This document shows positions 1 through 58,544 of a DNA stretch of 58,544 bases, piece by piece (positions within the stretch are counted from its first letter, which is position 1; every line of letters begins with the position of its first letter). Where the stretch lies: positions 140,622 to 199,165 of the forward strand of contig JAAVDF010000017.1 in NCBI GenBank assembly GCA_014801945.1, in the 5' to 3' direction. Below the pieces are notes generated by a model. It made no database searches. It was given only the letters and a program-made list of their open reading frames with translations, and was not told where the DNA came from. The DNA is from Bacteroides sp. (GTDB lineage Bacteria; Bacteroidota; Bacteroidia; Bacteroidales; Muribaculaceae). The position numbers were made by a program, and so were the translations under genes.

Positions 1-1184
<1,184 letters not shown>

Positions 1185-1233
1185 TCAGATATGGGTTTTG
1201 ATGTTGTAATAATATGTAAGTATGATAGTTATG

Positions 1234-1264
1234 CAAATTTACAAAAAATCATCGGAATGTCAAA
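1234..1264 (-). promoter_or_regulatory. Bacteroidota promoter of the GH97 gene
   Basis: Reading the minus strand, TTTG (1264-1261), 19 bp, then TAAATTTG (1241-1234). This matches the -33/-7 consensus of Bacteroidota primary sigma promoters closely. Transcription would start near 1227, leaving a leader of about 55 nt before the ATG at 1172. Confidence 0.7.
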
Positions 1265-1324
1265 TATTTGGCGTGAAAGGTTGAGTTAAAAAGGGTTTAT
1301 AACACATTTAATAATTTTTTTAGT

Positions 1325-1428
1325 TTGTAGGGACGCGGCGTGCCGCGTATGCCGGATGAAATAGTTGTAGCCATTGATTCAGGCTGATGTATTTCATTTG
1401 GCATACGCGGCACGCCGCGTCCCTACAA
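1325..1428. repeat. Long palindromic intergenic element (TTGTAGGGAC ends)
   Basis: Arms 1325-1353 and 1400-1428 are perfect 29-bp inverted copies that begin TTGTAGGGAC and contain a nested palindrome ACGCGGC/GCCGCGT. A further seven bases (1356-1362 with 1391-1397) also pair. It lies between the GH97 and pectate lyase genes and would fold as a strong hairpin in RNA from either strand. It looks like a REP-type mobile palindrome rather than a simple terminator, because there is no T run and related ends occur at 42477 and 53744. Confidence 0.85.
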
Positions 1429-1465
1429 CCAGTTGGGGGGGGATAATCGGTTGGGAATTAAAATG

Positions 1466-2635
1466 TTATTGGCGGTTGCCGTTGCGGTTACCGTTTCGGG
1501 GACGGCGACGGTCGGTTGCAGGCGTTTTGGCCGCAGTCATATCGAGCTTCACTTTGCCGGCAGGATCGTAGCGGTCGGCCCACTTGTCATAGACAGTGTA
1601 AAGTTCGGCGGGATTGTCGTTATACCAGCTGTAGCCGTTACGGCGTTCGTGACCGATCTCTTCGAGCGATCTGCGGGGGATACCGTCGCGGTCCGAGACG
1701 TAAATTTTACAGCTGTCAAGGTCATAGAAACGTCCCCACAGCGCACCGGCCTTGGGGTCGGCTACGAGGCGGGTATTGACTTCCTCGGTGTGAGGACGAC
1801 CAGTACGCTCGATGCGGTAGCCCATGAGCTTGTTTGCGTCAAACCACTTCATCGCGCCGTGGACGGCTGCTTTCACGCGGTCATCAGGATTGGGGAGCTG
1901 CATGAGCAGACCCACGATCTGCGCACTCTCAGCCGAACAGAACGACGGCAGTTCGTAAGAGCGTGCCGGAGCCGGAGCGTAGGTCTCGCGGTCGTGCTGC
2001 TGACACCACACTGTAGGCTGTCCGTTCACACGGATCTGCGTGGCGAGTATGCACTCGATGCCCTTGTCAAATGCGGTCCGGAGACGCTCGCGGGTAGCGT
2101 CATCGACCAGATTATTGCCATAAGGGGCGTCGCCGGTGGCAATGTCGCGGAGGACGGTGAGAGTATTTGCCATCGCGCCGTCATTGTAAGTGATGTGTAT
2201 CTGATAGCCTTGGGGATCTGGCCAGAACTGAGGCCATCCGCCGTTGGCATATTGTCCCGACAGCAGATATTCCAGTCCGGCGATGAAAGCGTCGCGGTAG
2301 CGTGCGTCGCCCGTGGCCTGATACATATTGGCGAGGAAAGTCATCTGTGTAGTCGTTGCGTTGTTGTCCGTAGTCGAGTCATTGAGGCGGTCATGCTCGC
2401 TGCGCACCTTGGCCATCTCCTCCGGAGTGTGGGGCCGACACATGTCAATGTTCTTAGGCCATCCACCTGTGACACGCTGATAGGCAAGCACCTGCTCGCC
2501 GATGCGGGCGGCCTCCGCTGAGGTCAGAAACTCTTTGTCGGTACGGCGCAGCCCGTAGTTCTTGGGGGCGGCGAGAGCCTCACACGGCATCCCGGCCAGC
2601 ACGGCTGCTACTAATAATTGCAATAATTTTTTCAT
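1466..2635 (-). CDS. Pectate lyase, family PL10
   Basis: 389 residues with a signal peptide at about 1-23 (MKKLLQLLVAAVLAG...ALA). Motifs of the PL10 (PelA) fold appear in order: GGWPKN near 58, DNNATTTQ near 90, NGGWPQFWP near 131 and ITYNDGAM near 148. PL10 enzymes cleave polygalacturonate by calcium-dependent beta-elimination using an (alpha/alpha)3 toroid; length fits the family. The protein ends in a polar Arg/Asn/Gly-rich tail (RRRPRNGNRNGNRQ) not needed for catalysis. The ATG is preceded by a good promoter at 2659. Neighbour of a GH97 gene, which suggests plant-glycan use, although no SusCD pair is adjacent. A 362-codon open frame on the opposite strand is a shadow. Confidence 0.9.
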   Translation of the reverse strand: MKKLLQLLVAAVLAGMPCEALAAPKNYGLRRTDKEFLTSAEAARIGEQVLAYQRVTGGWPKNIDMCRPHTPEEMAKVRSEHDRLNDSTTDNNATTTQMTFLANMYQATGDARYRDAFIAGLEYLLSGQYANGGWPQFWPDPQGYQIHITYNDGAMANTLTVLRDIATGDAPYGNNLVDDATRERLRTAFDKGIECILATQIRVNGQPTVWCQQHDRETYAPAPARSYELPSFCSAESAQIVGLLMQLPNPDDRVKAAVHGAMKWFDANKLMGYRIERTGRPHTEEVNTRLVADPKAGALWGRFYDLDSCKIYVSDRDGIPRRSLEEIGHERRNGYSWYNDNPAELYTVYDKWADRYDPAGKVKLDMTAAKTPATDRRRPRNGNRNGNRQ

Positions 2636-2658
2636 GGGTGATAATGATTTTCAGTATG

Positions 2659-2666
2659 CAAAAGTA
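2659..2666 (-). promoter_or_regulatory. -7 element of the pectate lyase promoter
   Basis: Minus-strand TACTTTTG fits TAnnTTTG. A weak -33 (ATTG, around 2690-2687) lies about 20 bp upstream. The expected start near 2652 leaves a short leader before the ATG at 2635. Confidence 0.55.
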
Positions 2667-3013
2667 GGGAATAAATCGGCAATATACAATTGAACCGGTC
2701 TAAACTTATTGTAAATTAAAAATTAAGTCGTCTTATAACGCGCAATTCTTAATTATAACCCGCGGACAACTAAATCCTGTCATAAATTGGGCTTTGAGTA
2801 TCAATGGGAGCATGATCAATTATCGTATGGCCAGAGGAATGTATGTGGATATATTCACTCTCCGTAATTAGATAGCTTGATCTATTCCACATATTTTAAC
2901 TGTATTTTAAGCCAATTTTTTATCGGTTTTTCTCATGGTGAAACGGTTTGCGACAGGAGAAGTAAGGGGAGGTAAATTCGGGGATTTACGAGAGTAGTTT
3001 CAATTTCTTTTTG

Positions 3014-3021
3014 TAACTTTG
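3014..3021 (+). promoter_or_regulatory. -7 element of the ruvX promoter, very close to the start codon
   Basis: TAACTTTG is a perfect -7 match. It ends only nine bases before the ATG at 3031, so transcription should begin within a few bases of the start codon. No -33 TTTG is visible at the usual distance. Confidence 0.6.
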
Positions 3022-3030
3022 CGGGCGAAA

Positions 3031-3453
3031 ATGGGACGATTACTTGCAATAGATTACGGACGTAAACGCTGTGGCCTTGCTGTGACCGATGTGTTGCAGA
3101 TTGTGGCGACGGCTCTTGACACTGTGCCTTCGGCACAGCTGATCCCCTACGTCAAAGCCTACGTCGGGCGTGAACCGGTGGATGAAATAATAGTCGGGCT
3201 TCCGCGTACACTTGATGGAAATCCCTCGGAATCAATGCGCTATATCACTCCGGCTATCAACCGGCTGCGCAAGGAACTGCCGGGGATGGAGGTGCGGTTT
3301 TTCGACGAACGCTTCACCTCGACGCTGGCCCACAGAGCCATGATCGACTCCGGAGTCAAGAAAAGCGACAGGCGGGACAAGGGGGCGATAGACCGCATGG
3401 CCGCCGTGATCATCCTCAACGGTTATCTCGAAAGCCGCGACATGATGCGCTGA
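3031..3453 (+). CDS. ruvX: Putative pre-16S rRNA nuclease / Holliday junction resolvase-like YqgF
   Basis: 140 residues, normal length. It starts MGRLLAIDYGRKRCGLAVTD, the hallmark N-terminus of YqgF with the first catalytic Asp in an RNase H-like fold. Further family motifs are IIVGLPRTLDGNPSE (about 55-69), FFDERFTSTLAHRAM (about 93-107) and a final Asp region DKGAIDRMAAVIIL (about 116-129). YqgF processes the 5' end of 16S rRNA. I chose the ATG at 3031 over an in-frame TTG at 3019, because the TTG lies inside the -7 promoter element and the family starts at MGR. The def gene follows after 73 bp and is probably cotranscribed. The mRNA may be leaderless. Confidence 0.92.
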   Translation: MGRLLAIDYGRKRCGLAVTDVLQIVATALDTVPSAQLIPYVKAYVGREPVDEIIVGLPRTLDGNPSESMRYITPAINRLRKELPGMEVRFFDERFTSTLAHRAMIDSGVKKSDRRDKGAIDRMAAVIILNGYLESRDMMR

Positions 3454-3526
3454 CATTGACCGGCGCGTCGCCCCCGGCATTCAATAAATCAGTATTTATC
3501 CGATTAAAACAACATACGAAGAAAAA

Positions 3527-4093
3527 ATGCGTTTACCTGTGTATTTGTACGGGCATCCGGTGCTCCGTAAGATCGCCGAACCGGTGGCAGAGGGCCGCGA
3601 AGGCCTGAAGGAACTGTTGGCCGATATGTATGCCACCATGTATGCCAGCGAAGGTGTCGGACTGGCCGCTCCTCAGATAGGCCGCTCCGAGCGTATCGTG
3701 GTCATCGATGCTGATCCTGTCAAGGACAGCTTCCCCGAATGTGCCGGGCGCAAGCTGACACTCATCAATCCGGAAATCGAGATACTCGACGGTGACACCG
3801 TCAGCCGCGATGAAGGCTGCCTCAGTCTCCCCGGTCTCTCCGAGAAGGTCGGACGTGTGGAACACATCCGTCTGCGCTGGGTGGATGAGGATTTCAATCC
3901 CCACGAGGAAGAGATCAGCGGTTTCCTTGCCCGAATAGTGCAGCACGAGTGTGATCACCTCGAAGGAAAGCTCTATATCGACCATATTTCGATGATCCGC
4001 AAGCAGCTCATCAAGTCGAAGCTCAACAACATCATCGCCGGAAAGACCCGCTGTGACTATCCAGTGAAGTATGCCCCCAAGTCGAGAAAGTAA
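3527..4093 (+). CDS. def: Peptide deformylase
   Basis: 188 residues. All three deformylase motifs are intact: [10 protein letters not shown] (about 44-53), EGCLSLPG (about 104-111, the Cys is a metal ligand) and QHECDHLEG (about 145-153, two His ligands and the catalytic Glu). It removes the formyl group from N-terminal methionine of new proteins in the cytoplasm, an essential step. It follows ruvX in the same direction. Its stop codon lies three bases from the stop of the convergent MFS gene, with no terminator between them. Confidence 0.96.
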
Positions 4094-4096
4094 TTC

Positions 4097-5248
4097 TCAC
4101 GCTCCCTGCGAAGCATAGCGGCGACGCAGGATGAAGAGTGCGACAGCTCCGACAAGTGCGAAGGGGACTCCGACGAGCGCGGGCGACGCGAGGCCGAAGC
4201 CATGATGGATGGCAAGCCCGCCGAGAGCCGCACTGACGGCGTTGGAGACGTTGAAGGCTATCTGTATGCCCGCACCGCCGAGCATCTCGCCCCCTTTGGC
4301 AAAGCGGACTATGAGATACTGCAACGGCCCTCCGATACCGAAGAGAGCTCCGGTGGCGATGAACATGAGCACGAGTGAGACGAACTTCATGTCGGCACAG
4401 AAGTAGAGCAGCGGCATCACGACCATCATCAAGGCTGCAAGCATGGCGCAGACACGGGCCACACCGTAGCGGTCGGCAAGTTTGCCGGAGATGGCGTTGC
4501 CTGTGACCATACCGATGCCTGCAAGCATCATGATCCACGTCATGTCGGATGTAGTGAAGCCTGTCACCTTGGTCATGATAGGCTCGACGTAGCTGAACCA
4601 GCAATAGACGCTCGCCTGTCCGAAAAAGACGCCCGCATAGATGAGCCACGGGGCTGCGCTACGGAGAAACTTGAACTGACCCTTGATGCCGGTGTCGGGC
4701 ACAGGTGCGAGGCGCGGAATCCACGCTCTGATCCCGATGAGGGCGAGAATGCCGAACACGGCAACTATGCCGAAAGCCATGCGCCAGTTGAGGAGGTTGC
4801 TGACGAGCGTCGCAGCGGGAACTCCCGCCACATTGGCCACGGTCATGCCCCCGACCATCACGGAGACAGCCTGCGCGCCATGACCCGGCTTGGCAAGACG
4901 CGCGCAGACAATGGCACCCGCGCCGAAGAATGCGCCGTGGGGGAGTCCGGAGATCAGGCGGGCGCAGAGCAGCATCCCGTAGGACGACGAGAGGGCAGCC
5001 ATGGCATTGCCGGCACTGATGAGTACGGCAAGCATGAGGAGCAGCCTCCGCAGAGGCATCTTGTGAAGGAATATGAGCATCGGTGCGCCTATGGCCACAC
5101 CGAGCGAGTAGGCCGAGATGAGGTGTCCGGCCTCAACGACATTGACATCGATGCCGCGGGCCACGTCGCCGAGTATGCCCATCATGCCGAATTCGGCTAT
5201 ACCCAGAGCGAATGTGCCTATGGCAAGTGCGATAAGTCCACGCTTCAT
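4097..5248 (-). CDS. MFS exporter, AraJ/DHA1-like
   Basis: 383 residues with about twelve hydrophobic segments, the usual size of a 12-TM major facilitator. The start MKRGLIALAIGTFALGIAEFG and the segment LISGLPHGAFFGAGAIVCARL (motif C region of drug:H+ antiporters of the AraJ/NepI/YdhP type) support the DHA1 exporter group. Such proteins expel sugars, nucleosides or drugs using the proton gradient in the inner membrane. The substrate cannot be told from sequence. It faces def tail to tail with only three bases between the stop codons. A -7 promoter element is at 5329. Confidence 0.85.
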   Translation of the reverse strand: MKRGLIALAIGTFALGIAEFGMMGILGDVARGIDVNVVEAGHLISAYSLGVAIGAPMLIFLHKMPLRRLLLMLAVLISAGNAMAALSSSYGMLLCARLISGLPHGAFFGAGAIVCARLAKPGHGAQAVSVMVGGMTVANVAGVPAATLVSNLLNWRMAFGIVAVFGILALIGIRAWIPRLAPVPDTGIKGQFKFLRSAAPWLIYAGVFFGQASVYCWFSYVEPIMTKVTGFTTSDMTWIMMLAGIGMVTGNAISGKLADRYGVARVCAMLAALMMVVMPLLYFCADMKFVSLVLMFIATGALFGIGGPLQYLIVRFAKGGEMLGGAGIQIAFNVSNAVSAALGGLAIHHGFGLASPALVGVPFALVGAVALFILRRRYASQGA

Positions 5249-5328
5249 GATGAAAAAGGATTTTTTTCGTTTGATTCAGATACATCACGGATGATCCGGC
5301 GCATCACTGCTTCCGGATTTCGGGGGTG

Positions 5329-5336
5329 CAAAATTA
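5329..5336 (-). promoter_or_regulatory. -7 element of the MFS gene promoter
   Basis: Minus-strand TAATTTTG fits TAnnTTTG. No clear -33 is seen. The leader would be about 75 nt. Confidence 0.5.
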
Positions 5337-5452
5337 TAAAACTCTTTCCGACTGATAAAGATTGACGGATAAATTTTTCCCGGAGATCATAGTTGAAAAG
5401 ACATAACGTAAATATAAATCTATAACTATACAATAAAGTTCAAGCAACCATT

Positions 5453-7138
5453 ATGGCTGACGACAAGAAAGTGATTTTTTCGATGGTGGGAGTCTCCAAG
5501 ACCTACCCCCCGCAGAAGCAGGTGTTGAAGAATATCTACCTGTCTTTTTTCTACGGTGCCAAGATCGGCATCATCGGTCTCAACGGTTCGGGTAAATCCT
5601 CGCTCCTGAAGATCATTGCCGGAATCGACAAGAGTTATCAGGGTGAAGTTGTGTTCTCGCCGGGCTATTCCGTGGGCTATCTTGAGCAGGATCCTCAGCT
5701 CGATCCGTCCAAGACAGTCATCGAGGTGGTCCGCGAGGGTGTGCAGCCCATCATGGATCTCCTTGCCGAGTTCGATAAGGTCAACGAGTCGTTCGGCGAT
5801 CCCGACGTGCTTGAGGATCCCGACAAGATGGACGCTCTGCTCGCACGTCAGGCCGAACTTCAGGACAAACTCGACGCTGCCGACGCTTGGAACATCGATT
5901 CGAAGCTCGAACGTGCGATGGATGCACTCCAGTGTCCGCCCGACGATCAGAGCGTGACCACTCTTTCAGGTGGTGAACGCCGCCGTGTGGCCCTCTGCCG
6001 CCTCCTGCTCCAGCAGCCCGACATCCTGCTCCTCGACGAGCCTACCAACCACCTCGATGCCGAGTCGATCGACTGGCTCGAACAGCACCTCCAGCAGTAT
6101 CCCGGTACTGTCATCGCCATCACGCACGACCGCTACTTCCTCGACCACGTGGCCGGCTGGATTCTCGAACTTGACCGCGGCGAGGGTATTCCTTGGAAGG
6201 GCAACTACTCGTCGTGGCTCGATCAGAAGACCAAGCGCATGGCTCAGGAGGAAAAACAGGCATCGAAACGCCGCAAGACTCTCGAACGCGAGCTCGAATG
6301 GGTCCGCATGGCTCCCAAAGCCCGTCAGGCCAAGGGCAAGGCCCGTCTTTCAAGCTATGATCGCCTCCTCAATGAGGATCAGAAGGAGAAGGAGGAGCGT
6401 CTGGAAATCTTCATCCCCAACGGTCCGCGTCTCGGCAGCAAGGTGATCGACGTTCAGGGCTTCTCGAAGGCATTCGGCAAGAAGCAGCTGTTCAAGGATC
6501 TCAGCTTCTCGCTCCCGCAGGGTGGCATCGTGGGTGTGATCGGACCTAACGGTGCTGGTAAGACCACGCTTTTCCGCCTCATCATGGGTCAGGAGACTCC
6601 GGATGCAGGTACGTTTGATGTCGGCGAGACCGTCAAGATCGCCTACGTGGATCAGACCCACCATGACCTCCTCCCGGAGAAGAGCGTCTATGAGGTGATC
6701 TCGCAGGGTGTCGAGAGCTTCCGCATGGGTGGCCGCGATGTCAATGCCCGCGCCTATCTCTCGCGCTTCAACTTCACCGGTGCTGATCAGGAAAAGAAGA
6801 TCTCGGTGCTTTCGGGTGGTGAACGTAACCGTCTGCACCTCGCCATGGCACTCAAGGAGGAGGGCAATGTGCTGCTGCTCGACGAGCCGACCAACGATAT
6901 CGACGTCAACACTCTCCGTGCGCTTGAGGAAGGTCTCGATGATTTTGCGGGCTGTGCAGTTGTCGTGAGCCACGACCGCTGGTTCCTCGACAGAATCTGC
7001 ACGCACATACTCTCGTTTGAGGGCGACGGCAATGTGGTGTTCTTCGAAGGTTCGTATTCCGACTACGAGGACTACAAGCGTGCCCACAACGACGGCAAGG
7101 AACCCACCCGCCGCCGTTACCGCAAACTGATGGAGTGA
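5453..7138 (+). CDS. ettA: ABC-F protein, energy-dependent translational throttle
   Basis: 561 residues with two ABC ATPase domains and no membrane segment, as in ABC-F proteins. Domain 1 has Walker A GLNGSGKS (42-49), signature LSGGERRRVALCRLLL and Walker B LLLDEPTNHLD. Domain 2 has GPNGAGKT, LSGGERNRLHLAMAL and LLLDEPTNDID. Between them lies the basic, coiled-coil linker (about 245-320, rich in Lys/Arg/Glu) that reaches the ribosomal P-site tRNA. EttA binds the ribosomal E site and gates the first peptide bond according to ATP/ADP level. Length and the conserved start (VIFSMVGVSKTYPP) favour EttA over Uup or antibiotic-resistance ABC-Fs. Stands alone; no terminator is obvious downstream. 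Confidence 0.93.
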   Translation: MADDKKVIFSMVGVSKTYPPQKQVLKNIYLSFFYGAKIGIIGLNGSGKSSLLKIIAGIDKSYQGEVVFSPGYSVGYLEQDPQLDPSKTVIEVVREGVQPIMDLLAEFDKVNESFGDPDVLEDPDKMDALLARQAELQDKLDAADAWNIDSKLERAMDALQCPPDDQSVTTLSGGERRRVALCRLLLQQPDILLLDEPTNHLDAESIDWLEQHLQQYPGTVIAITHDRYFLDHVAGWILELDRGEGIPWKGNYSSWLDQKTKRMAQEEKQASKRRKTLERELEWVRMAPKARQAKGKARLSSYDRLLNEDQKEKEERLEIFIPNGPRLGSKVIDVQGFSKAFGKKQLFKDLSFSLPQGGIVGVIGPNGAGKTTLFRLIMGQETPDAGTFDVGETVKIAYVDQTHHDLLPEKSVYEVISQGVESFRMGGRDVNARAYLSRFNFTGADQEKKISVLSGGERNRLHLAMALKEEGNVLLLDEPTNDIDVNTLRALEEGLDDFAGCAVVVSHDRWFLDRICTHILSFEGDGNVVFFEGSYSDYEDYKRAHNDGKEPTRRRYRKLME

Positions 7139-7177
7139 TAATAAACTCTGCAGGTAAAAAAATCCCGCTGTAAGGAT

Positions 7178-7258
7178 GAGCCTGTGTCGGAATCAGATCG
7201 GTTGTAGGCCCGACGCAAGCCTGTGGCCGAAAAGATTTAATTACTTTGACACAGCCTC
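7178..7258. repeat. Imperfect inverted repeat with GGCTGTGTC arms
   Basis: GAGCCTGTGTCGGAA (7178-7192) faces TTTGACACAGCCTC (7245-7258) across about 50 bp, between ettA and susC. A relative with the same arm core lies at 23439-23488. It may be a worn mobile palindrome or act as a terminator for ettA. Confidence 0.5.
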
Positions 7259-7358
7259 CTCCTGCCGGGAATCCATGGGAAGGAAAATTGAAAAAAAAGA
7301 TAGTCAATCTGACTAATTTAAAATCTATATTTATCCATTCATCTATCCATTCTTAATT

Positions 7359-10300
7359 ATGGGAAATCATTCATTAGAGAAGAGGGGCGGGATGCACATA
7401 CTCCTATGTGCAGTGCTTTTGCTTCTGGCTACCTTTCATCCTGTGCGGATGCAAGCCGCTGCCGAGACCGTAGTGGCCAAAGGTATAGTGATCGATATTG
7501 AAGGCGAGCCGCTGCCCGGTGTGACCGTGACGCAGGAGGGCACAGCCAATGCCGTCGCAACTGACGTTGACGGTAAGTACAGCATCTCTGTGCCCAAGGG
7601 GAGCAATGTGGTGTTCAGCTACATCGGCAAAGACCCTGTCACAATCACTGTCAACGAGTCCAAGGACTACAATGTCACACTCTATGACAACGAGACTATG
7701 CTGGACGAGGTTATGATCACCGGTTACTCCACTATCTCCAAGGCACAATCCACCGGTGCTTTTCAGAAAATATCAGGCGAGACCCTGCAGCTGCGCCGCA
7801 TGGACAACCTCTCCGATATTCTCGAAGGTAATATAGCCGGCTTTGTCGATGGTAAGATCCGCGGTGTCACCACTATGAACGCTATCGCCAATCCGCTCGT
7901 GGTGATCGACGGATTCCCTGTCGAAAATTCATCGCTCAACCGCGTAGGTCAGACATCCGAGGGTATGCCCGACCTCAACCCGGAGGATATCGAGAGCGTG
8001 ACCGTCCTGAAGGATGCTGCCGCAGCGTCGATCTACGGTGCGCGTGCTGCCAACGGTGTCATCGTCATCACAACCAAGAAAGCCATGCAGGGCCGTCCGG
8101 AAGTAAGCTTCTCGGCCACATGGACCACTCAGAAGTATTCACAGTATGTCGATAACCGCACTAATTCAGCCGATGTGGTAGCCATCGAGCGTCAGTGGGC
8201 CTCGCAGTATCCCGACCTCGTGGCCGGTGGCGAGTCAGCAGCCAAGGTGGCCGATGACCTCCGTCTCGGTGCCATTCCGAGTCAGGGTGTCAGCACACTC
8301 CTCGACATGTACACAGGTGCTATCTCGATGGCCGACGGCGATGCCAAGCTTAACGCTCTCGCCGCTATGGGCTATAATTACTACAATCAGGTTGCTGACT
8401 ACGGAAAGCGCAATCCTTTCCACCAGCAGTACAACGTGCGCGTGGCTCAGTCATCCGACCGCAACAGCTTCAACGCTTCGGCAACTTACTGGAAACATAA
8501 TTTCGAGGATATCAACCACGGCGACCACTCGCTCGGTATCAATATCAACGACCAGATGAAGATTGCTGACTGGGTGACCGCCGATTTCGGTGCCTACATC
8601 AGATATGGCCGCGAGAAGATCCAGAACTACAATCTTCTCAACCCCGGTTTCAACTTCCTTCCCTACGACGGTCTTGTCGCAGCTGACGGCAGCTACATCG
8701 ATGCCCCCGCTCAGGGCGAGGCAAACCGCCGCGAGACCATCGAACAATATGGCATGGTTCCTGAGACCCTGACTCCCATGAACGAGCTCAAGTGGGATAT
8801 TTCAAAGGCCAAGTCGCTTGAGACACGTGTATTTGCAAAACTGCGTTTCGACTTCACGTCATGGCTCAACTACACCGTGCAGTTCCAGTATGAGACAGGT
8901 AACACCGACACCGAATATCTCCAGAACCGCTACAGTCACGACGTGATCGGAATGCTCAATAATTACGTCACACAGAATCAGTGGACCGGTGGCCTTCAGT
9001 ACAATCTTCCCGAAGGCGACGTGATGTACCGCACGGCTCAGAAACAGCGCGGCTATGACTTCCGTCAGCAGCTCAATTTCAACTACCGTTTCGGTGATCT
9101 CCATAACCTCCTCGTGTTCATCGGTCAGGAAGTGCGCGACAACCGTATCACCTTCACCGACAACACTTACTTCGGCTACGATCCCGAACTCCTTTCATGG
9201 AAACCTTACGATCAGGATGCGCTGAGCTATTATTTCTCAGCCCTTCTCGGTGCTTCAAGCCTCGACATGAACAATCTTGAGTCAATGCATGAGATTTCAA
9301 ACCGTTTCGTGTCGTTCTACGGAAATGCATCTTACTCGCTCGCCGATAAGTATAATCTCACCGGTAGTCTCCGTTGGGACCGCTCTAACCTCTGGGGCAC
9401 AAGTTCCAAGTATCAGAATAAGCCCATCTGGTCAGTAGGTGCGAGCTGGAACATCAACCGTGAATCCTTCTTCAACGAGATCGACTGGGTGAACAACCTT
9501 CAGGTGAGAGCCTCGTATGGTATCGGCGGTAATATCGGCCGAAACACCGCTCCCTACATGACTGCGCAGTACTATCCCGGAAGCCTCGGCACGACCGGTA
9601 ATGTCATCGCTCCCCCCAACAAGGACATCCGCTGGGAAAAGACACGTACAATAAACTTCGGTGTTGACTTCGACCTGCTCCGCAACCGTCTCTGGGGTAG
9701 CATCGATATCTATCACAAGAAGAGTACCGACCTCCTCGCCGTGATCAACGGATCGCCTACTCAGGGCTTCGGCTACATCACCCTCACCACCAACAACGGT
9801 GCCATGAACAACTCCGGTTTCGAACTCAACCTCTCCGGACAGATCATCCGCAACAGTGAGCTGACATGGACCTCGACCCTGCTCTACGCACTCAACCACA
9901 ATAAGGTGAAGAAGATTTCGATCCAGCCGTCGAACTATGATTCACGCCTGACGCTCCCCACCTCATATCCCACCATCGGCAATCCCTACAATGCCATCTA
10001 TGCTTATCGCTGGGCCGGTGTGAGTGCCGACGGTGAGCCGCAGATCTATGATGCCGAAGGCAACGTGACCACCGAGAACATACGCGACGTGAACGCCATT
10101 GTCTATTCAGGTTCCACTGTGCCTGTCCACAGCGGTTCGTTCAACAATGTGGTCCGCTGGAAGGGTCTTGAATTCTCCGCAATGGTCACTTTCGCATTCG
10201 GACATAAGATCCGCGAGACCCTCACTCCTAACATCTCCATGACATCAGGCCGCATCTCATCGACCAACAAGGCCATCATGAACGCATGGACGAAACCCGG

Positions 10301-10610
10301 CGATGAGGCTCATACCGACGTGCCCCGTCTGCTCTTCACCAACGATACCGACAACTATAACTCATACCGCAACTCGCTCTACCGCTATTCGGACCTCTTC
10401 ATCTATGATGCCTCGAATATCCGTATCCGCGATCTCGGTGTGGCTTATATCCTGCCTGCAAACCTCTCGCGCAGTGCCTACCTGCGTCTGGTCAAGTTCA
10501 GATTCTCGCTTGAGAATGTGGCCACTATCGCTATGGATCACAAGGCTCACTATCTCCTCGGAGGCAAGCAGAACCCCAACATTGTCTTTGGTCTAAATCT
10601 CGGCTTCTAA
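7359..10610 (+). CDS. SusC-family TonB-linked outer-membrane transporter
   Basis: 1083 residues. After a signal peptide (hydrophobic stretch about 13-33) comes a carboxypeptidase-regulatory-like beta-sandwich (about 40-113, GIVIDIEGEPLPGVTVTQEG), then DEVMITGYST, the plug domain with VLKDAAAASIYGARAANGV (about 220-238) and a 22-strand barrel ending in an aromatic residue (FGLNLGF). It imports oligosaccharides or other large nutrients across the outer membrane, powered by TonB, with the SusD lipoprotein 30 bp downstream as lid. No hydrolase, hybrid two-component regulator or sigma/anti-sigma pair is nearby, so the substrate cannot be inferred. No consensus promoter is visible just upstream. 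Confidence 0.95.
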   Translation: MGNHSLEKRGGMHILLCAVLLLLATFHPVRMQAAAETVVAKGIVIDIEGEPLPGVTVTQEGTANAVATDVDGKYSISVPKGSNVVFSYIGKDPVTITVNESKDYNVTLYDNETMLDEVMITGYSTISKAQSTGAFQKISGETLQLRRMDNLSDILEGNIAGFVDGKIRGVTTMNAIANPLVVIDGFPVENSSLNRVGQTSEGMPDLNPEDIESVTVLKDAAAASIYGARAANGVIVITTKKAMQGRPEVSFSATWTTQKYSQYVDNRTNSADVVAIERQWASQYPDLVAGGESAAKVADDLRLGAIPSQGVSTLLDMYTGAISMADGDAKLNALAAMGYNYYNQVADYGKRNPFHQQYNVRVAQSSDRNSFNASATYWKHNFEDINHGDHSLGININDQMKIADWVTADFGAYIRYGREKIQNYNLLNPGFNFLPYDGLVAADGSYIDAPAQGEANRRETIEQYGMVPETLTPMNELKWDISKAKSLETRVFAKLRFDFTSWLNYTVQFQYETGNTDTEYLQNRYSHDVIGMLNNYVTQNQWTGGLQYNLPEGDVMYRTAQKQRGYDFRQQLNFNYRFGDLHNLLVFIGQEVRDNRITFTDNTYFGYDPELLSWKPYDQDALSYYFSALLGASSLDMNNLESMHEISNRFVSFYGNASYSLADKYNLTGSLRWDRSNLWGTSSKYQNKPIWSVGASWNINRESFFNEIDWVNNLQVRASYGIGGNIGRNTAPYMTAQYYPGSLGTTGNVIAPPNKDIRWEKTRTINFGVDFDLLRNRLWGSIDIYHKKSTDLLAVINGSPTQGFGYITLTTNNGAMNNSGFELNLSGQIIRNSELTWTSTLLYALNHNKVKKISIQPSNYDSRLTLPTSYPTIGNPYNAIYAYRWAGVSADGEPQIYDAEGNVTTENIRDVNAIVYSGSTVPVHSGSFNNVVRWKGLEFSAMVTFAFGHKIRETLTPNISMTSGRISSTNKAIMNAWTKPGDEAHTDVPRLLFTNDTDNYNSYRNSLYRYSDLFIYDASNIRIRDLGVAYILPANLSRSAYLRLVKFRFSLENVATIAMDHKAHYLLGGKQNPNIVFGLNLGF

Positions 10611-10640
10611 TCTCTCCCCATTACAAAAAAGATAAAGAAA

Positions 10641-12065
10641 ATGAAACTTATCAATAATATCCTGTCCAAGTTCTCTCTTGGCGTCGTGCTGCTGGCCGCG
10701 ACTTCATGTGACGGTTATCTCAACGAGATTCCCAAGGGTCAGAAGACACCTACCACATGGGAGGACTATAATGCGTTCATGCGCAACAACAACACCTCAT
10801 ATTTCGAGTCTGAACAGCTTCTGTTTCTCACCGGTGACTACTTCCGCTCGCCAACGGCACTCAACAGCAGTGAGCTGACCCGTGCCAACTACCTCTATCT
10901 TGAGGATGTCGATCGCACGCTCATCAACAGTTCGGACTACATGGCGTATTACAGTGCCTACGAGATGATGTTCTACTGGAATCTCATCATCGAGGAGGGT
11001 ATGAATTCGACCGAGGCCACCGATGATCAGCGTCGGATGCTCGTCGCTCAGGCCAAGGTGCTCCGTGCGATGACCTATCACTATATCGTGAACTATCATG
11101 CCGATCAGTACTGGGAGACCACCAAGGATCAGCTTTCAGTGCCTCTGGCAACATCCGCTTCCGTCGAGTCCGCCACTCCGCAGGCTACTCTTCAGGAGAT
11201 CTATGATTTTATGGTCTCGGATCTCAAGGAGGCTATCCCTTACCTGCCCAAGCATGGTGAGACCATTCTCCATCCCACCAAGGCTGCCGGCTACGGTATG
11301 CTTGCGCGCGTGCTTCTTTCGATGGGCCGTTACAGCGAGGCCCGTGAGGCTGCCGAGAGTGCGCTCGCCGAGAACAGCGCGCTCTATGACTGGGTGAAAT
11401 TCTATAATGACGAAAAGGACCGTATCGAGAACACTGCCGTATGGAACGCCGGTACTAATGTCAATCCTGAGATCGATAACCCTGAGAACTATGTCTATCA
11501 TCAGGCTTCGTCAAGCTACTGGCAGGGCCAGAGCGGTGGCGCGCTTACAGTTCCCGTCGAGCGTGCGGCCAAATTCGAGGAGGGCGACATCCGTCTCATA
11601 GGCCACTGGCGTTACTACGTCACCGGAGCAGGTGTGGAGTATTACCGCGGTATCTATGCCAATGTGCCCAACTACGGTGGTATCCGCTCGGCCGAGATGT
11701 ATTACATCAAGGCTGAATGTCAGGCTCGCGCAGGTGAGTGGGAGGATGCTCTTGAGACTGTCAATACAGTCCGTCGCACCCGTTTCCTCCCTGAATATTA
11801 TAAGGATCTGACAGCTGCTGACCAGACCGAGGCTATCAATAAGATCATCGATGACAAGGCCAACGAGTTCATCCAGACTCAGGTAATCTTCTGTGACTAC
11901 CGCCGTCTGAACAAGGAGGGTCTCTATCCCCGCACACTCACCAAGACCATCGATGATGTGACTTACACTCTCAAGCCCAATTCTCACCTCTGGATTATGC
12001 CTTATCCCATTCAGGTTCTCAATAATCCCGGCAATAACCCGATAGTTCAGACTGTGGATATGTAA
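10641..12065 (+). CDS. SusD-family nutrient-binding lipoprotein
   Basis: 474 residues. The lipobox LAATSC places the lipidated Cys near residue 23, followed by DGYLNEIPKGQKTPTTWEDYNAFM, typical of SusD starts. TPR-like helices follow, including the RAMTYHYIVNYHADQYW segment (about 141-157) and, toward the C-terminus, EMYYIKAECQARAGEWEDAL and ETVNTVRRTRF, matching the RagB/SusD C-terminal domain. It sits on the cell surface and captures the ligand for the SusC partner. It is at the short end of the family. Ends at a strong terminator. Confidence 0.94.
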   Translation: MKLINNILSKFSLGVVLLAATSCDGYLNEIPKGQKTPTTWEDYNAFMRNNNTSYFESEQLLFLTGDYFRSPTALNSSELTRANYLYLEDVDRTLINSSDYMAYYSAYEMMFYWNLIIEEGMNSTEATDDQRRMLVAQAKVLRAMTYHYIVNYHADQYWETTKDQLSVPLATSASVESATPQATLQEIYDFMVSDLKEAIPYLPKHGETILHPTKAAGYGMLARVLLSMGRYSEAREAAESALAENSALYDWVKFYNDEKDRIENTAVWNAGTNVNPEIDNPENYVYHQASSSYWQGQSGGALTVPVERAAKFEEGDIRLIGHWRYYVTGAGVEYYRGIYANVPNYGGIRSAEMYYIKAECQARAGEWEDALETVNTVRRTRFLPEYYKDLTAADQTEAINKIIDDKANEFIQTQVIFCDYRRLNKEGLYPRTLTKTIDDVTYTLKPNSHLWIMPYPIQVLNNPGNNPIVQTVDM

Positions 12066-12108
12066 TCGGAAGATAATCAGTCCTGACAGCAGTCGAAACT
12101 GAATAGCA

Positions 12109-12154
12109 AACCCCGCCCGGCGCGATCGTGTGCCGGGCGGGGTTCGTTGTTTTA
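12109..12154 (+). terminator. Strong intrinsic terminator after susD, probably bidirectional
   Basis: Perfect 13-bp GC-rich stem (AACCCCGCCCGGC, 12109-12121, with 12132-12144) followed by a T-rich run. It lies between the convergent SusD and formate/nitrite channel genes and can serve both. Confidence 0.88.
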
Positions 12155-12237
12155 CTTATACTTTTGACCCTTCAGTGAGGGAAGGGATATAGGCTTGTCA
12201 GGGATTGTCCGCGTGGCCGTTACGGGATATACCTTTC

Positions 12238-13032
12238 TTATTTCCTGATTTCGTGGAGATAGGCGTTGACCGCACCGACGAGGAGCGCGCCTCCGACGAT
12301 GTTGCCGAGAGTGGCGGGGATCAGGTTGACCCAGATGGCTTCGGCCGCGCTTATCTCCGCGCCTTCCATCATGCCGAGGGGTATGAAGAACATGTTTGCG
12401 ATGGAGTGCTCATAACCGAGGACCACGAAGGCCATCACCGGAAGCCAGCAGCCGAGGGCTTTCTCAAAGAATGTCTTGCCCGAAAGGGCGAGCCATACCG
12501 CGAGGCAGACACACCAGTTGGCACCTATGCCCTTGATGAATACCGTCAGCCACGACATCGATACCTTGGCCTTGGCCACGGCGATTATGGCCGAATGGTA
12601 GGGCTCGCCGGCTGTCAGGCCACAGGCATATACCATTATGTATGTAAAGGCGATCGCACCGATGAAGTTGCCGACATAGACAAGCACCCAGTTGCGCAGG
12701 ACTGTGGCGAAGTTGTGGCTTCCCTTCATGTAGGATGGGATGAGGAGGGCGTTGTTGCCGGTGAAAAGTTCCGCGCCGAGTGTCACCACGAGTATGAGTC
12801 CGATGGGAAACATGCAGCCGCTCAGCAGTTTCTGCAGCGAGGGATTGGCGGCGTTGAGCCCCGGAAAACCGAAGCCGACCATAAGCGAGAGGATGCCTCC
12901 GAGAGCTATGAACGCACCTGCGAGACAGGATGACAGCATGAGGCGTGGAAGACTGTTGACGGTCAGGGTGGCTTTCGCCGCGCCGACTGAGGCGGCTGTT
13001 TCGGTTATTTCACGCGGGACTCTTATCTGCAT
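12238..13032 (-). CDS. Formate/nitrite channel family protein (FocA/NirC-like)
   Basis: 264 residues with six membrane segments. Family signatures are present: FTGNNALLIPSYMKG (about 107-121) after the third helix, and IKGIGANWCVCLAVWLA (about 164-180), whose GxxxNWxVCLAxW pattern is the FNT hallmark. FNT proteins form pentameric channels for formate, nitrite, hydrosulfide or other short monovalent anions in the inner membrane. In a fermenting anaerobe formate export is a reasonable guess. Last gene of a three-gene minus-strand unit after the small membrane protein (50 bp gap). Confidence 0.9.
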   Translation of the reverse strand: MQIRVPREITETAASVGAAKATLTVNSLPRLMLSSCLAGAFIALGGILSLMVGFGFPGLNAANPSLQKLLSGCMFPIGLILVVTLGAELFTGNNALLIPSYMKGSHNFATVLRNWVLVYVGNFIGAIAFTYIMVYACGLTAGEPYHSAIIAVAKAKVSMSWLTVFIKGIGANWCVCLAVWLALSGKTFFEKALGCWLPVMAFVVLGYEHSIANMFFIPLGMMEGAEISAAEAIWVNLIPATLGNIVGGALLVGAVNAYLHEIRK

Positions 13033-13081
13033 TGTGATGGATGATGGTTTGGATATGGATGATTACTGATTTTGATTGTTT

Positions 13082-13282
13082 TCAGTTCGATCTGTTTTCC
13101 TTCATCCGTTCACGCTTTTTGAGGAAGAAATGGAGTATGACTATCAGGACGAGCGTCACACCGATGACTCCGAAATAGTAAAGGTAATGGCCTTGCTGAA
13201 ATTCGGGATAGCCGATGTAGCTCATCACACACAGATAGATCAGCAGGACAGCGGGGATGAAGGTTGAACGTCGTATCTTCAT
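13082..13282 (-). CDS. Small two-TM membrane protein, unknown function
   Basis: 66 residues with hydrophobic segments at about 8-23 and 34-52, then a strongly basic tail (KKRERMKENRSN). I do not recognise a family by name. The position between the exonuclease (60 bp upstream) and the FNT channel (50 bp downstream), in the same direction, suggests cotranscription and that the frame is real. The topology would place both termini in the cytoplasm by the positive-inside rule. Confidence 0.7.
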   Translation of the reverse strand: MKIRRSTFIPAVLLIYLCVMSYIGYPEFQQGHYLYYFGVIGVTLVLIVILHFFLKKRERMKENRSN

Positions 13283-13342
13283 GGTATTCTCAGGACAGTA
13301 AGGTGAAATGTATGCGTAAGGGGGTGGGGGAGGATCAGCCGC

Positions 13343-13984
13343 TCATTCAGCCGTATCGGGGGTGTCGGGATGGGCGTAGCTGCATGTGGCCGGATCGAAC
13401 TCACCGGCCATGAGGTAATTGTAGATGCGCAGGCAGGCCCAAGCGTCGATCGAGGCATAGACCTGCTGCCCCGTGCTCAGTTGCTGGGCCTCCCAGTTGC
13501 TCAGACGCTGACTTTTGGAGATGCGGCCGTTGAAGATTATGCCGTAGATTTTCTGCAGGCTCGAATCAGAGATGTTGAAATCCTTCACCACTGCCTGCAG
13601 GTCGATGAAATTGGCCGGTTCGAAAGGTGCGATACGGTGGAGCACATGGAAATCATCGCGGAGCGACAGCCCGACCTTCTCGATCTTGTCCGACTCCATG
13701 AAGTCGCGCAGTTCCTGAAAGAAACCGAGTTTGTTGAGGCGGAACAGGAATGAGCGTTCGAGGGTTGAAATCTGTATGAGCGAGACGGTGTTGGTCTGGC
13801 CCTTGCGGAAATTCGGCTTTGTTTCGGTGTCGAAACCGACCCGATCACATGTATTGATAAAACGCAGGGCTTCCAAAGCATCCGGGAGTGTCTCAATCAC
13901 CGTTATAGAGCCGGGAAATTCGACCGTCGGAAGCCCCGACAGTTGTTCCTTGGTGATTGATATGGTGAATGAGTTGAAGTCCAT
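13343..13984 (-). CDS. 3'-5' exonuclease domain protein (DEDD, RNase D-like)
   Basis: 213 residues from the ATG at 13984. Exo I is seen as VGFDTETKP (Asp and Glu metal ligands), exo II as GLSLRDDFHVL, and exo III as YASIDAWACLRIY (Tyr and Asp). This is the DEDDy arrangement of RNase D and WRN exonuclease domains, without an HRDC domain, so a stand-alone 3'-5' exonuclease on RNA or DNA. A longer frame reaches a TTG at 14077, but that codon lies inside the -7 promoter element, so the ATG is preferred. First gene of a unit with a small membrane protein and an FNT channel. Confidence 0.87.
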   Translation of the reverse strand: MDFNSFTISITKEQLSGLPTVEFPGSITVIETLPDALEALRFINTCDRVGFDTETKPNFRKGQTNTVSLIQISTLERSFLFRLNKLGFFQELRDFMESDKIEKVGLSLRDDFHVLHRIAPFEPANFIDLQAVVKDFNISDSSLQKIYGIIFNGRISKSQRLSNWEAQQLSTGQQVYASIDAWACLRIYNYLMAGEFDPATCSYAHPDTPDTAE

Positions 13985-14074
13985 TTGTTTATATGTCTCT
14001 GTGGGTGTTAGGCTTCCCGTGACAGTGACCGCAAAACCTATCACCGATGAGGAAGCGAATCTTTTTTGATGGCG

Positions 14075-14108
14075 CAAAGTTAACCATTATTGTTGAAAAT
14101 CCCTCAAA
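14075..14108 (-). promoter_or_regulatory. Promoter of the exonuclease / FNT unit
   Basis: Minus strand: TTTG at 14108-14105 (inside a TTTTTTG run), 22 bp, then TAACTTTG at 14082-14075. Leader of about 85 nt before the ATG at 13984. Confidence 0.72.
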
Positions 14109-14135
14109 AAAGCCTCCAAATAGTGTTAAGCCACC

Positions 14136-14657
14136 TCATCTGATGACGACTGGCCATTCACCCTTTTTCGCGTATTGGATTATCCTGTCATCCCACGGAA
14201 TTCTTTTTCCACGGCGATACATGAAATGTCTGTCAATCCCATAATCATTCCCAAGATATTTGAATGATTTTGGATCAGCACCTTCTATTAGATATTCTTT
14301 AAAGTAGTCGATATCAGAACAGCCTTCGCTATCCGGTTTTGACCAGTCTTCGCAAACAATGCTTATTGGATAATATACATGATTCTTATCCTTGACATAA
14401 TCGCAGTCTTTGAGAACTTTAAGTGATTTTGCATCAATTTTCAGTGGGTCAGTATATTTTACGCAACAGTGTATCTCATCCACGCTACTGCCATATATTG
14501 AGTCGCCGACCCGTATATACCATCCTTCACGTTCCCCATTTTTCAACTGATACCATTGATCAATATCATTCACCTCGTCGTATCCTTCGTGTGTATATGA
14601 CATCCAAGTGACCACCCCTAACAGGAGCACAATCATTAATATGTCTATTCGCTTCAT
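14136..14657 (-). CDS. Membrane-anchored protein with a DKNYY-type motif
   Basis: 173 residues. An N-terminal hydrophobic segment (about 5-20) anchors or exports it. The middle holds DCDYVKDKNHVYYPI (about 84-98), which resembles the repeat of the DKNYY family (secreted proteins of unknown function with KDxxxVYY units). The C-terminal part has a second, degenerate-looking unit around GADPKSFKYLGNDYGIDRHFMYRRGKRI. AT-rich compared with genes on either side. First member, by position, of a five-gene accessory cluster on the minus strand. Function unknown. Confidence 0.72.
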   Translation of the reverse strand: MKRIDILMIVLLLGVVTWMSYTHEGYDEVNDIDQWYQLKNGEREGWYIRVGDSIYGSSVDEIHCCVKYTDPLKIDAKSLKVLKDCDYVKDKNHVYYPISIVCEDWSKPDSEGCSDIDYFKEYLIEGADPKSFKYLGNDYGIDRHFMYRRGKRIPWDDRIIQYAKKGEWPVVIR

Positions 14658-14720
14658 TGTATTTAGTAGTATTTAGTAGAAATTTGTTTATATCTTCCCT
14701 ACCCCTGCCGTTTTGCACGT

Positions 14721-14785
14721 TTCATCATCCGAAAATCGCCTTCCACACCCTGCGGAACCAATCGACGATCCGCTGCCAAAGGGAT
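14721..14785. repeat. Copy 1 of a 65-bp direct repeat encoding the amphipathic tail
   Basis: Matches 16270-16334 at 62 of 65 positions. It covers the last 20 or so codons, two tandem stop codons and nothing further downstream. The rest of the two genes is much more diverged. Confidence 0.9.
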
Positions 14786-15477
14786 TTATGGGATTGCTGA
14801 GGATTAATTGTAGGGGACACTTTCTCAATGTCCTTCTTTCCGGTAATAGTTGTAAAAAGACTATCCTTCTCCGTCTGGTGGTTTAAAGAGTCAGTTTTAG
14901 CATATAGTTTATTCAACCGTATGACTTCTCGGAGCGAATCGAGCTGATTATTAGTTAACTCTCCGATCTCACCTAAAACGTGGAATTTTACTGTATCAAT
15001 CTTGGTCGTACCATGATTAATAATGATGCGGCTAAGGTAATGGGTGATAGTGGGGCGAATATGACGTTGTGCCTCGTTTCCAATATGCCTTATTAGATCC
15101 GTTTCCCACGATGATAATAAACGGCGTAATGCCATCTCGTTTTTATAGTAATTCTCATTTTTAGCAAATTCAAATGAAGTAATGAAGACTGTATCTGGCA
15201 ACACTGTATATTCGATGAGTTCACCACTATGCCACATATTTAATGATCGCCGACCTTCATCATTTCTAATATTATCTATATAAATGGTGTCAATTTCTCT
15301 GATTTTAAAATTCATGATGAGGTTATCAGTAAGAATCTTGTCACTAAAAATCCATTCATCATTATGATCAGGAAAAGACTTTGAATGAAGTGAGAGTAAC
15401 CACGTACCATCATTGCCCATTTTATAAAGTGGAGCGGAAACCAAAAGCAATATAAAAATCAATACTTTCATCGGCAT
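14725..15477 (-). CDS. Secreted protein of unknown function with amphipathic C-terminal tail (paralog A)
   Basis: 250 residues. Signal peptide at about 1-19 (start at 15477 or two codons later at 15471). The body has no family I recognise. It is a paralog of the gene at 16274-16969: shared blocks are SRIIINHGTTKIDT versus TRIIIDNGNIKIDT and QLDSLREVIRL versus QLDSIREVVHL, in the same order. The last 19 residues, SLWQRIVDWFRRVWKAIFG, are nearly identical between the two and form a Trp/Arg-rich amphipathic helix. This could be a membrane-binding tail or a sorting signal; neither is proven. AT-rich. Confidence 0.8.
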   Translation of the reverse strand: MPMKVLIFILLLVSAPLYKMGNDGTWLLSLHSKSFPDHNDEWIFSDKILTDNLIMNFKIREIDTIYIDNIRNDEGRRSLNMWHSGELIEYTVLPDTVFITSFEFAKNENYYKNEMALRRLLSSWETDLIRHIGNEAQRHIRPTITHYLSRIIINHGTTKIDTVKFHVLGEIGELTNNQLDSLREVIRLNKLYAKTDSLNHQTEKDSLFTTITGKKDIEKVSPTINPQQSHKSLWQRIVDWFRRVWKAIFG

Positions 15478-15598
15478 AGGGACTTTATATAATTATAGAT
15501 GTTGTTATGCTACCGGTATTCAAACTTAGAACTATTTTTAGTGTGAGTGGAATAAGAATAAGTCCCAAAAAAGCATTCCGGAGAATATTATGGTTATG

Positions 15599-16234
15599 CT
15601 ATACCTCTTTTTTCTTTCTCTTGAACTTTCTCTTAAACTCCTCGCCGTTCTGAAATCGATAATACAGCAGACCGTATTTCTTTGAGATGACGAATTTATC
15701 AATCTTGTCCGTAACTTTATCTATCTGGTAAGGTGAGTAATATGCATTGGTGGAATCAGCAATAATACAATCATTATAAATCACAGAGTCCATTTCGAAA
15801 TTGTGGGTTTGTAGGGGGATATAATTGAATTGTTTTATCTCATCGGATGTGAAATGGTTTAAAGAGAAAGCTACCCACAGATTATTTTCATTTACAAATT
15901 TGGTGATACTCAAACGGCCTTGAAAAACTGTATCTGATTGAGATATGTCAAATTTATAACTTGCATTTGCCTCATAGGTATATGAGCCGTTCGAACTAAT
16001 ATAGAATCGATTTGTAGAATTCGCAATCCACACTTTTTGATAAGATAACTTTGCGACCTTACCAGACTCGGAAATAAACATAGGTGATGGAAACCGGTTG
16101 TAGCACTGAATCCATTCTAAATCATCCTTTGACAGATGGGTCATGCGGAAATACACGCAGTTGGACAGCACGAGGCATATCAGGAATATAAATCCAAATG
16201 TACGCCATATAACAGTTCTTTTATACGAAATCAT
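15599..16234 (-). CDS. Putative lipoprotein or membrane-anchored protein, unknown
   Basis: 211 residues from the ATG at 16234. Hydrophobic segment at about 12-26 ends in LVLSNC, which could be a lipobox (Cys near 26), followed by a polar body rich in Asn, Ser, Tyr and Phe. The C-terminus is strongly basic (EFKRKFKRKKKEV). No family recognised. It lies between the two paralogs with the shared tail, same strand, with gaps of 39 bp and 121 bp, so it may be part of the same unit. Confidence 0.72.
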   Translation of the reverse strand: MISYKRTVIWRTFGFIFLICLVLSNCVYFRMTHLSKDDLEWIQCYNRFPSPMFISESGKVAKLSYQKVWIANSTNRFYISSNGSYTYEANASYKFDISQSDTVFQGRLSITKFVNENNLWVAFSLNHFTSDEIKQFNYIPLQTHNFEMDSVIYNDCIIADSTNAYYSPYQIDKVTDKIDKFVISKKYGLLYYRFQNGEEFKRKFKRKKKEV

Positions 16235-16269
16235 GATATTAAGTGTCTAATATTTTCAATTACATCATC

Positions 16270-16334
16270 TTCATCATCCGAAAATCGCCTTCCAAAGCCT
16301 GCGGAACCAATCGACGATCCGGTGCCAAAGGGAT
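16270..16334. repeat. Copy 2 of the 65-bp direct repeat
   Basis: Second copy of the tail-coding repeat described at 14721-14785, at the 3' end of paralog B. Three mismatches, one of them the Val/Leu change in the tail. Confidence 0.9.
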
Positions 16335-16969
16335 GGGGTTTTATGAAATGAGGAAATATTCTCAGGATCATCACTGGTTTTATTGATTTCAAGGGGATAA
16401 GCTGTAGGTACTAATTTGGTATTTTTAATAAGGTGCACTACCTCCCTGATCGAGTCTAGTTGTTGTTGCGTACAGTTATTAAGGTTATCAGAATCGAAAT
16501 CTAAATAAGTCGTGGTGTCAATTTTAATATTTCCATTATCGATTATAATACGGGTTGAATACTCGTTATATGTCTCAGATGTTACGTTGGTAGAATGGTA
16601 TTCTTTACCCAGATGTTTTAATACATCTGTATCCCAGTTGGAGTACAACTGTCGGTAGGGTTTATTAAATCGCGGAATGATAATTACCTTATCCGGATAG
16701 ATTCGAAGATGCTCGTTACTATTCCAGATCAGAGTTGCTTCAGATTCTCCTGCCGAACGATAACTATTTATATAGATAGTATCTGCCCCTTGATTAATCG
16801 GGAAGTTCCGTATGATTTGGTTGGATAATATATCGGGACTGACTATATAGTCTCGAATTTCCGATTTAAAGAGTTCGCAATGACGTTTTAGAAAATCAGA
16901 CAGTGTTATTTCTCCAAATGATAAATTCGGAATAAGCGCGAATAGGATGATTATGATGAATTTATTCAT
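16274..16969 (-). CDS. Secreted protein of unknown function with amphipathic C-terminal tail (paralog B)
   Basis: 231 residues from the ATG at 16969 (an in-frame TTG at 16999 is less likely). Signal peptide about 1-19 (MNKFIIIILFALIPNLSFG). Same overall plan as the gene at 14725-15477: early DTIYIN block, Trp-containing middle, RIIIDNGNIKIDT, QLDSIREVVHL, a variable linker, then SLWHRIVDWFRRLWKAIFG. The body has diverged far more than the tail. Not assigned to any family. The pair probably arose by duplication within this cluster. Confidence 0.8.
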   Translation of the reverse strand: MNKFIIIILFALIPNLSFGEITLSDFLKRHCELFKSEIRDYIVSPDILSNQIIRNFPINQGADTIYINSYRSAGESEATLIWNSNEHLRIYPDKVIIIPRFNKPYRQLYSNWDTDVLKHLGKEYHSTNVTSETYNEYSTRIIIDNGNIKIDTTTYLDFDSDNLNNCTQQQLDSIREVVHLIKNTKLVPTAYPLEINKTSDDPENISSFHKTPSLWHRIVDWFRRLWKAIFG

Positions 16970-17136
16970 TTTGACATTAATGATCCTCTTGTAGGTCAAG
17001 GAGGTGATGAGGGTTCTAATAATACAATGATTTTTGTTTTACAGCATATAATTTATTATTGCTTGGCTTATAGTGATAAGTGGAAATGTCTGATACTAAA
17101 AAGTCCCTTTATATGTAAGAGACATGTGCTTCAATC

Positions 17137-17655
17137 TCACCTGATAATGATATGGTCATCTTTATATAGAAAGAAGTCGGGTATCGTATCGAAATACTTT
17201 TGAAACTCCTTTTCAGATATTATGACTAAGCGATTCTTGTAGTCGTCGCGTGCTTCATCATCGGTTATGATTAACCGGAAGGATTCACCGGGTGATAGGA
17301 GTTTAATGAAATTATAGCCTAACTTTATTTCATAGTCACCAAATTCAATATTGGGTTCTGTGATGAGATGACCAAAAGCAAAATCATATCCTTCGGGGAT
17401 TGACCAGAAATAGCATCTGATTAAAAGTTCTGGCGCAATCTGCCCGATAGGAGTAGGATTGACCCAAAAATAGTATTTATTCTTAGTTTGGTTATCAATC
17501 TGTATCATCTGTCTTTTTCTAACCTCATCGTTGTAAATATGCGATGCTGAGATGAATGATGGAATGTCGTTTGATGGCCTGCAGATAGTCGTTCCATAGA
17601 TTTTGCCTACGGAACAGCATAAAAAAATCACTATTACTTGCGTTGCCCTTTTCAT
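17137..17655 (-). CDS. Secreted protein of unknown function
   Basis: 172 residues from the ATG at 17655; a TTG three codons upstream (17664) is the only longer start. Signal peptide at about 1-22 (MKRATQVIVIFLCCSVGKIYG). The body contains QIDNQTKNKYYFWVNPTPIG and LLSPGESFRLIITDDEARDD. No family recognised. AT-rich like the other four genes of this cluster. It starts just after the hairpin that ends the biotin operon. Confidence 0.72.
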   Translation of the reverse strand: MKRATQVIVIFLCCSVGKIYGTTICRPSNDIPSFISASHIYNDEVRKRQMIQIDNQTKNKYYFWVNPTPIGQIAPELLIRCYFWSIPEGYDFAFGHLITEPNIEFGDYEIKLGYNFIKLLSPGESFRLIITDDEARDDYKNRLVIISEKEFQKYFDTIPDFFLYKDDHIIIR

Positions 17656-17690
17656 GGGGCGCAAGATAGTGATTTATAGGCAAAAAAGCA

Positions 17691-17721
17691 AATAAATTCA
17701 GGCGTTATGCCTGAATTTATT
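17691..17721 (-). terminator. Intrinsic terminator of the biotin operon
   Basis: Perfect 13-bp stem (AATAAATTCAGGC with its complement) and a 5-nt loop. On the minus strand it is followed by TTTGCTTTTTTG. About 105 bp beyond the bioD stop codon and 36 bp before the next minus-strand gene. Confidence 0.75.
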
Positions 17722-17753
17722 ATACGGTGAATACTTCAAACAAGAAGTGTAAT

Positions 17754-17797
17754 GTTTTTCGATTCCCACAGGATAGTTTTTCGATTCCCACAGGATA
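17754..17797. repeat. Exact tandem duplication of 22 bp
   Basis: GTTTTTCGATTCCCACAGGATA-type unit (22 bp) at 17754-17775 and again at 17776-17797 with no mismatch, between bioD and its terminator. Confidence 0.92.
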
Positions 17798-17825
17798 TCT
17801 GACGGCTCTTTTCCCACCCTGCGGA

Positions 17826-18461
17826 TCAGAGGGAGGGGATGGAGGCGAAGGGCGTGGAGGGGAAGTGGGTGGCGACGTAGCGGCGGATGAAGGCTTGGGT
17901 GTCGGCTGCTATGGCGCGGTCGGTGTCGAAATGCTCATTGTAGATCACGGCTGCGAGGCGCAGTCCGCGGGCCCTGATAGCTTCGAGCGAGAGGATGGTA
18001 TGGTTGATCGAGCCGAGGATACCGTTGGTAACGAGTATGACGGGAAGGTGACGCGTAGCCACATAGTCAATGGTGAAGAAACCATCGGTAATAGGGACCA
18101 TGAGACCGCCCGCCCCCTCGATCAGCACCACGTCATAGCGTGAGGCAAGGGTCTCGGTAGCCTTGTCGATTATATCGAGATCGATCTCACGTCCGTCGAT
18201 GCGTGCGGCAAGCTGTGCGGACGCGGGATAGGAGAAGATGACCGGTGCAGTGGTGTGGTCGATATCCTCCGGGAGCGGGCCTATGCCCATCAGGCGGCGG
18301 TGGAGATCGATGTCCTCTGAGAAACCGGTGTTGCCTGTCTGGATGAATTTCTGTGTCACCACGCTTTTCCCTTCCTTCATCAGTCGGGCTGCAAGATAGC
18401 CGGTGGCGTAGCTCTTGCCGGCGTCGGTGTCAATTCCTGAGATAAAATATACTTGGCTCAT
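17826..18461 (-). CDS. bioD: Dethiobiotin synthetase
   Basis: 211 residues. Starts MSQVYFISGIDTDAGKS with the BioD P-loop GIDTDAGKS at 9-17 (family GTDTDVGKT), then LIEGAGGLMVPI (about 112-123, the family G2 loop) and TNGILGSINHT. It closes the ureido ring of dethiobiotin from DAPA, CO2 and ATP in the cytoplasm. Last gene of the operon bioA-bioF-bioGC-bioD, 54 bp after the fusion gene. bioB, the following step, is not in this window. Confidence 0.93.
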   Translation of the reverse strand: MSQVYFISGIDTDAGKSYATGYLAARLMKEGKSVVTQKFIQTGNTGFSEDIDLHRRLMGIGPLPEDIDHTTAPVIFSYPASAQLAARIDGREIDLDIIDKATETLASRYDVVLIEGAGGLMVPITDGFFTIDYVATRHLPVILVTNGILGSINHTILSLEAIRARGLRLAAVIYNEHFDTDRAIAADTQAFIRRYVATHFPSTPFASIPSL

Positions 18462-18515
18462 GGCGGGAGAAATAGGGGTTATATTAAGGTATTATAAGTG
18501 CATAATAGATGGGTG

Positions 18516-19916
18516 TCAGGGTCGGCCGAACACGATATAAATGGGCTGGTAGGTGAGGGGAGCGGAGCCGTCGGGCGCGAGAGGATAGGCGGCCATGACA
18601 CTGCGGGCTGTCGCACCGCCGGCGTTGCGGCTAAGGGCGTTGACTCCGGTGAGACTCACGTGGCGCAGCGCATCGGCCGGGGTGGGGAAGTGTATGGTCT
18701 GGATCTCGGAGGACAGATGGATCTTCTGACAGCCCGCCGGAAGCATCTGACCGATGGCTGCATCGTCGGGATACTGTCGCCGTGCGGGCGCACCGCTGAT
18801 CTCGCGCATGGTCTCAGGACCGAACGTAGAGATGACGGCATGGCCTCCCGGACGGAGCACGCGCAGACATTCGCGCAGGAATGAGCCCGGAGAGTTGAAC
18901 CACTGCATGGTCGAAGCGGAGAAAATCAGATCCAGACTGCCGTCGGGCAGACGGCGTATTTCAGTCTCGGCGTCACATTCGCGTCCCGTGATCCGCGTAG
19001 ATCCGATGGAGGAGGGCAGGGAGGCGGGAAGATGCAGATCCCACACCTCAAGGTCGGCAACCGGTATTTCACCGACGAGCATACCGGTGGTCATCCCAGT
19101 CCCGCATCCGATTTCAAGTGCGCGTCCGACAGTGGCGGATCTCCGGGGGACAAGGCTTATGAGTTTCCGGGCAATCCTGCGCTGGACCACGGCGTTGTCA
19201 TCGTAGGTTCGCTCCGCACGGGCAAATCTCTCCGCCACAAGACTCTTCTCGGTGAGCAGAGCGGCAAGCAGCTTGTTGAAATCGGGCAGATGCGGAGCGT
19301 CGGTCCGGATTATACCGAACGCTTCATCACGCCACGCGGCTTCCTGATTGTCGGGCGGGATGATGCGGTCACCCTTGCAGATGACGGCGCGGTCCCACAC
19401 GCCACGCGGGGCGATCGCCTGACGGTCGGCTATGGCTGAAAGCTCCTCGCGTAATTCATCAACCGTCCGCCGGGGATAAGTCTCACTGAATTCACGGAAA
19501 AGTGCCGATGATCCACACATCCGGAGATAGAATTTAGAGAGTGATTTCTCCGTCAGCCCTTCGAGCGTCCCCCGGAAGATCTCAGCCGGGATGCCGAGAT
19601 GGTCATGGACGGGATGCATGGTCCCGTTGATGGCAATGCGTGCCGTGACAGGCAGATCCGGATTGGAAAGTATGAATTCGGTGGCGGCCGGAACGCCGAA
19701 CGACCATCCGATGACGGCTATCTCCCTGAAGTCCCGGAGCATGCCGTGGAGTTCGGGCGGAAAAGAGCTGTCGCGGTAATCCCAGATGACGATAAGCGTG
19801 TAGCCCTGAAGTCCTGTGCGGACAAAGGGTTTCTCGTCCATCCCCCATCCGGCAAAGAGCAGGATGGCGCGGGTGGCTGAGCGGGGATCGTCGGCGGGGA
19901 ATATATGGAATTTCAT
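18516..19916 (-). CDS. bioC: BioG-BioC fusion: pimeloyl-ACP methyl ester esterase plus malonyl-ACP O-methyltransferase
   Basis: 466 residues joining two enzymes. Residues 1-220 are an alpha/beta hydrolase of the BioG family: nucleophile Ser72 in GWSFG, likely acid Asp183 in CKGDRIIP, likely base His209 in DAPHLPDF. Residues 240-466 are a SAM methyltransferase with motif I ALEIGCGTGMTTG (about 266-278) and SASTMQWFNSPGSFLRECLRVLRPGG, typical of BioC. BioC caps malonyl-ACP as a methyl ester so fatty acid synthesis can build the pimeloyl chain; BioG removes the methyl group at the end. The two steps bracket the pathway and are here in one chain. BioG-BioC fusions are known in Bacteroidota. Sits 13 bp after bioF and before bioD. 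Confidence 0.9.
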   Translation of the reverse strand: MKFHIFPADDPRSATRAILLFAGWGMDEKPFVRTGLQGYTLIVIWDYRDSSFPPELHGMLRDFREIAVIGWSFGVPAATEFILSNPDLPVTARIAINGTMHPVHDHLGIPAEIFRGTLEGLTEKSLSKFYLRMCGSSALFREFSETYPRRTVDELREELSAIADRQAIAPRGVWDRAVICKGDRIIPPDNQEAAWRDEAFGIIRTDAPHLPDFNKLLAALLTEKSLVAERFARAERTYDDNAVVQRRIARKLISLVPRRSATVGRALEIGCGTGMTTGMLVGEIPVADLEVWDLHLPASLPSSIGSTRITGRECDAETEIRRLPDGSLDLIFSASTMQWFNSPGSFLRECLRVLRPGGHAVISTFGPETMREISGAPARRQYPDDAAIGQMLPAGCQKIHLSSEIQTIHFPTPADALRHVSLTGVNALSRNAGGATARSVMAAYPLAPDGSAPLTYQPIYIVFGRP

Positions 19917-19929
19917 TGCGGGTGGGGGA

Positions 19930-21075
19930 TCAGTTCATGAGTTTTGAAAGGATCAGGCCGAGGCGGTCGATCTCGGCTGGATCTATGGCCGAGCTGAGGC
20001 TGAAACGCAGCCGTTCGGTGCCCGGTGGGACGGTCGGTGTGCGGATAGGCAGGACTTTGAAACCTTCGGCGAGGAGTCCTTGGGAGAGCGACACGGCTTT
20101 TTCCGCCGACCCTACGATGAGGGGCTGGATGTGGCTCGGCGTGATGGCTGTCGAGGGGGCGACGGCCCGTAGGTGGGCATAAAGCTTCTCGCCGAGTGAG
20201 CGCAGGCGGTCGCGCTCGCTGTCCATCGGCAGGAAGGTTTCGATCATATATCGCGTCCACGCCGCAGTCATTGGCGGGAGGGATGTGGAGAAGATGAAAC
20301 TGCGCGCACGGTTGATGAGGTAGTCGCGCATGAGGGGTGATACGCAGCAGAATGCGCCCATCGAGGCACATGCCTTGCCGAAAGTGCCGACGATCACGTC
20401 GATCTCCTCGATCAGCCCGCTCCCTTTGCAGAGGCCGAGGCCACCCGGACCTTCGACACCGAAGGCGTGGGCTTCATCGACGTAAAGCATGGCATTAGGA
20501 TAGTGACGCTTGAGATCCACCAGACGTTCAATGTCAGTGCGGTCACCGTCCATGCTATATACGCTCTCGGTCACGATGAGCACCCGGTCGTGAGAGGCCG
20601 CTTCCTTGTCGAGTATTCTTTCAAGGTGATTGAAATCATTGTGGCGGAAGCGGGTGAAGGGAGCTTTTGAGAGCGTGATGCCGTCGATTATGCTGGCGTG
20701 GACGAGCTTATCGGCGACGATGAGGGTTTTCGGATCGGCCATGGCCTGCATGATGCCCGTGTTGGCATGATAACCGCTGTTGAAGAGCAGGCACGGGCGG
20801 CCGTAGAGTGACGTGAGGAGGCTTTCAAGCTCATCATATTCCCTCTGCCGTCCGCTGAGCAGACGGGAGGCCGAGGATGTCATCGGGATGAGGCGGTTTG
20901 AAGCGTCGGCGAAGAATTCGGCTTGGATTTCCGGATTCGCGCCAAGTCCGAGATAGTCGTTGGACGACAGATCCGTCACACGTCCCCCGGCTGAAAGCTC
21001 GCCGGGGATGACGCGGAAGTTTCCCTCCGCGTGCAGACGGTCGAGTATGTCGCTGTAGCGGTTCACTTTATGCAC
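19930..21075 (-). CDS. bioF: 8-amino-7-oxononanoate synthase
   Basis: 381 residues, PLP fold type I alpha-oxoamine synthase. Key segments: [14 protein letters not shown] (about 38-51), [32 protein letters not shown] (Asp/His of the PLP site) and [13 protein letters not shown] with the PLP-binding Lys. It condenses pimeloyl-ACP with alanine. The start is GTG at 21075: the next ATG is over 60 residues in and would remove conserved sequence. The GTG overlaps the end of bioA by 13 bp, which suggests translational coupling. Confidence 0.94.
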
Positions 21076-22382
21076 TCGATCATATTTTCGATAAGATATT
21101 TCAACTCGCTGTCAGAGATAATGTAGGGAGGCATGATATAGACATTGCGTCCGAACGGCCGTACCCAGATACCGCGCTCTACGCAGCGTTTCTGAAACTC
21201 TCCGACATTTACCGGTTCTTCCATCTCGATCACACCGATCGCGCCGAGCACTCTGACATCTTTTACCCCCTTCACAAGCGCGGCTGCGGCGATATGGCGT
21301 CGGATCACGGCCTCTATGTGGGCTATGCGGCGGCCCATGTCCTGCTTGTTGAGGAGAGAGAGCGATGCAACCGCGACGGCACAGGCCAGCGGATTGGCCA
21401 TGAATGTCGGGCCGTGCATCATCACTCCCGCTTCACCGCGAGAGATAGTGTCGGCCACCTCGCGGGTGGTCAGTACCGCGCTCATGGTCATGTAGCCGGC
21501 GGTCAGGCCCTTGCCGATACACATGATGTCGGGTTCGACTCCGGCGTGTTCCCATGCAAAGCAGCGTCCCGTGCGCCAGAAGCCGGTGGCGATCTCATCA
21601 AATATCAGGTATATGCCCGCCTCGTCACACAGCCGGCGCGCTTCGCGGAGATATTCGGGATGATAGAAGCGCATACCGCCTGCTCCCTGAACTATAGGTT
21701 CGAGGATCAGGGCTGCAAGTTCGTCCTTATGTCCGCGGATGATCTCTGCGAGTGGTTCGATGTCGGCCGGATTCCACTTGCCGTCAAACGACACTTCAGG
21801 CGCAGGGGCGAAGTAGCGGATGGGCAGGGCGGGGCCGAATGCTCCGTGCATACCGGTGACGGGGTCGCAGACACTCATTGCGTTCCACGTGTCGCCGTGG
21901 TAGCCGCTGCGGATGGTGACGAAGTTGGTCTTGTCGTGATTGCCGGAACGCGAGACTGATGCCTGTACGGCCATTTTCATGGCCACCTCGACGGCTACCG
22001 AGCCGGAATCGGCATAGAAGATGTTGTGCATCGACGGCGGAGCCATGCTCAGAAGAAGCCGACCGAGTTCGATGGCCGGTTCATGCGTCAGACCGCCGAA
22101 CATCACGTGGCTCATCTTGTGCAGCTGTGATTCGGCTGCTGCATTTATCTCCGGATGGTTGTAGCCGTGGATCGCGCACCACCATGACGACATACCGTCG
22201 ATGAGTTCGCGTCCGTCGGCAAGACGGATTCTGACACCCTCGGCGGAATCAACCTTGTAGGTGGGTAGCGGATCGATTGTTGAAGTGTAGGGATGCCACA
22301 GATGCTCACGGTCAAAGGGATCGTGAAGACTGAATGTTTTTTCAGTGGCTGTATCTTGGGCTGTTGGTATTTCGGGTTGCAT
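21063..22382 (-). CDS. bioA: Adenosylmethionine-8-amino-7-oxononanoate aminotransferase
   Basis: 439 residues, class III PLP aminotransferase. BioA features: HLWHPYTS near 28, [19 protein letters not shown] (about 62-80), [31 protein letters not shown] with the PLP-binding Asp, and [19 protein letters not shown] with the PLP Lys. It transfers an amino group from SAM to KAPA to give DAPA. First gene of the biotin operon, downstream of a -7 element at 22414-22421 embedded in a palindrome. Confidence 0.95.
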
Positions 22383-22403
22383 TGTGTTGGAGTCGGAATG
22401 AAA

Positions 22404-22421
22404 AACTTTGCTGCAAAGTTA
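22404..22421 (-). promoter_or_regulatory. bioA promoter with overlapping 17-bp palindrome
   Basis: Minus-strand TAACTTTG (22421-22414) is a perfect -7. The same bases form a perfect palindrome AACTTTGCTGCAAAGTT (22404-22420, 8-bp arms, 1-bp centre) that spans the -7 and the expected start of transcription. No TTTG -33 is seen. The palindrome could be an operator; it does not match the BirA, BioR or BioQ sites I know. Confidence 0.55.
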
Positions 22422-22631
22422 CACCTTTTTTGTCATAATGCTATGTGCCTGTCTAATGATAATGCTGCCGGACCACATTCCACCGGAAAGTCCGATTTTT
22501 AAATTACGCTTTACTTTTTAAACTTTTTTCAGAAAGGAATGTTTATAAAGGTGAAAGTGTATCAAACACTCCGACACCCGAAAAATAATTAATCATCAAT
22601 ATTCTAACAACATTAAAAATCTCCTACTGTT

Positions 22632-23180
22632 ATGAAGAAGTTTTTACTTATGGCAGTCATGGCAATTATGACTTTAGGCGCATCCGCTCAGACAAAATGG
22701 TATTCAGGTGGTCAGCTCACCCTCGGCAGAACTACTACTGAACTTAGTGGAGTAAGCCTCAAGAGCACCCAGATCGCAGTCCTTCCTGAAATCGGTTATA
22801 ACGTTACCAATAACTTCGCACTCGGTGCTAAATTCGGTGTCGATTACCGCAAGACAGGTGACAGCAAGCTCACGACTTTCCAGATCAACCCGTATGCCCG
22901 TGCCACATATTTCCATTCAAAGATGGTGGATCTCTTTGTTGATGGTGAAGTAGGTTTCGGTATCGGCCGTGCTCACAGCCACAATGCAGTCACTTATGAG
23001 ATCGGTTTCCGTCCCGGTGTGACACTTAATCTTAACGAGAGATTCAGCCTTGTCGCACACGTCGGTTTCCTTGGCTACCAGAGCGGCAACCGTCCTGCAA
23101 AGCGCAACGGTGCTCCTGAGAACTGGGGTCTTAACCTCGACAGCACAGACCTTATGTTTGGTTTCTACTACCACTTCTAA
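22632..23180 (+). CDS. Outer-membrane beta-barrel protein (OmpX/porin-like)
   Basis: 182 residues. Signal peptide MKKFLLMAVMAIMTLGASA-Q at about 1-20, then alternating amphipathic strands consistent with an eight-stranded barrel, and a C-terminal FYYHF whose last Phe is the usual signal for BAM assembly. It resembles small outer-membrane barrels of Bacteroidales. No enzymatic motif. Single gene, divergent from bioA, ended by a hairpin at 23251. Specific role unknown. Confidence 0.82.
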   Translation: MKKFLLMAVMAIMTLGASAQTKWYSGGQLTLGRTTTELSGVSLKSTQIAVLPEIGYNVTNNFALGAKFGVDYRKTGDSKLTTFQINPYARATYFHSKMVDLFVDGEVGFGIGRAHSHNAVTYEIGFRPGVTLNLNERFSLVAHVGFLGYQSGNRPAKRNGAPENWGLNLDSTDLMFGFYYHF

Positions 23181-23250
23181 CAATTATTCCGCTTAAAGGC
23201 GATTAAATTAATATTACCGGTCGATGATTGACCGGCTAATTATGAAATTT

Positions 23251-23292
23251 GCCGGCCGCGATCCTGTCAGGGTTCGTGGCCGGCTGCTTTTG
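23251..23292 (+). terminator. Intrinsic terminator after the beta-barrel gene
   Basis: Stem GCCGGCCGCGA.../...TCGTGGCCGGC (23251-23285) of about 14 pairs with two G:U pairs and one mismatch, followed by TGCTTTTG. Confidence 0.78.
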
Positions 23293-23438
23293 TTGCGGTT
23301 TGCAGACATGTCAGGGATGAATTTGATAATATTTGGGATGAATATGACTGTCTGTCTGCGGAAAAATGACTCACTTTGCAAAGTCGTTTAACCGAACATT
23401 CTTCTGCTGCACACATAGTATGAATTTTATCAAGTAGG

Positions 23439-23488
23439 GAGGCTGTGTCAGAATGGATAAATTCCGAGTTGATTTTGACACAGCGTTC
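23439..23488. repeat. Imperfect inverted repeat with GGCTGTGTCA arms
   Basis: GAGGCTGTGTCAGAAT (23439-23454) faces GATTTTGACACAGCG (23471-23485). Same arm core as the element at 7178-7258, suggesting a dispersed family. Confidence 0.6.
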
Positions 23489-23706
23489 TGAAATCTGAAA
23501 GCCGAAGTCGGATCTGGGTCGCGGACGATGTGACATGCGCTCATTGTCTCGTCTCAGATCCGTTGTTTTCTATCCTTTGACGGGACAATGGGCAGCATGG
23601 ATGGGTAGATGGAAAAAGTAACTGTCCGGCAGAAGCAAACGGCATTATTTGGTAATCTAAATGACAGTGTGTCAAATTTTAAATTTTATTAAAACAGTTG
23701 GCTAAA

Positions 23707-23742
23707 TTTTTGAGTGATTTCGGAAAAATTTCAGTATATTTG
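23707..23742 (+). promoter_or_regulatory. Promoter of the nuo-atp-nuo array
   Basis: TTTTTG (23707-23712), 22 bp, TATATTTG (23735-23742). Both elements match the Bacteroidota consensus. The start near 23749 leaves a leader of about 90 nt before nuoA. It is the only consensus promoter I find in front of any gene of the 17.6-kb array. Confidence 0.75.
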
Positions 23743-23840
23743 CACTGCGTTTCGTGCCCTCCGCGTCATTATGGTTGCGGTAAGGCTTGTAACTCCATGA
23801 TACACAGATTCTTGGAAACAAAATCAGTATTTATCACTAT

Positions 23841-24209
23841 ATGATAGCATTGGCAATTCAAAATGCGACTTTGGCCGTGGTAGCCCTCCTGACAGGTGTG
23901 GCTCTCGTGGCTATTGCTCTTTGGCTTGCGGGACTCATCTCACCCCGCTCATTCAATCCCCAGAAAGGCGAAGCATACGAGTGCGGTATCCCCACCCGTG
24001 GCGAGTCTATGGCTCAGTTCAAGGTAGGCTACTATCTTTTTGCCATCCTCTTCCTGATGTTTGACGTCGAGACCGTGTTTCTCTATCCTTGGGCGGTGCG
24101 TGTGCACGAGCTTGGGACTTCCGGCCTCACAGCCATAGCAGTCTTTTTTGGAATCATAGTGCTGGGTCTCGTTTATGCCTGGCGGAAAGGAGCTCTTGAA
24201 TGGAAGTAA
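23841..24209 (+). CDS. nuoA: Complex I subunit NuoA
   Basis: 122 residues with three membrane helices (about 9-35, 66-86, 95-115). The loop SFNPQKGEAYECGIPTRGES (about 38-57), with the conserved YECG, is the NuoA signature and sits near the quinone cavity. FLMFDVETVFLYPWA (about 72-86) is also diagnostic. Part of the proton-pumping membrane arm. Its end overlaps the start of nuoB by 10 bp, pointing to coupled translation. First gene of the composite array. Confidence 0.95.
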   Translation: MIALAIQNATLAVVALLTGVALVAIALWLAGLISPRSFNPQKGEAYECGIPTRGESMAQFKVGYYLFAILFLMFDVETVFLYPWAVRVHELGTSGLTAIAVFFGIIVLGLVYAWRKGALEWK

Positions 24210-24808
24210 CCACCAAAGGCATGCCGTATGAGGCATGGAAGGACAATGAATACATCGAAAAGCTCGTGAAGGAGCTTCAGGACAGCGGCGTCAATGTTGT
24301 CGTCGGCTCTCTTGACAAACTTATCAACTGGGGGCGTTCCAACTCTATCTGGCCGCTCACCTTCGCCACCAGTTGTTGCGGCATCGAATTTGTGTCGCTT
24401 GGAGCAGCGCGTTATGACATGGCGCGTTTCGGCTGGGAAGTTGCCCGCGCCTCGCCCCGTCAGGCCGACTTCATGATGGTGGCCGGTACGATTGTCCACC
24501 GTATGGTGCCTGTGTTCCGCCGTCTCTATGATCAGCTTGCCGAACCCAAATACGTGATTGCCTGCGGTAGCTGCGCTATTTCCGGTGGTCCTTTCAAGAA
24601 GAGCTACCATGTGGCTATGGGTATCGAGGATATCGTCCCTGTGGATGTCTTTGTCCCCGGCTGTCCTCCCCGTCCCGAAGCCATGATCTACGGTATCATG
24701 CAGCTCTCCCGCAAAATCAAGGTCGAGAAGTTCTTCGGCGGTGTCAACCGTCAGGAAAAGCAGGAGGATTTCCTCAAGGCTCATCCCGTCCCCGGCGTAA
24801 ACGATTGA
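24200..24808 (+). CDS. nuoB: Complex I subunit NuoB (N2 cluster)
   Basis: 202 residues. The four ligands of the terminal 4Fe-4S cluster N2 are seen: tandem Cys59-Cys60 in TSCCGIE, Cys125 in GSCAISGG and Cys155 in PGCPPRPE. N2 passes electrons to quinone at the junction of peripheral and membrane arms. A short polar C-terminal extension (RQEKQEDFLKAHPVPGVND) follows the core. Overlaps nuoA. Confidence 0.96.
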   Translation: MEVTTKGMPYEAWKDNEYIEKLVKELQDSGVNVVVGSLDKLINWGRSNSIWPLTFATSCCGIEFVSLGAARYDMARFGWEVARASPRQADFMMVAGTIVHRMVPVFRRLYDQLAEPKYVIACGSCAISGGPFKKSYHVAMGIEDIVPVDVFVPGCPPRPEAMIYGIMQLSRKIKVEKFFGGVNRQEKQEDFLKAHPVPGVND

Positions 24809-24874
24809 TCCTCGTCCGCGCCTCCGTCAAAGAATCAGAATCAAGAATAACGTTCATACACCTTATTATATATT

Positions 24875-26509
24875 ATGTCCAACATCCGGGAAAAGATTTC
24901 AACCGTGTTGCCTGAGGCCGTCATCGAGGATGGCGATATCATGCAGGTGACCGTCCCCGACGCAAAGTGGCATGACTTCGCCAAGACTCTCCGCGACGAC
25001 AGCGATCTCGCGTTTGACTTCCTCGTGACCATCGTCGGTATGGACTGGAAGGAGAACGGCATGGGCTGTATCTACTATCTCACATCCACACGCCACAACA
25101 CCCATATTTCAGTCAAGGTGATGGCTACCGGCGACCGTGAGATGCCTCTCATTCATTCCATCCATGACCTCTGGGCCATCGCTACTATCTTCGAGCGCGA
25201 GGTCTATGATTACTTCGGCATTATCTTCATCAATAATCCCGATATGCGCCGCCTGTTCCTCAACATCGACTGGAAGGGCTATCCCTTGCGCAAGGACTAT
25301 AACGATGATCCCAACCTCAACCCCGTCTCCATCGAGAACGAACGTCAGACAGACTTCACTGATGTCTGGACCGAAAATGCAGAGGGTAAGGTCGTAAAGC
25401 ACGAACGCCGCATCTTCGCTCCGGATGATTTCGTGGTCAACATCGGCCCGCAGCACCCCGCCACCCACGGTGTGCTCCGTTTCCGTACCGCTATCGACGG
25501 TGAGATCATCAAGAAAATCGATATCTATTTAGGCTACATCCACCGAGGTGTCGAGAAAATCTGCGAAGGACTCACTTATCCGCAGACTCTCCATTTCATG
25601 GACCGTCTCGACTATTTCTCCGCCCATCCTTATCACCACTGCCTCTGTATGCTCATCGAGGAGGCGGCCGGCATTCAGATCTCGCGCCGTGCGCAGGTGA
25701 TCCGTGTGCTGATGGACGAGCTTTCGCGTATCGCATCCCACTGTCTGTTCATCGGTACTTACTGTATGGACCTCGGTGCGACCACCATGCTCTTCTACAC
25801 ACTCCGTGTCCGCGAACAGATCCTCGACATCATGGAGAAGACCTGTGGCGCGCGCATGACGTTCAACTATGACTGCATCGGCGGTGTCATGCAGGATCTC
25901 CATCCCGATTTCGTGAAGGATGTCCATGCTCTTCTTGACGTGATCCCCGCCAATATCAAGGAATACAACAAAATCTTCACCGGCAACGTCATCGCCAAGA
26001 ACCGTATGGAAAATATCGGTGTCCTTAGCCGTCACGATGCCATCTCTTGGGCAGTAACCGGTCCTAACGGCCGTGGTTCAGGCTGGGCTTGCGACGTCCG
26101 CAAGTGTGCCCCCTACAGTATCTATCCCGAACTCGAATTTGACGAGGTGATCCGCGAAGAGGGTGACTCGATGGCCCGTTTCAAAGTCCGCATGGACGAG
26201 ATGGTACAGAGTGCCCGCATCATCGCGCAGCTCATCGACAATATTCCTGAAGGCGAGTATTGCGTCAAGGTTCCCAAGGTGCTGAAGCTCCCCGTAGGCC
26301 ACTGGTTCAAGATGGTGGAAGGCTGTCGCGGCACATTCGGTATCTATCTCGAAAGCGACGGCACTGTCAATCCTTACCGTCTGAAGATCGCGCCGCCGTG
26401 TCTTCCTGCCGCTGCCGTGGTTGACCACATTACTGAAGGCCAGAAGATCGCCGACCTCATTACCATCGGAGGTTCGCTTGACTACATTGTCCCCGACATT
26501 GACCGTTAA
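24875..26509 (+). CDS. nuoC: Complex I fused subunit NuoCD
   Basis: 544 residues. Residues 1-170 are the 30-kDa (NuoC) domain, with YFGIIFINNPDMRRLFLNIDWKGYPLRKDY around 111-140. The rest is the 49-kDa (NuoD) domain: NIGPQHPATHGVLRF (about 189-203), YLGYIHRGVEKICEG and the C-terminal IAPPCLPAAAVVDHITEGQ. NuoD shapes the quinone pocket. C-D fusion is common in this and other phyla. No Cys ligands for a NiFe site, so this is a respiratory subunit and not a hydrogenase large subunit. Confidence 0.96.
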   Translation: MSNIREKISTVLPEAVIEDGDIMQVTVPDAKWHDFAKTLRDDSDLAFDFLVTIVGMDWKENGMGCIYYLTSTRHNTHISVKVMATGDREMPLIHSIHDLWAIATIFEREVYDYFGIIFINNPDMRRLFLNIDWKGYPLRKDYNDDPNLNPVSIENERQTDFTDVWTENAEGKVVKHERRIFAPDDFVVNIGPQHPATHGVLRFRTAIDGEIIKKIDIYLGYIHRGVEKICEGLTYPQTLHFMDRLDYFSAHPYHHCLCMLIEEAAGIQISRRAQVIRVLMDELSRIASHCLFIGTYCMDLGATTMLFYTLRVREQILDIMEKTCGARMTFNYDCIGGVMQDLHPDFVKDVHALLDVIPANIKEYNKIFTGNVIAKNRMENIGVLSRHDAISWAVTGPNGRGSGWACDVRKCAPYSIYPELEFDEVIREEGDSMARFKVRMDEMVQSARIIAQLIDNIPEGEYCVKVPKVLKLPVGHWFKMVEGCRGTFGIYLESDGTVNPYRLKIAPPCLPAAAVVDHITEGQKIADLITIGGSLDYIVPDIDR

Positions 26510-26593
26510 GCCGATCATTTCCCCGTTAAGCAATGGATTTTTTCCAAGAGTGAACTAACACAGAGAGAATAAAAAGTAATTTCAATAGACATT

Positions 26594-27670
26594 ATGCAAG
26601 ACCTATCAGTCGGAACCGCATGGCTTCACTCCTTCCTCACCGGATACATCCCTGAATGGGCGGCAGTCACTTTCGAGTGTCTGCTCATCGGAGTCGGCCT
26701 GCTGCTGCTCTATGCAGTGCTCGCACTGTTCTATATCCTCTTCGAGCGTAAAGTATGTGCCTACTTCCAGTGTCGTCTCGGCCCTAACCGTGTAGGCCCT
26801 TGGGGCTTGATGCAGAGTATCGCCGATATGTTCAAGATTCTCATCAAGGAGCTTATCTCGCTGAACCATATCGACAAATTCCTCTTCGCCCTCGCGCCTT
26901 ATCTCGTCATCATTGCCTCGATGCTCGCGTTTGCGGTGCTTCCGTGGGGCAACGGCCTTCAGATCATCGACTTCAATGTCGGCATCTTCTTCCTGCTTGC
27001 CGTATCGTCCATCGGCGTGCTCGGTATCCTGTTGGCCGGATGGTCATCCAACAATAAGTTCACCCTTATCGGTGCGCTCCGTTCAGGTGCCCAGATGATC
27101 AGCTACGAACTTTCGATGGGTCTCTGCGTCGTTACCATGGTCGTCATGGCCGGAACGATGTCAGTCGGCGGTATCGTTGAAGCCCAGAATCATCTCTGGT
27201 TCATCTTCTCAGGCCATATCCCTGCCATAATTGCCTTCGTCATCTTCATGATCGCAGGTACGGCCGAGACCAACCGTGGTCCGTTTGACCTTCCTGAAGC
27301 CGAGAGCGAGCTTACCGCCGGTTACCACACTGAGTATTCCGGTATCCACTTCGGTTTCTTCTACCTCGCCGAGTACCTCAACCTCTTCATCGTTTCAGGT
27401 GTGGCCGCGCTCCTCTTCTTCGGAGGCTGGATGCCCCTCCACATCCCCGGTCTTGATGCGTTCAACCATATCATGGACTATATCCCCTCGTTCATCTGGT
27501 TCATCGGCAAGGCTGTCGCCCTCTCGTTCATCATCATCTGGTTCAAGTGGACATTCCCCCGTCTGCGCATCGACCAGCTTCTGACCCTCGAATGGAAGTA
27601 TCTCCTTCCCATCAACCTCTTCAACCTCGTGCTTATGGTTCTTATCGTGACCTATAAGCTCTATCTCTAA
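26594..27670 (+). CDS. nuoH: Complex I subunit NuoH
   Basis: 358 residues and about eight to nine helices. Diagnostic segments: [24 protein letters not shown] region (about 46-69), [20 protein letters not shown] (about 221-240) with charged residues lining the quinone channel, and [15 protein letters not shown]. It links the quinone site to the proton-pumping subunits. Followed directly by atpD, not by nuoI, after a 60-80 bp gap with no terminator or promoter. Confidence 0.96.
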
Positions 27671-27711
27671 GCTAATTTCCTCAAAATTATAACTCCAATC
27701 CCCCCAAGTAG

Positions 27712-29256
<1,545 letters not shown>

Positions 29257-29315
29257 TTCGTCAGGTCTCTCAGAATTCCAAATAAAGTCTCTCACACTCA
29301 TCAGCAGACACAGAA

Positions 29316-29552
29316 ATGACACTCAAAATCATATCGGCCGAAGACATAGTCTTTCAGGGTGAAGTAAAAGTCGTGCATCTTCCCGGTGCAATGGGTGCTT
29401 TCACCGTTCTCCCCGGCCACGCAGCTCTGATCTCAACCCTTACGCCCGGCGACATCCGCTACACTGCCGCTGACGGTGAGGAACACAAGGTTGGCGTTGA
29501 AGGCGGAATCGTCGATGTCGATTCAAATATTGTGTCGGTCTGCATTTACTAA
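29316..29552 (+). CDS. atpC: F1 ATP synthase epsilon subunit, short form
   Basis: 78 residues, only the N-terminal beta-sandwich: VHLPGAMGAFTVLPGHAALIS (about 21-41) and GGIVDVDSNIVSV near the end. The C-terminal helical hairpin, which inhibits ATP hydrolysis in many bacteria (epsilon about 130-140 residues), is absent. Short epsilon subunits are known in Bacteroidota and Chlorobi. The protein couples the rotor shaft to the c ring. Confidence 0.93.
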   Translation: MTLKIISAEDIVFQGEVKVVHLPGAMGAFTVLPGHAALISTLTPGDIRYTAADGEEHKVGVEGGIVDVDSNIVSVCIY

Positions 29553-29556
29553 CTCT

Positions 29557-30729
29557 ATGGTGACGATGAAAAGAAACATATTCACGACTCTTATCTTGGC
29601 TGTCATAGCCCTTCTGCTCCCCGTCGTGGCGTCTGCCGAAACTGATCATGCGGCTGATGCTAAGGAGGAGGGCAGCGGCAAGGTCGATGCTCAAGGTATT
29701 ATCTTCGAGCACCTCGGTGACCGTTATGGTTGGGAGATGCCCTTCAATCACCATAAGTCAATTCCGCTCCCCATCATCGTATGGGGATCTGACGGTCTGC
29801 ATGTATTCTCCTCATCGCGCGTCGAGCATGGAGCTATCTATCGTGACGGCAATGCCGAGTTCAAGGTCGCAGGCAAGGAGAGTCCCTATAAGGGTAAGGT
29901 CGTAGAGATCATCGATGGTACTGAAGTGAAGCCTGTCGTCGATATCTCCATCACTAAGAATGTCTGCGGACTCTTCATCTCCGTCCTCGTCGTCATCTGG
30001 TGCATCCTGTCTGTGGCCAAGTGGCATCGCACTCAGGGCATGAAAGGCCCGCGTAAGATGACCGGTGCTATTGAATTTCTGATTCTCTTTATCTATGACG
30101 GAGTCATCAAACCTACCCTCAAGGATAAAGCCAACAAATTTGCACCCTATCTGCTGACCGTGTTCTTCTTCATCCTTGTGATGAACCTTCTCGGACTCAT
30201 CGTCGTGTTCCCCGGAGGTGCGAACCTCACCGGCAACATCGCGGTGACTCTCGTACTTGCGATACTCACTTTCCTTATCACCAATATATTCGCCACGAAG
30301 CATTATTGGAAGGAAATCTTTAATCCGGATGTGCCTTGGTGGCTCAAATGGCCCATCCCCATCATGCCTCTCATCGAGGTCTTCGGTATTTTCACCAAAC
30401 CGGCTGCGCTTACGGTCCGTCTGTTTGCGAATATGATGGGTGGCCACATGATCGTCATAGTTCTGACCCTCCTTATCTTCATTTTTGCAATCATGGGCCC
30501 TGCGGTTACAGGGGCGACAGCCGTGGTCAGCATTATTTTCTCGGTGTTCATGCTTCTGATCGATGTCCTCGTGAGCTTCATTCAGGCATACGTGTTCACC
30601 ATGCTCTCCACCCTCTTCATAGCCCTAGGTCAGGAGGACGGTCATGGCGAGCATAAGAAAGATGACAGCCATTCAGCCTCAGAAACTCCCGCCGTGACTG
30701 ATAAGACTCCGGCAACAAATCCCGCATAA
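29557..30729 (+). CDS. atpB: Fo ATP synthase a subunit with long secreted N-terminal extension
   Basis: 390 residues, over 100 more than the E. coli protein. Start at 29557 or three codons later (29566). Residues about 4-28 are a signal peptide (ALLLPVVASAET), followed by a soluble periplasmic stretch of roughly 110 residues, then the classical membrane part. The essential Arg is in KPAALTVRLFANMMGGH, and the last helices carry SFIQAYVFTMLSTLFIALGQE. The C-terminus is an extra polar tail (HGEHKKDDSHSASETPA). It forms the half channels through which protons reach the c ring. Confidence 0.95.
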   Translation: MVTMKRNIFTTLILAVIALLLPVVASAETDHAADAKEEGSGKVDAQGIIFEHLGDRYGWEMPFNHHKSIPLPIIVWGSDGLHVFSSSRVEHGAIYRDGNAEFKVAGKESPYKGKVVEIIDGTEVKPVVDISITKNVCGLFISVLVVIWCILSVAKWHRTQGMKGPRKMTGAIEFLILFIYDGVIKPTLKDKANKFAPYLLTVFFFILVMNLLGLIVVFPGGANLTGNIAVTLVLAILTFLITNIFATKHYWKEIFNPDVPWWLKWPIPIMPLIEVFGIFTKPAALTVRLFANMMGGHMIVIVLTLLIFIFAIMGPAVTGATAVVSIIFSVFMLLIDVLVSFIQAYVFTMLSTLFIALGQEDGHGEHKKDDSHSASETPAVTDKTPATNPA

Positions 30730-30771
30730 CTTAAAAAACTATCAAAATAAACCATTAAATCTCCCGCAATT

Positions 30772-31020
30772 ATGTTAGCAATGATTTTAGCAGCTATCGA
30801 AGGAACACTCGGCATCGGCGTATGTATCGGTGCAGCAATCGCAGCAATTGGTGCCGGTATCGGTATCGGTAAGATCGGTGGCTCAGCCATGGAAGCAATT
30901 GCCCGTCAGCCCGAATCAACCGGCGATATCCGCAGTAACATGATCGTAATCGCCGCCCTTATCGAAGGTGTGGCTCTCTTTGCTGTCATCGTTTGTATCC
31001 TCGCAATGTTTGTGGGCTAA
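30772..31020 (+). CDS. atpE: Fo ATP synthase c subunit
   Basis: 82 residues forming a two-helix hairpin. The first helix is glycine-rich (GAGIGIGKIGG), the loop holds the invariant ARQPE, and the ion-binding Glu is in AALIEGVALFAVIV. The Gln of helix 1 and the Ser/Thr after the Glu that define sodium-binding rings are missing, so proton coupling is likely. Several copies form the rotor ring. Confidence 0.96.
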   Translation: MLAMILAAIEGTLGIGVCIGAAIAAIGAGIGIGKIGGSAMEAIARQPESTGDIRSNMIVIAALIEGVALFAVIVCILAMFVG

Positions 31021-31044
31021 TCCAACCTTCAACTATTTGAAAGT

Positions 31045-31542
31045 ATGGAACTTTTCACGCCTGATTTCGGTCTGGTATTCTGGATGTTCGTGTCATTCGC
31101 CATCCTCTTCTTCGTTCTCTGGAAGTGGGGCTGGCCGGTGATCATGAAAGGAGTGTCTGATCGAGCCGACCTCATCGACAAAGGTGTGGAGTATGCTCAA
31201 AATGCCAAACAACAGCTTGACCATGCCCGCGAAGAGGCGGATAAATACATAGCCGACGCACGTCGCCAGCAGGCCGACATGCTGCGTGAGGCCGACAAGA
31301 TGAAGACTCAGATCATCGAGGAAGCCCGCTCTGCAGCACAGTCAGAGGCAAAGAAGGTGATGGACGCGGCTAAAGTGTCTATCGAACAGGAACGCAAACA
31401 AGCCGAGCAGCAGTTCCGCAACGAAGTCTCATCATTCGCTCTCGATATCGCACAGAAAGTCGTGCGCAATCAGATGAAGGACGAGAAAGCTCAGGAACAG
31501 CTCGTCAGCTCCCTGCTCGACGAGATGGAAAAACAGAACTGA
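31045..31542 (+). CDS. atpF: Fo ATP synthase b subunit
   Basis: 165 residues. One N-terminal helix (about 8-27, LVFWMFVSFAILFFVLWKWG) followed by a long charged, right-handed coiled-coil stalk rich in Ala, Gln, Lys and Glu. It forms the peripheral stator that holds F1 still. Normal length. Followed by a 146-bp gap that contains a strong hairpin. Confidence 0.95.
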   Translation: MELFTPDFGLVFWMFVSFAILFFVLWKWGWPVIMKGVSDRADLIDKGVEYAQNAKQQLDHAREEADKYIADARRQQADMLREADKMKTQIIEEARSAAQSEAKKVMDAAKVSIEQERKQAEQQFRNEVSSFALDIAQKVVRNQMKDEKAQEQLVSSLLDEMEKQN

Positions 31543-31555
31543 TGTCGCGGGGAAC

Positions 31556-31589
31556 ACCGGTGTCGGACACATTGTGTAACGACACCGGT
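31556..31589 (+). other. Strong hairpin between atpF and atpH
   Basis: ACCGGTGTCG (31556-31565) pairs perfectly with CGACACCGGT (31580-31589), and ACAC/GTGT pair inside. There is no T run, so it is more likely an RNA-processing or stability element, or a partial attenuator, than a full terminator. A weaker TCCGG/CCGGA fold follows at about 31599-31625. Confidence 0.72.
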
Positions 31590-31688
31590 ACTCCCGACTC
31601 CGGATTACAGGTCTCCGGCTTCCGGATCCTGACTATAATTAACTCTATCAAAGATTTACTCATCCTCTAAGGCTCTCATCTCCACGCA

Positions 31689-32234
31689 ATGAACCAAGGT
31701 CTCATCCCCAGCCGCTACGCGAAGGCCCTTTTCGAGTTCGCCTCTGAAAAGGGTGCTGATGCCCGCATTTATGAGCTTATGCACGGGCTTGAAAGCTCCT
31801 TTGTCACCGAGCCCTCGCTCCAGCAGGCCGTGGCCAATCCTTTTATCCCCGCGACCGACAAGGTGAAACTTCTCACCACTGCCGCCGGCGCATCGGATAA
31901 GGATGAAGTCTATGCTCGTTTCCTCCAGCTTCTGGCCGAGAACAATCGCCTCGACGCTGCGCGCGACATAGCTCTTGCCTACATGAAAATATATCGTAGC
32001 GAGCACCACATCTACCTTGTGACCGTCACATCGGCCGCTCCAATGGGTGCAGCTGAGGAGGATCGTCTGAAATCGCTCATCGAGCGTCATCTCAACGGCG
32101 GCACGATGGAATATCATCATCGCGTCGATCCCAATCTCATCGGTGGCTTCACAGTGACGATTGACAACGAGAAGCTTGACGCTTCTGTCGCTGATGAACT
32201 CAAACAATTGCGTATTAAACTTTTAAGCAACTAA
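31689..32234 (+). CDS. atpH: F1 ATP synthase delta subunit
   Basis: 181 residues. Start [19 protein letters not shown] (about 4-22) and the C-terminal [29 protein letters not shown] region (about 143-171) are the two conserved parts of delta/OSCP. It ties the b stalk to the top of F1. Confidence 0.94.
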
Positions 32235-32256
32235 CCATTTTCACCCAGATATAACA

Positions 32257-33828
32257 ATGATTAATCCAAGCGAGATTTCTCAGGTATTAAAACAGCAGCT
32301 GGAGAATATCAACTCCAAGGTCTCATTTGAGGAAACCGGAGTTGTCCTCGAAGTCGGCGACGGTGTGGCCCGTGTCTATGGCCTCGACAATGTCTGCGCC
32401 AACGAGCTTGTTGAATTTGAAAACGGAGTGAAAGGTGTGGCCCTCAACCTTGAGGAGAGTAATGTGGGTGTCATCCTGCTCAACAATGTTAATACCGTGA
32501 CTGAAAACATGACCGTCAAGCGCACGGGCGAGATCGCCTCGATCAAAGTGGGCGACGGTGTTTTCGGACGCGTCATAAACGTACTCGGCGAACCCATCGA
32601 CGGTCGCGGTCCCATTCAGGGCGAACTCCTCCACATGCCTCTTGAGCGTAAGGCTCCGGGCGTTATCTTCCGTCAGCCGGTCAAGCAGCCTCTGCAGACC
32701 GGTCTCAAGGCAGTCGATTCAATGGTGCCCATAGGTCGTGGTCAGCGTGAGCTCATCATCGGTGACCGTCAGATCGGCAAGACTGCCATCGCCATCGATA
32801 CCATCATCAATCAGCGGGCCAATTTTGAAGCCGGCAAGCCCGTTTATTGCATCTATGTGGCCATCGGCCAGAAGGCTTCATCAGTGGCAGCCATCGTGGA
32901 GACCCTCCGTCAGCACGGTGCGCTTGACTATACAGTCGTCGTAGCGGCTACAGCCGCCGACTCTGCTTCGATGCGTTACTACGCACCCTTTGCAGGAGTA
33001 GCGATCGGCGAATTCATCCGTGACACCGGCCGCGACGCCCTCATCGTCTATGATGACCTCTCGAAGCAGGCTGTCGCTTACCGCGAGATCTCGCTCGTGC
33101 TCAAGCGTCCTTCCGGCCGTGAGGCATATCCCGGCGATATTTTCTATCTCCACAGCCGTCTGCTCGAACGTGCGGCAAAGATTATCGACAACCAGCAGGT
33201 GGCCGAGAACATGAACGACCTTCCCGCCTCGCTCAAAGGCAAGGTGAAAGGCGGTGGTTCGCTCACCGCGCTCCCAATCATCGAAACTCAGGCAGGTGAC
33301 GTGTCGGCCTACATCCCCACAAACGTAATCTCAATCACCGACGGTCAGATCTTCCTTGAGACCGCACTCTTCAACCGCGGTATCCGTCCTGCCATCAACG
33401 TAGGTATCTCCGTATCCCGTGTGGGTGGTAATGCACAGATCAAGTCGATGAAGAAAGTGGCCGGTACACTCAAGATTGATCAGGCACAGTTCCGCGAGCT
33501 TGAATCGTTCACCAAGTTCGGTGGCGATATCGACCCCGTGACCGCACGCACAATTGATAAAGGCCGTAAGAACGAACGCCTTCTCATCCAGCCACAGTAC
33601 TCGCCGATGAAGGTCGAGGACGAGGTTGCCGTGATCTTCTGCGGAACCAAGGGTCTGCTTGAGAATGTGCCCCTCGATAAGGTGGCTGAGTTTGAAAAGA
33701 ACTTCCTCCAGCTCGTCAACACCAAGTATCCTGAAGTCATGGAGTCCATCCGTGCCGGCAAGCTTGATGACGATGTTGCTGCCAAGCTCGCAGAGGCCGC
33801 CACACAGATCTCAGGATCATATAAATAA
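32257..33828 (+). CDS. atpA: F1 ATP synthase alpha subunit
   Basis: 523 residues. Walker A is GDRQIGKT, Walker B region is [13 protein letters not shown], followed by the alpha signature [24 protein letters not shown], here split over about 284-308. It carries the non-catalytic nucleotide sites and alternates with beta. 22 bp after atpH. A 98-bp gap with a hairpin separates it from atpG. Confidence 0.97.
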
Positions 33829-33845
33829 GAAATCATGGAGAGATG

Positions 33846-33872
33846 GACGCACTTCCGCTGCGGAAGTGCGTC
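33846..33872 (+). other. Strong hairpin between atpA and atpG
   Basis: GACGCACTTCCG, loop CTG, CGGAAGTGCGTC: 12 perfect pairs with a three-base loop, starting 17 bp after the atpA stop codon. No T run. It may set relative levels of atpA and atpG-nuoI RNA. Confidence 0.75.
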
Positions 33873-33926
33873 GCAACTCCGAACAGAATAAACGAATCAA
33901 ATCACTGACAGTCATTTACCTCAATC

Positions 33927-34814
33927 ATGGCTACACTTCGTGAACTTAAAGGACGAATCGGCTCAGTAGCTTCCAGTGAGAAAATCACCGGAGCTATGAA
34001 GATGATCTCCTCGGCCAAAATGCACCGCGCCGAGTCGGATCTGCGTCGCCTTCTTCCATTCCGTCAGCAGATCGAGAATATCATCGGCAATCTTCTTTCG
34101 GCTGATGCCGAGTTCTCTTCCCCCCTCACAGAGGAACGCGAAGTGAAGTCGATAGCCGTCGTGGTCTTTGGTTCGGATGACGGCCTTTGCGGTGCTTACA
34201 ATATCAATATCTTCAAGGAGCTCCTTGCCACCGTCCGTTCCTATCGGGAGCGTTTCGGCGAGAATGTGAAGATAGCCGTTATCCCCGTAGGATCAAAGAT
34301 GGCCAAGGCCACTTCGCGCATGGCTCTCCCCGGAGTGAGTGTTGAGCAGCAGACCGATGTGGATTCCAAATCCTCCGGTGATGCTGTCAAAGCTTTCACC
34401 CGCCGTCTGGAAGACCGCTTCCTCGCGGCTGACTTTGACCGTATCGATCTCCTCTACATGAATTTCCAGTCAGTGAGCCGGCAGCGTCCCAAATGTGACC
34501 AGCTCCTGCCCGTCAGCTCCGATGCTTTCAAGAACGAAGATGTCAAGGCCATCTGCCGTCCGTATATCTTCGAGCCTGACGCGGCCACGATCTTCGTTTC
34601 AGTTCTCCCGATGTTCCTCCTCGCCGTGGTGCAGGAAGTCTTCACCGAGAACCGTGCTTCAGAGCAGGCCGCCCGAATAATGGCCATGCAGAGCGCGAAC
34701 GACAATGCCAAAAAACTCCTTGAGCAACTCCAGCTGGAGTTCAACAAACTGCGACAGCAGAGCATCACGACCGAACTTCTCGACATCGTCGGCGGTCAGA
34801 TCAAAAACGATTGA
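33927..34814 (+). CDS. atpG: F1 ATP synthase gamma subunit
   Basis: 295 residues. N-terminal coiled coil ATLRELKGRIGSVASSEKIT, GSDDGLCGAYNINIFKEL in the central Rossmann-like part, and C-terminal RAARIMAMQSANDNAKKLL-type helix (about 246-270) with NKLRQQSITTELLDIVGG. It is the rotating shaft. Last gene of the atp block; nuoI follows after 59 bp without terminator or promoter. Confidence 0.95.
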   Translation: MATLRELKGRIGSVASSEKITGAMKMISSAKMHRAESDLRRLLPFRQQIENIIGNLLSADAEFSSPLTEEREVKSIAVVVFGSDDGLCGAYNINIFKELLATVRSYRERFGENVKIAVIPVGSKMAKATSRMALPGVSVEQQTDVDSKSSGDAVKAFTRRLEDRFLAADFDRIDLLYMNFQSVSRQRPKCDQLLPVSSDAFKNEDVKAICRPYIFEPDAATIFVSVLPMFLLAVVQEVFTENRASEQAARIMAMQSANDNAKKLLEQLQLEFNKLRQQSITTELLDIVGGQIKND

Positions 34815-34873
34815 TACCGTCCACGCAAAGTCAAATCTACGAATTTATATAGCACAACAGATAATAAACCGAC

Positions 34874-35623
34874 ATGGGAAGTGTAAAAGAGTATTTCTCA
34901 AATCTTGGCTCCGGCATTGCAAGCCTTCTTAAAGGTATGCAGGTGACCGGTAAGGAATTTGTCACCCCCAAAATCACTGAAGAGTATCCTGACAACCGCG
35001 ACAATCTCCCCGTTGCCGACCGCTTCAGGGCTGTCCTGACTCTCAAGTATGACGATCAGGGCAACCACAAGTGTATCGCCTGCGGAACTTGTGAGCGCGT
35101 ATGTCCCAACTCTACTATCAACCTTGACATAAAGACTGTCGAGACTTGGGACGGCAAGAAAAAAAAGAAACTTGACAAGTACATGTATGACCTCGGAAGC
35201 TGTACGTTCTGTCAGCTTTGTGTCACAAACTGTCCGACGGACGCACTCGAATTCAGCAACGATTTCGAGCAGGCAGTCTTCACGCGCAGCAAACTCGTCA
35301 AGAAACTCAACTATCTTCCTGAAAAGGAGGAGCCGCAACCCACTCCTGAGGAAATTGCCCGCATGAAGGCCGAGAAGGAGGCCAAGATCGCAGCCGCCAA
35401 GGCAGCTGCCGAGGCTAAGAAGGCCGCTGCAGCCGGAGCCGCTCCGAAAGTTGCAGAAGCCGCTCCCGCCCCTAAGGCCGCTGAACCGAATGATGCCGCT
35501 GCCAAGGCTCTCGCAGCCGCAGCCGGCGATCCGGTGAAGGAAGCCAAGATCCGTGCAGCACTCGAAAAAGCTGCTGTCCTCAAGGCTCAGCGTGAGGCCG
35601 GTAAGACTCCCGACGCCAACTAA
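34874..35623 (+). CDS. nuoI: Complex I subunit NuoI with long Ala/Lys-rich C-terminal tail
   Basis: 249 residues. Two 4Fe-4S ferredoxin motifs: Cys67, 70, 73, 77 (KCIACGTCERVCP) and Cys110, 113, 116, 120 (CTFCQLCVTNCP), for clusters N6a and N6b. The core ends near 150. Residues 151-249 form a tail of Ala, Lys, Glu and Pro, ending in DPVKEAKIRAALEKAAVLKA. That last piece resembles the repeated tail of RnfC-type proteins by eye. Ordinary NuoI is about 150-180 residues. With NuoE/F/G missing, NuoI is the outermost iron-sulfur subunit here and the likely electron entry point. Confidence 0.93.
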   Translation: MGSVKEYFSNLGSGIASLLKGMQVTGKEFVTPKITEEYPDNRDNLPVADRFRAVLTLKYDDQGNHKCIACGTCERVCPNSTINLDIKTVETWDGKKKKKLDKYMYDLGSCTFCQLCVTNCPTDALEFSNDFEQAVFTRSKLVKKLNYLPEKEEPQPTPEEIARMKAEKEAKIAAAKAAAEAKKAAAAGAAPKVAEAAPAPKAAEPNDAAAKALAAAAGDPVKEAKIRAALEKAAVLKAQREAGKTPDAN

Positions 35624-35649
35624 CTCTAAATTAATTACTATCACAGTAT

Positions 35650-36165
35650 ATGGAATCAGTAGGAAGTACAATTTGTTACTGGATAATCGCGCTTGCGATT
35701 GTCATCTTCTCGGTACTGACTGTCACCACGCGCAAGATCCTGCGTGCGGCCACATATCTGCTATTCGTGCTCTTTGCCACTGCCGCCCTTTATTTCAAGC
35801 TTGACTATGAGTTTCTCGGCGCTGTGCAGATTGCTGTCTATGCCGGCGGTATTGTGGTCCTCTTCGTGTTTGCGATCCTGCTCACGACTCACCCCGGTGA
35901 CAACAGTCAGCAGTTAACCTCAAGGAAAGAAATCCTCGGCATCATCGGTGCGGTGGCTACTGCCGGAGCATGCGGCTGGGCTCTCTGCTCACGTTGCGCC
36001 GACCTCTTCACATCGCTCCCCGCAATGGCCAATCCGACCATGCAGCGCATCGGTCAGGCAATGCTGGGTACGGGCTATGAGCAGTATCTCCTTCCCTTCG
36101 AGGCTGTCAGTGTGTTGTTACTCGCATGTATAATCGGTGGCGTAGTAATCGCCCGTAAACGCTAA
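35650..36165 (+). CDS. nuoJ: Complex I subunit NuoJ
   Basis: 171 residues with five helices. YAGGIVVLFVFAILL (about 63-77) carries the family's pi-bulge helix, and the preceding EFLGAVQIAVY is conserved. Part of the antiporter-linked membrane arm. Confidence 0.94.
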   Translation: MESVGSTICYWIIALAIVIFSVLTVTTRKILRAATYLLFVLFATAALYFKLDYEFLGAVQIAVYAGGIVVLFVFAILLTTHPGDNSQQLTSRKEILGIIGAVATAGACGWALCSRCADLFTSLPAMANPTMQRIGQAMLGTGYEQYLLPFEAVSVLLLACIIGGVVIARKR

Positions 36166-36179
36166 TCACAACTATCATC

Positions 36180-36491
36180 ATGGATATTACATTGATCTGG
36201 TATCTCGTCCCGGCCCTCGTGATGTTCTGCTGTGGCGTCTATGGCTTCCTGACACGCCGCAACATGATCGCCATGCTTATCTCCCTTGAGCTTATGCTCA
36301 ACGGGGTCGATATCAACTTCGTGGTTTTCAACCGCTATCTTTTCCCCACGTCGATGGAAGGATGGATGTTCACTCTCTTCGGCATCGCTATTGCCGCCGC
36401 CGAGACCGCGCTCGCCATCGCTATCATCGTCAACCTCTTCAGGGTCAGCAAAAATATTGACGTTCGTGACGCAACAAAAATGAAAAATTAA
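36180..36491 (+). CDS. nuoK: Complex I subunit NuoK
   Basis: 103 residues, three helices, MrpC-like. The conserved ISLELMLNGVDINFV (about 37-51) holds a membrane Glu needed for pumping; a second Glu lies in the last helix (AAAETALAIAI). Tight spacing to nuoJ (14 bp) and nuoL (9 bp). Confidence 0.95.
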   Translation: MDITLIWYLVPALVMFCCGVYGFLTRRNMIAMLISLELMLNGVDINFVVFNRYLFPTSMEGWMFTLFGIAIAAAETALAIAIIVNLFRVSKNIDVRDATKMKN

Positions 36492-36500
36492 TCACGCCCT

Positions 36501-38447
36501 ATGGATATTACAATACCTATTCTTATATTGGCCATCCCCCTCTTCATGTTCCTCCTTCTGGGACTGGCGGGAGTTAAGATGAGCCACAAACTCGCCGGCA
36601 TCCTTGGTTCGCTCGGCATGGGAACCGTGTTGATCTTGTCCTATTACACGGCGTTCACCTATTATTTCTCCGGAAATCCTGAATTTATCGACGGCACGAA
36701 CCGTCTGCAGTACGTGGTGTTCAACCAGACTTGGCTGCAGTTCACTCCCAATCTTGCCATCAAGCTCGGTTTCCTTCTCGACCCGATTTCAGCCCTGATG
36801 CTCATCGTCATCCCGACGATCTCGTTCATGGTCCACATCTACTCGCTCGGCTATATGGAAGGTGAGAAAGGCTTCCAGCGTTACTACGCTTTCCTTTCGC
36901 TCTTCAGCTTCTCGATGCTCGGCCTCGTTGTCGCTACCAACATTTTCCAGATGTATATCTTCTGGGAGCTTGTGGGTGCATCATCGTTCCTCCTCATCGG
37001 TTTCTTCTACACCCTTCCCTCAGCCATCTCGGCTTGTAAGAAAGCATTCATCGTAACCCGCTTCGCCGACCTCGGCTTCCTCATCGGTATCCTCGTGCTG
37101 TCGTTCTACACCCAGCAGCTCGACTTCCTCCCGATGACTCAGAATCCGCAGGGCGTACTCGCAAGCTTCGGGGGTGCCTCCTTCCTCGGTGCTTCTGCCC
37201 TTACTTGGGCTCTCGTGCTCATCTTCACCGGTGGTATGGGTAAGTCGGCCATGCTCCCTCTCCACATCTGGCTTCCCGACGCGATGGAAGGCCCGACCCC
37301 CGTATCGGCTCTCATCCACGCCGCTACGATGGTTGTCGCAGGTGTCTATCTCGTTGCACGCCTCTTCCCCCTCTACATGCTTGAGGATGCAGCCCTGATG
37401 TTTGTCACCGTTGTCGGTGCGGCCACTGCCTTCTATGCCGCTATGGTTGCCTGCACGCAGATCGACATCAAGCGTATCCTCGCTTTCTCTACCATCTCGC
37501 AGATCGCGTTCATGATGGTATCGCTCGGTGTTGCTTCACGTGACAATGTCGCCATCCACGAAGGTCTCGGTTACATGGCATCCATGTTCCACCTCTTCAC
37601 TCACGCGATGTTCAAGGCCCTCCTGTTCCTCGGTGCAGGTTCGCTCATCCACGCAGTTCACTCGAACAACTACACCGCTATGGGTGGTCTCCGCAAATAC
37701 ATGCCCATCACTCATATCACCTTCCTCATCGGCTGTCTCGCCATCGCCGGTATCCCTCCCTTCGCCGGTTTCTGGTCCAAGGACGAGATCCTCGTGGCAT
37801 GTTTCGCCAACCATACCTTCTGGGGTGTCTGGATGACGATTATCGCCGGTATGACCGCCTTCTACATGTTCCGTATGTACTACCTCGTGTTCTGGTGGAA
37901 CAATCCTGACTATGCCAAGGAGCACCACGGTCATCTCCCCCACGATCCGGGCGCAGCCATGACATTCCCTCTGATTTTCCTTGCGATCGTCTCGACTGTC
38001 TGCGGTCTCATTCCTTTCGGAGAGTTCGTGACATTTGACGGACATGAGTATCACATCCATCTGAACTATGGCGTTGCCGGTCTCTCTGTCGCAGTGGCTT
38101 GCTGCGGTATCTTCTTTGCAAGATGGCTCTATATCAAGGAGAATGATCGTCCCCGTCGCATGGCTGATTCGTGCCGCTGGCTCTGGACTGCTGCTCTCCA
38201 CCGCTTCTACTGGGATGAGATCTATCTCTTTGTCACCCGCCGCATCATCTTCGACGGTATCTGTAAGCCCATCGCATGGTTCGACCGTCACATTATCGAT
38301 GGAACTATGAATGGTCTCGCCATCGTGACCAACAAGGCTTCCGTAGCCATCAAGGGATTCCAGAGCGGCAAGGTGCAGATGTATATCTGGTGGTATCTCA
38401 TGGGTGCCGTCGTTCTCGGCCTCATAGTCGCAGTGTGTGTCCTCTGA
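36501..38447 (+). CDS. nuoL: Complex I antiporter-like subunit NuoL
   Basis: 648 residues, about 14 core helices plus a C-terminal extension that fits the lateral helix. Key pieces: FWELVGASSFLLIGFFY (helix 5 Glu), GKSAMLPLHIWLPDAMEGPTPVSALIHAATMV (helix 7-8 region, Lys and His residues, spanning about 249-280) and FSTISQIAFMMVSLG. Distal proton pump. Starts with the same four codons as nuoK (MDIT). Confidence 0.96.
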   Translation: MDITIPILILAIPLFMFLLLGLAGVKMSHKLAGILGSLGMGTVLILSYYTAFTYYFSGNPEFIDGTNRLQYVVFNQTWLQFTPNLAIKLGFLLDPISALMLIVIPTISFMVHIYSLGYMEGEKGFQRYYAFLSLFSFSMLGLVVATNIFQMYIFWELVGASSFLLIGFFYTLPSAISACKKAFIVTRFADLGFLIGILVLSFYTQQLDFLPMTQNPQGVLASFGGASFLGASALTWALVLIFTGGMGKSAMLPLHIWLPDAMEGPTPVSALIHAATMVVAGVYLVARLFPLYMLEDAALMFVTVVGAATAFYAAMVACTQIDIKRILAFSTISQIAFMMVSLGVASRDNVAIHEGLGYMASMFHLFTHAMFKALLFLGAGSLIHAVHSNNYTAMGGLRKYMPITHITFLIGCLAIAGIPPFAGFWSKDEILVACFANHTFWGVWMTIIAGMTAFYMFRMYYLVFWWNNPDYAKEHHGHLPHDPGAAMTFPLIFLAIVSTVCGLIPFGEFVTFDGHEYHIHLNYGVAGLSVAVACCGIFFARWLYIKENDRPRRMADSCRWLWTAALHRFYWDEIYLFVTRRIIFDGICKPIAWFDRHIIDGTMNGLAIVTNKASVAIKGFQSGKVQMYIWWYLMGAVVLGLIVAVCVL

Positions 38448-38480
38448 ATCTAATAACGTGCTGAAATTTATAGTAACGAT

Positions 38481-39986
38481 ATGTTTTCCAATATATTAAT
38501 TTACTTCGTGGTGATCCCCTTGGTCATGATGCTGGGGCTCGCCCTCTGCCGGAACATCAAGCAGATCCGTGCAGTGGCCGTCACGGGTTCAGTCGCTCTG
38601 ACAGCCCTCTCCGTATGGCTTCTTGTTGACTATCTCGCGCTTCGTGCCGCCGGAGCTGACGCCCCAATGCTTTGGGTTGACTCTTGGCAGTGGTTTGCTC
38701 CCCTCAACATCAATCTTGCCGTCGGAGTCGATGGTATCTCGATCGCCATGCTCATTCTTACCGGTATCATTCTCATCACCGGTAGCTTCGCATCGTGGGA
38801 GATTCCCCAGCCCAAGGAATTTTTCCTCTGGCTTATCCTTCTTTCCACCGGTGTGTATGGTTTCTTTATCTCGATCGACCTTTTCACCATGTTCATGTTC
38901 TATGAGGTCGCACTTATCCCGATGTACCTTCTCATCGGCGTGTGGGGTAGCGGCAACAAGAACTATTCGGCCATGAAGCTCACCCTTATGCTCATGGGTG
39001 GTTCAGCCTTCCTCATGCTCGGTCTCATCGGTATCTACTACCATTCGGCTCCCGAAGGTCAGCCCCTCACTTGGAACATCCTTCAGATCGCCGAATATGA
39101 CGCCATCAGCCACGGCTGGCAGAAATTCCTCTTCCCGATGACTTTCGTCGGCTTCGGTGTCCTCGGTGCTATGTTCCCCTTCCACACATGGTCACCCGAC
39201 GGTCACGCATCAGCCCCCACGGCTGTCTCGATGCTCCACGCAGGTGTGCTCATGAAACTCGGAGGCTACGGCTGCTTCCGTGTGGCTATCTACCTCATGC
39301 CCCACGCCGCTCACGAACTTGCATGGATCTTCCTTATCCTTACAGGTATCTCGGTTGTCTATGGTGCGTTCAGCGCATGTGTGCAGAATGACCTCAAGTA
39401 CATCAACGCATACTCATCGGTGTCACACTGCGGTCTGGTGCTCTTCGCAATCCTCATGCTCAACACCACAGCAATGACCGGTGCGATCATGCAGATGCTT
39501 TCTCACGGTCTCATGACAGCCCTCTTCTTTGCTCTCATCGGTATGATCTACGGTCGTACACACACACGCGACATCCGCGAGATGGGTGGTATGATGCAGA
39601 TCCTCCCTTACCTCTCCGTATGCTACGTCATCGCAGGTATGGCCTCGCTCGGTCTTCCCGGTCTCTCCGGCTTTGTGGCCGAAATGACCATCTTCGTCGG
39701 ATCGTTCGAGCATACTGACCTCTTCCACCGCATCTTCGTCATCGTGGCCTGCAGCTCCATCGTCACCACTGCGGTCTATATCCTCCGCGTTGTCGGTAAG
39801 CTCCTCTACGGTCCGGTCTATGACGAGCATCATCTCACACTCACCGATGCCAAGTGGTGGGAACGCCTCTCGACCGCTACACTCATCATCTGTGTGGCTT
39901 GCATCGGTTGCTTCCCCAACTTCTTTGCCGATCTTATCAAGTTCACTTTCAGTCCCGCAATCTTCACTGTAATCGGTCTGAACTAA
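38481..39986 (+). CDS. nuoM: Complex I antiporter-like subunit NuoM
   Basis: 501 residues, 14 helices. FMFYEVALIPMYLLIGVWG (about 138-156) contains the essential helix 5 Glu, FPFHTWSPDGHASAPTAVSM (about 234-253) the loop and helix 7-8 region, and AYSSVSHCGLVLFAIL the later Mrp-like motif. Central proton pump of the membrane arm. Confidence 0.96.
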   Translation: MFSNILIYFVVIPLVMMLGLALCRNIKQIRAVAVTGSVALTALSVWLLVDYLALRAAGADAPMLWVDSWQWFAPLNINLAVGVDGISIAMLILTGIILITGSFASWEIPQPKEFFLWLILLSTGVYGFFISIDLFTMFMFYEVALIPMYLLIGVWGSGNKNYSAMKLTLMLMGGSAFLMLGLIGIYYHSAPEGQPLTWNILQIAEYDAISHGWQKFLFPMTFVGFGVLGAMFPFHTWSPDGHASAPTAVSMLHAGVLMKLGGYGCFRVAIYLMPHAAHELAWIFLILTGISVVYGAFSACVQNDLKYINAYSSVSHCGLVLFAILMLNTTAMTGAIMQMLSHGLMTALFFALIGMIYGRTHTRDIREMGGMMQILPYLSVCYVIAGMASLGLPGLSGFVAEMTIFVGSFEHTDLFHRIFVIVACSSIVTTAVYILRVVGKLLYGPVYDEHHLTLTDAKWWERLSTATLIICVACIGCFPNFFADLIKFTFSPAIFTVIGLN

Positions 39987-40002
39987 TCACGGATTAATAG
40001 CA

Positions 40003-41445
40003 ATGGATTACTCACAGTTTTTAGCACTCAAGCAGGAAATAGGATTGTTAATCGTATTCCTATTAGTCTTTCTCTACGATACCTTCTGCTCCCCGAAGGC
40101 CGGTAAGAATGTCCCCGGCATCGCAATTATCTTCTTCGGTCTCCTGACCCTCGCCGGTTTCGGGCAGGCATGTGCCCCAGCTACTTCCGCATTCGCAGGC
40201 ATGTATGTCACGACACCTACGATCGTTGCGATCAAGAACATCCTCAATGTCGGTGTGTTCATCGTCCTCATCCAGTCCATCAAATGGGCCAATTCGGAAT
40301 TCATCTCCGTTCGTCGCGGTGAATTTTACGAACTGATCCTGCTGACGCTCCTCGGCATGTATCTGATGATCTCAAGCCGCCACTTCCTGATGTTCATCAT
40401 CGGACTTGAGACTGCATCGCTCCCCCTCTGCGCCCTCGTTGCCTTTGACAAGAAGCGTTATGAGAGCCACGAAGCGGCCATCAAGTATGTACTTACCGCC
40501 GTATTCTCCTCGGCCATCCTTCTGATGGGTCTCTCGTTTGTCTATGGTCTTTCCGGCACTCTCTATTACAGTGGCATCGCCGCTGCCCTCTGCGGCAACA
40601 TGGGTGTGATGCTTGCCGTGGCCCTCGCATTCGTGATGGCTGGTTTCGGATTCAAGATCTCGCTTGTTCCCTTCCACCTCTGGACTGCCGACGTGTATCA
40701 GGGCGCACCTACATCGGTCACCTCTTACCTGTCAGTCATCTCCAAGGGTTCAGCCGCCTTCGCTTTCCTCGTGGTTCTCACTCAGGTGTTCGGTTCAGTC
40801 TATGAGGCTGCATGGGAATGGATGCTCTACGCACTCATCATCCTCACCATCACCATCGGTAACCTCTTTGCGATGCGTCAGACCAACATGAAACGCTTCC
40901 TCGCATTCTCGTCAATCTCACAGGCCGGCTACATCATGCTTGCCATCGTCGGCGACAATGCCATGGGTGTTTCAGCCCTCATGTTCTACACGCTTGTCTA
41001 TATCTTCTCCAACCTCGCCGCCTTCGGTGTCATCGGAGCTATCGAGAATGCAACCGGCAAGCTTGACATGACTGACTACAACGGTCTCTACAAGACAAAT
41101 CCCCGTCTCGCCTTCACGATGATGCTTGCCATGTTCTCACTCGCAGGTATTCCCCCCTTCGCAGGATTCTTCAGCAAGTTCTTCGTGTTCACCTCGGCTC
41201 TCAACGGCACCAACTCGGCTGCGCTCTATGTCCTCGTGCTCATCGCCCTCATCAACACCATCATCTCCCTCTATTATTATCTCCTTGTTGTGAAGGCAAT
41301 GTTCATCAATGACAGCGAAAATCCCATCGCCACATTCCGTTCAGCATGCAGCGAACGTCTCGGCATGTGGATCTGCGTCGCCGGCATCATCGGCCTCGGT
41401 ATCGTAAGTTACGTCTATAATTATCTCCTTACGGTCGTAGCCTGA
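40003..41445 (+). CDS. nuoN: Complex I antiporter-like subunit NuoN
   Basis: 480 residues, about 14 helices. Typical segments: IIGLETASLPLCALVAFDK (about 128-146, helix 5 Glu), VPFHLWTADVYQGAPTSVTSYLSVISKG (about 222-249) and FSSISQAGYIMLAIVG. Last gene of the array; a perfect 15-bp hairpin follows 46 bp after the stop codon. Confidence 0.96.
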   Translation: MDYSQFLALKQEIGLLIVFLLVFLYDTFCSPKAGKNVPGIAIIFFGLLTLAGFGQACAPATSAFAGMYVTTPTIVAIKNILNVGVFIVLIQSIKWANSEFISVRRGEFYELILLTLLGMYLMISSRHFLMFIIGLETASLPLCALVAFDKKRYESHEAAIKYVLTAVFSSAILLMGLSFVYGLSGTLYYSGIAAALCGNMGVMLAVALAFVMAGFGFKISLVPFHLWTADVYQGAPTSVTSYLSVISKGSAAFAFLVVLTQVFGSVYEAAWEWMLYALIILTITIGNLFAMRQTNMKRFLAFSSISQAGYIMLAIVGDNAMGVSALMFYTLVYIFSNLAAFGVIGAIENATGKLDMTDYNGLYKTNPRLAFTMMLAMFSLAGIPPFAGFFSKFFVFTSALNGTNSAALYVLVLIALINTIISLYYYLLVVKAMFINDSENPIATFRSACSERLGMWICVAGIIGLGIVSYVYNYLLTVVA

Positions 41446-41491
41446 TCAGCCGCATTGATCCGTATATTGAAAAACATTTCAATACCTTTCA

Positions 41492-41535
41492 ACAATCTCC
41501 GGCTGCGAGGCGTTTTGCTTGCAGCCGGAGATTGT
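41492..41535 (+). terminator. Hairpin ending the nuo-atp-nuo array
   Basis: ACAATCTCCGGCTGC (41492-41506) pairs perfectly with 41521-41535 around a 14-nt loop. The T run is poor, so termination may need help, but it is the only large hairpin between nuoN and murI. Confidence 0.78.
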
Positions 41536-41593
41536 CATAAAATCCCCTCGCGTTTCCACACCCATACTTATCATTAAATAATCTTTTCCGCCT

Positions 41594-42424
41594 ATGTTTC
41601 CTTCAGCAGCAGGCCCTATCGGCGTTTTTGACTCAGGCTACGGTGGCCTGACCATCCTCAAAGAAATCCGCGCAGCTCTCCCCGAATATGACTATATCTA
41701 TCTCGGAGACAATGCACGCGCCCCTTACGGTACACGTTCGTTTGATGTGGTCTATGAATTTACGCGCGAGGCGGTCAAGACGCTTTTCGAGCGTGGCTGT
41801 CATCTCGTCATCCTTGCCTGCAACACAGCGTCCGCCAAGGCCCTGCGCTCCATACAGCAGAAGGATCTTCCCGGATGGGACAGCTCCCGCCGCGTCCTCG
41901 GCATCATCATCCCTACCGTCGAGGCTCTCGGCTCGATCACCAAGAACGGAAACATAGGTGTGCTCGGAACACCCGGCACTGTCAGCTCCGGCACCTACGA
42001 CATCGAGATCGCAAAATTCTTCCCGCAGTTCCGCACTGTCTCTGTCGAATGCCCCATGTGGGTGCCCCTCGTCGAGAACCGCGAGTATGACTCGCCCGGA
42101 GCAGACTATTTTGTGGAAAAATATGTCGAGGAACTTTTCGCACAGGAGCCTGACACCGACACTATAATCCTCGGATGCACACACTATCCGCTGCTGATCG
42201 ATAAGATCCGCCGTCAGGTGGCCGGCCGCGCCACCATCATCACTCAGGGCGAACTCGTGGCCGCAAGCCTGCGCGAATACCTTGCGCGCCATCCCGAAAT
42301 GGATGCCGAATGCACCCGTGGCGGCAACTGCACCTATCTCACCACCGAGAATCCCGACAAATTCACTGCGCTTGCAGGGACATTCATGCACACGCCTGTA
42401 CGCGCCGAGCATGTGACACTCTGA
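41594..42424 (+). CDS. murI: Glutamate racemase
   Basis: 276 residues. GVFDSGYGGL (Asp13, Ser14), GDNARAPYG, first catalytic Cys76 in ACNTAS, and second Cys in LGCTHYPLL are all present. It makes D-glutamate for peptidoglycan in the cytoplasm. Independent of the preceding array, judged by the hairpin between them; I see no consensus promoter. Confidence 0.95.
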   Translation: MFPSAAGPIGVFDSGYGGLTILKEIRAALPEYDYIYLGDNARAPYGTRSFDVVYEFTREAVKTLFERGCHLVILACNTASAKALRSIQQKDLPGWDSSRRVLGIIIPTVEALGSITKNGNIGVLGTPGTVSSGTYDIEIAKFFPQFRTVSVECPMWVPLVENREYDSPGADYFVEKYVEELFAQEPDTDTIILGCTHYPLLIDKIRRQVAGRATIITQGELVAASLREYLARHPEMDAECTRGGNCTYLTTENPDKFTALAGTFMHTPVRAEHVTL

Positions 42425-42476
42425 CACGTATCTGTCGTTGAAACTAAACAGGGGAGACAATCCCAGAATTAAATCT

Positions 42477-42566
42477 GTTGCAGGGCCTGCGCTCGCGCTG
42501 GCCGTGATTCGAGTATTTATGGAAATCAGCATTGAACTCGGCCAGCGCGAGCGCAGACCCTACAAC
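42477..42566. repeat. Palindromic intergenic element (GTTGTAGGG ends)
   Basis: Arms 42477-42504 and 42539-42566 match as inverted copies at 26 of 28 positions, both differences being C/T changes still able to form G:U pairs. Core CTGCGCTCGCGCTGGCC. Same outer TTGTAGGG end as the element at 1325-1428 but a different inner sequence. Lies 52 bp after murI and may also stop its transcription. Confidence 0.82.
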
Positions 42567-42655
42567 CGGATATTTAAGCGTCTTGGAATCCCTCGACAAC
42601 CCTCCACTCCCCTCTGCCACATCAGACTGAAGAAACATCCAAATAAACCAATCTC

Positions 42656-45196
42656 ATGTCCGTTATCCGCCGCCCTTTACTCCGAGTGCTTGTGGGGCTA
42701 TTCTGCCTGTCCGTCATGGCCTCGTGCAGCGAAAATAGCAGTGTCACCGACACCGGGACAGCCAGACTGTCGGTAAACGTCAGTATTGATAACACATTCA
42801 CGTACCCCGACGGGACGATCGTTGGCGCAACAGACTTCAGCGCGCCTGCTCCTGCGGATGTGAGTATGGCCATACGTTCACTTGCTGGTGACTATTCACA
42901 CGTGTGGACCTCATTCGGTGATTTTCCTCAGGACGGCATCTATTATGTCGGAACATATTATATCGAAGCTTTCCACGGATATGCCAGCGAGGGCTTCGAC
43001 AGCCCCTATTATCTTGCCGAGGACAAGGTCGATCTTCTGCCCGGCGACGTAACTACCGCCGAACTGACCCTCCGGCCTGTAAGCACCGCCAACATGGTGC
43101 ATTTCACTCCCGCTGTCCTCGATTATTTTTCGTCCGTCCGGGCCTATCTCCATGCTGTCGGAGGCGGTTACTTCGACTATCTGCCTTCGGACGACGGAGT
43201 GCTCTATCTCCTTCCCGGCACGACATCACTCTACCTCGAACTCACACTCCCCGACGGCACTCTTGCCGGCTACAAAGCTGCGGAGCTGACCGATGCGAAG
43301 AGCGGAGTGCTTTATGACTATACGATTGACTTCGCCGTCAGTCCCGACGGCATCCCTGAAGTGAGCTGCACGGTCAGCGGTCAGACATCACGCCGTCTTC
43401 TCGATGACGCTTTCCTTGCCTCGCCGCCACCGGTCATCACTCCTCTGGGTTGGAATCCCGGTGAGACATACGTGCTTCCCGAAGGCGAGAGTCCGTCCGA
43501 ACCGGTCAAGGTATCCGTCAGAGGTGCGTCACCGATAGCAAGAATAGTCATGACCGTCAACTCCCAGAGCCTTAACTCCATCGGTGTGCCCGAACAGTGC
43601 GACCTCCTGAATCTTGCGCCCGCTCAAAAATCACTCTTGGAATCGCTGGGACTGAAAATCGGAGGCTCGTCAGATACGATAGAGATCGATTTCACTGACT
43701 TCCTCGGCCATCTCGTATTCCTCAACGACGCTCAGGCCATAACCACCATAGGTCTCTTGGCCCGTGACAATGACGACAGGGTCGGAATACCTGTCATGGC
43801 AACGATCCGCACCGTCCCTATGGACATAACTGTCACCTCTGTCCCCTCCGTGATGGTCGGTGCGAAGGAAGCCGACATCACCGTCACCACCCTCGCCAAT
43901 GATTTTGGCTCGAATGTTGCAATCGAACTCCTTGACGATGCCGGTCACTGGCATCCGACCTCCATCATAAGTGTCGAGCCGACCGGCGATGATGTCAATG
44001 CCGGCACTTATAAGGTCCGCTTCGTCATTCCGGAGGGAAACTCCGGGATCACCGCGCGCATACTTTACTGTAATGAGGTGCGTGGTGACTTCGTAATGAG
44101 CCGTTACATGCCCGACTTCACCCTTGAGGTAGATGCCTTCGCCACTTACGGGTGCATACGCGTCAACGCCGCCGATGAGGAACTCCGTGCAATGGTGGTC
44201 CGCGGTCTCCGTCCCTACCTTAACGGTGCGCCGGCTTCCGTGCTTGCCCGCTATCCCGATCGCGGAATCGTGGTGATAACCAACCTTACGCCATCAACCT
44301 CCTACACACTCACATCAACCATGATGGGTGAACCGGGCAGTGACGATTTCACTCCGTCACAGCGTTTCTCCACCGAATCCACCCCCTCGCTCCCAAATGC
44401 CGAGTTCGAGGATCGTAAGAACGGCATTGAGTATGACAATCTCCCCTGTGGCGGACGCTACTCGCAGACAACCGTGGCGATATTCAACTGGCAGAACCAC
44501 CGTTCGTATGACCAGCGTGTCCCCAAGGAGTGGGCCAATACCAATGCCAAGACCTTCTGCCGCCACAGTTCCAACCATAACACTTGGTACATGCAGCCCT
44601 CCGTCTTCACCGTCAACGCCGAGACCGATGAAACAAGCTTCGCCGTCTGTCTGCAAAGCGTGGCTTTCGACCTCAACGGCCCTATCATCCCGGACTACAC
44701 CCAGACCGGACAGCCATATCTGAAATATTCGCCCATTGTGCCTGAGATCGCGTCGCGCGCGGCCGGCAAGCTATTCCTCGGATCATATTCCTTTGACCCG
44801 GTCACCATGCAGGAGACCTACAAGGACGTGGTGGATTGGAACTCACGCCCGACGTCGCTCAACGGTTACTACAAATACAACCCCTCGTCGTCCGATCCGT
44901 CCGACACCGGTCTGGCCATAATCGAAGTCTATGGCGAGATCGACGGCCGGAGAGTCGTCATAGGCTCCGCGACAGCTCATCTCCCCGTGGCCAACGGCTA
45001 CACGGCTTTCAAGGCATCTGTCACCTACGAGCATTTCGGAGTGAAGGCCAAAGGGCTGAAGGTAATGTTCTCGTCATCCTCCGCCATAGGCACCATCGCC
45101 GAGGAGACTGCCGGAGTAATCACCACTCCTGATCCTGTCGAGGGTGTGTCGCTCGGCAGCATTCTCTGGCTCGATCATGTGACTCTGGCCTATTGA
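42656..45196 (+). CDS. Large surface lipoprotein, DUF4493 / PCMD-type
   Basis: 846 residues. Lipobox LSVMASC puts the lipidated Cys near 24. The N-terminal third resembles DUF4493 (ARLSVNVSIDNTFTY start, paired beta domains, repeated DxxPG and LxxG turns). The C-terminal part from about 570 (FEDRKNGIEYDNLPCGGRY, LFLGSYSFDP, RPTSLNGYYKYNPSSSD) fits the PCMD, a putative carbohydrate-metabolism beta-sandwich found in Bacteroidetes lipoproteins. Such proteins are usually exposed on the outer membrane and may bind glycans. No catalytic residues can be named. Family calls are from memory of motifs. Confidence 0.75.
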   Translation: MSVIRRPLLRVLVGLFCLSVMASCSENSSVTDTGTARLSVNVSIDNTFTYPDGTIVGATDFSAPAPADVSMAIRSLAGDYSHVWTSFGDFPQDGIYYVGTYYIEAFHGYASEGFDSPYYLAEDKVDLLPGDVTTAELTLRPVSTANMVHFTPAVLDYFSSVRAYLHAVGGGYFDYLPSDDGVLYLLPGTTSLYLELTLPDGTLAGYKAAELTDAKSGVLYDYTIDFAVSPDGIPEVSCTVSGQTSRRLLDDAFLASPPPVITPLGWNPGETYVLPEGESPSEPVKVSVRGASPIARIVMTVNSQSLNSIGVPEQCDLLNLAPAQKSLLESLGLKIGGSSDTIEIDFTDFLGHLVFLNDAQAITTIGLLARDNDDRVGIPVMATIRTVPMDITVTSVPSVMVGAKEADITVTTLANDFGSNVAIELLDDAGHWHPTSIISVEPTGDDVNAGTYKVRFVIPEGNSGITARILYCNEVRGDFVMSRYMPDFTLEVDAFATYGCIRVNAADEELRAMVVRGLRPYLNGAPASVLARYPDRGIVVITNLTPSTSYTLTSTMMGEPGSDDFTPSQRFSTESTPSLPNAEFEDRKNGIEYDNLPCGGRYSQTTVAIFNWQNHRSYDQRVPKEWANTNAKTFCRHSSNHNTWYMQPSVFTVNAETDETSFAVCLQSVAFDLNGPIIPDYTQTGQPYLKYSPIVPEIASRAAGKLFLGSYSFDPVTMQETYKDVVDWNSRPTSLNGYYKYNPSSSDPSDTGLAIIEVYGEIDGRRVVIGSATAHLPVANGYTAFKASVTYEHFGVKAKGLKVMFSSSSAIGTIAEETAGVITTPDPVEGVSLGSILWLDHVTLAY

Positions 45197-45323
45197 TCCG
45201 CCTCACCTCATGGCTTGTGTCATCGCTGTGGTCATCGACAGGAAAAAAGGACACCCCACTACCGAACTATATGACATCACGCAATGTTAGACTATTAATA
45301 CACACCCTTTTATAATTAACGAA

Positions 45324-46007
45324 ATGAAAAAATTATTTGCCTCTCTGCTCCTCGGCATTCTCGTGTCGGCCCTGTCACCCATCCACGCTTCAAACTGGGA
45401 TGTCAACGATATTCTCGGCAATCTCAAGTCCGGCGCGGCTCAAAAGACTGATTCCACCTCAAGTCAGAAAGGCGGACTCGGTGACCTGATCTCCGGAGTG
45501 GCCAACAAACTCGGAGTGGGCACGTCGTCACTCTCAGTCGATAAGCTCGTCGGAACGTGGAAATACACCGGTCCGGCCGTATCGTTCCAGAGCGACAACC
45601 TTCTCCTCAAGGCAGGTGGTGCGGCCGCCGCTTCGCAGGTCGAGGCAAAGCTCGAACCCTATTACCGCACAGCCGGTTTCACCTCGCTCGTGCTCACCAT
45701 CGAGAATGACTCGACTTTCAACTTCAAGGCGCGTCTCGTCAACCTTAGCGGCACCATCAGCAAGGACGACGCTTCCGGCCACTTCATCTTCCATTTCAAG
45801 GCCCTGAAATCGATCAACGTCGGTTCGATGGAAGCCTACATTGTGATGAACGGCAACAAGATGGAGCTCACATTCGATGTCAGCAAGCTCCTCACACTGG
45901 TTGAGAAAGCCGGAAAGATCACCGGCAAGAGCAGCATTTCCACCATTTCGTCGCTCCTCAATCAGTATGACGGCATGACGGCCGGTTTCGAGCTCCAGCG
46001 GCAGTGA
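45324..46007 (+). CDS. DUF4923-family secreted protein
   Basis: 227 residues. Signal peptide about 1-22 (MKKLFASLLLGILVSALSPIHA). After a Gly/Ser-rich linker comes LVGTWKYTGPAVSFQSDN and LLLKAGGAAAASQVEAKLEPYY (about 76-120), which I recognise as the DUF4923 pattern, a lipocalin-like module of Bacteroidales periplasmic proteins. Function unknown. Single gene before the glycosyltransferase trio. Confidence 0.8.
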   Translation: MKKLFASLLLGILVSALSPIHASNWDVNDILGNLKSGAAQKTDSTSSQKGGLGDLISGVANKLGVGTSSLSVDKLVGTWKYTGPAVSFQSDNLLLKAGGAAAASQVEAKLEPYYRTAGFTSLVLTIENDSTFNFKARLVNLSGTISKDDASGHFIFHFKALKSINVGSMEAYIVMNGNKMELTFDVSKLLTLVEKAGKITGKSSISTISSLLNQYDGMTAGFELQRQ

Positions 46008-46060
46008 TCTCCTCTTATTCCTCCGGGCTGCGAGCATGACACACGTCTGTTGACCTGATT

Positions 46061-47041
46061 ATGGTTTCCGTCATTATTCCTGCATATAATGCCGCCGATT
46101 ATCTGCGCGAGTGCATTGACAGTGCGCTCGCGCAGACCTGTCGTGACATTGAGGTGATAGTGGTCGATGACGGATCGACCGACTCCACCCCTGAAATCAT
46201 AGCCGGATATGCCGCGCGCGATCCGCGGATCAGACCCTTGCGTCAGTCCAATCAGGGGCTTTCTTCGGCGCGCAATGCGGCCATAGCTGTCGCAAAAGGG
46301 GAGTGGATTTCATTTCTTGACAGTGACGATGCTATGAGTACCGATTGCATCGCCACGATGCTCCGGGCTGCTGAAAAAACTGGGTGCCGTATGGTCCATG
46401 CCGCTTGGGTGCGTGGATCTGACCCGTCGGTGCTCCACGGCGACGGGCAGAGGACTGCCGTAGCCGCTGTGCGTGTCATGGACGCGGTTGGGTTCATTGA
46501 AGATGTGCTTTACCAGACATCAGGACTCGTTCCCGTAGCTTGGGCGAAGCTCTACCGTCGGGAACTGTTTGACGACATACGGTTCAGACACGGGATCACC
46601 TACGAGGATCTCGATATGTTCTATGAACTGGCGTTCGCGGCCGGTCGGATTGCCGTCACCGACACCCCGGTCTATTACTACCGCGACAATCCGGCGAGCA
46701 TAACGAACACATTCACGCCGTCGCGCTTCGATGTCCTTGACGTCACCCGTCGGCTCGAAGCCTACATGTCGGCCCACTGTCCCGCACTTCTTCCCGCCGC
46801 CCGCGACAGGCGTCTGAGTGCCAATTTCAATATATATGGCCTTCTTGCTACCTACGATAAGGAGGGCCGCTACGCCTCCGTGGCCAAGGAGTGCATGGAT
46901 GTCGTCAGATCACACCGCCGGGGGAGTCTGCTCAACCCCCGTGTGAGGTTGAAAAATAAGCTTGCCATACTCCTTTCGATGTTAGGGGAGGGAGTGCTGC
47001 GCCGTGTCTCACCGTTGGTCTATGGGAGGAAAAGCAAATGA
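46061..47041 (+). CDS. Family 2 glycosyltransferase
   Basis: 326 residues, GT-A fold. Nucleotide-binding start VSVIIPAYNAADYLRECIDS (about 2-21), VVDDGSTDSTPEI, SARNAAIAVAKGEWISFLDSDDAM with the metal-binding DSD (about 88-90), and YEDLDMFYELA with the usual acceptor-side ED motif. It adds a sugar from a nucleotide donor to a cell-surface glycan. The stop codon overlaps the next start (ATGA), so the two are probably coupled. Confidence 0.9.
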   Translation: MVSVIIPAYNAADYLRECIDSALAQTCRDIEVIVVDDGSTDSTPEIIAGYAARDPRIRPLRQSNQGLSSARNAAIAVAKGEWISFLDSDDAMSTDCIATMLRAAEKTGCRMVHAAWVRGSDPSVLHGDGQRTAVAAVRVMDAVGFIEDVLYQTSGLVPVAWAKLYRRELFDDIRFRHGITYEDLDMFYELAFAAGRIAVTDTPVYYYRDNPASITNTFTPSRFDVLDVTRRLEAYMSAHCPALLPAARDRRLSANFNIYGLLATYDKEGRYASVAKECMDVVRSHRRGSLLNPRVRLKNKLAILLSMLGEGVLRRVSPLVYGRKSK

Positions 47042-47598
47042 GAGTCATCACGCTCGACAGTCATAATTTCACCGCGGCCTGCCGCGATCTTGCCCGCGAG
47101 GTAGCCGCGTCGGGCTTCACGCCGTCACTTATAATAGGTATCCGCACCGGAGGCGAGTTTGTGGCGCGCGAGTTCGTGCCCTTTTTCCCCGCCTCACGTC
47201 TCGCCATAGTCTCGCTCCACCGCCCCTCGACGGCCTCCAAATCCCCGTTCAGACGGGTGCTTGCCTCGCTCCCACGGCCGGTGCTCGACCTCATGCGCGT
47301 GGCCGAATCGCGTTTGCTGTCGCTGCTTCCGAAGCGGAGAGTGCCGCGCGTTGAACTTCCCGGTGAGCTGACCGGCGCGCTGTCACGACGAGTGCTCGTG
47401 GTGGATGATGCAGCTGACAGTGGCGTGACGCTCCTCGCCATCGCTGAGGCCGTCAGGCGTGTGCGTCCCGATGCCGACATCCGCACGGCCGTGCTCACCG
47501 TGACGACGGCTTCGCCGGCCGTAGTGCCTGATTTCGCACTTTACCGTAACCGAACACTCCTGCGTTTCCCATGGTCGATGGACATGAAAAGACAGTGA
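47038..47598 (+). CDS. Phosphoribosyltransferase-fold protein
   Basis: 186 residues. The PRPP-binding loop is RVLVVDDAADSGVTLL (about 120-135), preceded by IIGIRTGGEFVAREF (about 32-46), as in type I phosphoribosyltransferases of the xanthine/hypoxanthine kind. A basic middle insert (about 70-105, rich in Arg/Pro/Leu) is unlike standard purine enzymes. Substrate unknown. Overlaps the glycosyltransferase by 4 bp and the HAD gene by 28 bp. Confidence 0.8.
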   Translation: MRVITLDSHNFTAACRDLAREVAASGFTPSLIIGIRTGGEFVAREFVPFFPASRLAIVSLHRPSTASKSPFRRVLASLPRPVLDLMRVAESRLLSLLPKRRVPRVELPGELTGALSRRVLVVDDAADSGVTLLAIAEAVRRVRPDADIRTAVLTVTTASPAVVPDFALYRNRTLLRFPWSMDMKRQ

Positions 47599-48257
47599 CC
47601 GGTCGGTCAGCCGACCCCCGGACTGAAATCCCCTGCATAGTTGTGGATCTCGACGGCACGCTCCTGCGGGCCAACTCGTTGCGTCTCTTTATCCGCTTCA
47701 TGGCCCGGAAATTCGCCCGCGAGGGTAGGGTGGTGCCGCTTGTAAGGATCTTATGGCTTCTCGCTGCGAGGAGGGCGCGACTCATCCCTCACGTCGGGAT
47801 GAAGTATCCCATCCACCGCTTGGCTGCAGCGACCGTCGGCGAAGATGAGCTTGAGGAGTTTGCCGGAAGTCTGCGCGGATATGTCTGCGCTCCCTTGCTC
47901 GACGAACTCTCGCGGCTGAAGGGAGAGGGGTGGCGCGTGATGCTCGCCACCGCAGCCCCGTCGCTCTACGTCCCGCAGCTCGCCGGTCATCTTGGGATCG
48001 ACGAGTGGGTTGCGACACCGTTGACCGACACTCCTGCCTCATATACCGAGACCCGTGGCGAGCGCAAGCTTGAGCTTGCTCTCGGTCGCGCTGCCGCGAA
48101 GGGATGGCGGATCAGGGCGGTGGCCACCGATCATGAGGATGACCTTCCGGTCCTGCGGCTGGATGGCGTGAGGAGACTTCTTGTAAATTCGACGGACAGG
48201 CTTAGTGTGATGATGGTCGGGCTGGGCCTCGCGTTCGAGAAAATTGATTGTCGATAA
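47571..48257 (+). CDS. HAD-superfamily phosphatase (subclass IB-like)
   Basis: 228 residues. Motif I is VVDLDGTLLRANS (Asp25, Asp27), motif II MLATAAPSLY, a Lys in GERKLELAL and motif III AVATDHEDDLPVL. The helical cap between motifs I and II resembles phosphoserine-phosphatase-like enzymes. It hydrolyses a small phosphate ester that cannot be named. The ATG at 47571 gives a 28-bp overlap with the phosphoribosyltransferase gene; there is no later ATG before motif I. Confidence 0.83.
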   Translation: MVDGHEKTVTGRSADPRTEIPCIVVDLDGTLLRANSLRLFIRFMARKFAREGRVVPLVRILWLLAARRARLIPHVGMKYPIHRLAAATVGEDELEEFAGSLRGYVCAPLLDELSRLKGEGWRVMLATAAPSLYVPQLAGHLGIDEWVATPLTDTPASYTETRGERKLELALGRAAAKGWRIRAVATDHEDDLPVLRLDGVRRLLVNSTDRLSVMMVGLGLAFEKIDCR

Positions 48258-48359
48258 CTGATATCAGAGTTTCAGGCGATTTTTTTCTTATTAATTGGCT
48301 ATTTTTGAATTTTTTTCAGGCTTATTGTATATTTAGGATAATACTTTTTTACTAAAAAA

Positions 48360-48392
48360 TTGTGTATATTCTTAAAATTATTGTTAACTTTG
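48360..48392 (+). promoter_or_regulatory. Promoter of the second susC
   Basis: TTG (48360-48362), 22 bp, then a perfect TAACTTTG (48385-48392). Leader of about 95 nt before the ATG at 48493, AT-rich. Confidence 0.68.
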
Positions 48393-48492
48393 TCCCCAAC
48401 TTATTGTAAATCTAATCCATCAGATTTAACCTGTCACCTCACAACCGATAATAATACCAATCATAATTATTAATACCACTCATTATTACATC

Positions 48493-51400
48493 ATGGAAAA
48501 CAGAACGATGTTAAAGGATGTTAGATGGGGAGGGGTAAAAAGCCTCGGCAGATACCTTCTAACCCTGTTGATCGCAGTGATGACCCTCACGGCCACTGCA
48601 CAGACCAAGTCCGTAACCGGTACGGTAACCGATGAAAGCGGCGAACCGGTAATCGGCGCGAACGTAGCGGTGCAAGGCACCAAAATGGGAACCGTCACCG
48701 ACTTTGACGGTAATTTCGCTCTCAACAACGTGGCTGACAATGCTGTCCTCCTTATCAGCTATGTGGGCTATGTGACCGAGGAGGTTTCAGTGGCCGGAAA
48801 GAGCGTGATCAATGTCACTCTTAAGGAAAACCGCGAGCTTCTCGACGAAGTCGTTGTCGTTGGTTACGGTACAGTTAAGCGTAAGGATCTCACCGGAGCG
48901 GTTGCTTCAATGAAAAATTCTGATGTGGTCATCGCTCCTACCAACAACGTCATGGAAGCCCTTCAGGGTAAGGTGGCCGGTATGGACATCACCAAGGCAA
49001 GCGGTGAGACAGGCGCGGGAGTAAATATCCTTCTCCGCGGTTCTCGCTCGATCTATGGTAGCAACGAGCCTCTTTTCATTATCGACGGTATGCCGGGAAG
49101 CTATAATCAGGTAAACCCCAGCGATATCGAATCTATTGATATCCTTAAAGATGCATCCTCGACCGCTATCTACGGTTCAGCCGGTGCGAATGGTGTCGTA
49201 ATCATTACCACCAAGCGTGGTCAGGAAGGCAAGGCAGTCGTTAACTTCGATGCATACTATGGCTTCAGCGGCGATGTCAACTACAAGCATGGTATGGTAG
49301 GTGACGAATGGATCAACTATCAGCGTGAGGCTTATAATTACATCAATGGTAATTATCCCGCCGATATGGCAACAATCCTCGGTAACCCGATCTACACTGA
49401 AGCTTACAACGAAGGAAAATGGATCGACTGGGTTGATCTTGCATCAGGTCATCGTGCAACCTCGCAGAAGTACGCTCTTTCGGTAAGCGGAGGCACAAAG
49501 CAGACCCGCATTTTCGCCTCTACCTCCTACGCCAAGGAAGAAGGTCTGCTCAAGAACGACGAACGCGACCTCTATACCCTGCGTCTCAATATCGATCAGG
49601 AAATCAACAAGTATGCCACTATCGGTTTTACCAGCAATCTCACCTATACCGATCATGACCGTGGCGTGAAGAACACTTTCACCAAATCACTGACAGCATT
49701 CCCTCTCGGCGATGCCTACGATGCAGAGGGTAACATTAATAATGAATTCATCAACGGCCAGTTCTCGCCACTCGGTGACTTCATTCAGGACCAGTATGCC
49801 TACAACACCAAGTCAACCTACATCAATTCGATCGGCTACCTTGAACTCAATCCTTTGAAAGGACTGAAATTCCGCTCGCAGATCAGCACCACTCTCGCAA
49901 ACAGCCGTCAGGGTAACTACTGGGGTGCTGAGGCAAATGCCAATCCTCCGTCCTACTCCAAAGCTCCCTACGCACAGAAGACCCATTCGAACACTTGGTC
50001 CTACACTTGGGAAAACATCCTCTCCTACAACGCTGACATCAAGGATCATTCATTCCTTGCACAGTTCATCACTTCTTACACCAAGAATACTAATGAGGGT
50101 ACTATCGCCGGCAGCGGTGGCTTCCTCGTTGACAGCTGGCAGTACCATCGCCTCATGTCAGGTACTGAAGCTCTCCATGTTGAGTCAAGCTTCTCGCGAG
50201 ACCAGAAGATGTCATACGCTTTCCGTCTCAACTATAACTACAAGGGTCGTTACCTTCTGAATGTTTCAACCCGTTGGGACGGCGTTAGCTGGTTCTCTGA
50301 GGGTCACAAGTGGGACTCATTCCCCGCTGTGGCTGCTGCATGGCGTCTGTCAGAGGAAAGCTTCATGTCTGATACCCGTAGCTGGCTTGACAATGCTAAA
50401 CTCCGTGTCAGCTATGGTATCACGGGTAACTCCGGTGGTGTCGGTGCTTACGGCACGAACGGTGTGGCTTATATATTTTCTTCAGCCGGCGTGACCGCAG
50501 ATGATCAGGCTGTACCTTTCGTCCAGTATTCCGGCACAGTCCCCAGCTACGGACTCGGTTGGGAGAAATCCTACAACTGGAACGTCGGTCTTGACTTCGG
50601 TGTCCTCAATAACCGCATCGATGGATCTGTGGAATGGTTCAAGACAAATACAAAAGGTCTTCTCTACAAGCGCACAGTGCCCATCACTTCAGGTCTGACC
50701 GGTTGGGGATCACCACTCGGCCAGTGGCAGAATCTCGCCAAGACTGAAAATCACGGTGTCGAATTTACCATCAACACCCGCAATATCGTAACCAAGGACT
50801 TCACTTGGAGTTCAACTCTTACCGCTACATGGAACAAGGAAAAGATCGTATCGCTCCCCGACGGTGACATCATTGGCGAAAGCCTTTTCGAGGGTCATCC
50901 TATCAAGTCGATCTACGGATGGAAGTATGACCGTCTGTGGCGCACGAGCGATGATGCAGCCTTGATGGCTAAGTACGGTGTCGAGCCCGGTTTCATCAAG
51001 ATCGAGACCGTACCGGTACTTACTCCTAAAAAGGATGATAATGGTAATGTGGTGAAGGATGCTAATGGTAATGTAGTTATGGAGAGTGACAATGGCGAGC
51101 ATACCTATGGCAATGACGACCGTCAGATCCTCGGTCACACTAACCCCAACTGGATTCTCGGTTTCAACAATACCTTCAGATACCGCGACTTCGATCTCTC
51201 AATATTCATGATGGGACGCTTCGGTCAGACCATCGAGAGCAATCTCCTCGGCTACTACACCGCAGATAACTCCATCACCACAAACCAGCTTTCAGGTATG
51301 GATTACTGGACAGAGGACAATCAGAATGCATATTATCCCCGTCCCGGTTCACGCAACAAGCAGAGCACAGTGATGCCCTCGCTCCGCATTGCCGACGGCT

Positions 51401-51618
51401 CGTTTGCCAAGATCAAGAATATCACTCTCGGCTACACCGTTCCCGCAAAGTGGACAAGAAAGGCCATGATCGAGCGTCTGCGCATCTACGGTACAGCTTA
51501 CAATCCGCTGATCATTGTAAACGACAGCAAGCTTAAAGGTACAGACCCCGAAATGGGCGGTTCTGACAACTTCCCCACCTATAAGCAGTATGTTTTCGGT
51601 ATTAACCTTACATTCTAA
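48493..51618 (+). CDS. SusC-family TonB-linked outer-membrane transporter
   Basis: 1041 residues. Long basic N-region then a hydrophobic signal core (about 19-36, LLTLLIAVMTLTATAQ). The regulatory beta-sandwich follows (VTGTVTDESGEPVIGANVAV, about 39-58), then LLDEVVVVGYGT and the plug with ILKDASSTAIYGSAGANGV (about 216-234). Barrel ends in FGINLTF. Residues near 850-870 hold two copies of an Asn-Gly-Asn-Val-Val unit, probably in an external loop. Partner susD lies 23 bp downstream. No enzyme or regulator flanks the pair, so the ligand is unknown. Confidence 0.95.
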   Translation: MENRTMLKDVRWGGVKSLGRYLLTLLIAVMTLTATAQTKSVTGTVTDESGEPVIGANVAVQGTKMGTVTDFDGNFALNNVADNAVLLISYVGYVTEEVSVAGKSVINVTLKENRELLDEVVVVGYGTVKRKDLTGAVASMKNSDVVIAPTNNVMEALQGKVAGMDITKASGETGAGVNILLRGSRSIYGSNEPLFIIDGMPGSYNQVNPSDIESIDILKDASSTAIYGSAGANGVVIITTKRGQEGKAVVNFDAYYGFSGDVNYKHGMVGDEWINYQREAYNYINGNYPADMATILGNPIYTEAYNEGKWIDWVDLASGHRATSQKYALSVSGGTKQTRIFASTSYAKEEGLLKNDERDLYTLRLNIDQEINKYATIGFTSNLTYTDHDRGVKNTFTKSLTAFPLGDAYDAEGNINNEFINGQFSPLGDFIQDQYAYNTKSTYINSIGYLELNPLKGLKFRSQISTTLANSRQGNYWGAEANANPPSYSKAPYAQKTHSNTWSYTWENILSYNADIKDHSFLAQFITSYTKNTNEGTIAGSGGFLVDSWQYHRLMSGTEALHVESSFSRDQKMSYAFRLNYNYKGRYLLNVSTRWDGVSWFSEGHKWDSFPAVAAAWRLSEESFMSDTRSWLDNAKLRVSYGITGNSGGVGAYGTNGVAYIFSSAGVTADDQAVPFVQYSGTVPSYGLGWEKSYNWNVGLDFGVLNNRIDGSVEWFKTNTKGLLYKRTVPITSGLTGWGSPLGQWQNLAKTENHGVEFTINTRNIVTKDFTWSSTLTATWNKEKIVSLPDGDIIGESLFEGHPIKSIYGWKYDRLWRTSDDAALMAKYGVEPGFIKIETVPVLTPKKDDNGNVVKDANGNVVMESDNGEHTYGNDDRQILGHTNPNWILGFNNTFRYRDFDLSIFMMGRFGQTIESNLLGYYTADNSITTNQLSGMDYWTEDNQNAYYPRPGSRNKQSTVMPSLRIADGSFAKIKNITLGYTVPAKWTRKAMIERLRIYGTAYNPLIIVNDSKLKGTDPEMGGSDNFPTYKQYVFGINLTF

Positions 51619-51641
51619 TTCCTAAAAATACAAGACAACTT

Positions 51642-53426
51642 ATGAAACTCAATATATCCACCATACTTACCGGTTGCGGACTGGGCGCAATGATCGCCCT
51701 TCAGTCCTGCTCCCTCGACGAGTATAATCCCGGCGGTTTCGATATCGACAATATCGCCACCAGTACCACCGGTTACGATTATATCATCAACCAGTGTTAC
51801 TTCGGTCTTGAACGTGGTTTCTACAACACTACCGACTTCATGAAGTTTACCGAAGGTAACACCGACCTTTGGACTTCCAAGACCAATACCAAGGGTGAGG
51901 AAGATCATTTCTTCCGCTACTATGCGAATGCAGTGACGCGTGAATACACCAATACATTCTGGAATGCGGCCTACGACGGTATCGGTGGCTGTAACATCGC
52001 AATCCGCGATGTCAACAGCGCACCCTTCTCAACTCAGGCTGAGCGTAACGAGAAAGTAGCTCAGGCATATTTCCTACGTTCGCTTTATTACTATCATCTT
52101 GTCGAAATGTTTGGTGGCGTTGTCATGATCGATGAGAATACTACGGTGACCACCTATTCGCCGGAGCGTACGGAACCCATCGACATTTATACCAAAATTA
52201 TCATTCCCGGTTTCCGTTTTGCAGTTGAATGGCTTCCTGTCGGCGATGAGACTGCGGACGGCCGACCCACCAAAAAAGCAGCCCTCGCATTCCTGTCCAA
52301 GGCATGTCTCGCAACTCAGCAGTACGGGACAACCGATTTCCTTCAGGAAGGTCAGGAGGCAGCCCAGAAGCTTATCACCGACTGTGAAAACGGTGGCGGC
52401 ACTTACGGTGCATACATGTATCCTACGTTTGATGAAGTGTTCAAGGAGGCCAACAACAAGACCAACAAGGAGGCACTTTGGAAATATTCTATCAACGAAA
52501 AGGGTGCAAGCCTCGGTAACCAGAACCTCAATCAGAACGACAAGCACTTCATGTGTCAGCTCAACCACTTCGGAGCACGTATTTTCGGCACTGAGGAGTC
52601 CATCAAGGCTTGGGATGGCGGTCAGGCCGGTGACTGTATGCCTACCCAGCATTTGCTGAACCTTTTTGTGCAGGCTGACGGAACTCTCGATCCCCGTTTC
52701 CACCAGAGTTTTATCACCCAGTGGAATGCAAACAACGCGTATGCATGGAGTGAGGGAGACTGCAAACTGTATGACAAGGATGCTTCTAAAAAGGACACCC
52801 CTATTGCTGTCGGAGATCTTGCGATCAAGATCGTTATGCCTCAGGATGCAGACTATGCTTCGGAAGTTGCTAACAAGGCTAATTCCAACTATCTTCTTGT
52901 AGATTACAAGGATGTGTATGACGATGCGTCCAAATCAATCATCATGAAGAAAGGTGACGGCGAAAACAATTACCGCTATTTCTACCCTTCGCTTAACAAG
53001 CATTGCAGTACAAATTACTATGATGCTAATGTTAATAAACTGCGTTTCGGTAACAAGAATGCTATCATCGTTATGCGTATGGCCGAGATTTATCTCATTG
53101 CAGCTGAATATGACATTCTTCTCAACGGTGGCAGCAAGGCTATGGGCTACATCAACAAGGTGCGTCAGAGAGCCGGCGCAAATGCCCTCACCGGTACTGC
53201 CGATATCCGCACAGTCATCGACGAGCGTGGCCGTGAGCTTTGCGGTGAATTTACCCGCCTCTATGACCTCAAGCGCGTAGGTCTGCTGAAGAACGACTCT
53301 TATATCAAGAGCACACGTCCTGAAGTTGCTGAATACTTCAATGTTGACTATGTGCTTCGTCCGATTCCGCAGCAATACACTGACCTGATCCTTAACGGTC
53401 CGATGTTCACTAATCCCGGATATTAA
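51642..53426 (+). CDS. SusD-family nutrient-binding lipoprotein
   Basis: 594 residues. Lipobox IALQSC near 22-27, followed by SLDEYNPGGFDIDNIATS. Conserved helices include NEKVAQAYFLRSLYYYHLVEMFGGVVMI (the RagB/SusD hallmark, about 130-157) and MRMAEIYLIAAEYDILLNGG with YINKVRQRAGA near the C-terminus, ending with ERGRELCGEFTRLYDLKRVG. Surface-exposed partner of the SusC upstream. A strong terminator follows. Confidence 0.95.
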   Translation: MKLNISTILTGCGLGAMIALQSCSLDEYNPGGFDIDNIATSTTGYDYIINQCYFGLERGFYNTTDFMKFTEGNTDLWTSKTNTKGEEDHFFRYYANAVTREYTNTFWNAAYDGIGGCNIAIRDVNSAPFSTQAERNEKVAQAYFLRSLYYYHLVEMFGGVVMIDENTTVTTYSPERTEPIDIYTKIIIPGFRFAVEWLPVGDETADGRPTKKAALAFLSKACLATQQYGTTDFLQEGQEAAQKLITDCENGGGTYGAYMYPTFDEVFKEANNKTNKEALWKYSINEKGASLGNQNLNQNDKHFMCQLNHFGARIFGTEESIKAWDGGQAGDCMPTQHLLNLFVQADGTLDPRFHQSFITQWNANNAYAWSEGDCKLYDKDASKKDTPIAVGDLAIKIVMPQDADYASEVANKANSNYLLVDYKDVYDDASKSIIMKKGDGENNYRYFYPSLNKHCSTNYYDANVNKLRFGNKNAIIVMRMAEIYLIAAEYDILLNGGSKAMGYINKVRQRAGANALTGTADIRTVIDERGRELCGEFTRLYDLKRVGLLKNDSYIKSTRPEVAEYFNVDYVLRPIPQQYTDLILNGPMFTNPGY

Positions 53427-53537
53427 TAGAATCTGATACAAACCTCTCATGTAAATATTTCAAGGGTGCTTTCATGTTGAGAAAGACACACTGTTATTTA
53501 AACCGTCAACGTCGAAATTAGACTACCGTAACCCTTG

Positions 53538-53580
53538 GCGTGCATCGTCCTCCCTACAAGACGATGCACGCTTTTTTTTT
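53538..53580 (+). terminator. Strong intrinsic terminator of the second susCD operon
   Basis: GCGTGCATCGTC (53538-53549) pairs perfectly with 53560-53571, loop of 10, then nine or more T residues. Confidence 0.93.
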
Positions 53581-53594
53581 CGTAGAGAGTTTTT

Positions 53595-53825
53595 AGTATA
53601 GAGTATAGAAGTTAGTATAGAGTTTAAAGTATAGAGTATAGATAATTGATTGGAGGGGTGGGGTCGGGCAGGAATGGATGGTTTGCGGGACGTTGGGGGA
53701 TGTTGGTGGTATCGGGGGCGTTGGTGATTTGCGGGCCGGATGCGGTCGCATTGAAATGCGACCCTACAGGGGTAGTATCTATACTCTATACTTTAAACTC
53801 TATACTAACTCCTATACTCTATACT
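53595..53825. repeat. 231-bp element with 49-bp near-perfect terminal inverted repeats
   Basis: Left arm 53595-53643 and right arm 53777-53825 match as inverted copies at 48 of 49 positions. Each arm is built of reiterated AGTATAGAGT-like units. The 133-bp centre is G-rich (several GGGG runs) and holds a smaller palindrome GGTCGCAT/ATGCGACC (53744-53763) followed by CCTACAGG, the complement of the TGTAGGG end seen in the elements at 1325 and 42477. No open frame of note. It looks like a small non-autonomous mobile or regulatory hairpin element between susD and nnr. Confidence 0.88.
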
Positions 53826-53882
53826 TTCATTACTTTAAAGAATAATTTCATGTGGATTTCTGATTATTCGACGAAATTTCCT

Positions 53883-53890
53883 TAATTTTG
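53883..53890 (+). promoter_or_regulatory. -7 element of the nnr promoter
   Basis: TAATTTTG fits the consensus. A weak -33 (TTTC near 53857). Leader of about 30 nt to the ATG at 53928. Confidence 0.58.
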
Positions 53891-53927
53891 CGTGGGCAAT
53901 TCTGTCTGGTTGATTGTTACATTGATT

Positions 53928-55445
53928 ATGAAGATTTTTACCACCGAAAATATACGCCAAATTGACCGCGTGACCATCGAGGAGGAGGGTGTCAGCTCGA
54001 TCGAGCTGATCCACCGTGTAGCCGAAGGTGTGGTCAGTGAGATACTTAGCCGCTGGAGTCCGTCGAAGCCGACCATGGTGTTTGCGGGTTCGGGCAACAA
54101 CGGTGCTGACGCTCTGATTGTGGCCAAGCTGCTTATCGAGGCCGGTTTTAATCCTCATGTCGTGCTGATCAACGTGCAGGGCAATTCGCTGTCGCGTGAC
54201 TGCCGCGAATGCCGCGACGAGCTTCTGAGGATGGGCAATGTGTCCATCACGGAGATCGTGCGGACGTCCAACATCCCGCCTCTCACTCCGGACCATCTTG
54301 TGATCGACGGTCTTTTCGGATCAGGCTTGCGCAACCCCCTCGAAGGTGGCTACATGGGCATGGCGCGCTACATCAATGAATCGGGCGCGACCGTGGTGTC
54401 GATCGACGTACCGTCGGGCATGTTCGGTGACTGGAATACCCGTGTGCTGGCACGTAATGTGGTCCATGCCGACCTGACGATAGCCGTGCAGTTTCCGCGC
54501 CTCGCTTTCTTCCTCAGCGACAACGCTCCGCTGACGGGTGAGTGGAAGACGATAGACATCGGTCTCAGCCGACGGGCCATCGAACAGATCCCGACAAAAT
54601 ATTTCCTCATCGAGCGCGATGACGTGAGACGTGTGCTCAAAGCGCGCACCGACTTCTGCTCGAAAGCCGATTTCGGCCACGGCCTGCTCTTTGCCGGTTG
54701 CTACGGCATGATGGGAGCGGCGGTGCTTGCGGCGCGGGGTGCGCTCCGTGCGGGTGTCGGCAAACTGACTGTCCATGCGCCCCGCTGCGGATTCGGCGTG
54801 CTGCAGACGGCTGTCCCGGAGGCATTGTTTCTGCCGGACGCCAACGAGAACGTGATCTCCAACATGACTCCGCGCGTCAATTTCACCGCCATCGGCGTCG
54901 GGCCGGGCATAGGCACTAACGATGCCACCCGCGGAGCGGTAGAGACGCTCATAAAGAGCATAAAGCGACCGATGGTGCTCGACGCGGATGCCCTCAACAT
55001 AATCGCGCGCACGCCCTCGCTGATCGACCATATAGCTCCCGGCTCGATCCTCACCCCCCACGCCGGGGAGTTTGACCGCATATTCGGATCGCAGGCTTCG
55101 GCCGAGACCCGACTGCTGAAAGCACTTGAGGTGGCCCACAAATATAAGCTCATAATCGTGTTGAAGGGTCACTACAGCGCGACCGTGCGGCCGGACGGCA
55201 AGGTGTTTTTCAATTCCACCGGTTCGCCGGCAATGGCCACGGCGGGTAGCGGCGACGTGCTCACGGGCATAATCACCTCGCTTCTCGCCCAAGGCTACAA
55301 GTCGGAGATCGCCGCCACGGCCGGAGTGTATATCCACGGTCTTGCGGGCGACATAGCAGCGGAGACCGAGGGTGACTACGGAACGTCGGCCGCCGACATC
55401 GCCGCAGCGGTCGGCAAGGCCATAAAGGCCATCATCGGCAAGTGA
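53928..55445 (+). CDS. nnr: Bifunctional NAD(P)HX epimerase / ADP- or ATP-dependent dehydratase
   Basis: 505 residues from the ATG at 53928, where MKIFTTENIRQIDRVTIEEEG matches the family start; a longer GTG/ATG-type frame back to 53892 crosses the promoter region and is unlikely. The N-terminal half is the epimerase (NnrE/YjeF_N): GSGNNGADALIVAKLL (about 54-69) and DGLFGSGL. The C-terminal half is the ribokinase-like dehydratase (NnrD): ITPHAGEFDRIFG-type segment and the catalytic TAGSGDVLTGII. Together they repair hydrated NADH and NADPH. The fusion is the common bacterial form. Confidence 0.94.
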   Translation: MKIFTTENIRQIDRVTIEEEGVSSIELIHRVAEGVVSEILSRWSPSKPTMVFAGSGNNGADALIVAKLLIEAGFNPHVVLINVQGNSLSRDCRECRDELLRMGNVSITEIVRTSNIPPLTPDHLVIDGLFGSGLRNPLEGGYMGMARYINESGATVVSIDVPSGMFGDWNTRVLARNVVHADLTIAVQFPRLAFFLSDNAPLTGEWKTIDIGLSRRAIEQIPTKYFLIERDDVRRVLKARTDFCSKADFGHGLLFAGCYGMMGAAVLAARGALRAGVGKLTVHAPRCGFGVLQTAVPEALFLPDANENVISNMTPRVNFTAIGVGPGIGTNDATRGAVETLIKSIKRPMVLDADALNIIARTPSLIDHIAPGSILTPHAGEFDRIFGSQASAETRLLKALEVAHKYKLIIVLKGHYSATVRPDGKVFFNSTGSPAMATAGSGDVLTGIITSLLAQGYKSEIAATAGVYIHGLAGDIAAETEGDYGTSAADIAAAVGKAIKAIIGK

Positions 55446-55514
55446 GCGACAGCCGCGGATTCGTAAAAAAATATAATCACAGTAATCACAGCATACAGGA
55501 TCATACCCTGAAAA

Positions 55515-56609
55515 ATGATGAAAAAACTATTCTCCATATTCCTCTTGGGCGCGATGGCAAGCCTTCCGGCATTCGCACAGACATCGGCTAAACTCACCGC
55601 CACAAAGGCCAATGAGTTCGGCCTGATCTACACGCTCCCCCTTACGGCTTTCGAGGTGACGATAGCCGTTGAAAAGACCGTCAGCACTCCCGGCGAGCAC
55701 TATCAGTATGCCCGGAAGTATCTCAACGCCGATCCGATCATGAAACCGGCGGTGGCGTGGCGCATCACGGATGCGGTGATCAATCCCATAGCCATCGCTG
55801 ACGAGGATCAGCGTTATTTGGCCAATTTCAAGGGTGGCAACGGTACGTTCATGATGCTTACGGACAGTAATTTCCCTCTCTCGGTCAATGATGAGGACTA
55901 CGATCCGGACAGCCAGCTCACGGAGCTGCCCAAGGCTGTGGCGGCTGAGCCGACGGTGCTTCAGAAGCCGATAGCCCAGCAGGCCATCACGCCCGAAATG
56001 ATCCAGAGCAAGTCGTCGGCCAAGCGTGCGGAACTCGCTGCCGAGAAGATCTATGAACTGCGCACCAACCGCAACGAGATCATCTCCGGTCAGGCCGATG
56101 CGATGCCTTCGGACGGGGCGGCTATGAAGCTTGCGCTCGATCAGCTTTCGGCGCAGGAGGAGGCTCTGACGGCGATGTTCCTCGGCACGGTGCAGAAGTC
56201 GGTCGAGGTACGCACTTATACTGTCTATGTGCCCGACGAGGGTGAGGCGGCGCGCACTGTGGTGGCCCGTCTGTCGGCTCTCGACGGTCTCGTTGCTCCC
56301 GATGATCTTTCGGGCGATCCGATCTATGCGGAGATTACTCCGGTGAGCCGTGGCGAGCTCCCTGTGAATGAGAAGGGTGTGGCCAAGACGTTCCCCAAAG
56401 GTGGGGTGGCTTACCGCATCCCCGGTTCTGCGCGCGTGAGCCTCAGCTACGAGGGGCGGACGCTTGCCGAGAAGGAGTTTGACGTCGCGCAGTATGGCGT
56501 CGTGTTCGGTCTCGATCCGGCTCTGTTCACCAATAAGCGCGAACCGGCCTATCTGCATTTCAATCCTCTGACCGGTGCCGTCCGCGAGCTTGGGACGGTG
56601 GGGAATTGA
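55515..56609 (+). CDS. DUF4831-family secreted protein
   Basis: 364 residues; start at 55515 or the next codon 55518. Signal peptide about 1-22 (MMKKLFSIFLLGAMASLPAFA-Q). The start of the mature part (FGLIYTLPLTAFEVTIAVEKT) and VAWRITDAVINPIAIADEDQ, KIYELRTNRNEIISGQADAMPSDGAAM and GGVAYRIPG match the DUF4831 pattern of Bacteroidales, a periplasmic protein of unknown function. 69 bp after nnr, so likely cotranscribed. Its terminator is the insertion point of the group II intron. Confidence 0.82.
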   Translation: MMKKLFSIFLLGAMASLPAFAQTSAKLTATKANEFGLIYTLPLTAFEVTIAVEKTVSTPGEHYQYARKYLNADPIMKPAVAWRITDAVINPIAIADEDQRYLANFKGGNGTFMMLTDSNFPLSVNDEDYDPDSQLTELPKAVAAEPTVLQKPIAQQAITPEMIQSKSSAKRAELAAEKIYELRTNRNEIISGQADAMPSDGAAMKLALDQLSAQEEALTAMFLGTVQKSVEVRTYTVYVPDEGEAARTVVARLSALDGLVAPDDLSGDPIYAEITPVSRGELPVNEKGVAKTFPKGGVAYRIPGSARVSLSYEGRTLAEKEFDVAQYGVVFGLDPALFTNKREPAYLHFNPLTGAVRELGTVGN

Positions 56610-56637
56610 GCGAAAGAAAAGACATGATATATAAACG

Positions 56638-56673
56638 ATCGGGCCGCACATTGCCGTGCGGTCCGATTTATTT
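56638..56673 (+). terminator. Intrinsic terminator after the DUF4831 gene; target of the intron
   Basis: ATCGGGCCGCAC (56638-56649) pairs with GTGCGGTCCGAT (56656-56667), with one G:U pair, loop of 6, then TTATTT. The intron begins at the very next base. Confidence 0.85.
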
Positions 56674-58544
56674 GTATGACGGGCATGTTATACATCTGTG
56701 GTGAAAGTCTACGCGGGGCGTAGTTGCCGACGAACCCCAGAGCGACTTGCAAGGTTCAAGTGGCAACGCTTGGGCGAGAAGAAGCAATAGCGAAATCGTG
56801 GCCTGACGAACAGAAATATGGTACAAAGGCGCATCAAGCGGACAAGCTGGCAAATGACAGCAAAGTTCCTAAAGGCAACCGTAACCTTGATGCGTAAACC
56901 ATGCAGGTAAACGAGGAAAGATGTATGGCTTATCCCGTGAGGTCTCGGCAATCCGCAAGGATAGTAACAACGAATGTCGAGGAGTCAGCAGAGGCCGAAG
57001 TAGCCGACCACGTGTTGGTCAAGGCGAAGGGCCGAATAATTTGTAACGTTAATCAAAAATGTATGTTCCGAAAGAATAGCCGACGGTCGGGAAGAAGTGA
57101 AACGTCAATGAACTGACCCCACACAAGGAGTTAGGCGTAGACTTACGGAAGCGGAAATTAAGAAAGACGGAAGATGAAACTAATCGAAAGGATACTTACC
57201 AAAGAGAACGTTCGTATAGCTCTTGAAAAGGTAATCGCCAATAATGGAGCGGCAGGCATAGACTGTATGAAGGTCGAAGACCTGCGCGACTATATGAACG
57301 CAAATTGGTCAAGTATCAAGCAGTCAATCCTCGAGCGGAGCTACAAACCAGCGCCTGTAAGGAGGGTAGAGATACCCAAGCCCAACGGAGGAGTCCGTAA
57401 ACTCGGCATTCCTACGGTAGTAGACCGGACTATCCAGCAATCCATCGTCCAAATCCTCACGCCCATATTTGAGGCAGAGTTCCAAGAAAACAGCTACGGC
57501 TTTCGCCCCGGCAGAAGCTGTGAGCAAGCAATTTTGAAACTCATAGAATATCTCAATGAGGGATATGAATGGATAGTGGATATAGATTTGGAGAAGTTCT
57601 TCGACAATGTACCTCAGGACAAGCTGATGAGCTATGTAGGCAGAGTCATCCACGACCCCGACACCGAGAGTCTGATACGCAAGTATCTCAAATCGGGAGT
57701 AATGGAAAATGGCATATACGAATCCACAGAACTCGGTACACCGCAGGGAGGCAATCTCTCACCCTTGCTGAGTAACGTAATGCTCAACGAACTTGATAAA
57801 GAACTGGTAAAACGAGGACTACGTTATGTACGTTATGCCGATGACTGTGTAATAGCCGTAGGCAGTAGTGCAAGCGCCAACCGAGTGATGCACACCATAA
57901 CCAAATGGATAGAGCAGAAACTCGGGCTAAAGGTCAACGCCACCAAAACTCATGTGTGCCGACCGAATAAACTCAAATACCTCGGATTTGGGTTCTATAA
58001 GTCACCGCAGACAAAGAAATGGACGGCACGACCCCATGAAACCTCAGTAGAGAAGTTCCAACGCAAGCTCAAGAAGCTATGCAAACGCTCGTGGAGTATC
58101 ACCATGACCGACCGTATCACGATGCTCAACTCCGTCACACGCGGATGGATAAACTACTTTGCCATCGGAGCCATGAAAAGCAAGATGAAAAAGATAGACG
58201 AACATCTTCGTACGATGTTGCGCAAGGTGATATGGAAACAATGGAAAACCCCACAGAAACGAGCCTGGGGACTCCGTAAACTTGGTATAAACAATGACTT
58301 AGCCAAAGAAACCTCCTATTGTGGCGACCGCTATGAATGGGTCGTAAGGAAAACCTGCGTTGCGAGGGCAATCTCGAAAGATATACTTAAACGCAGAGGT
58401 TTAGTCAGCTGCCTTGACTACTATTTGATTAGACATTCTTTGAAAACAAATTAAACCGCCGTATGCCGAACGGCACGTACGGTGGTGTGAGAGGAACGGA
58501 AACGAAAGTAGGTCAGAAAACTTTCGTTTCCCGACCTACTCGAT
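56674..58544 (+). mobile_element. Group IIC intron, 3' end at or next to window end
   Basis: Ribozyme plus reverse transcriptase. The 5' end GTATGACGGGCATG is close to the start of known group IIC introns such as the Oceanobacillus iheyensis one, with GUAUG in place of GUGYG. About 500 nt of ribozyme (domains I-III) come before the ORF. Domain V is at about 58454-58488 (ACCGCCGTATGCCGAACGGC), with the CGC triad typical of class C, and domain VI at about 58494-58544 has a perfect 12-bp stem (58498-58509 with 58520-58531). The last bases CCTACTCGAT end in AY as required. Insertion directly after a terminator stem is the known habit of class C introns. The right exon is not visible. Confidence 0.88.
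57174..58454 (+). CDS. ltrA: Group II intron reverse transcriptase/maturase (class C)
   Basis: 426 residues inside domain IV of the intron. RT blocks in order: IPKPNGGVRKLGIPTVVDR (about 63-81), SYGFRPGRSCEQAI, VDIDLEKFFDNV, GTPQGGNLSPLLSN and the catalytic YADD (about 221-224) in RYVRYADDCVIAVGSS. The maturase/X domain is seen in SITMTDRITMLNSVTRGWINYF and the basic C-terminus. No HNH endonuclease domain, as expected for class C. The stop codon abuts domain V. The frame is intact, so the element may be active. Confidence 0.94.
   Translation: MKLIERILTKENVRIALEKVIANNGAAGIDCMKVEDLRDYMNANWSSIKQSILERSYKPAPVRRVEIPKPNGGVRKLGIPTVVDRTIQQSIVQILTPIFEAEFQENSYGFRPGRSCEQAILKLIEYLNEGYEWIVDIDLEKFFDNVPQDKLMSYVGRVIHDPDTESLIRKYLKSGVMENGIYESTELGTPQGGNLSPLLSNVMLNELDKELVKRGLRYVRYADDCVIAVGSSASANRVMHTITKWIEQKLGLKVNATKTHVCRPNKLKYLGFGFYKSPQTKKWTARPHETSVEKFQRKLKKLCKRSWSITMTDRITMLNSVTRGWINYFAIGAMKSKMKKIDEHLRTMLRKVIWKQWKTPQKRAWGLRKLGINNDLAKETSYCGDRYEWVVRKTCVARAISKDILKRRGLVSCLDYYLIRHSLKTN

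Follow-up and report, generated by a model that had tools for sequence, protein, structure and literature searches.

An ATP synthase operon nested within a headless complex I operon in Muribaculaceae and neighbouring Bacteroidales families

The window analysed here, a stretch of 58,544 nucleotides from a Muribaculaceae genome (contig JAAVDF010000017.1; assembly of 2.6 Mb in 42 contigs, 79% complete), carries a complex I operon in which nuoH and nuoI are separated by a block of eight atp genes. In all, 18 genes, every one on the plus strand, run from 23841 to 41445 in the order nuoA-B-CD-H, atpD-C-B-E-F-H-A-G, nuoI-J-K-L-M-N (Table 1). The nesting extends through the family and into six others of the order, seems to have arisen once, and is likeliest to form a single transcription unit of 17.6 kb, predicted from sequence motifs to reach from a promoter before nuoA to a hairpin after nuoN.

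All 18 products were named by NCBIfam profiles; NuoA, NuoI and NuoJ scored below the curated cut-offs of their models, with the same subunits still being the best matches. Open reading frames and profile names bear out the gene order, the single strand and the gaps below 150 bases given by the initial annotation (the widest, between atpF and atpH, is 146 bases), and its statement that the atp block sits exactly between nuoH and nuoI with no gene harmed also holds. The complex I operon comprises nuoA, B, CD and H–N, with nuoC and nuoD fused, and nuoE, nuoF and nuoG are absent from the profile-named genes of the locus; the complex here is without NADH-oxidising subunits. The atp genes follow the order beta-epsilon-a-c-b-delta-alpha-gamma with a short epsilon, which is the Bacteroidota beta-first kind of F-type operon. 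The next gene after nuoN is murI. On the minus strand of the window, two adjoining frames at 19930–22382 resemble, by eye, the biotin genes bioF and bioA.

Table 1 Features of the nested nuo–atp locus (window coordinates)
Feature	Position	Strand	Basis
Promoter, Bacteroidota-type, TTTG-N22-TATATTTG	23709..23742	+	Pattern match, 98 bases before nuoA ATG
nuoA	23841..24209	+	ORF and NCBIfam (below curated cut-off)
nuoB	24200..24808	+	ORF and NCBIfam
nuoCD, single fused gene	24875..26509	+	ORF and NCBIfam
nuoH	26594..27670	+	ORF and NCBIfam
atpD (beta)	27730..29256	+	ORF and NCBIfam; start may be internal ATG at 27751
atpC (epsilon), 78 aa	29316..29552	+	ORF and NCBIfam
atpB (a)	29563..30729	+	ORF and NCBIfam; longer GTG frame starts at 29476
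atpE (c)	30772..31020	+	ORF and NCBIfam, c-subunit alignment
atpF (b)	31045..31542	+	ORF and NCBIfam
atpH (delta)	31689..32234	+	ORF and NCBIfam
atpA (alpha)	32257..33828	+	ORF and NCBIfam
atpG (gamma)	33927..34814	+	ORF and NCBIfam
nuoI	34874..35623	+	ORF and NCBIfam (below curated cut-off)
nuoJ	35650..36165	+	ORF and NCBIfam (below curated cut-off)
nuoK	36180..36491	+	ORF and NCBIfam
nuoL	36501..38447	+	ORF and NCBIfam
nuoM	38481..39986	+	ORF and NCBIfam
nuoN	40003..41445	+	ORF and NCBIfam
Stem-loop, 18 bp, terminator-like	41492..41535	+	Folding; hairpin of -15 kcal/mol or below after nuoN in 30/30 loci

Each of the two component operons is of a kind already known. According to the accessible parts of PMC7002350 and PMC6560451, Bacteroides fragilis and Prevotella have a headless 11-subunit complex I with the same nuoA, B, CD and H–N and without nuoE, F and G; by contrast with the locus described here, the B. 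fragilis genes form an unbroken run of locus tags (PMC7002350). Similarly, the accessible part of PMC5709465 gives the stand-alone atp operon of Bacteroides and Prevotella the same gene order as here, whereas in the window the atp genes lie inside nuo and the promoter motif before atpD has been lost, and a short epsilon subunit is reported for Bacteroidetes (PMC4154653, available portion). The accessible parts of these four papers do not mention nesting, and in line with the initial annotation, which knew of no account of it, no earlier description was found in the literature searched, in which subscription journals are thinly covered.

Among 149 whole Muribaculaceae genomes from 30 genera, NuoH was found in 147 and AtpD in 144; G039 and G141 have neither nuoH nor atpD, which reflects either joint loss or unassembled sequence. 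The two genes are adjacent on the same strand in 140 of the 147 NuoH-bearing genomes (one second NuoH fragment of G134 was left out of the count). In five of the remaining seven the contig extends into the start of atpD, and in two it stops inside nuoH, so that atpD directly follows nuoH in all 145 informative genomes, that is, those whose contig continues past nuoH. The full nested order from nuoA to nuoN was recovered in 20 of 20 loci fetched whole. A scan of named genomes gave 246 NuoH relatives, of which the best 80 were examined as loci: atpD follows nuoH in 76 of these 80, and in the other four (L071, L084, L089 and L107) the sequence ends 0–190 bases past nuoH. Among the same best 80, nuoI is visible after atpG in 52, L104 and L113 stop no more than 5 bases from atpG, and atpG is not seen in the remaining loci.

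An assembly artefact joining two separate operons was considered, since the window's own genome is fragmented and incomplete and scaffold joins do occur in relatives: L043 breaks at 100 N inside atpF, which is such a join and no true break. The same order is nevertheless present in two type-strain records, Duncaniella muris DSM 103720 (L035) and Paramuribaculum intestinale DSM 100749 (L070), and in G092 (L167), a genome whose sequence is a single contig. Together with the 145 informative genomes, these rule out misassembly, a possibility that the initial annotation had raised; an artefact is extremely improbable. The window's genus is probably Duncaniella, since G090, a genome labelled as belonging to its genus, agrees with the D. 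muris record L035 in nuoH coordinates and identity. Separately, five records titled Paenibacillus, Clostridium, Lachnoclostridium, Alistipes timonensis and Odoribacter (L039, L067, L081, L102 and L111) carry the Muribaculaceae nuo–atp order and are probably mislabelled assemblies; L102 and L111 place inside Muribaculaceae in the complex I tree.

Across the order, 67 of 157 genomes carry NuoH: 3 from the window's own family, 40 fetched as DNA and 24 followed by coordinates. Nine of the 40 fetched loci, all from other families, are nested with the full nuoA-to-nuoN order, and these nested loci fall in six families (f19, f25, f57, f64, f83 and f102). The other 31 are not nested, nuoI being the next recognised gene after nuoH, and in the 24 genomes assessed by coordinates, by eye, nuoH and atpD lie on separate contigs or AtpD gave no match (G234 and G292). 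In the wider phylum, NuoH is present in 115 of 128 genomes; among 29 loci examined atpD was near nuoH in none, and nuoI was found after nuoH in 17. Flanking genes, examined to learn which operon had moved, differ almost everywhere among the compared loci. Several separate atp operons contain a small frame of about 135–140 aa between atpC and atpB (L177:7012-7437, L179:6924-7334, L176 and L180); it is found neither in the nested clade nor in G246, and matches no Pfam family above cut-off.

Ten complex I proteins were concatenated for a tree of 68 rows, built by a quick method; in it all 37 nested rows form one clade with support 100, and nesting requires a single change of state. The two halves of nuo, analysed separately, recover the nested clade with support 98 and 99; their agreement rules out a mosaic origin of the halves. 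The same clade appears in an RpoB tree with support 99 (13 nested rows; two of the 30 genomes, G010 and G230, gave no rpoB match, so that f83 is not represented). A first tree of atp proteins also placed the nested rows together (support 97); it held only nine rows from the family, and five rows (G308, G314, G319, G233 and G273) were less than half filled: besides atpD and atpC they hold just a match to atpA, which is probably atpD cross-matching. A more careful atp tree of 27 chosen genomes, without these five, again united the nested rows (100/100 in the group table, 93/83 on the drawn branch). No reversal to the un-nested state was seen inside the nested clade in the complex I, ATP synthase or RpoB trees. 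Because all three kinds of tree group the nested genomes, nesting seems to have arisen once. The initial annotation's suggestion of a lineage trait is thus strongly supported: in the loci examined, nuoH–atpD adjacency, sought by synteny and mapped on trees, falls in one clade of Bacteroidales.

The atp genes and their hosts do not tell the same story outside this clade. In the careful atp tree, the ATP synthase of the nested clade is closest, on a long branch, to that of NuoH-bearing genomes of family f99 (100/100), whereas complex I trees group f99 (13 of 14 rows) with f21, f56 and f9, as does RpoB with support 86. Constraining the atp tree to unite f99 with f21, f56 and f9 was rejected (p-AU 1e-5). 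This conflict points to an atp history independent of that of nuo, in which the operon would have passed between lineages or two kinds of operon would have been sorted by loss. One genome, G305 (L260, L272), appears from the trees to be another instance of such separate histories, its complex I grouping with f86 and f106 and its atp genes with other f99 genomes.

The NuoH-bearing f99 genomes resemble the window in that their atp proteins are the nearest relatives of the nested block, and differ from it in that nuoH is followed by nuoI and the atp genes are located apart. The two operons are about 11 kb apart and convergent in G246; nuoH and atpD are separated by about 18, 27, 45 and 68 kb in G335, G326, G331 and G324, and lie far apart in G333 and G340. 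Among 39 f99 genomes, all 19 with NuoH have an AtpD related to the nested kind (77–80% identical to that of the window), whereas none of the 20 without NuoH does; 15 of these have an AtpD at 69–70% identity and 5 have no match.

The Bacteroidota promoter consensus consists of TTTG at -33 and TAnnTTTG at -7. This pattern has five matches on both strands of the window (0.55 expected by shuffling), and the one before nuoA is the sole match on the plus strand, as the initial annotation's single consensus promoter would have it; no plus-strand TANNTTTG occurs from this promoter to 48300. The annotated hairpin after nuoN was likewise recovered as an 18-bp stem-loop (148-nt region, -41.4 kcal/mol, z -6.4), while the nuoH–atpD gap of the window folds weakly (-9.2, z -1.8) and no fold was found in the atpG–nuoI gap. 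An E. coli-type scan of 23000–42500 gave 22 promoter-like sites (15.1 expected, sd 4.0) and 14 terminator-like sites (15.4 expected) and reported neither the nuoA promoter nor the nuoN hairpin; being near chance, it was set aside as uninformative for this locus.

Relatives allow the same signals to be counted. With the -7 element sought within 200 bases upstream in distinct upstream sequences, and expectations obtained by first-order resampling that treats related loci as independent, nested loci carry it before nuoA in 76/95 (15.3 expected), before atpD in 5/114 (8.9 expected) and before nuoI in 4/80 (2.7 expected). By contrast, it precedes atpD in 17/22 relatives with separate operons (4.4 expected) and in 18/31 f99 sequences (5.0 expected), the difference at atpD between nested and separate loci giving a Fisher p of 3e-13 with related loci counted as independent. 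Nested loci also exceed expectation at nuoH (27/115, overlapping the start codon), nuoL (18/71) and nuoM (10/38); these matches lie inside coding sequence and are read as putative coding constraint.

Terminator-like hairpins follow nuoN in 28 of 30 nested loci and occur at nuoH–atpD in 0/100 and at atpG–nuoI in 9/78, compared with 0/104 and 2/70 at the control junctions nuoCD–nuoH and atpA–atpG. When the T run is ignored, hairpins of -15 kcal/mol or below are seen, per 30 loci, at nuoN in 30, atpG in 13, atpD in 8, nuoH in 5, nuoI in 2 and nuoCD in 1, and in 16 of 79 atpG–nuoI gaps. Median gaps are 49 bases for nuoH–atpD and 82 bases for atpG–nuoI. The front junction is therefore without a terminator-like signal in the tested loci, and in a minority of them a partial terminator may be present at the rear junction; because of these nine loci, the nuo and atp parts need not be equal in amount everywhere. 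Stem-loops in the atpG–nuoI gaps of L108, L112, L160, L164 and L166 have the sequence ATACCGG in common, within the loop or next to it, and some of them are followed by a T run; they may represent a common RNA or repeat element. Among 350 loci, only L112 and L164 fit a strict pattern for them.

These counts bear on whether the nested genes could still be transcribed apart, with one promoter, at the 3' end of nuoH or beyond it, driving atp, another acting from nuoI onward, and read-through from nuoA minor. The -7 motif is an incomplete marker of operon starts (it precedes nuoA in only 11/22 separate and 2/13 f99 loci), and atpD may therefore have a promoter that looks different; the motif also lies within 300 bases before nuoI in 11/83 nested loci, and the rear-junction hairpins point the same way. 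The near loss of the motif at atpD upon nesting, the bare nuoH–atpD junction and the lack of a plus-strand -7 element within the window's operon all argue against separate transcription, which we judge unlikely. The single unit proposed by the initial annotation thus gains from motifs and hairpins across relatives, and is weakened by the imperfect motif and by the rear-junction hairpins: one strand, short gaps, one promoter and one terminator, as expected of a single operon, are suggested by motif, with exceptions at atpG–nuoI in some relatives.

The account that we favour, and consider probable, joins a single nesting of atp in headless nuo, one promoter-to-hairpin unit and an order kept by dependence. 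A complete F-type atp operon would have entered a headless nuo operon between nuoH and nuoI in one ancestor shared by Muribaculaceae with no fewer than six neighbouring families of Bacteroidales, damaging no gene, and no second F-type operon would have been kept; 12 nested genomes each have one AtpD at E 1e-150. All 18 genes would then be read from the nuoA promoter through to the nuoN hairpin, which would place a proton-linked pump and a presumably proton-type ATP synthase on one switch; translation would adjust their relative dose, as would, in some species, an incomplete stop of transcription beyond atpG. Two things would preserve the order: the atp genes would have come to rely on the nuoA promoter, and headless complex I, beside NQR and Rnf, is a probable supplier of protons to the synthase.

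The same history could instead be a frozen accident, in which atp landed once, lost its promoter and was trapped, common control bringing no benefit. A single origin without reversal fits this, as does the lack of a second nesting in the phylum loci examined, and the loss of the promoter motif would by itself be enough to fix the order. The co-occurrence of NuoH and related AtpD in f99, where the operons are apart, speaks against it and hints at a functional or historical link, within one family of related genomes. Such an accident is quite conceivable, and we lean against it.

In the aligned c subunits Glu is followed by Gly and there is no Ser/Thr ligand, a motif that may mark the proton type; comparison of the different kinds of atp operon showed no switch of ion type. 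Of 16 genomes tested, 15 have NqrA, that of the window among them. The window's genome has two matches to PF01512; the one profiled is RnfC and the second has the same frame length. The RnfC-region matches G000:C5:42703-43143 and G000:C13:16474-16914 (L310, L311), with equal scores and mirrored on two contigs, are perhaps a duplicated assembly stretch. For Prevotella it has been proposed that the sodium gradient made by NQR is exchanged for a proton gradient that drives ATP synthase, with headless complex I as a possible further route (PMC6560451, accessible part); the nested order would fit this proposal, since one switch would govern a complex linked to protons and a synthase presumably of the proton type, and pump and synthase would then be made in step. 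For B. fragilis, the accessible part of PMC7002350 describes a headless complex I that does not contribute to NADH oxidation, a nuo operon poorly expressed in rich medium, and a nuo deletion without a competitive colonisation defect.

A stronger reading, possible but rather doubtful, is an obligate module in which headless complex I would serve this synthase lineage as its dedicated supplier of protons, and in which nuo and atp would therefore be expressed, exchanged and lost together. If so, the module would be fused in Muribaculaceae and their neighbours and still matched one-to-one in f99 though apart. Muribaculaceae could then not silence complex I without silencing ATP synthase and would be committed to the pump, unlike B. 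fragilis with its poor nuo expression in rich medium (PMC7002350, accessible part).

The locus is a clean instance, of single origin, of one large operon nested in another and still nested across several families. In the mouse gut, Muribaculaceae rank among the most abundant bacteria. Should a single promoter drive both operons there, the pump could not be dropped at will, expression data for atp would also be data for nuo, and the role of headless complex I would become testable. The nesting is shared by a large group of gut bacteria spanning several families, in which it probably ties two machines to one switch.
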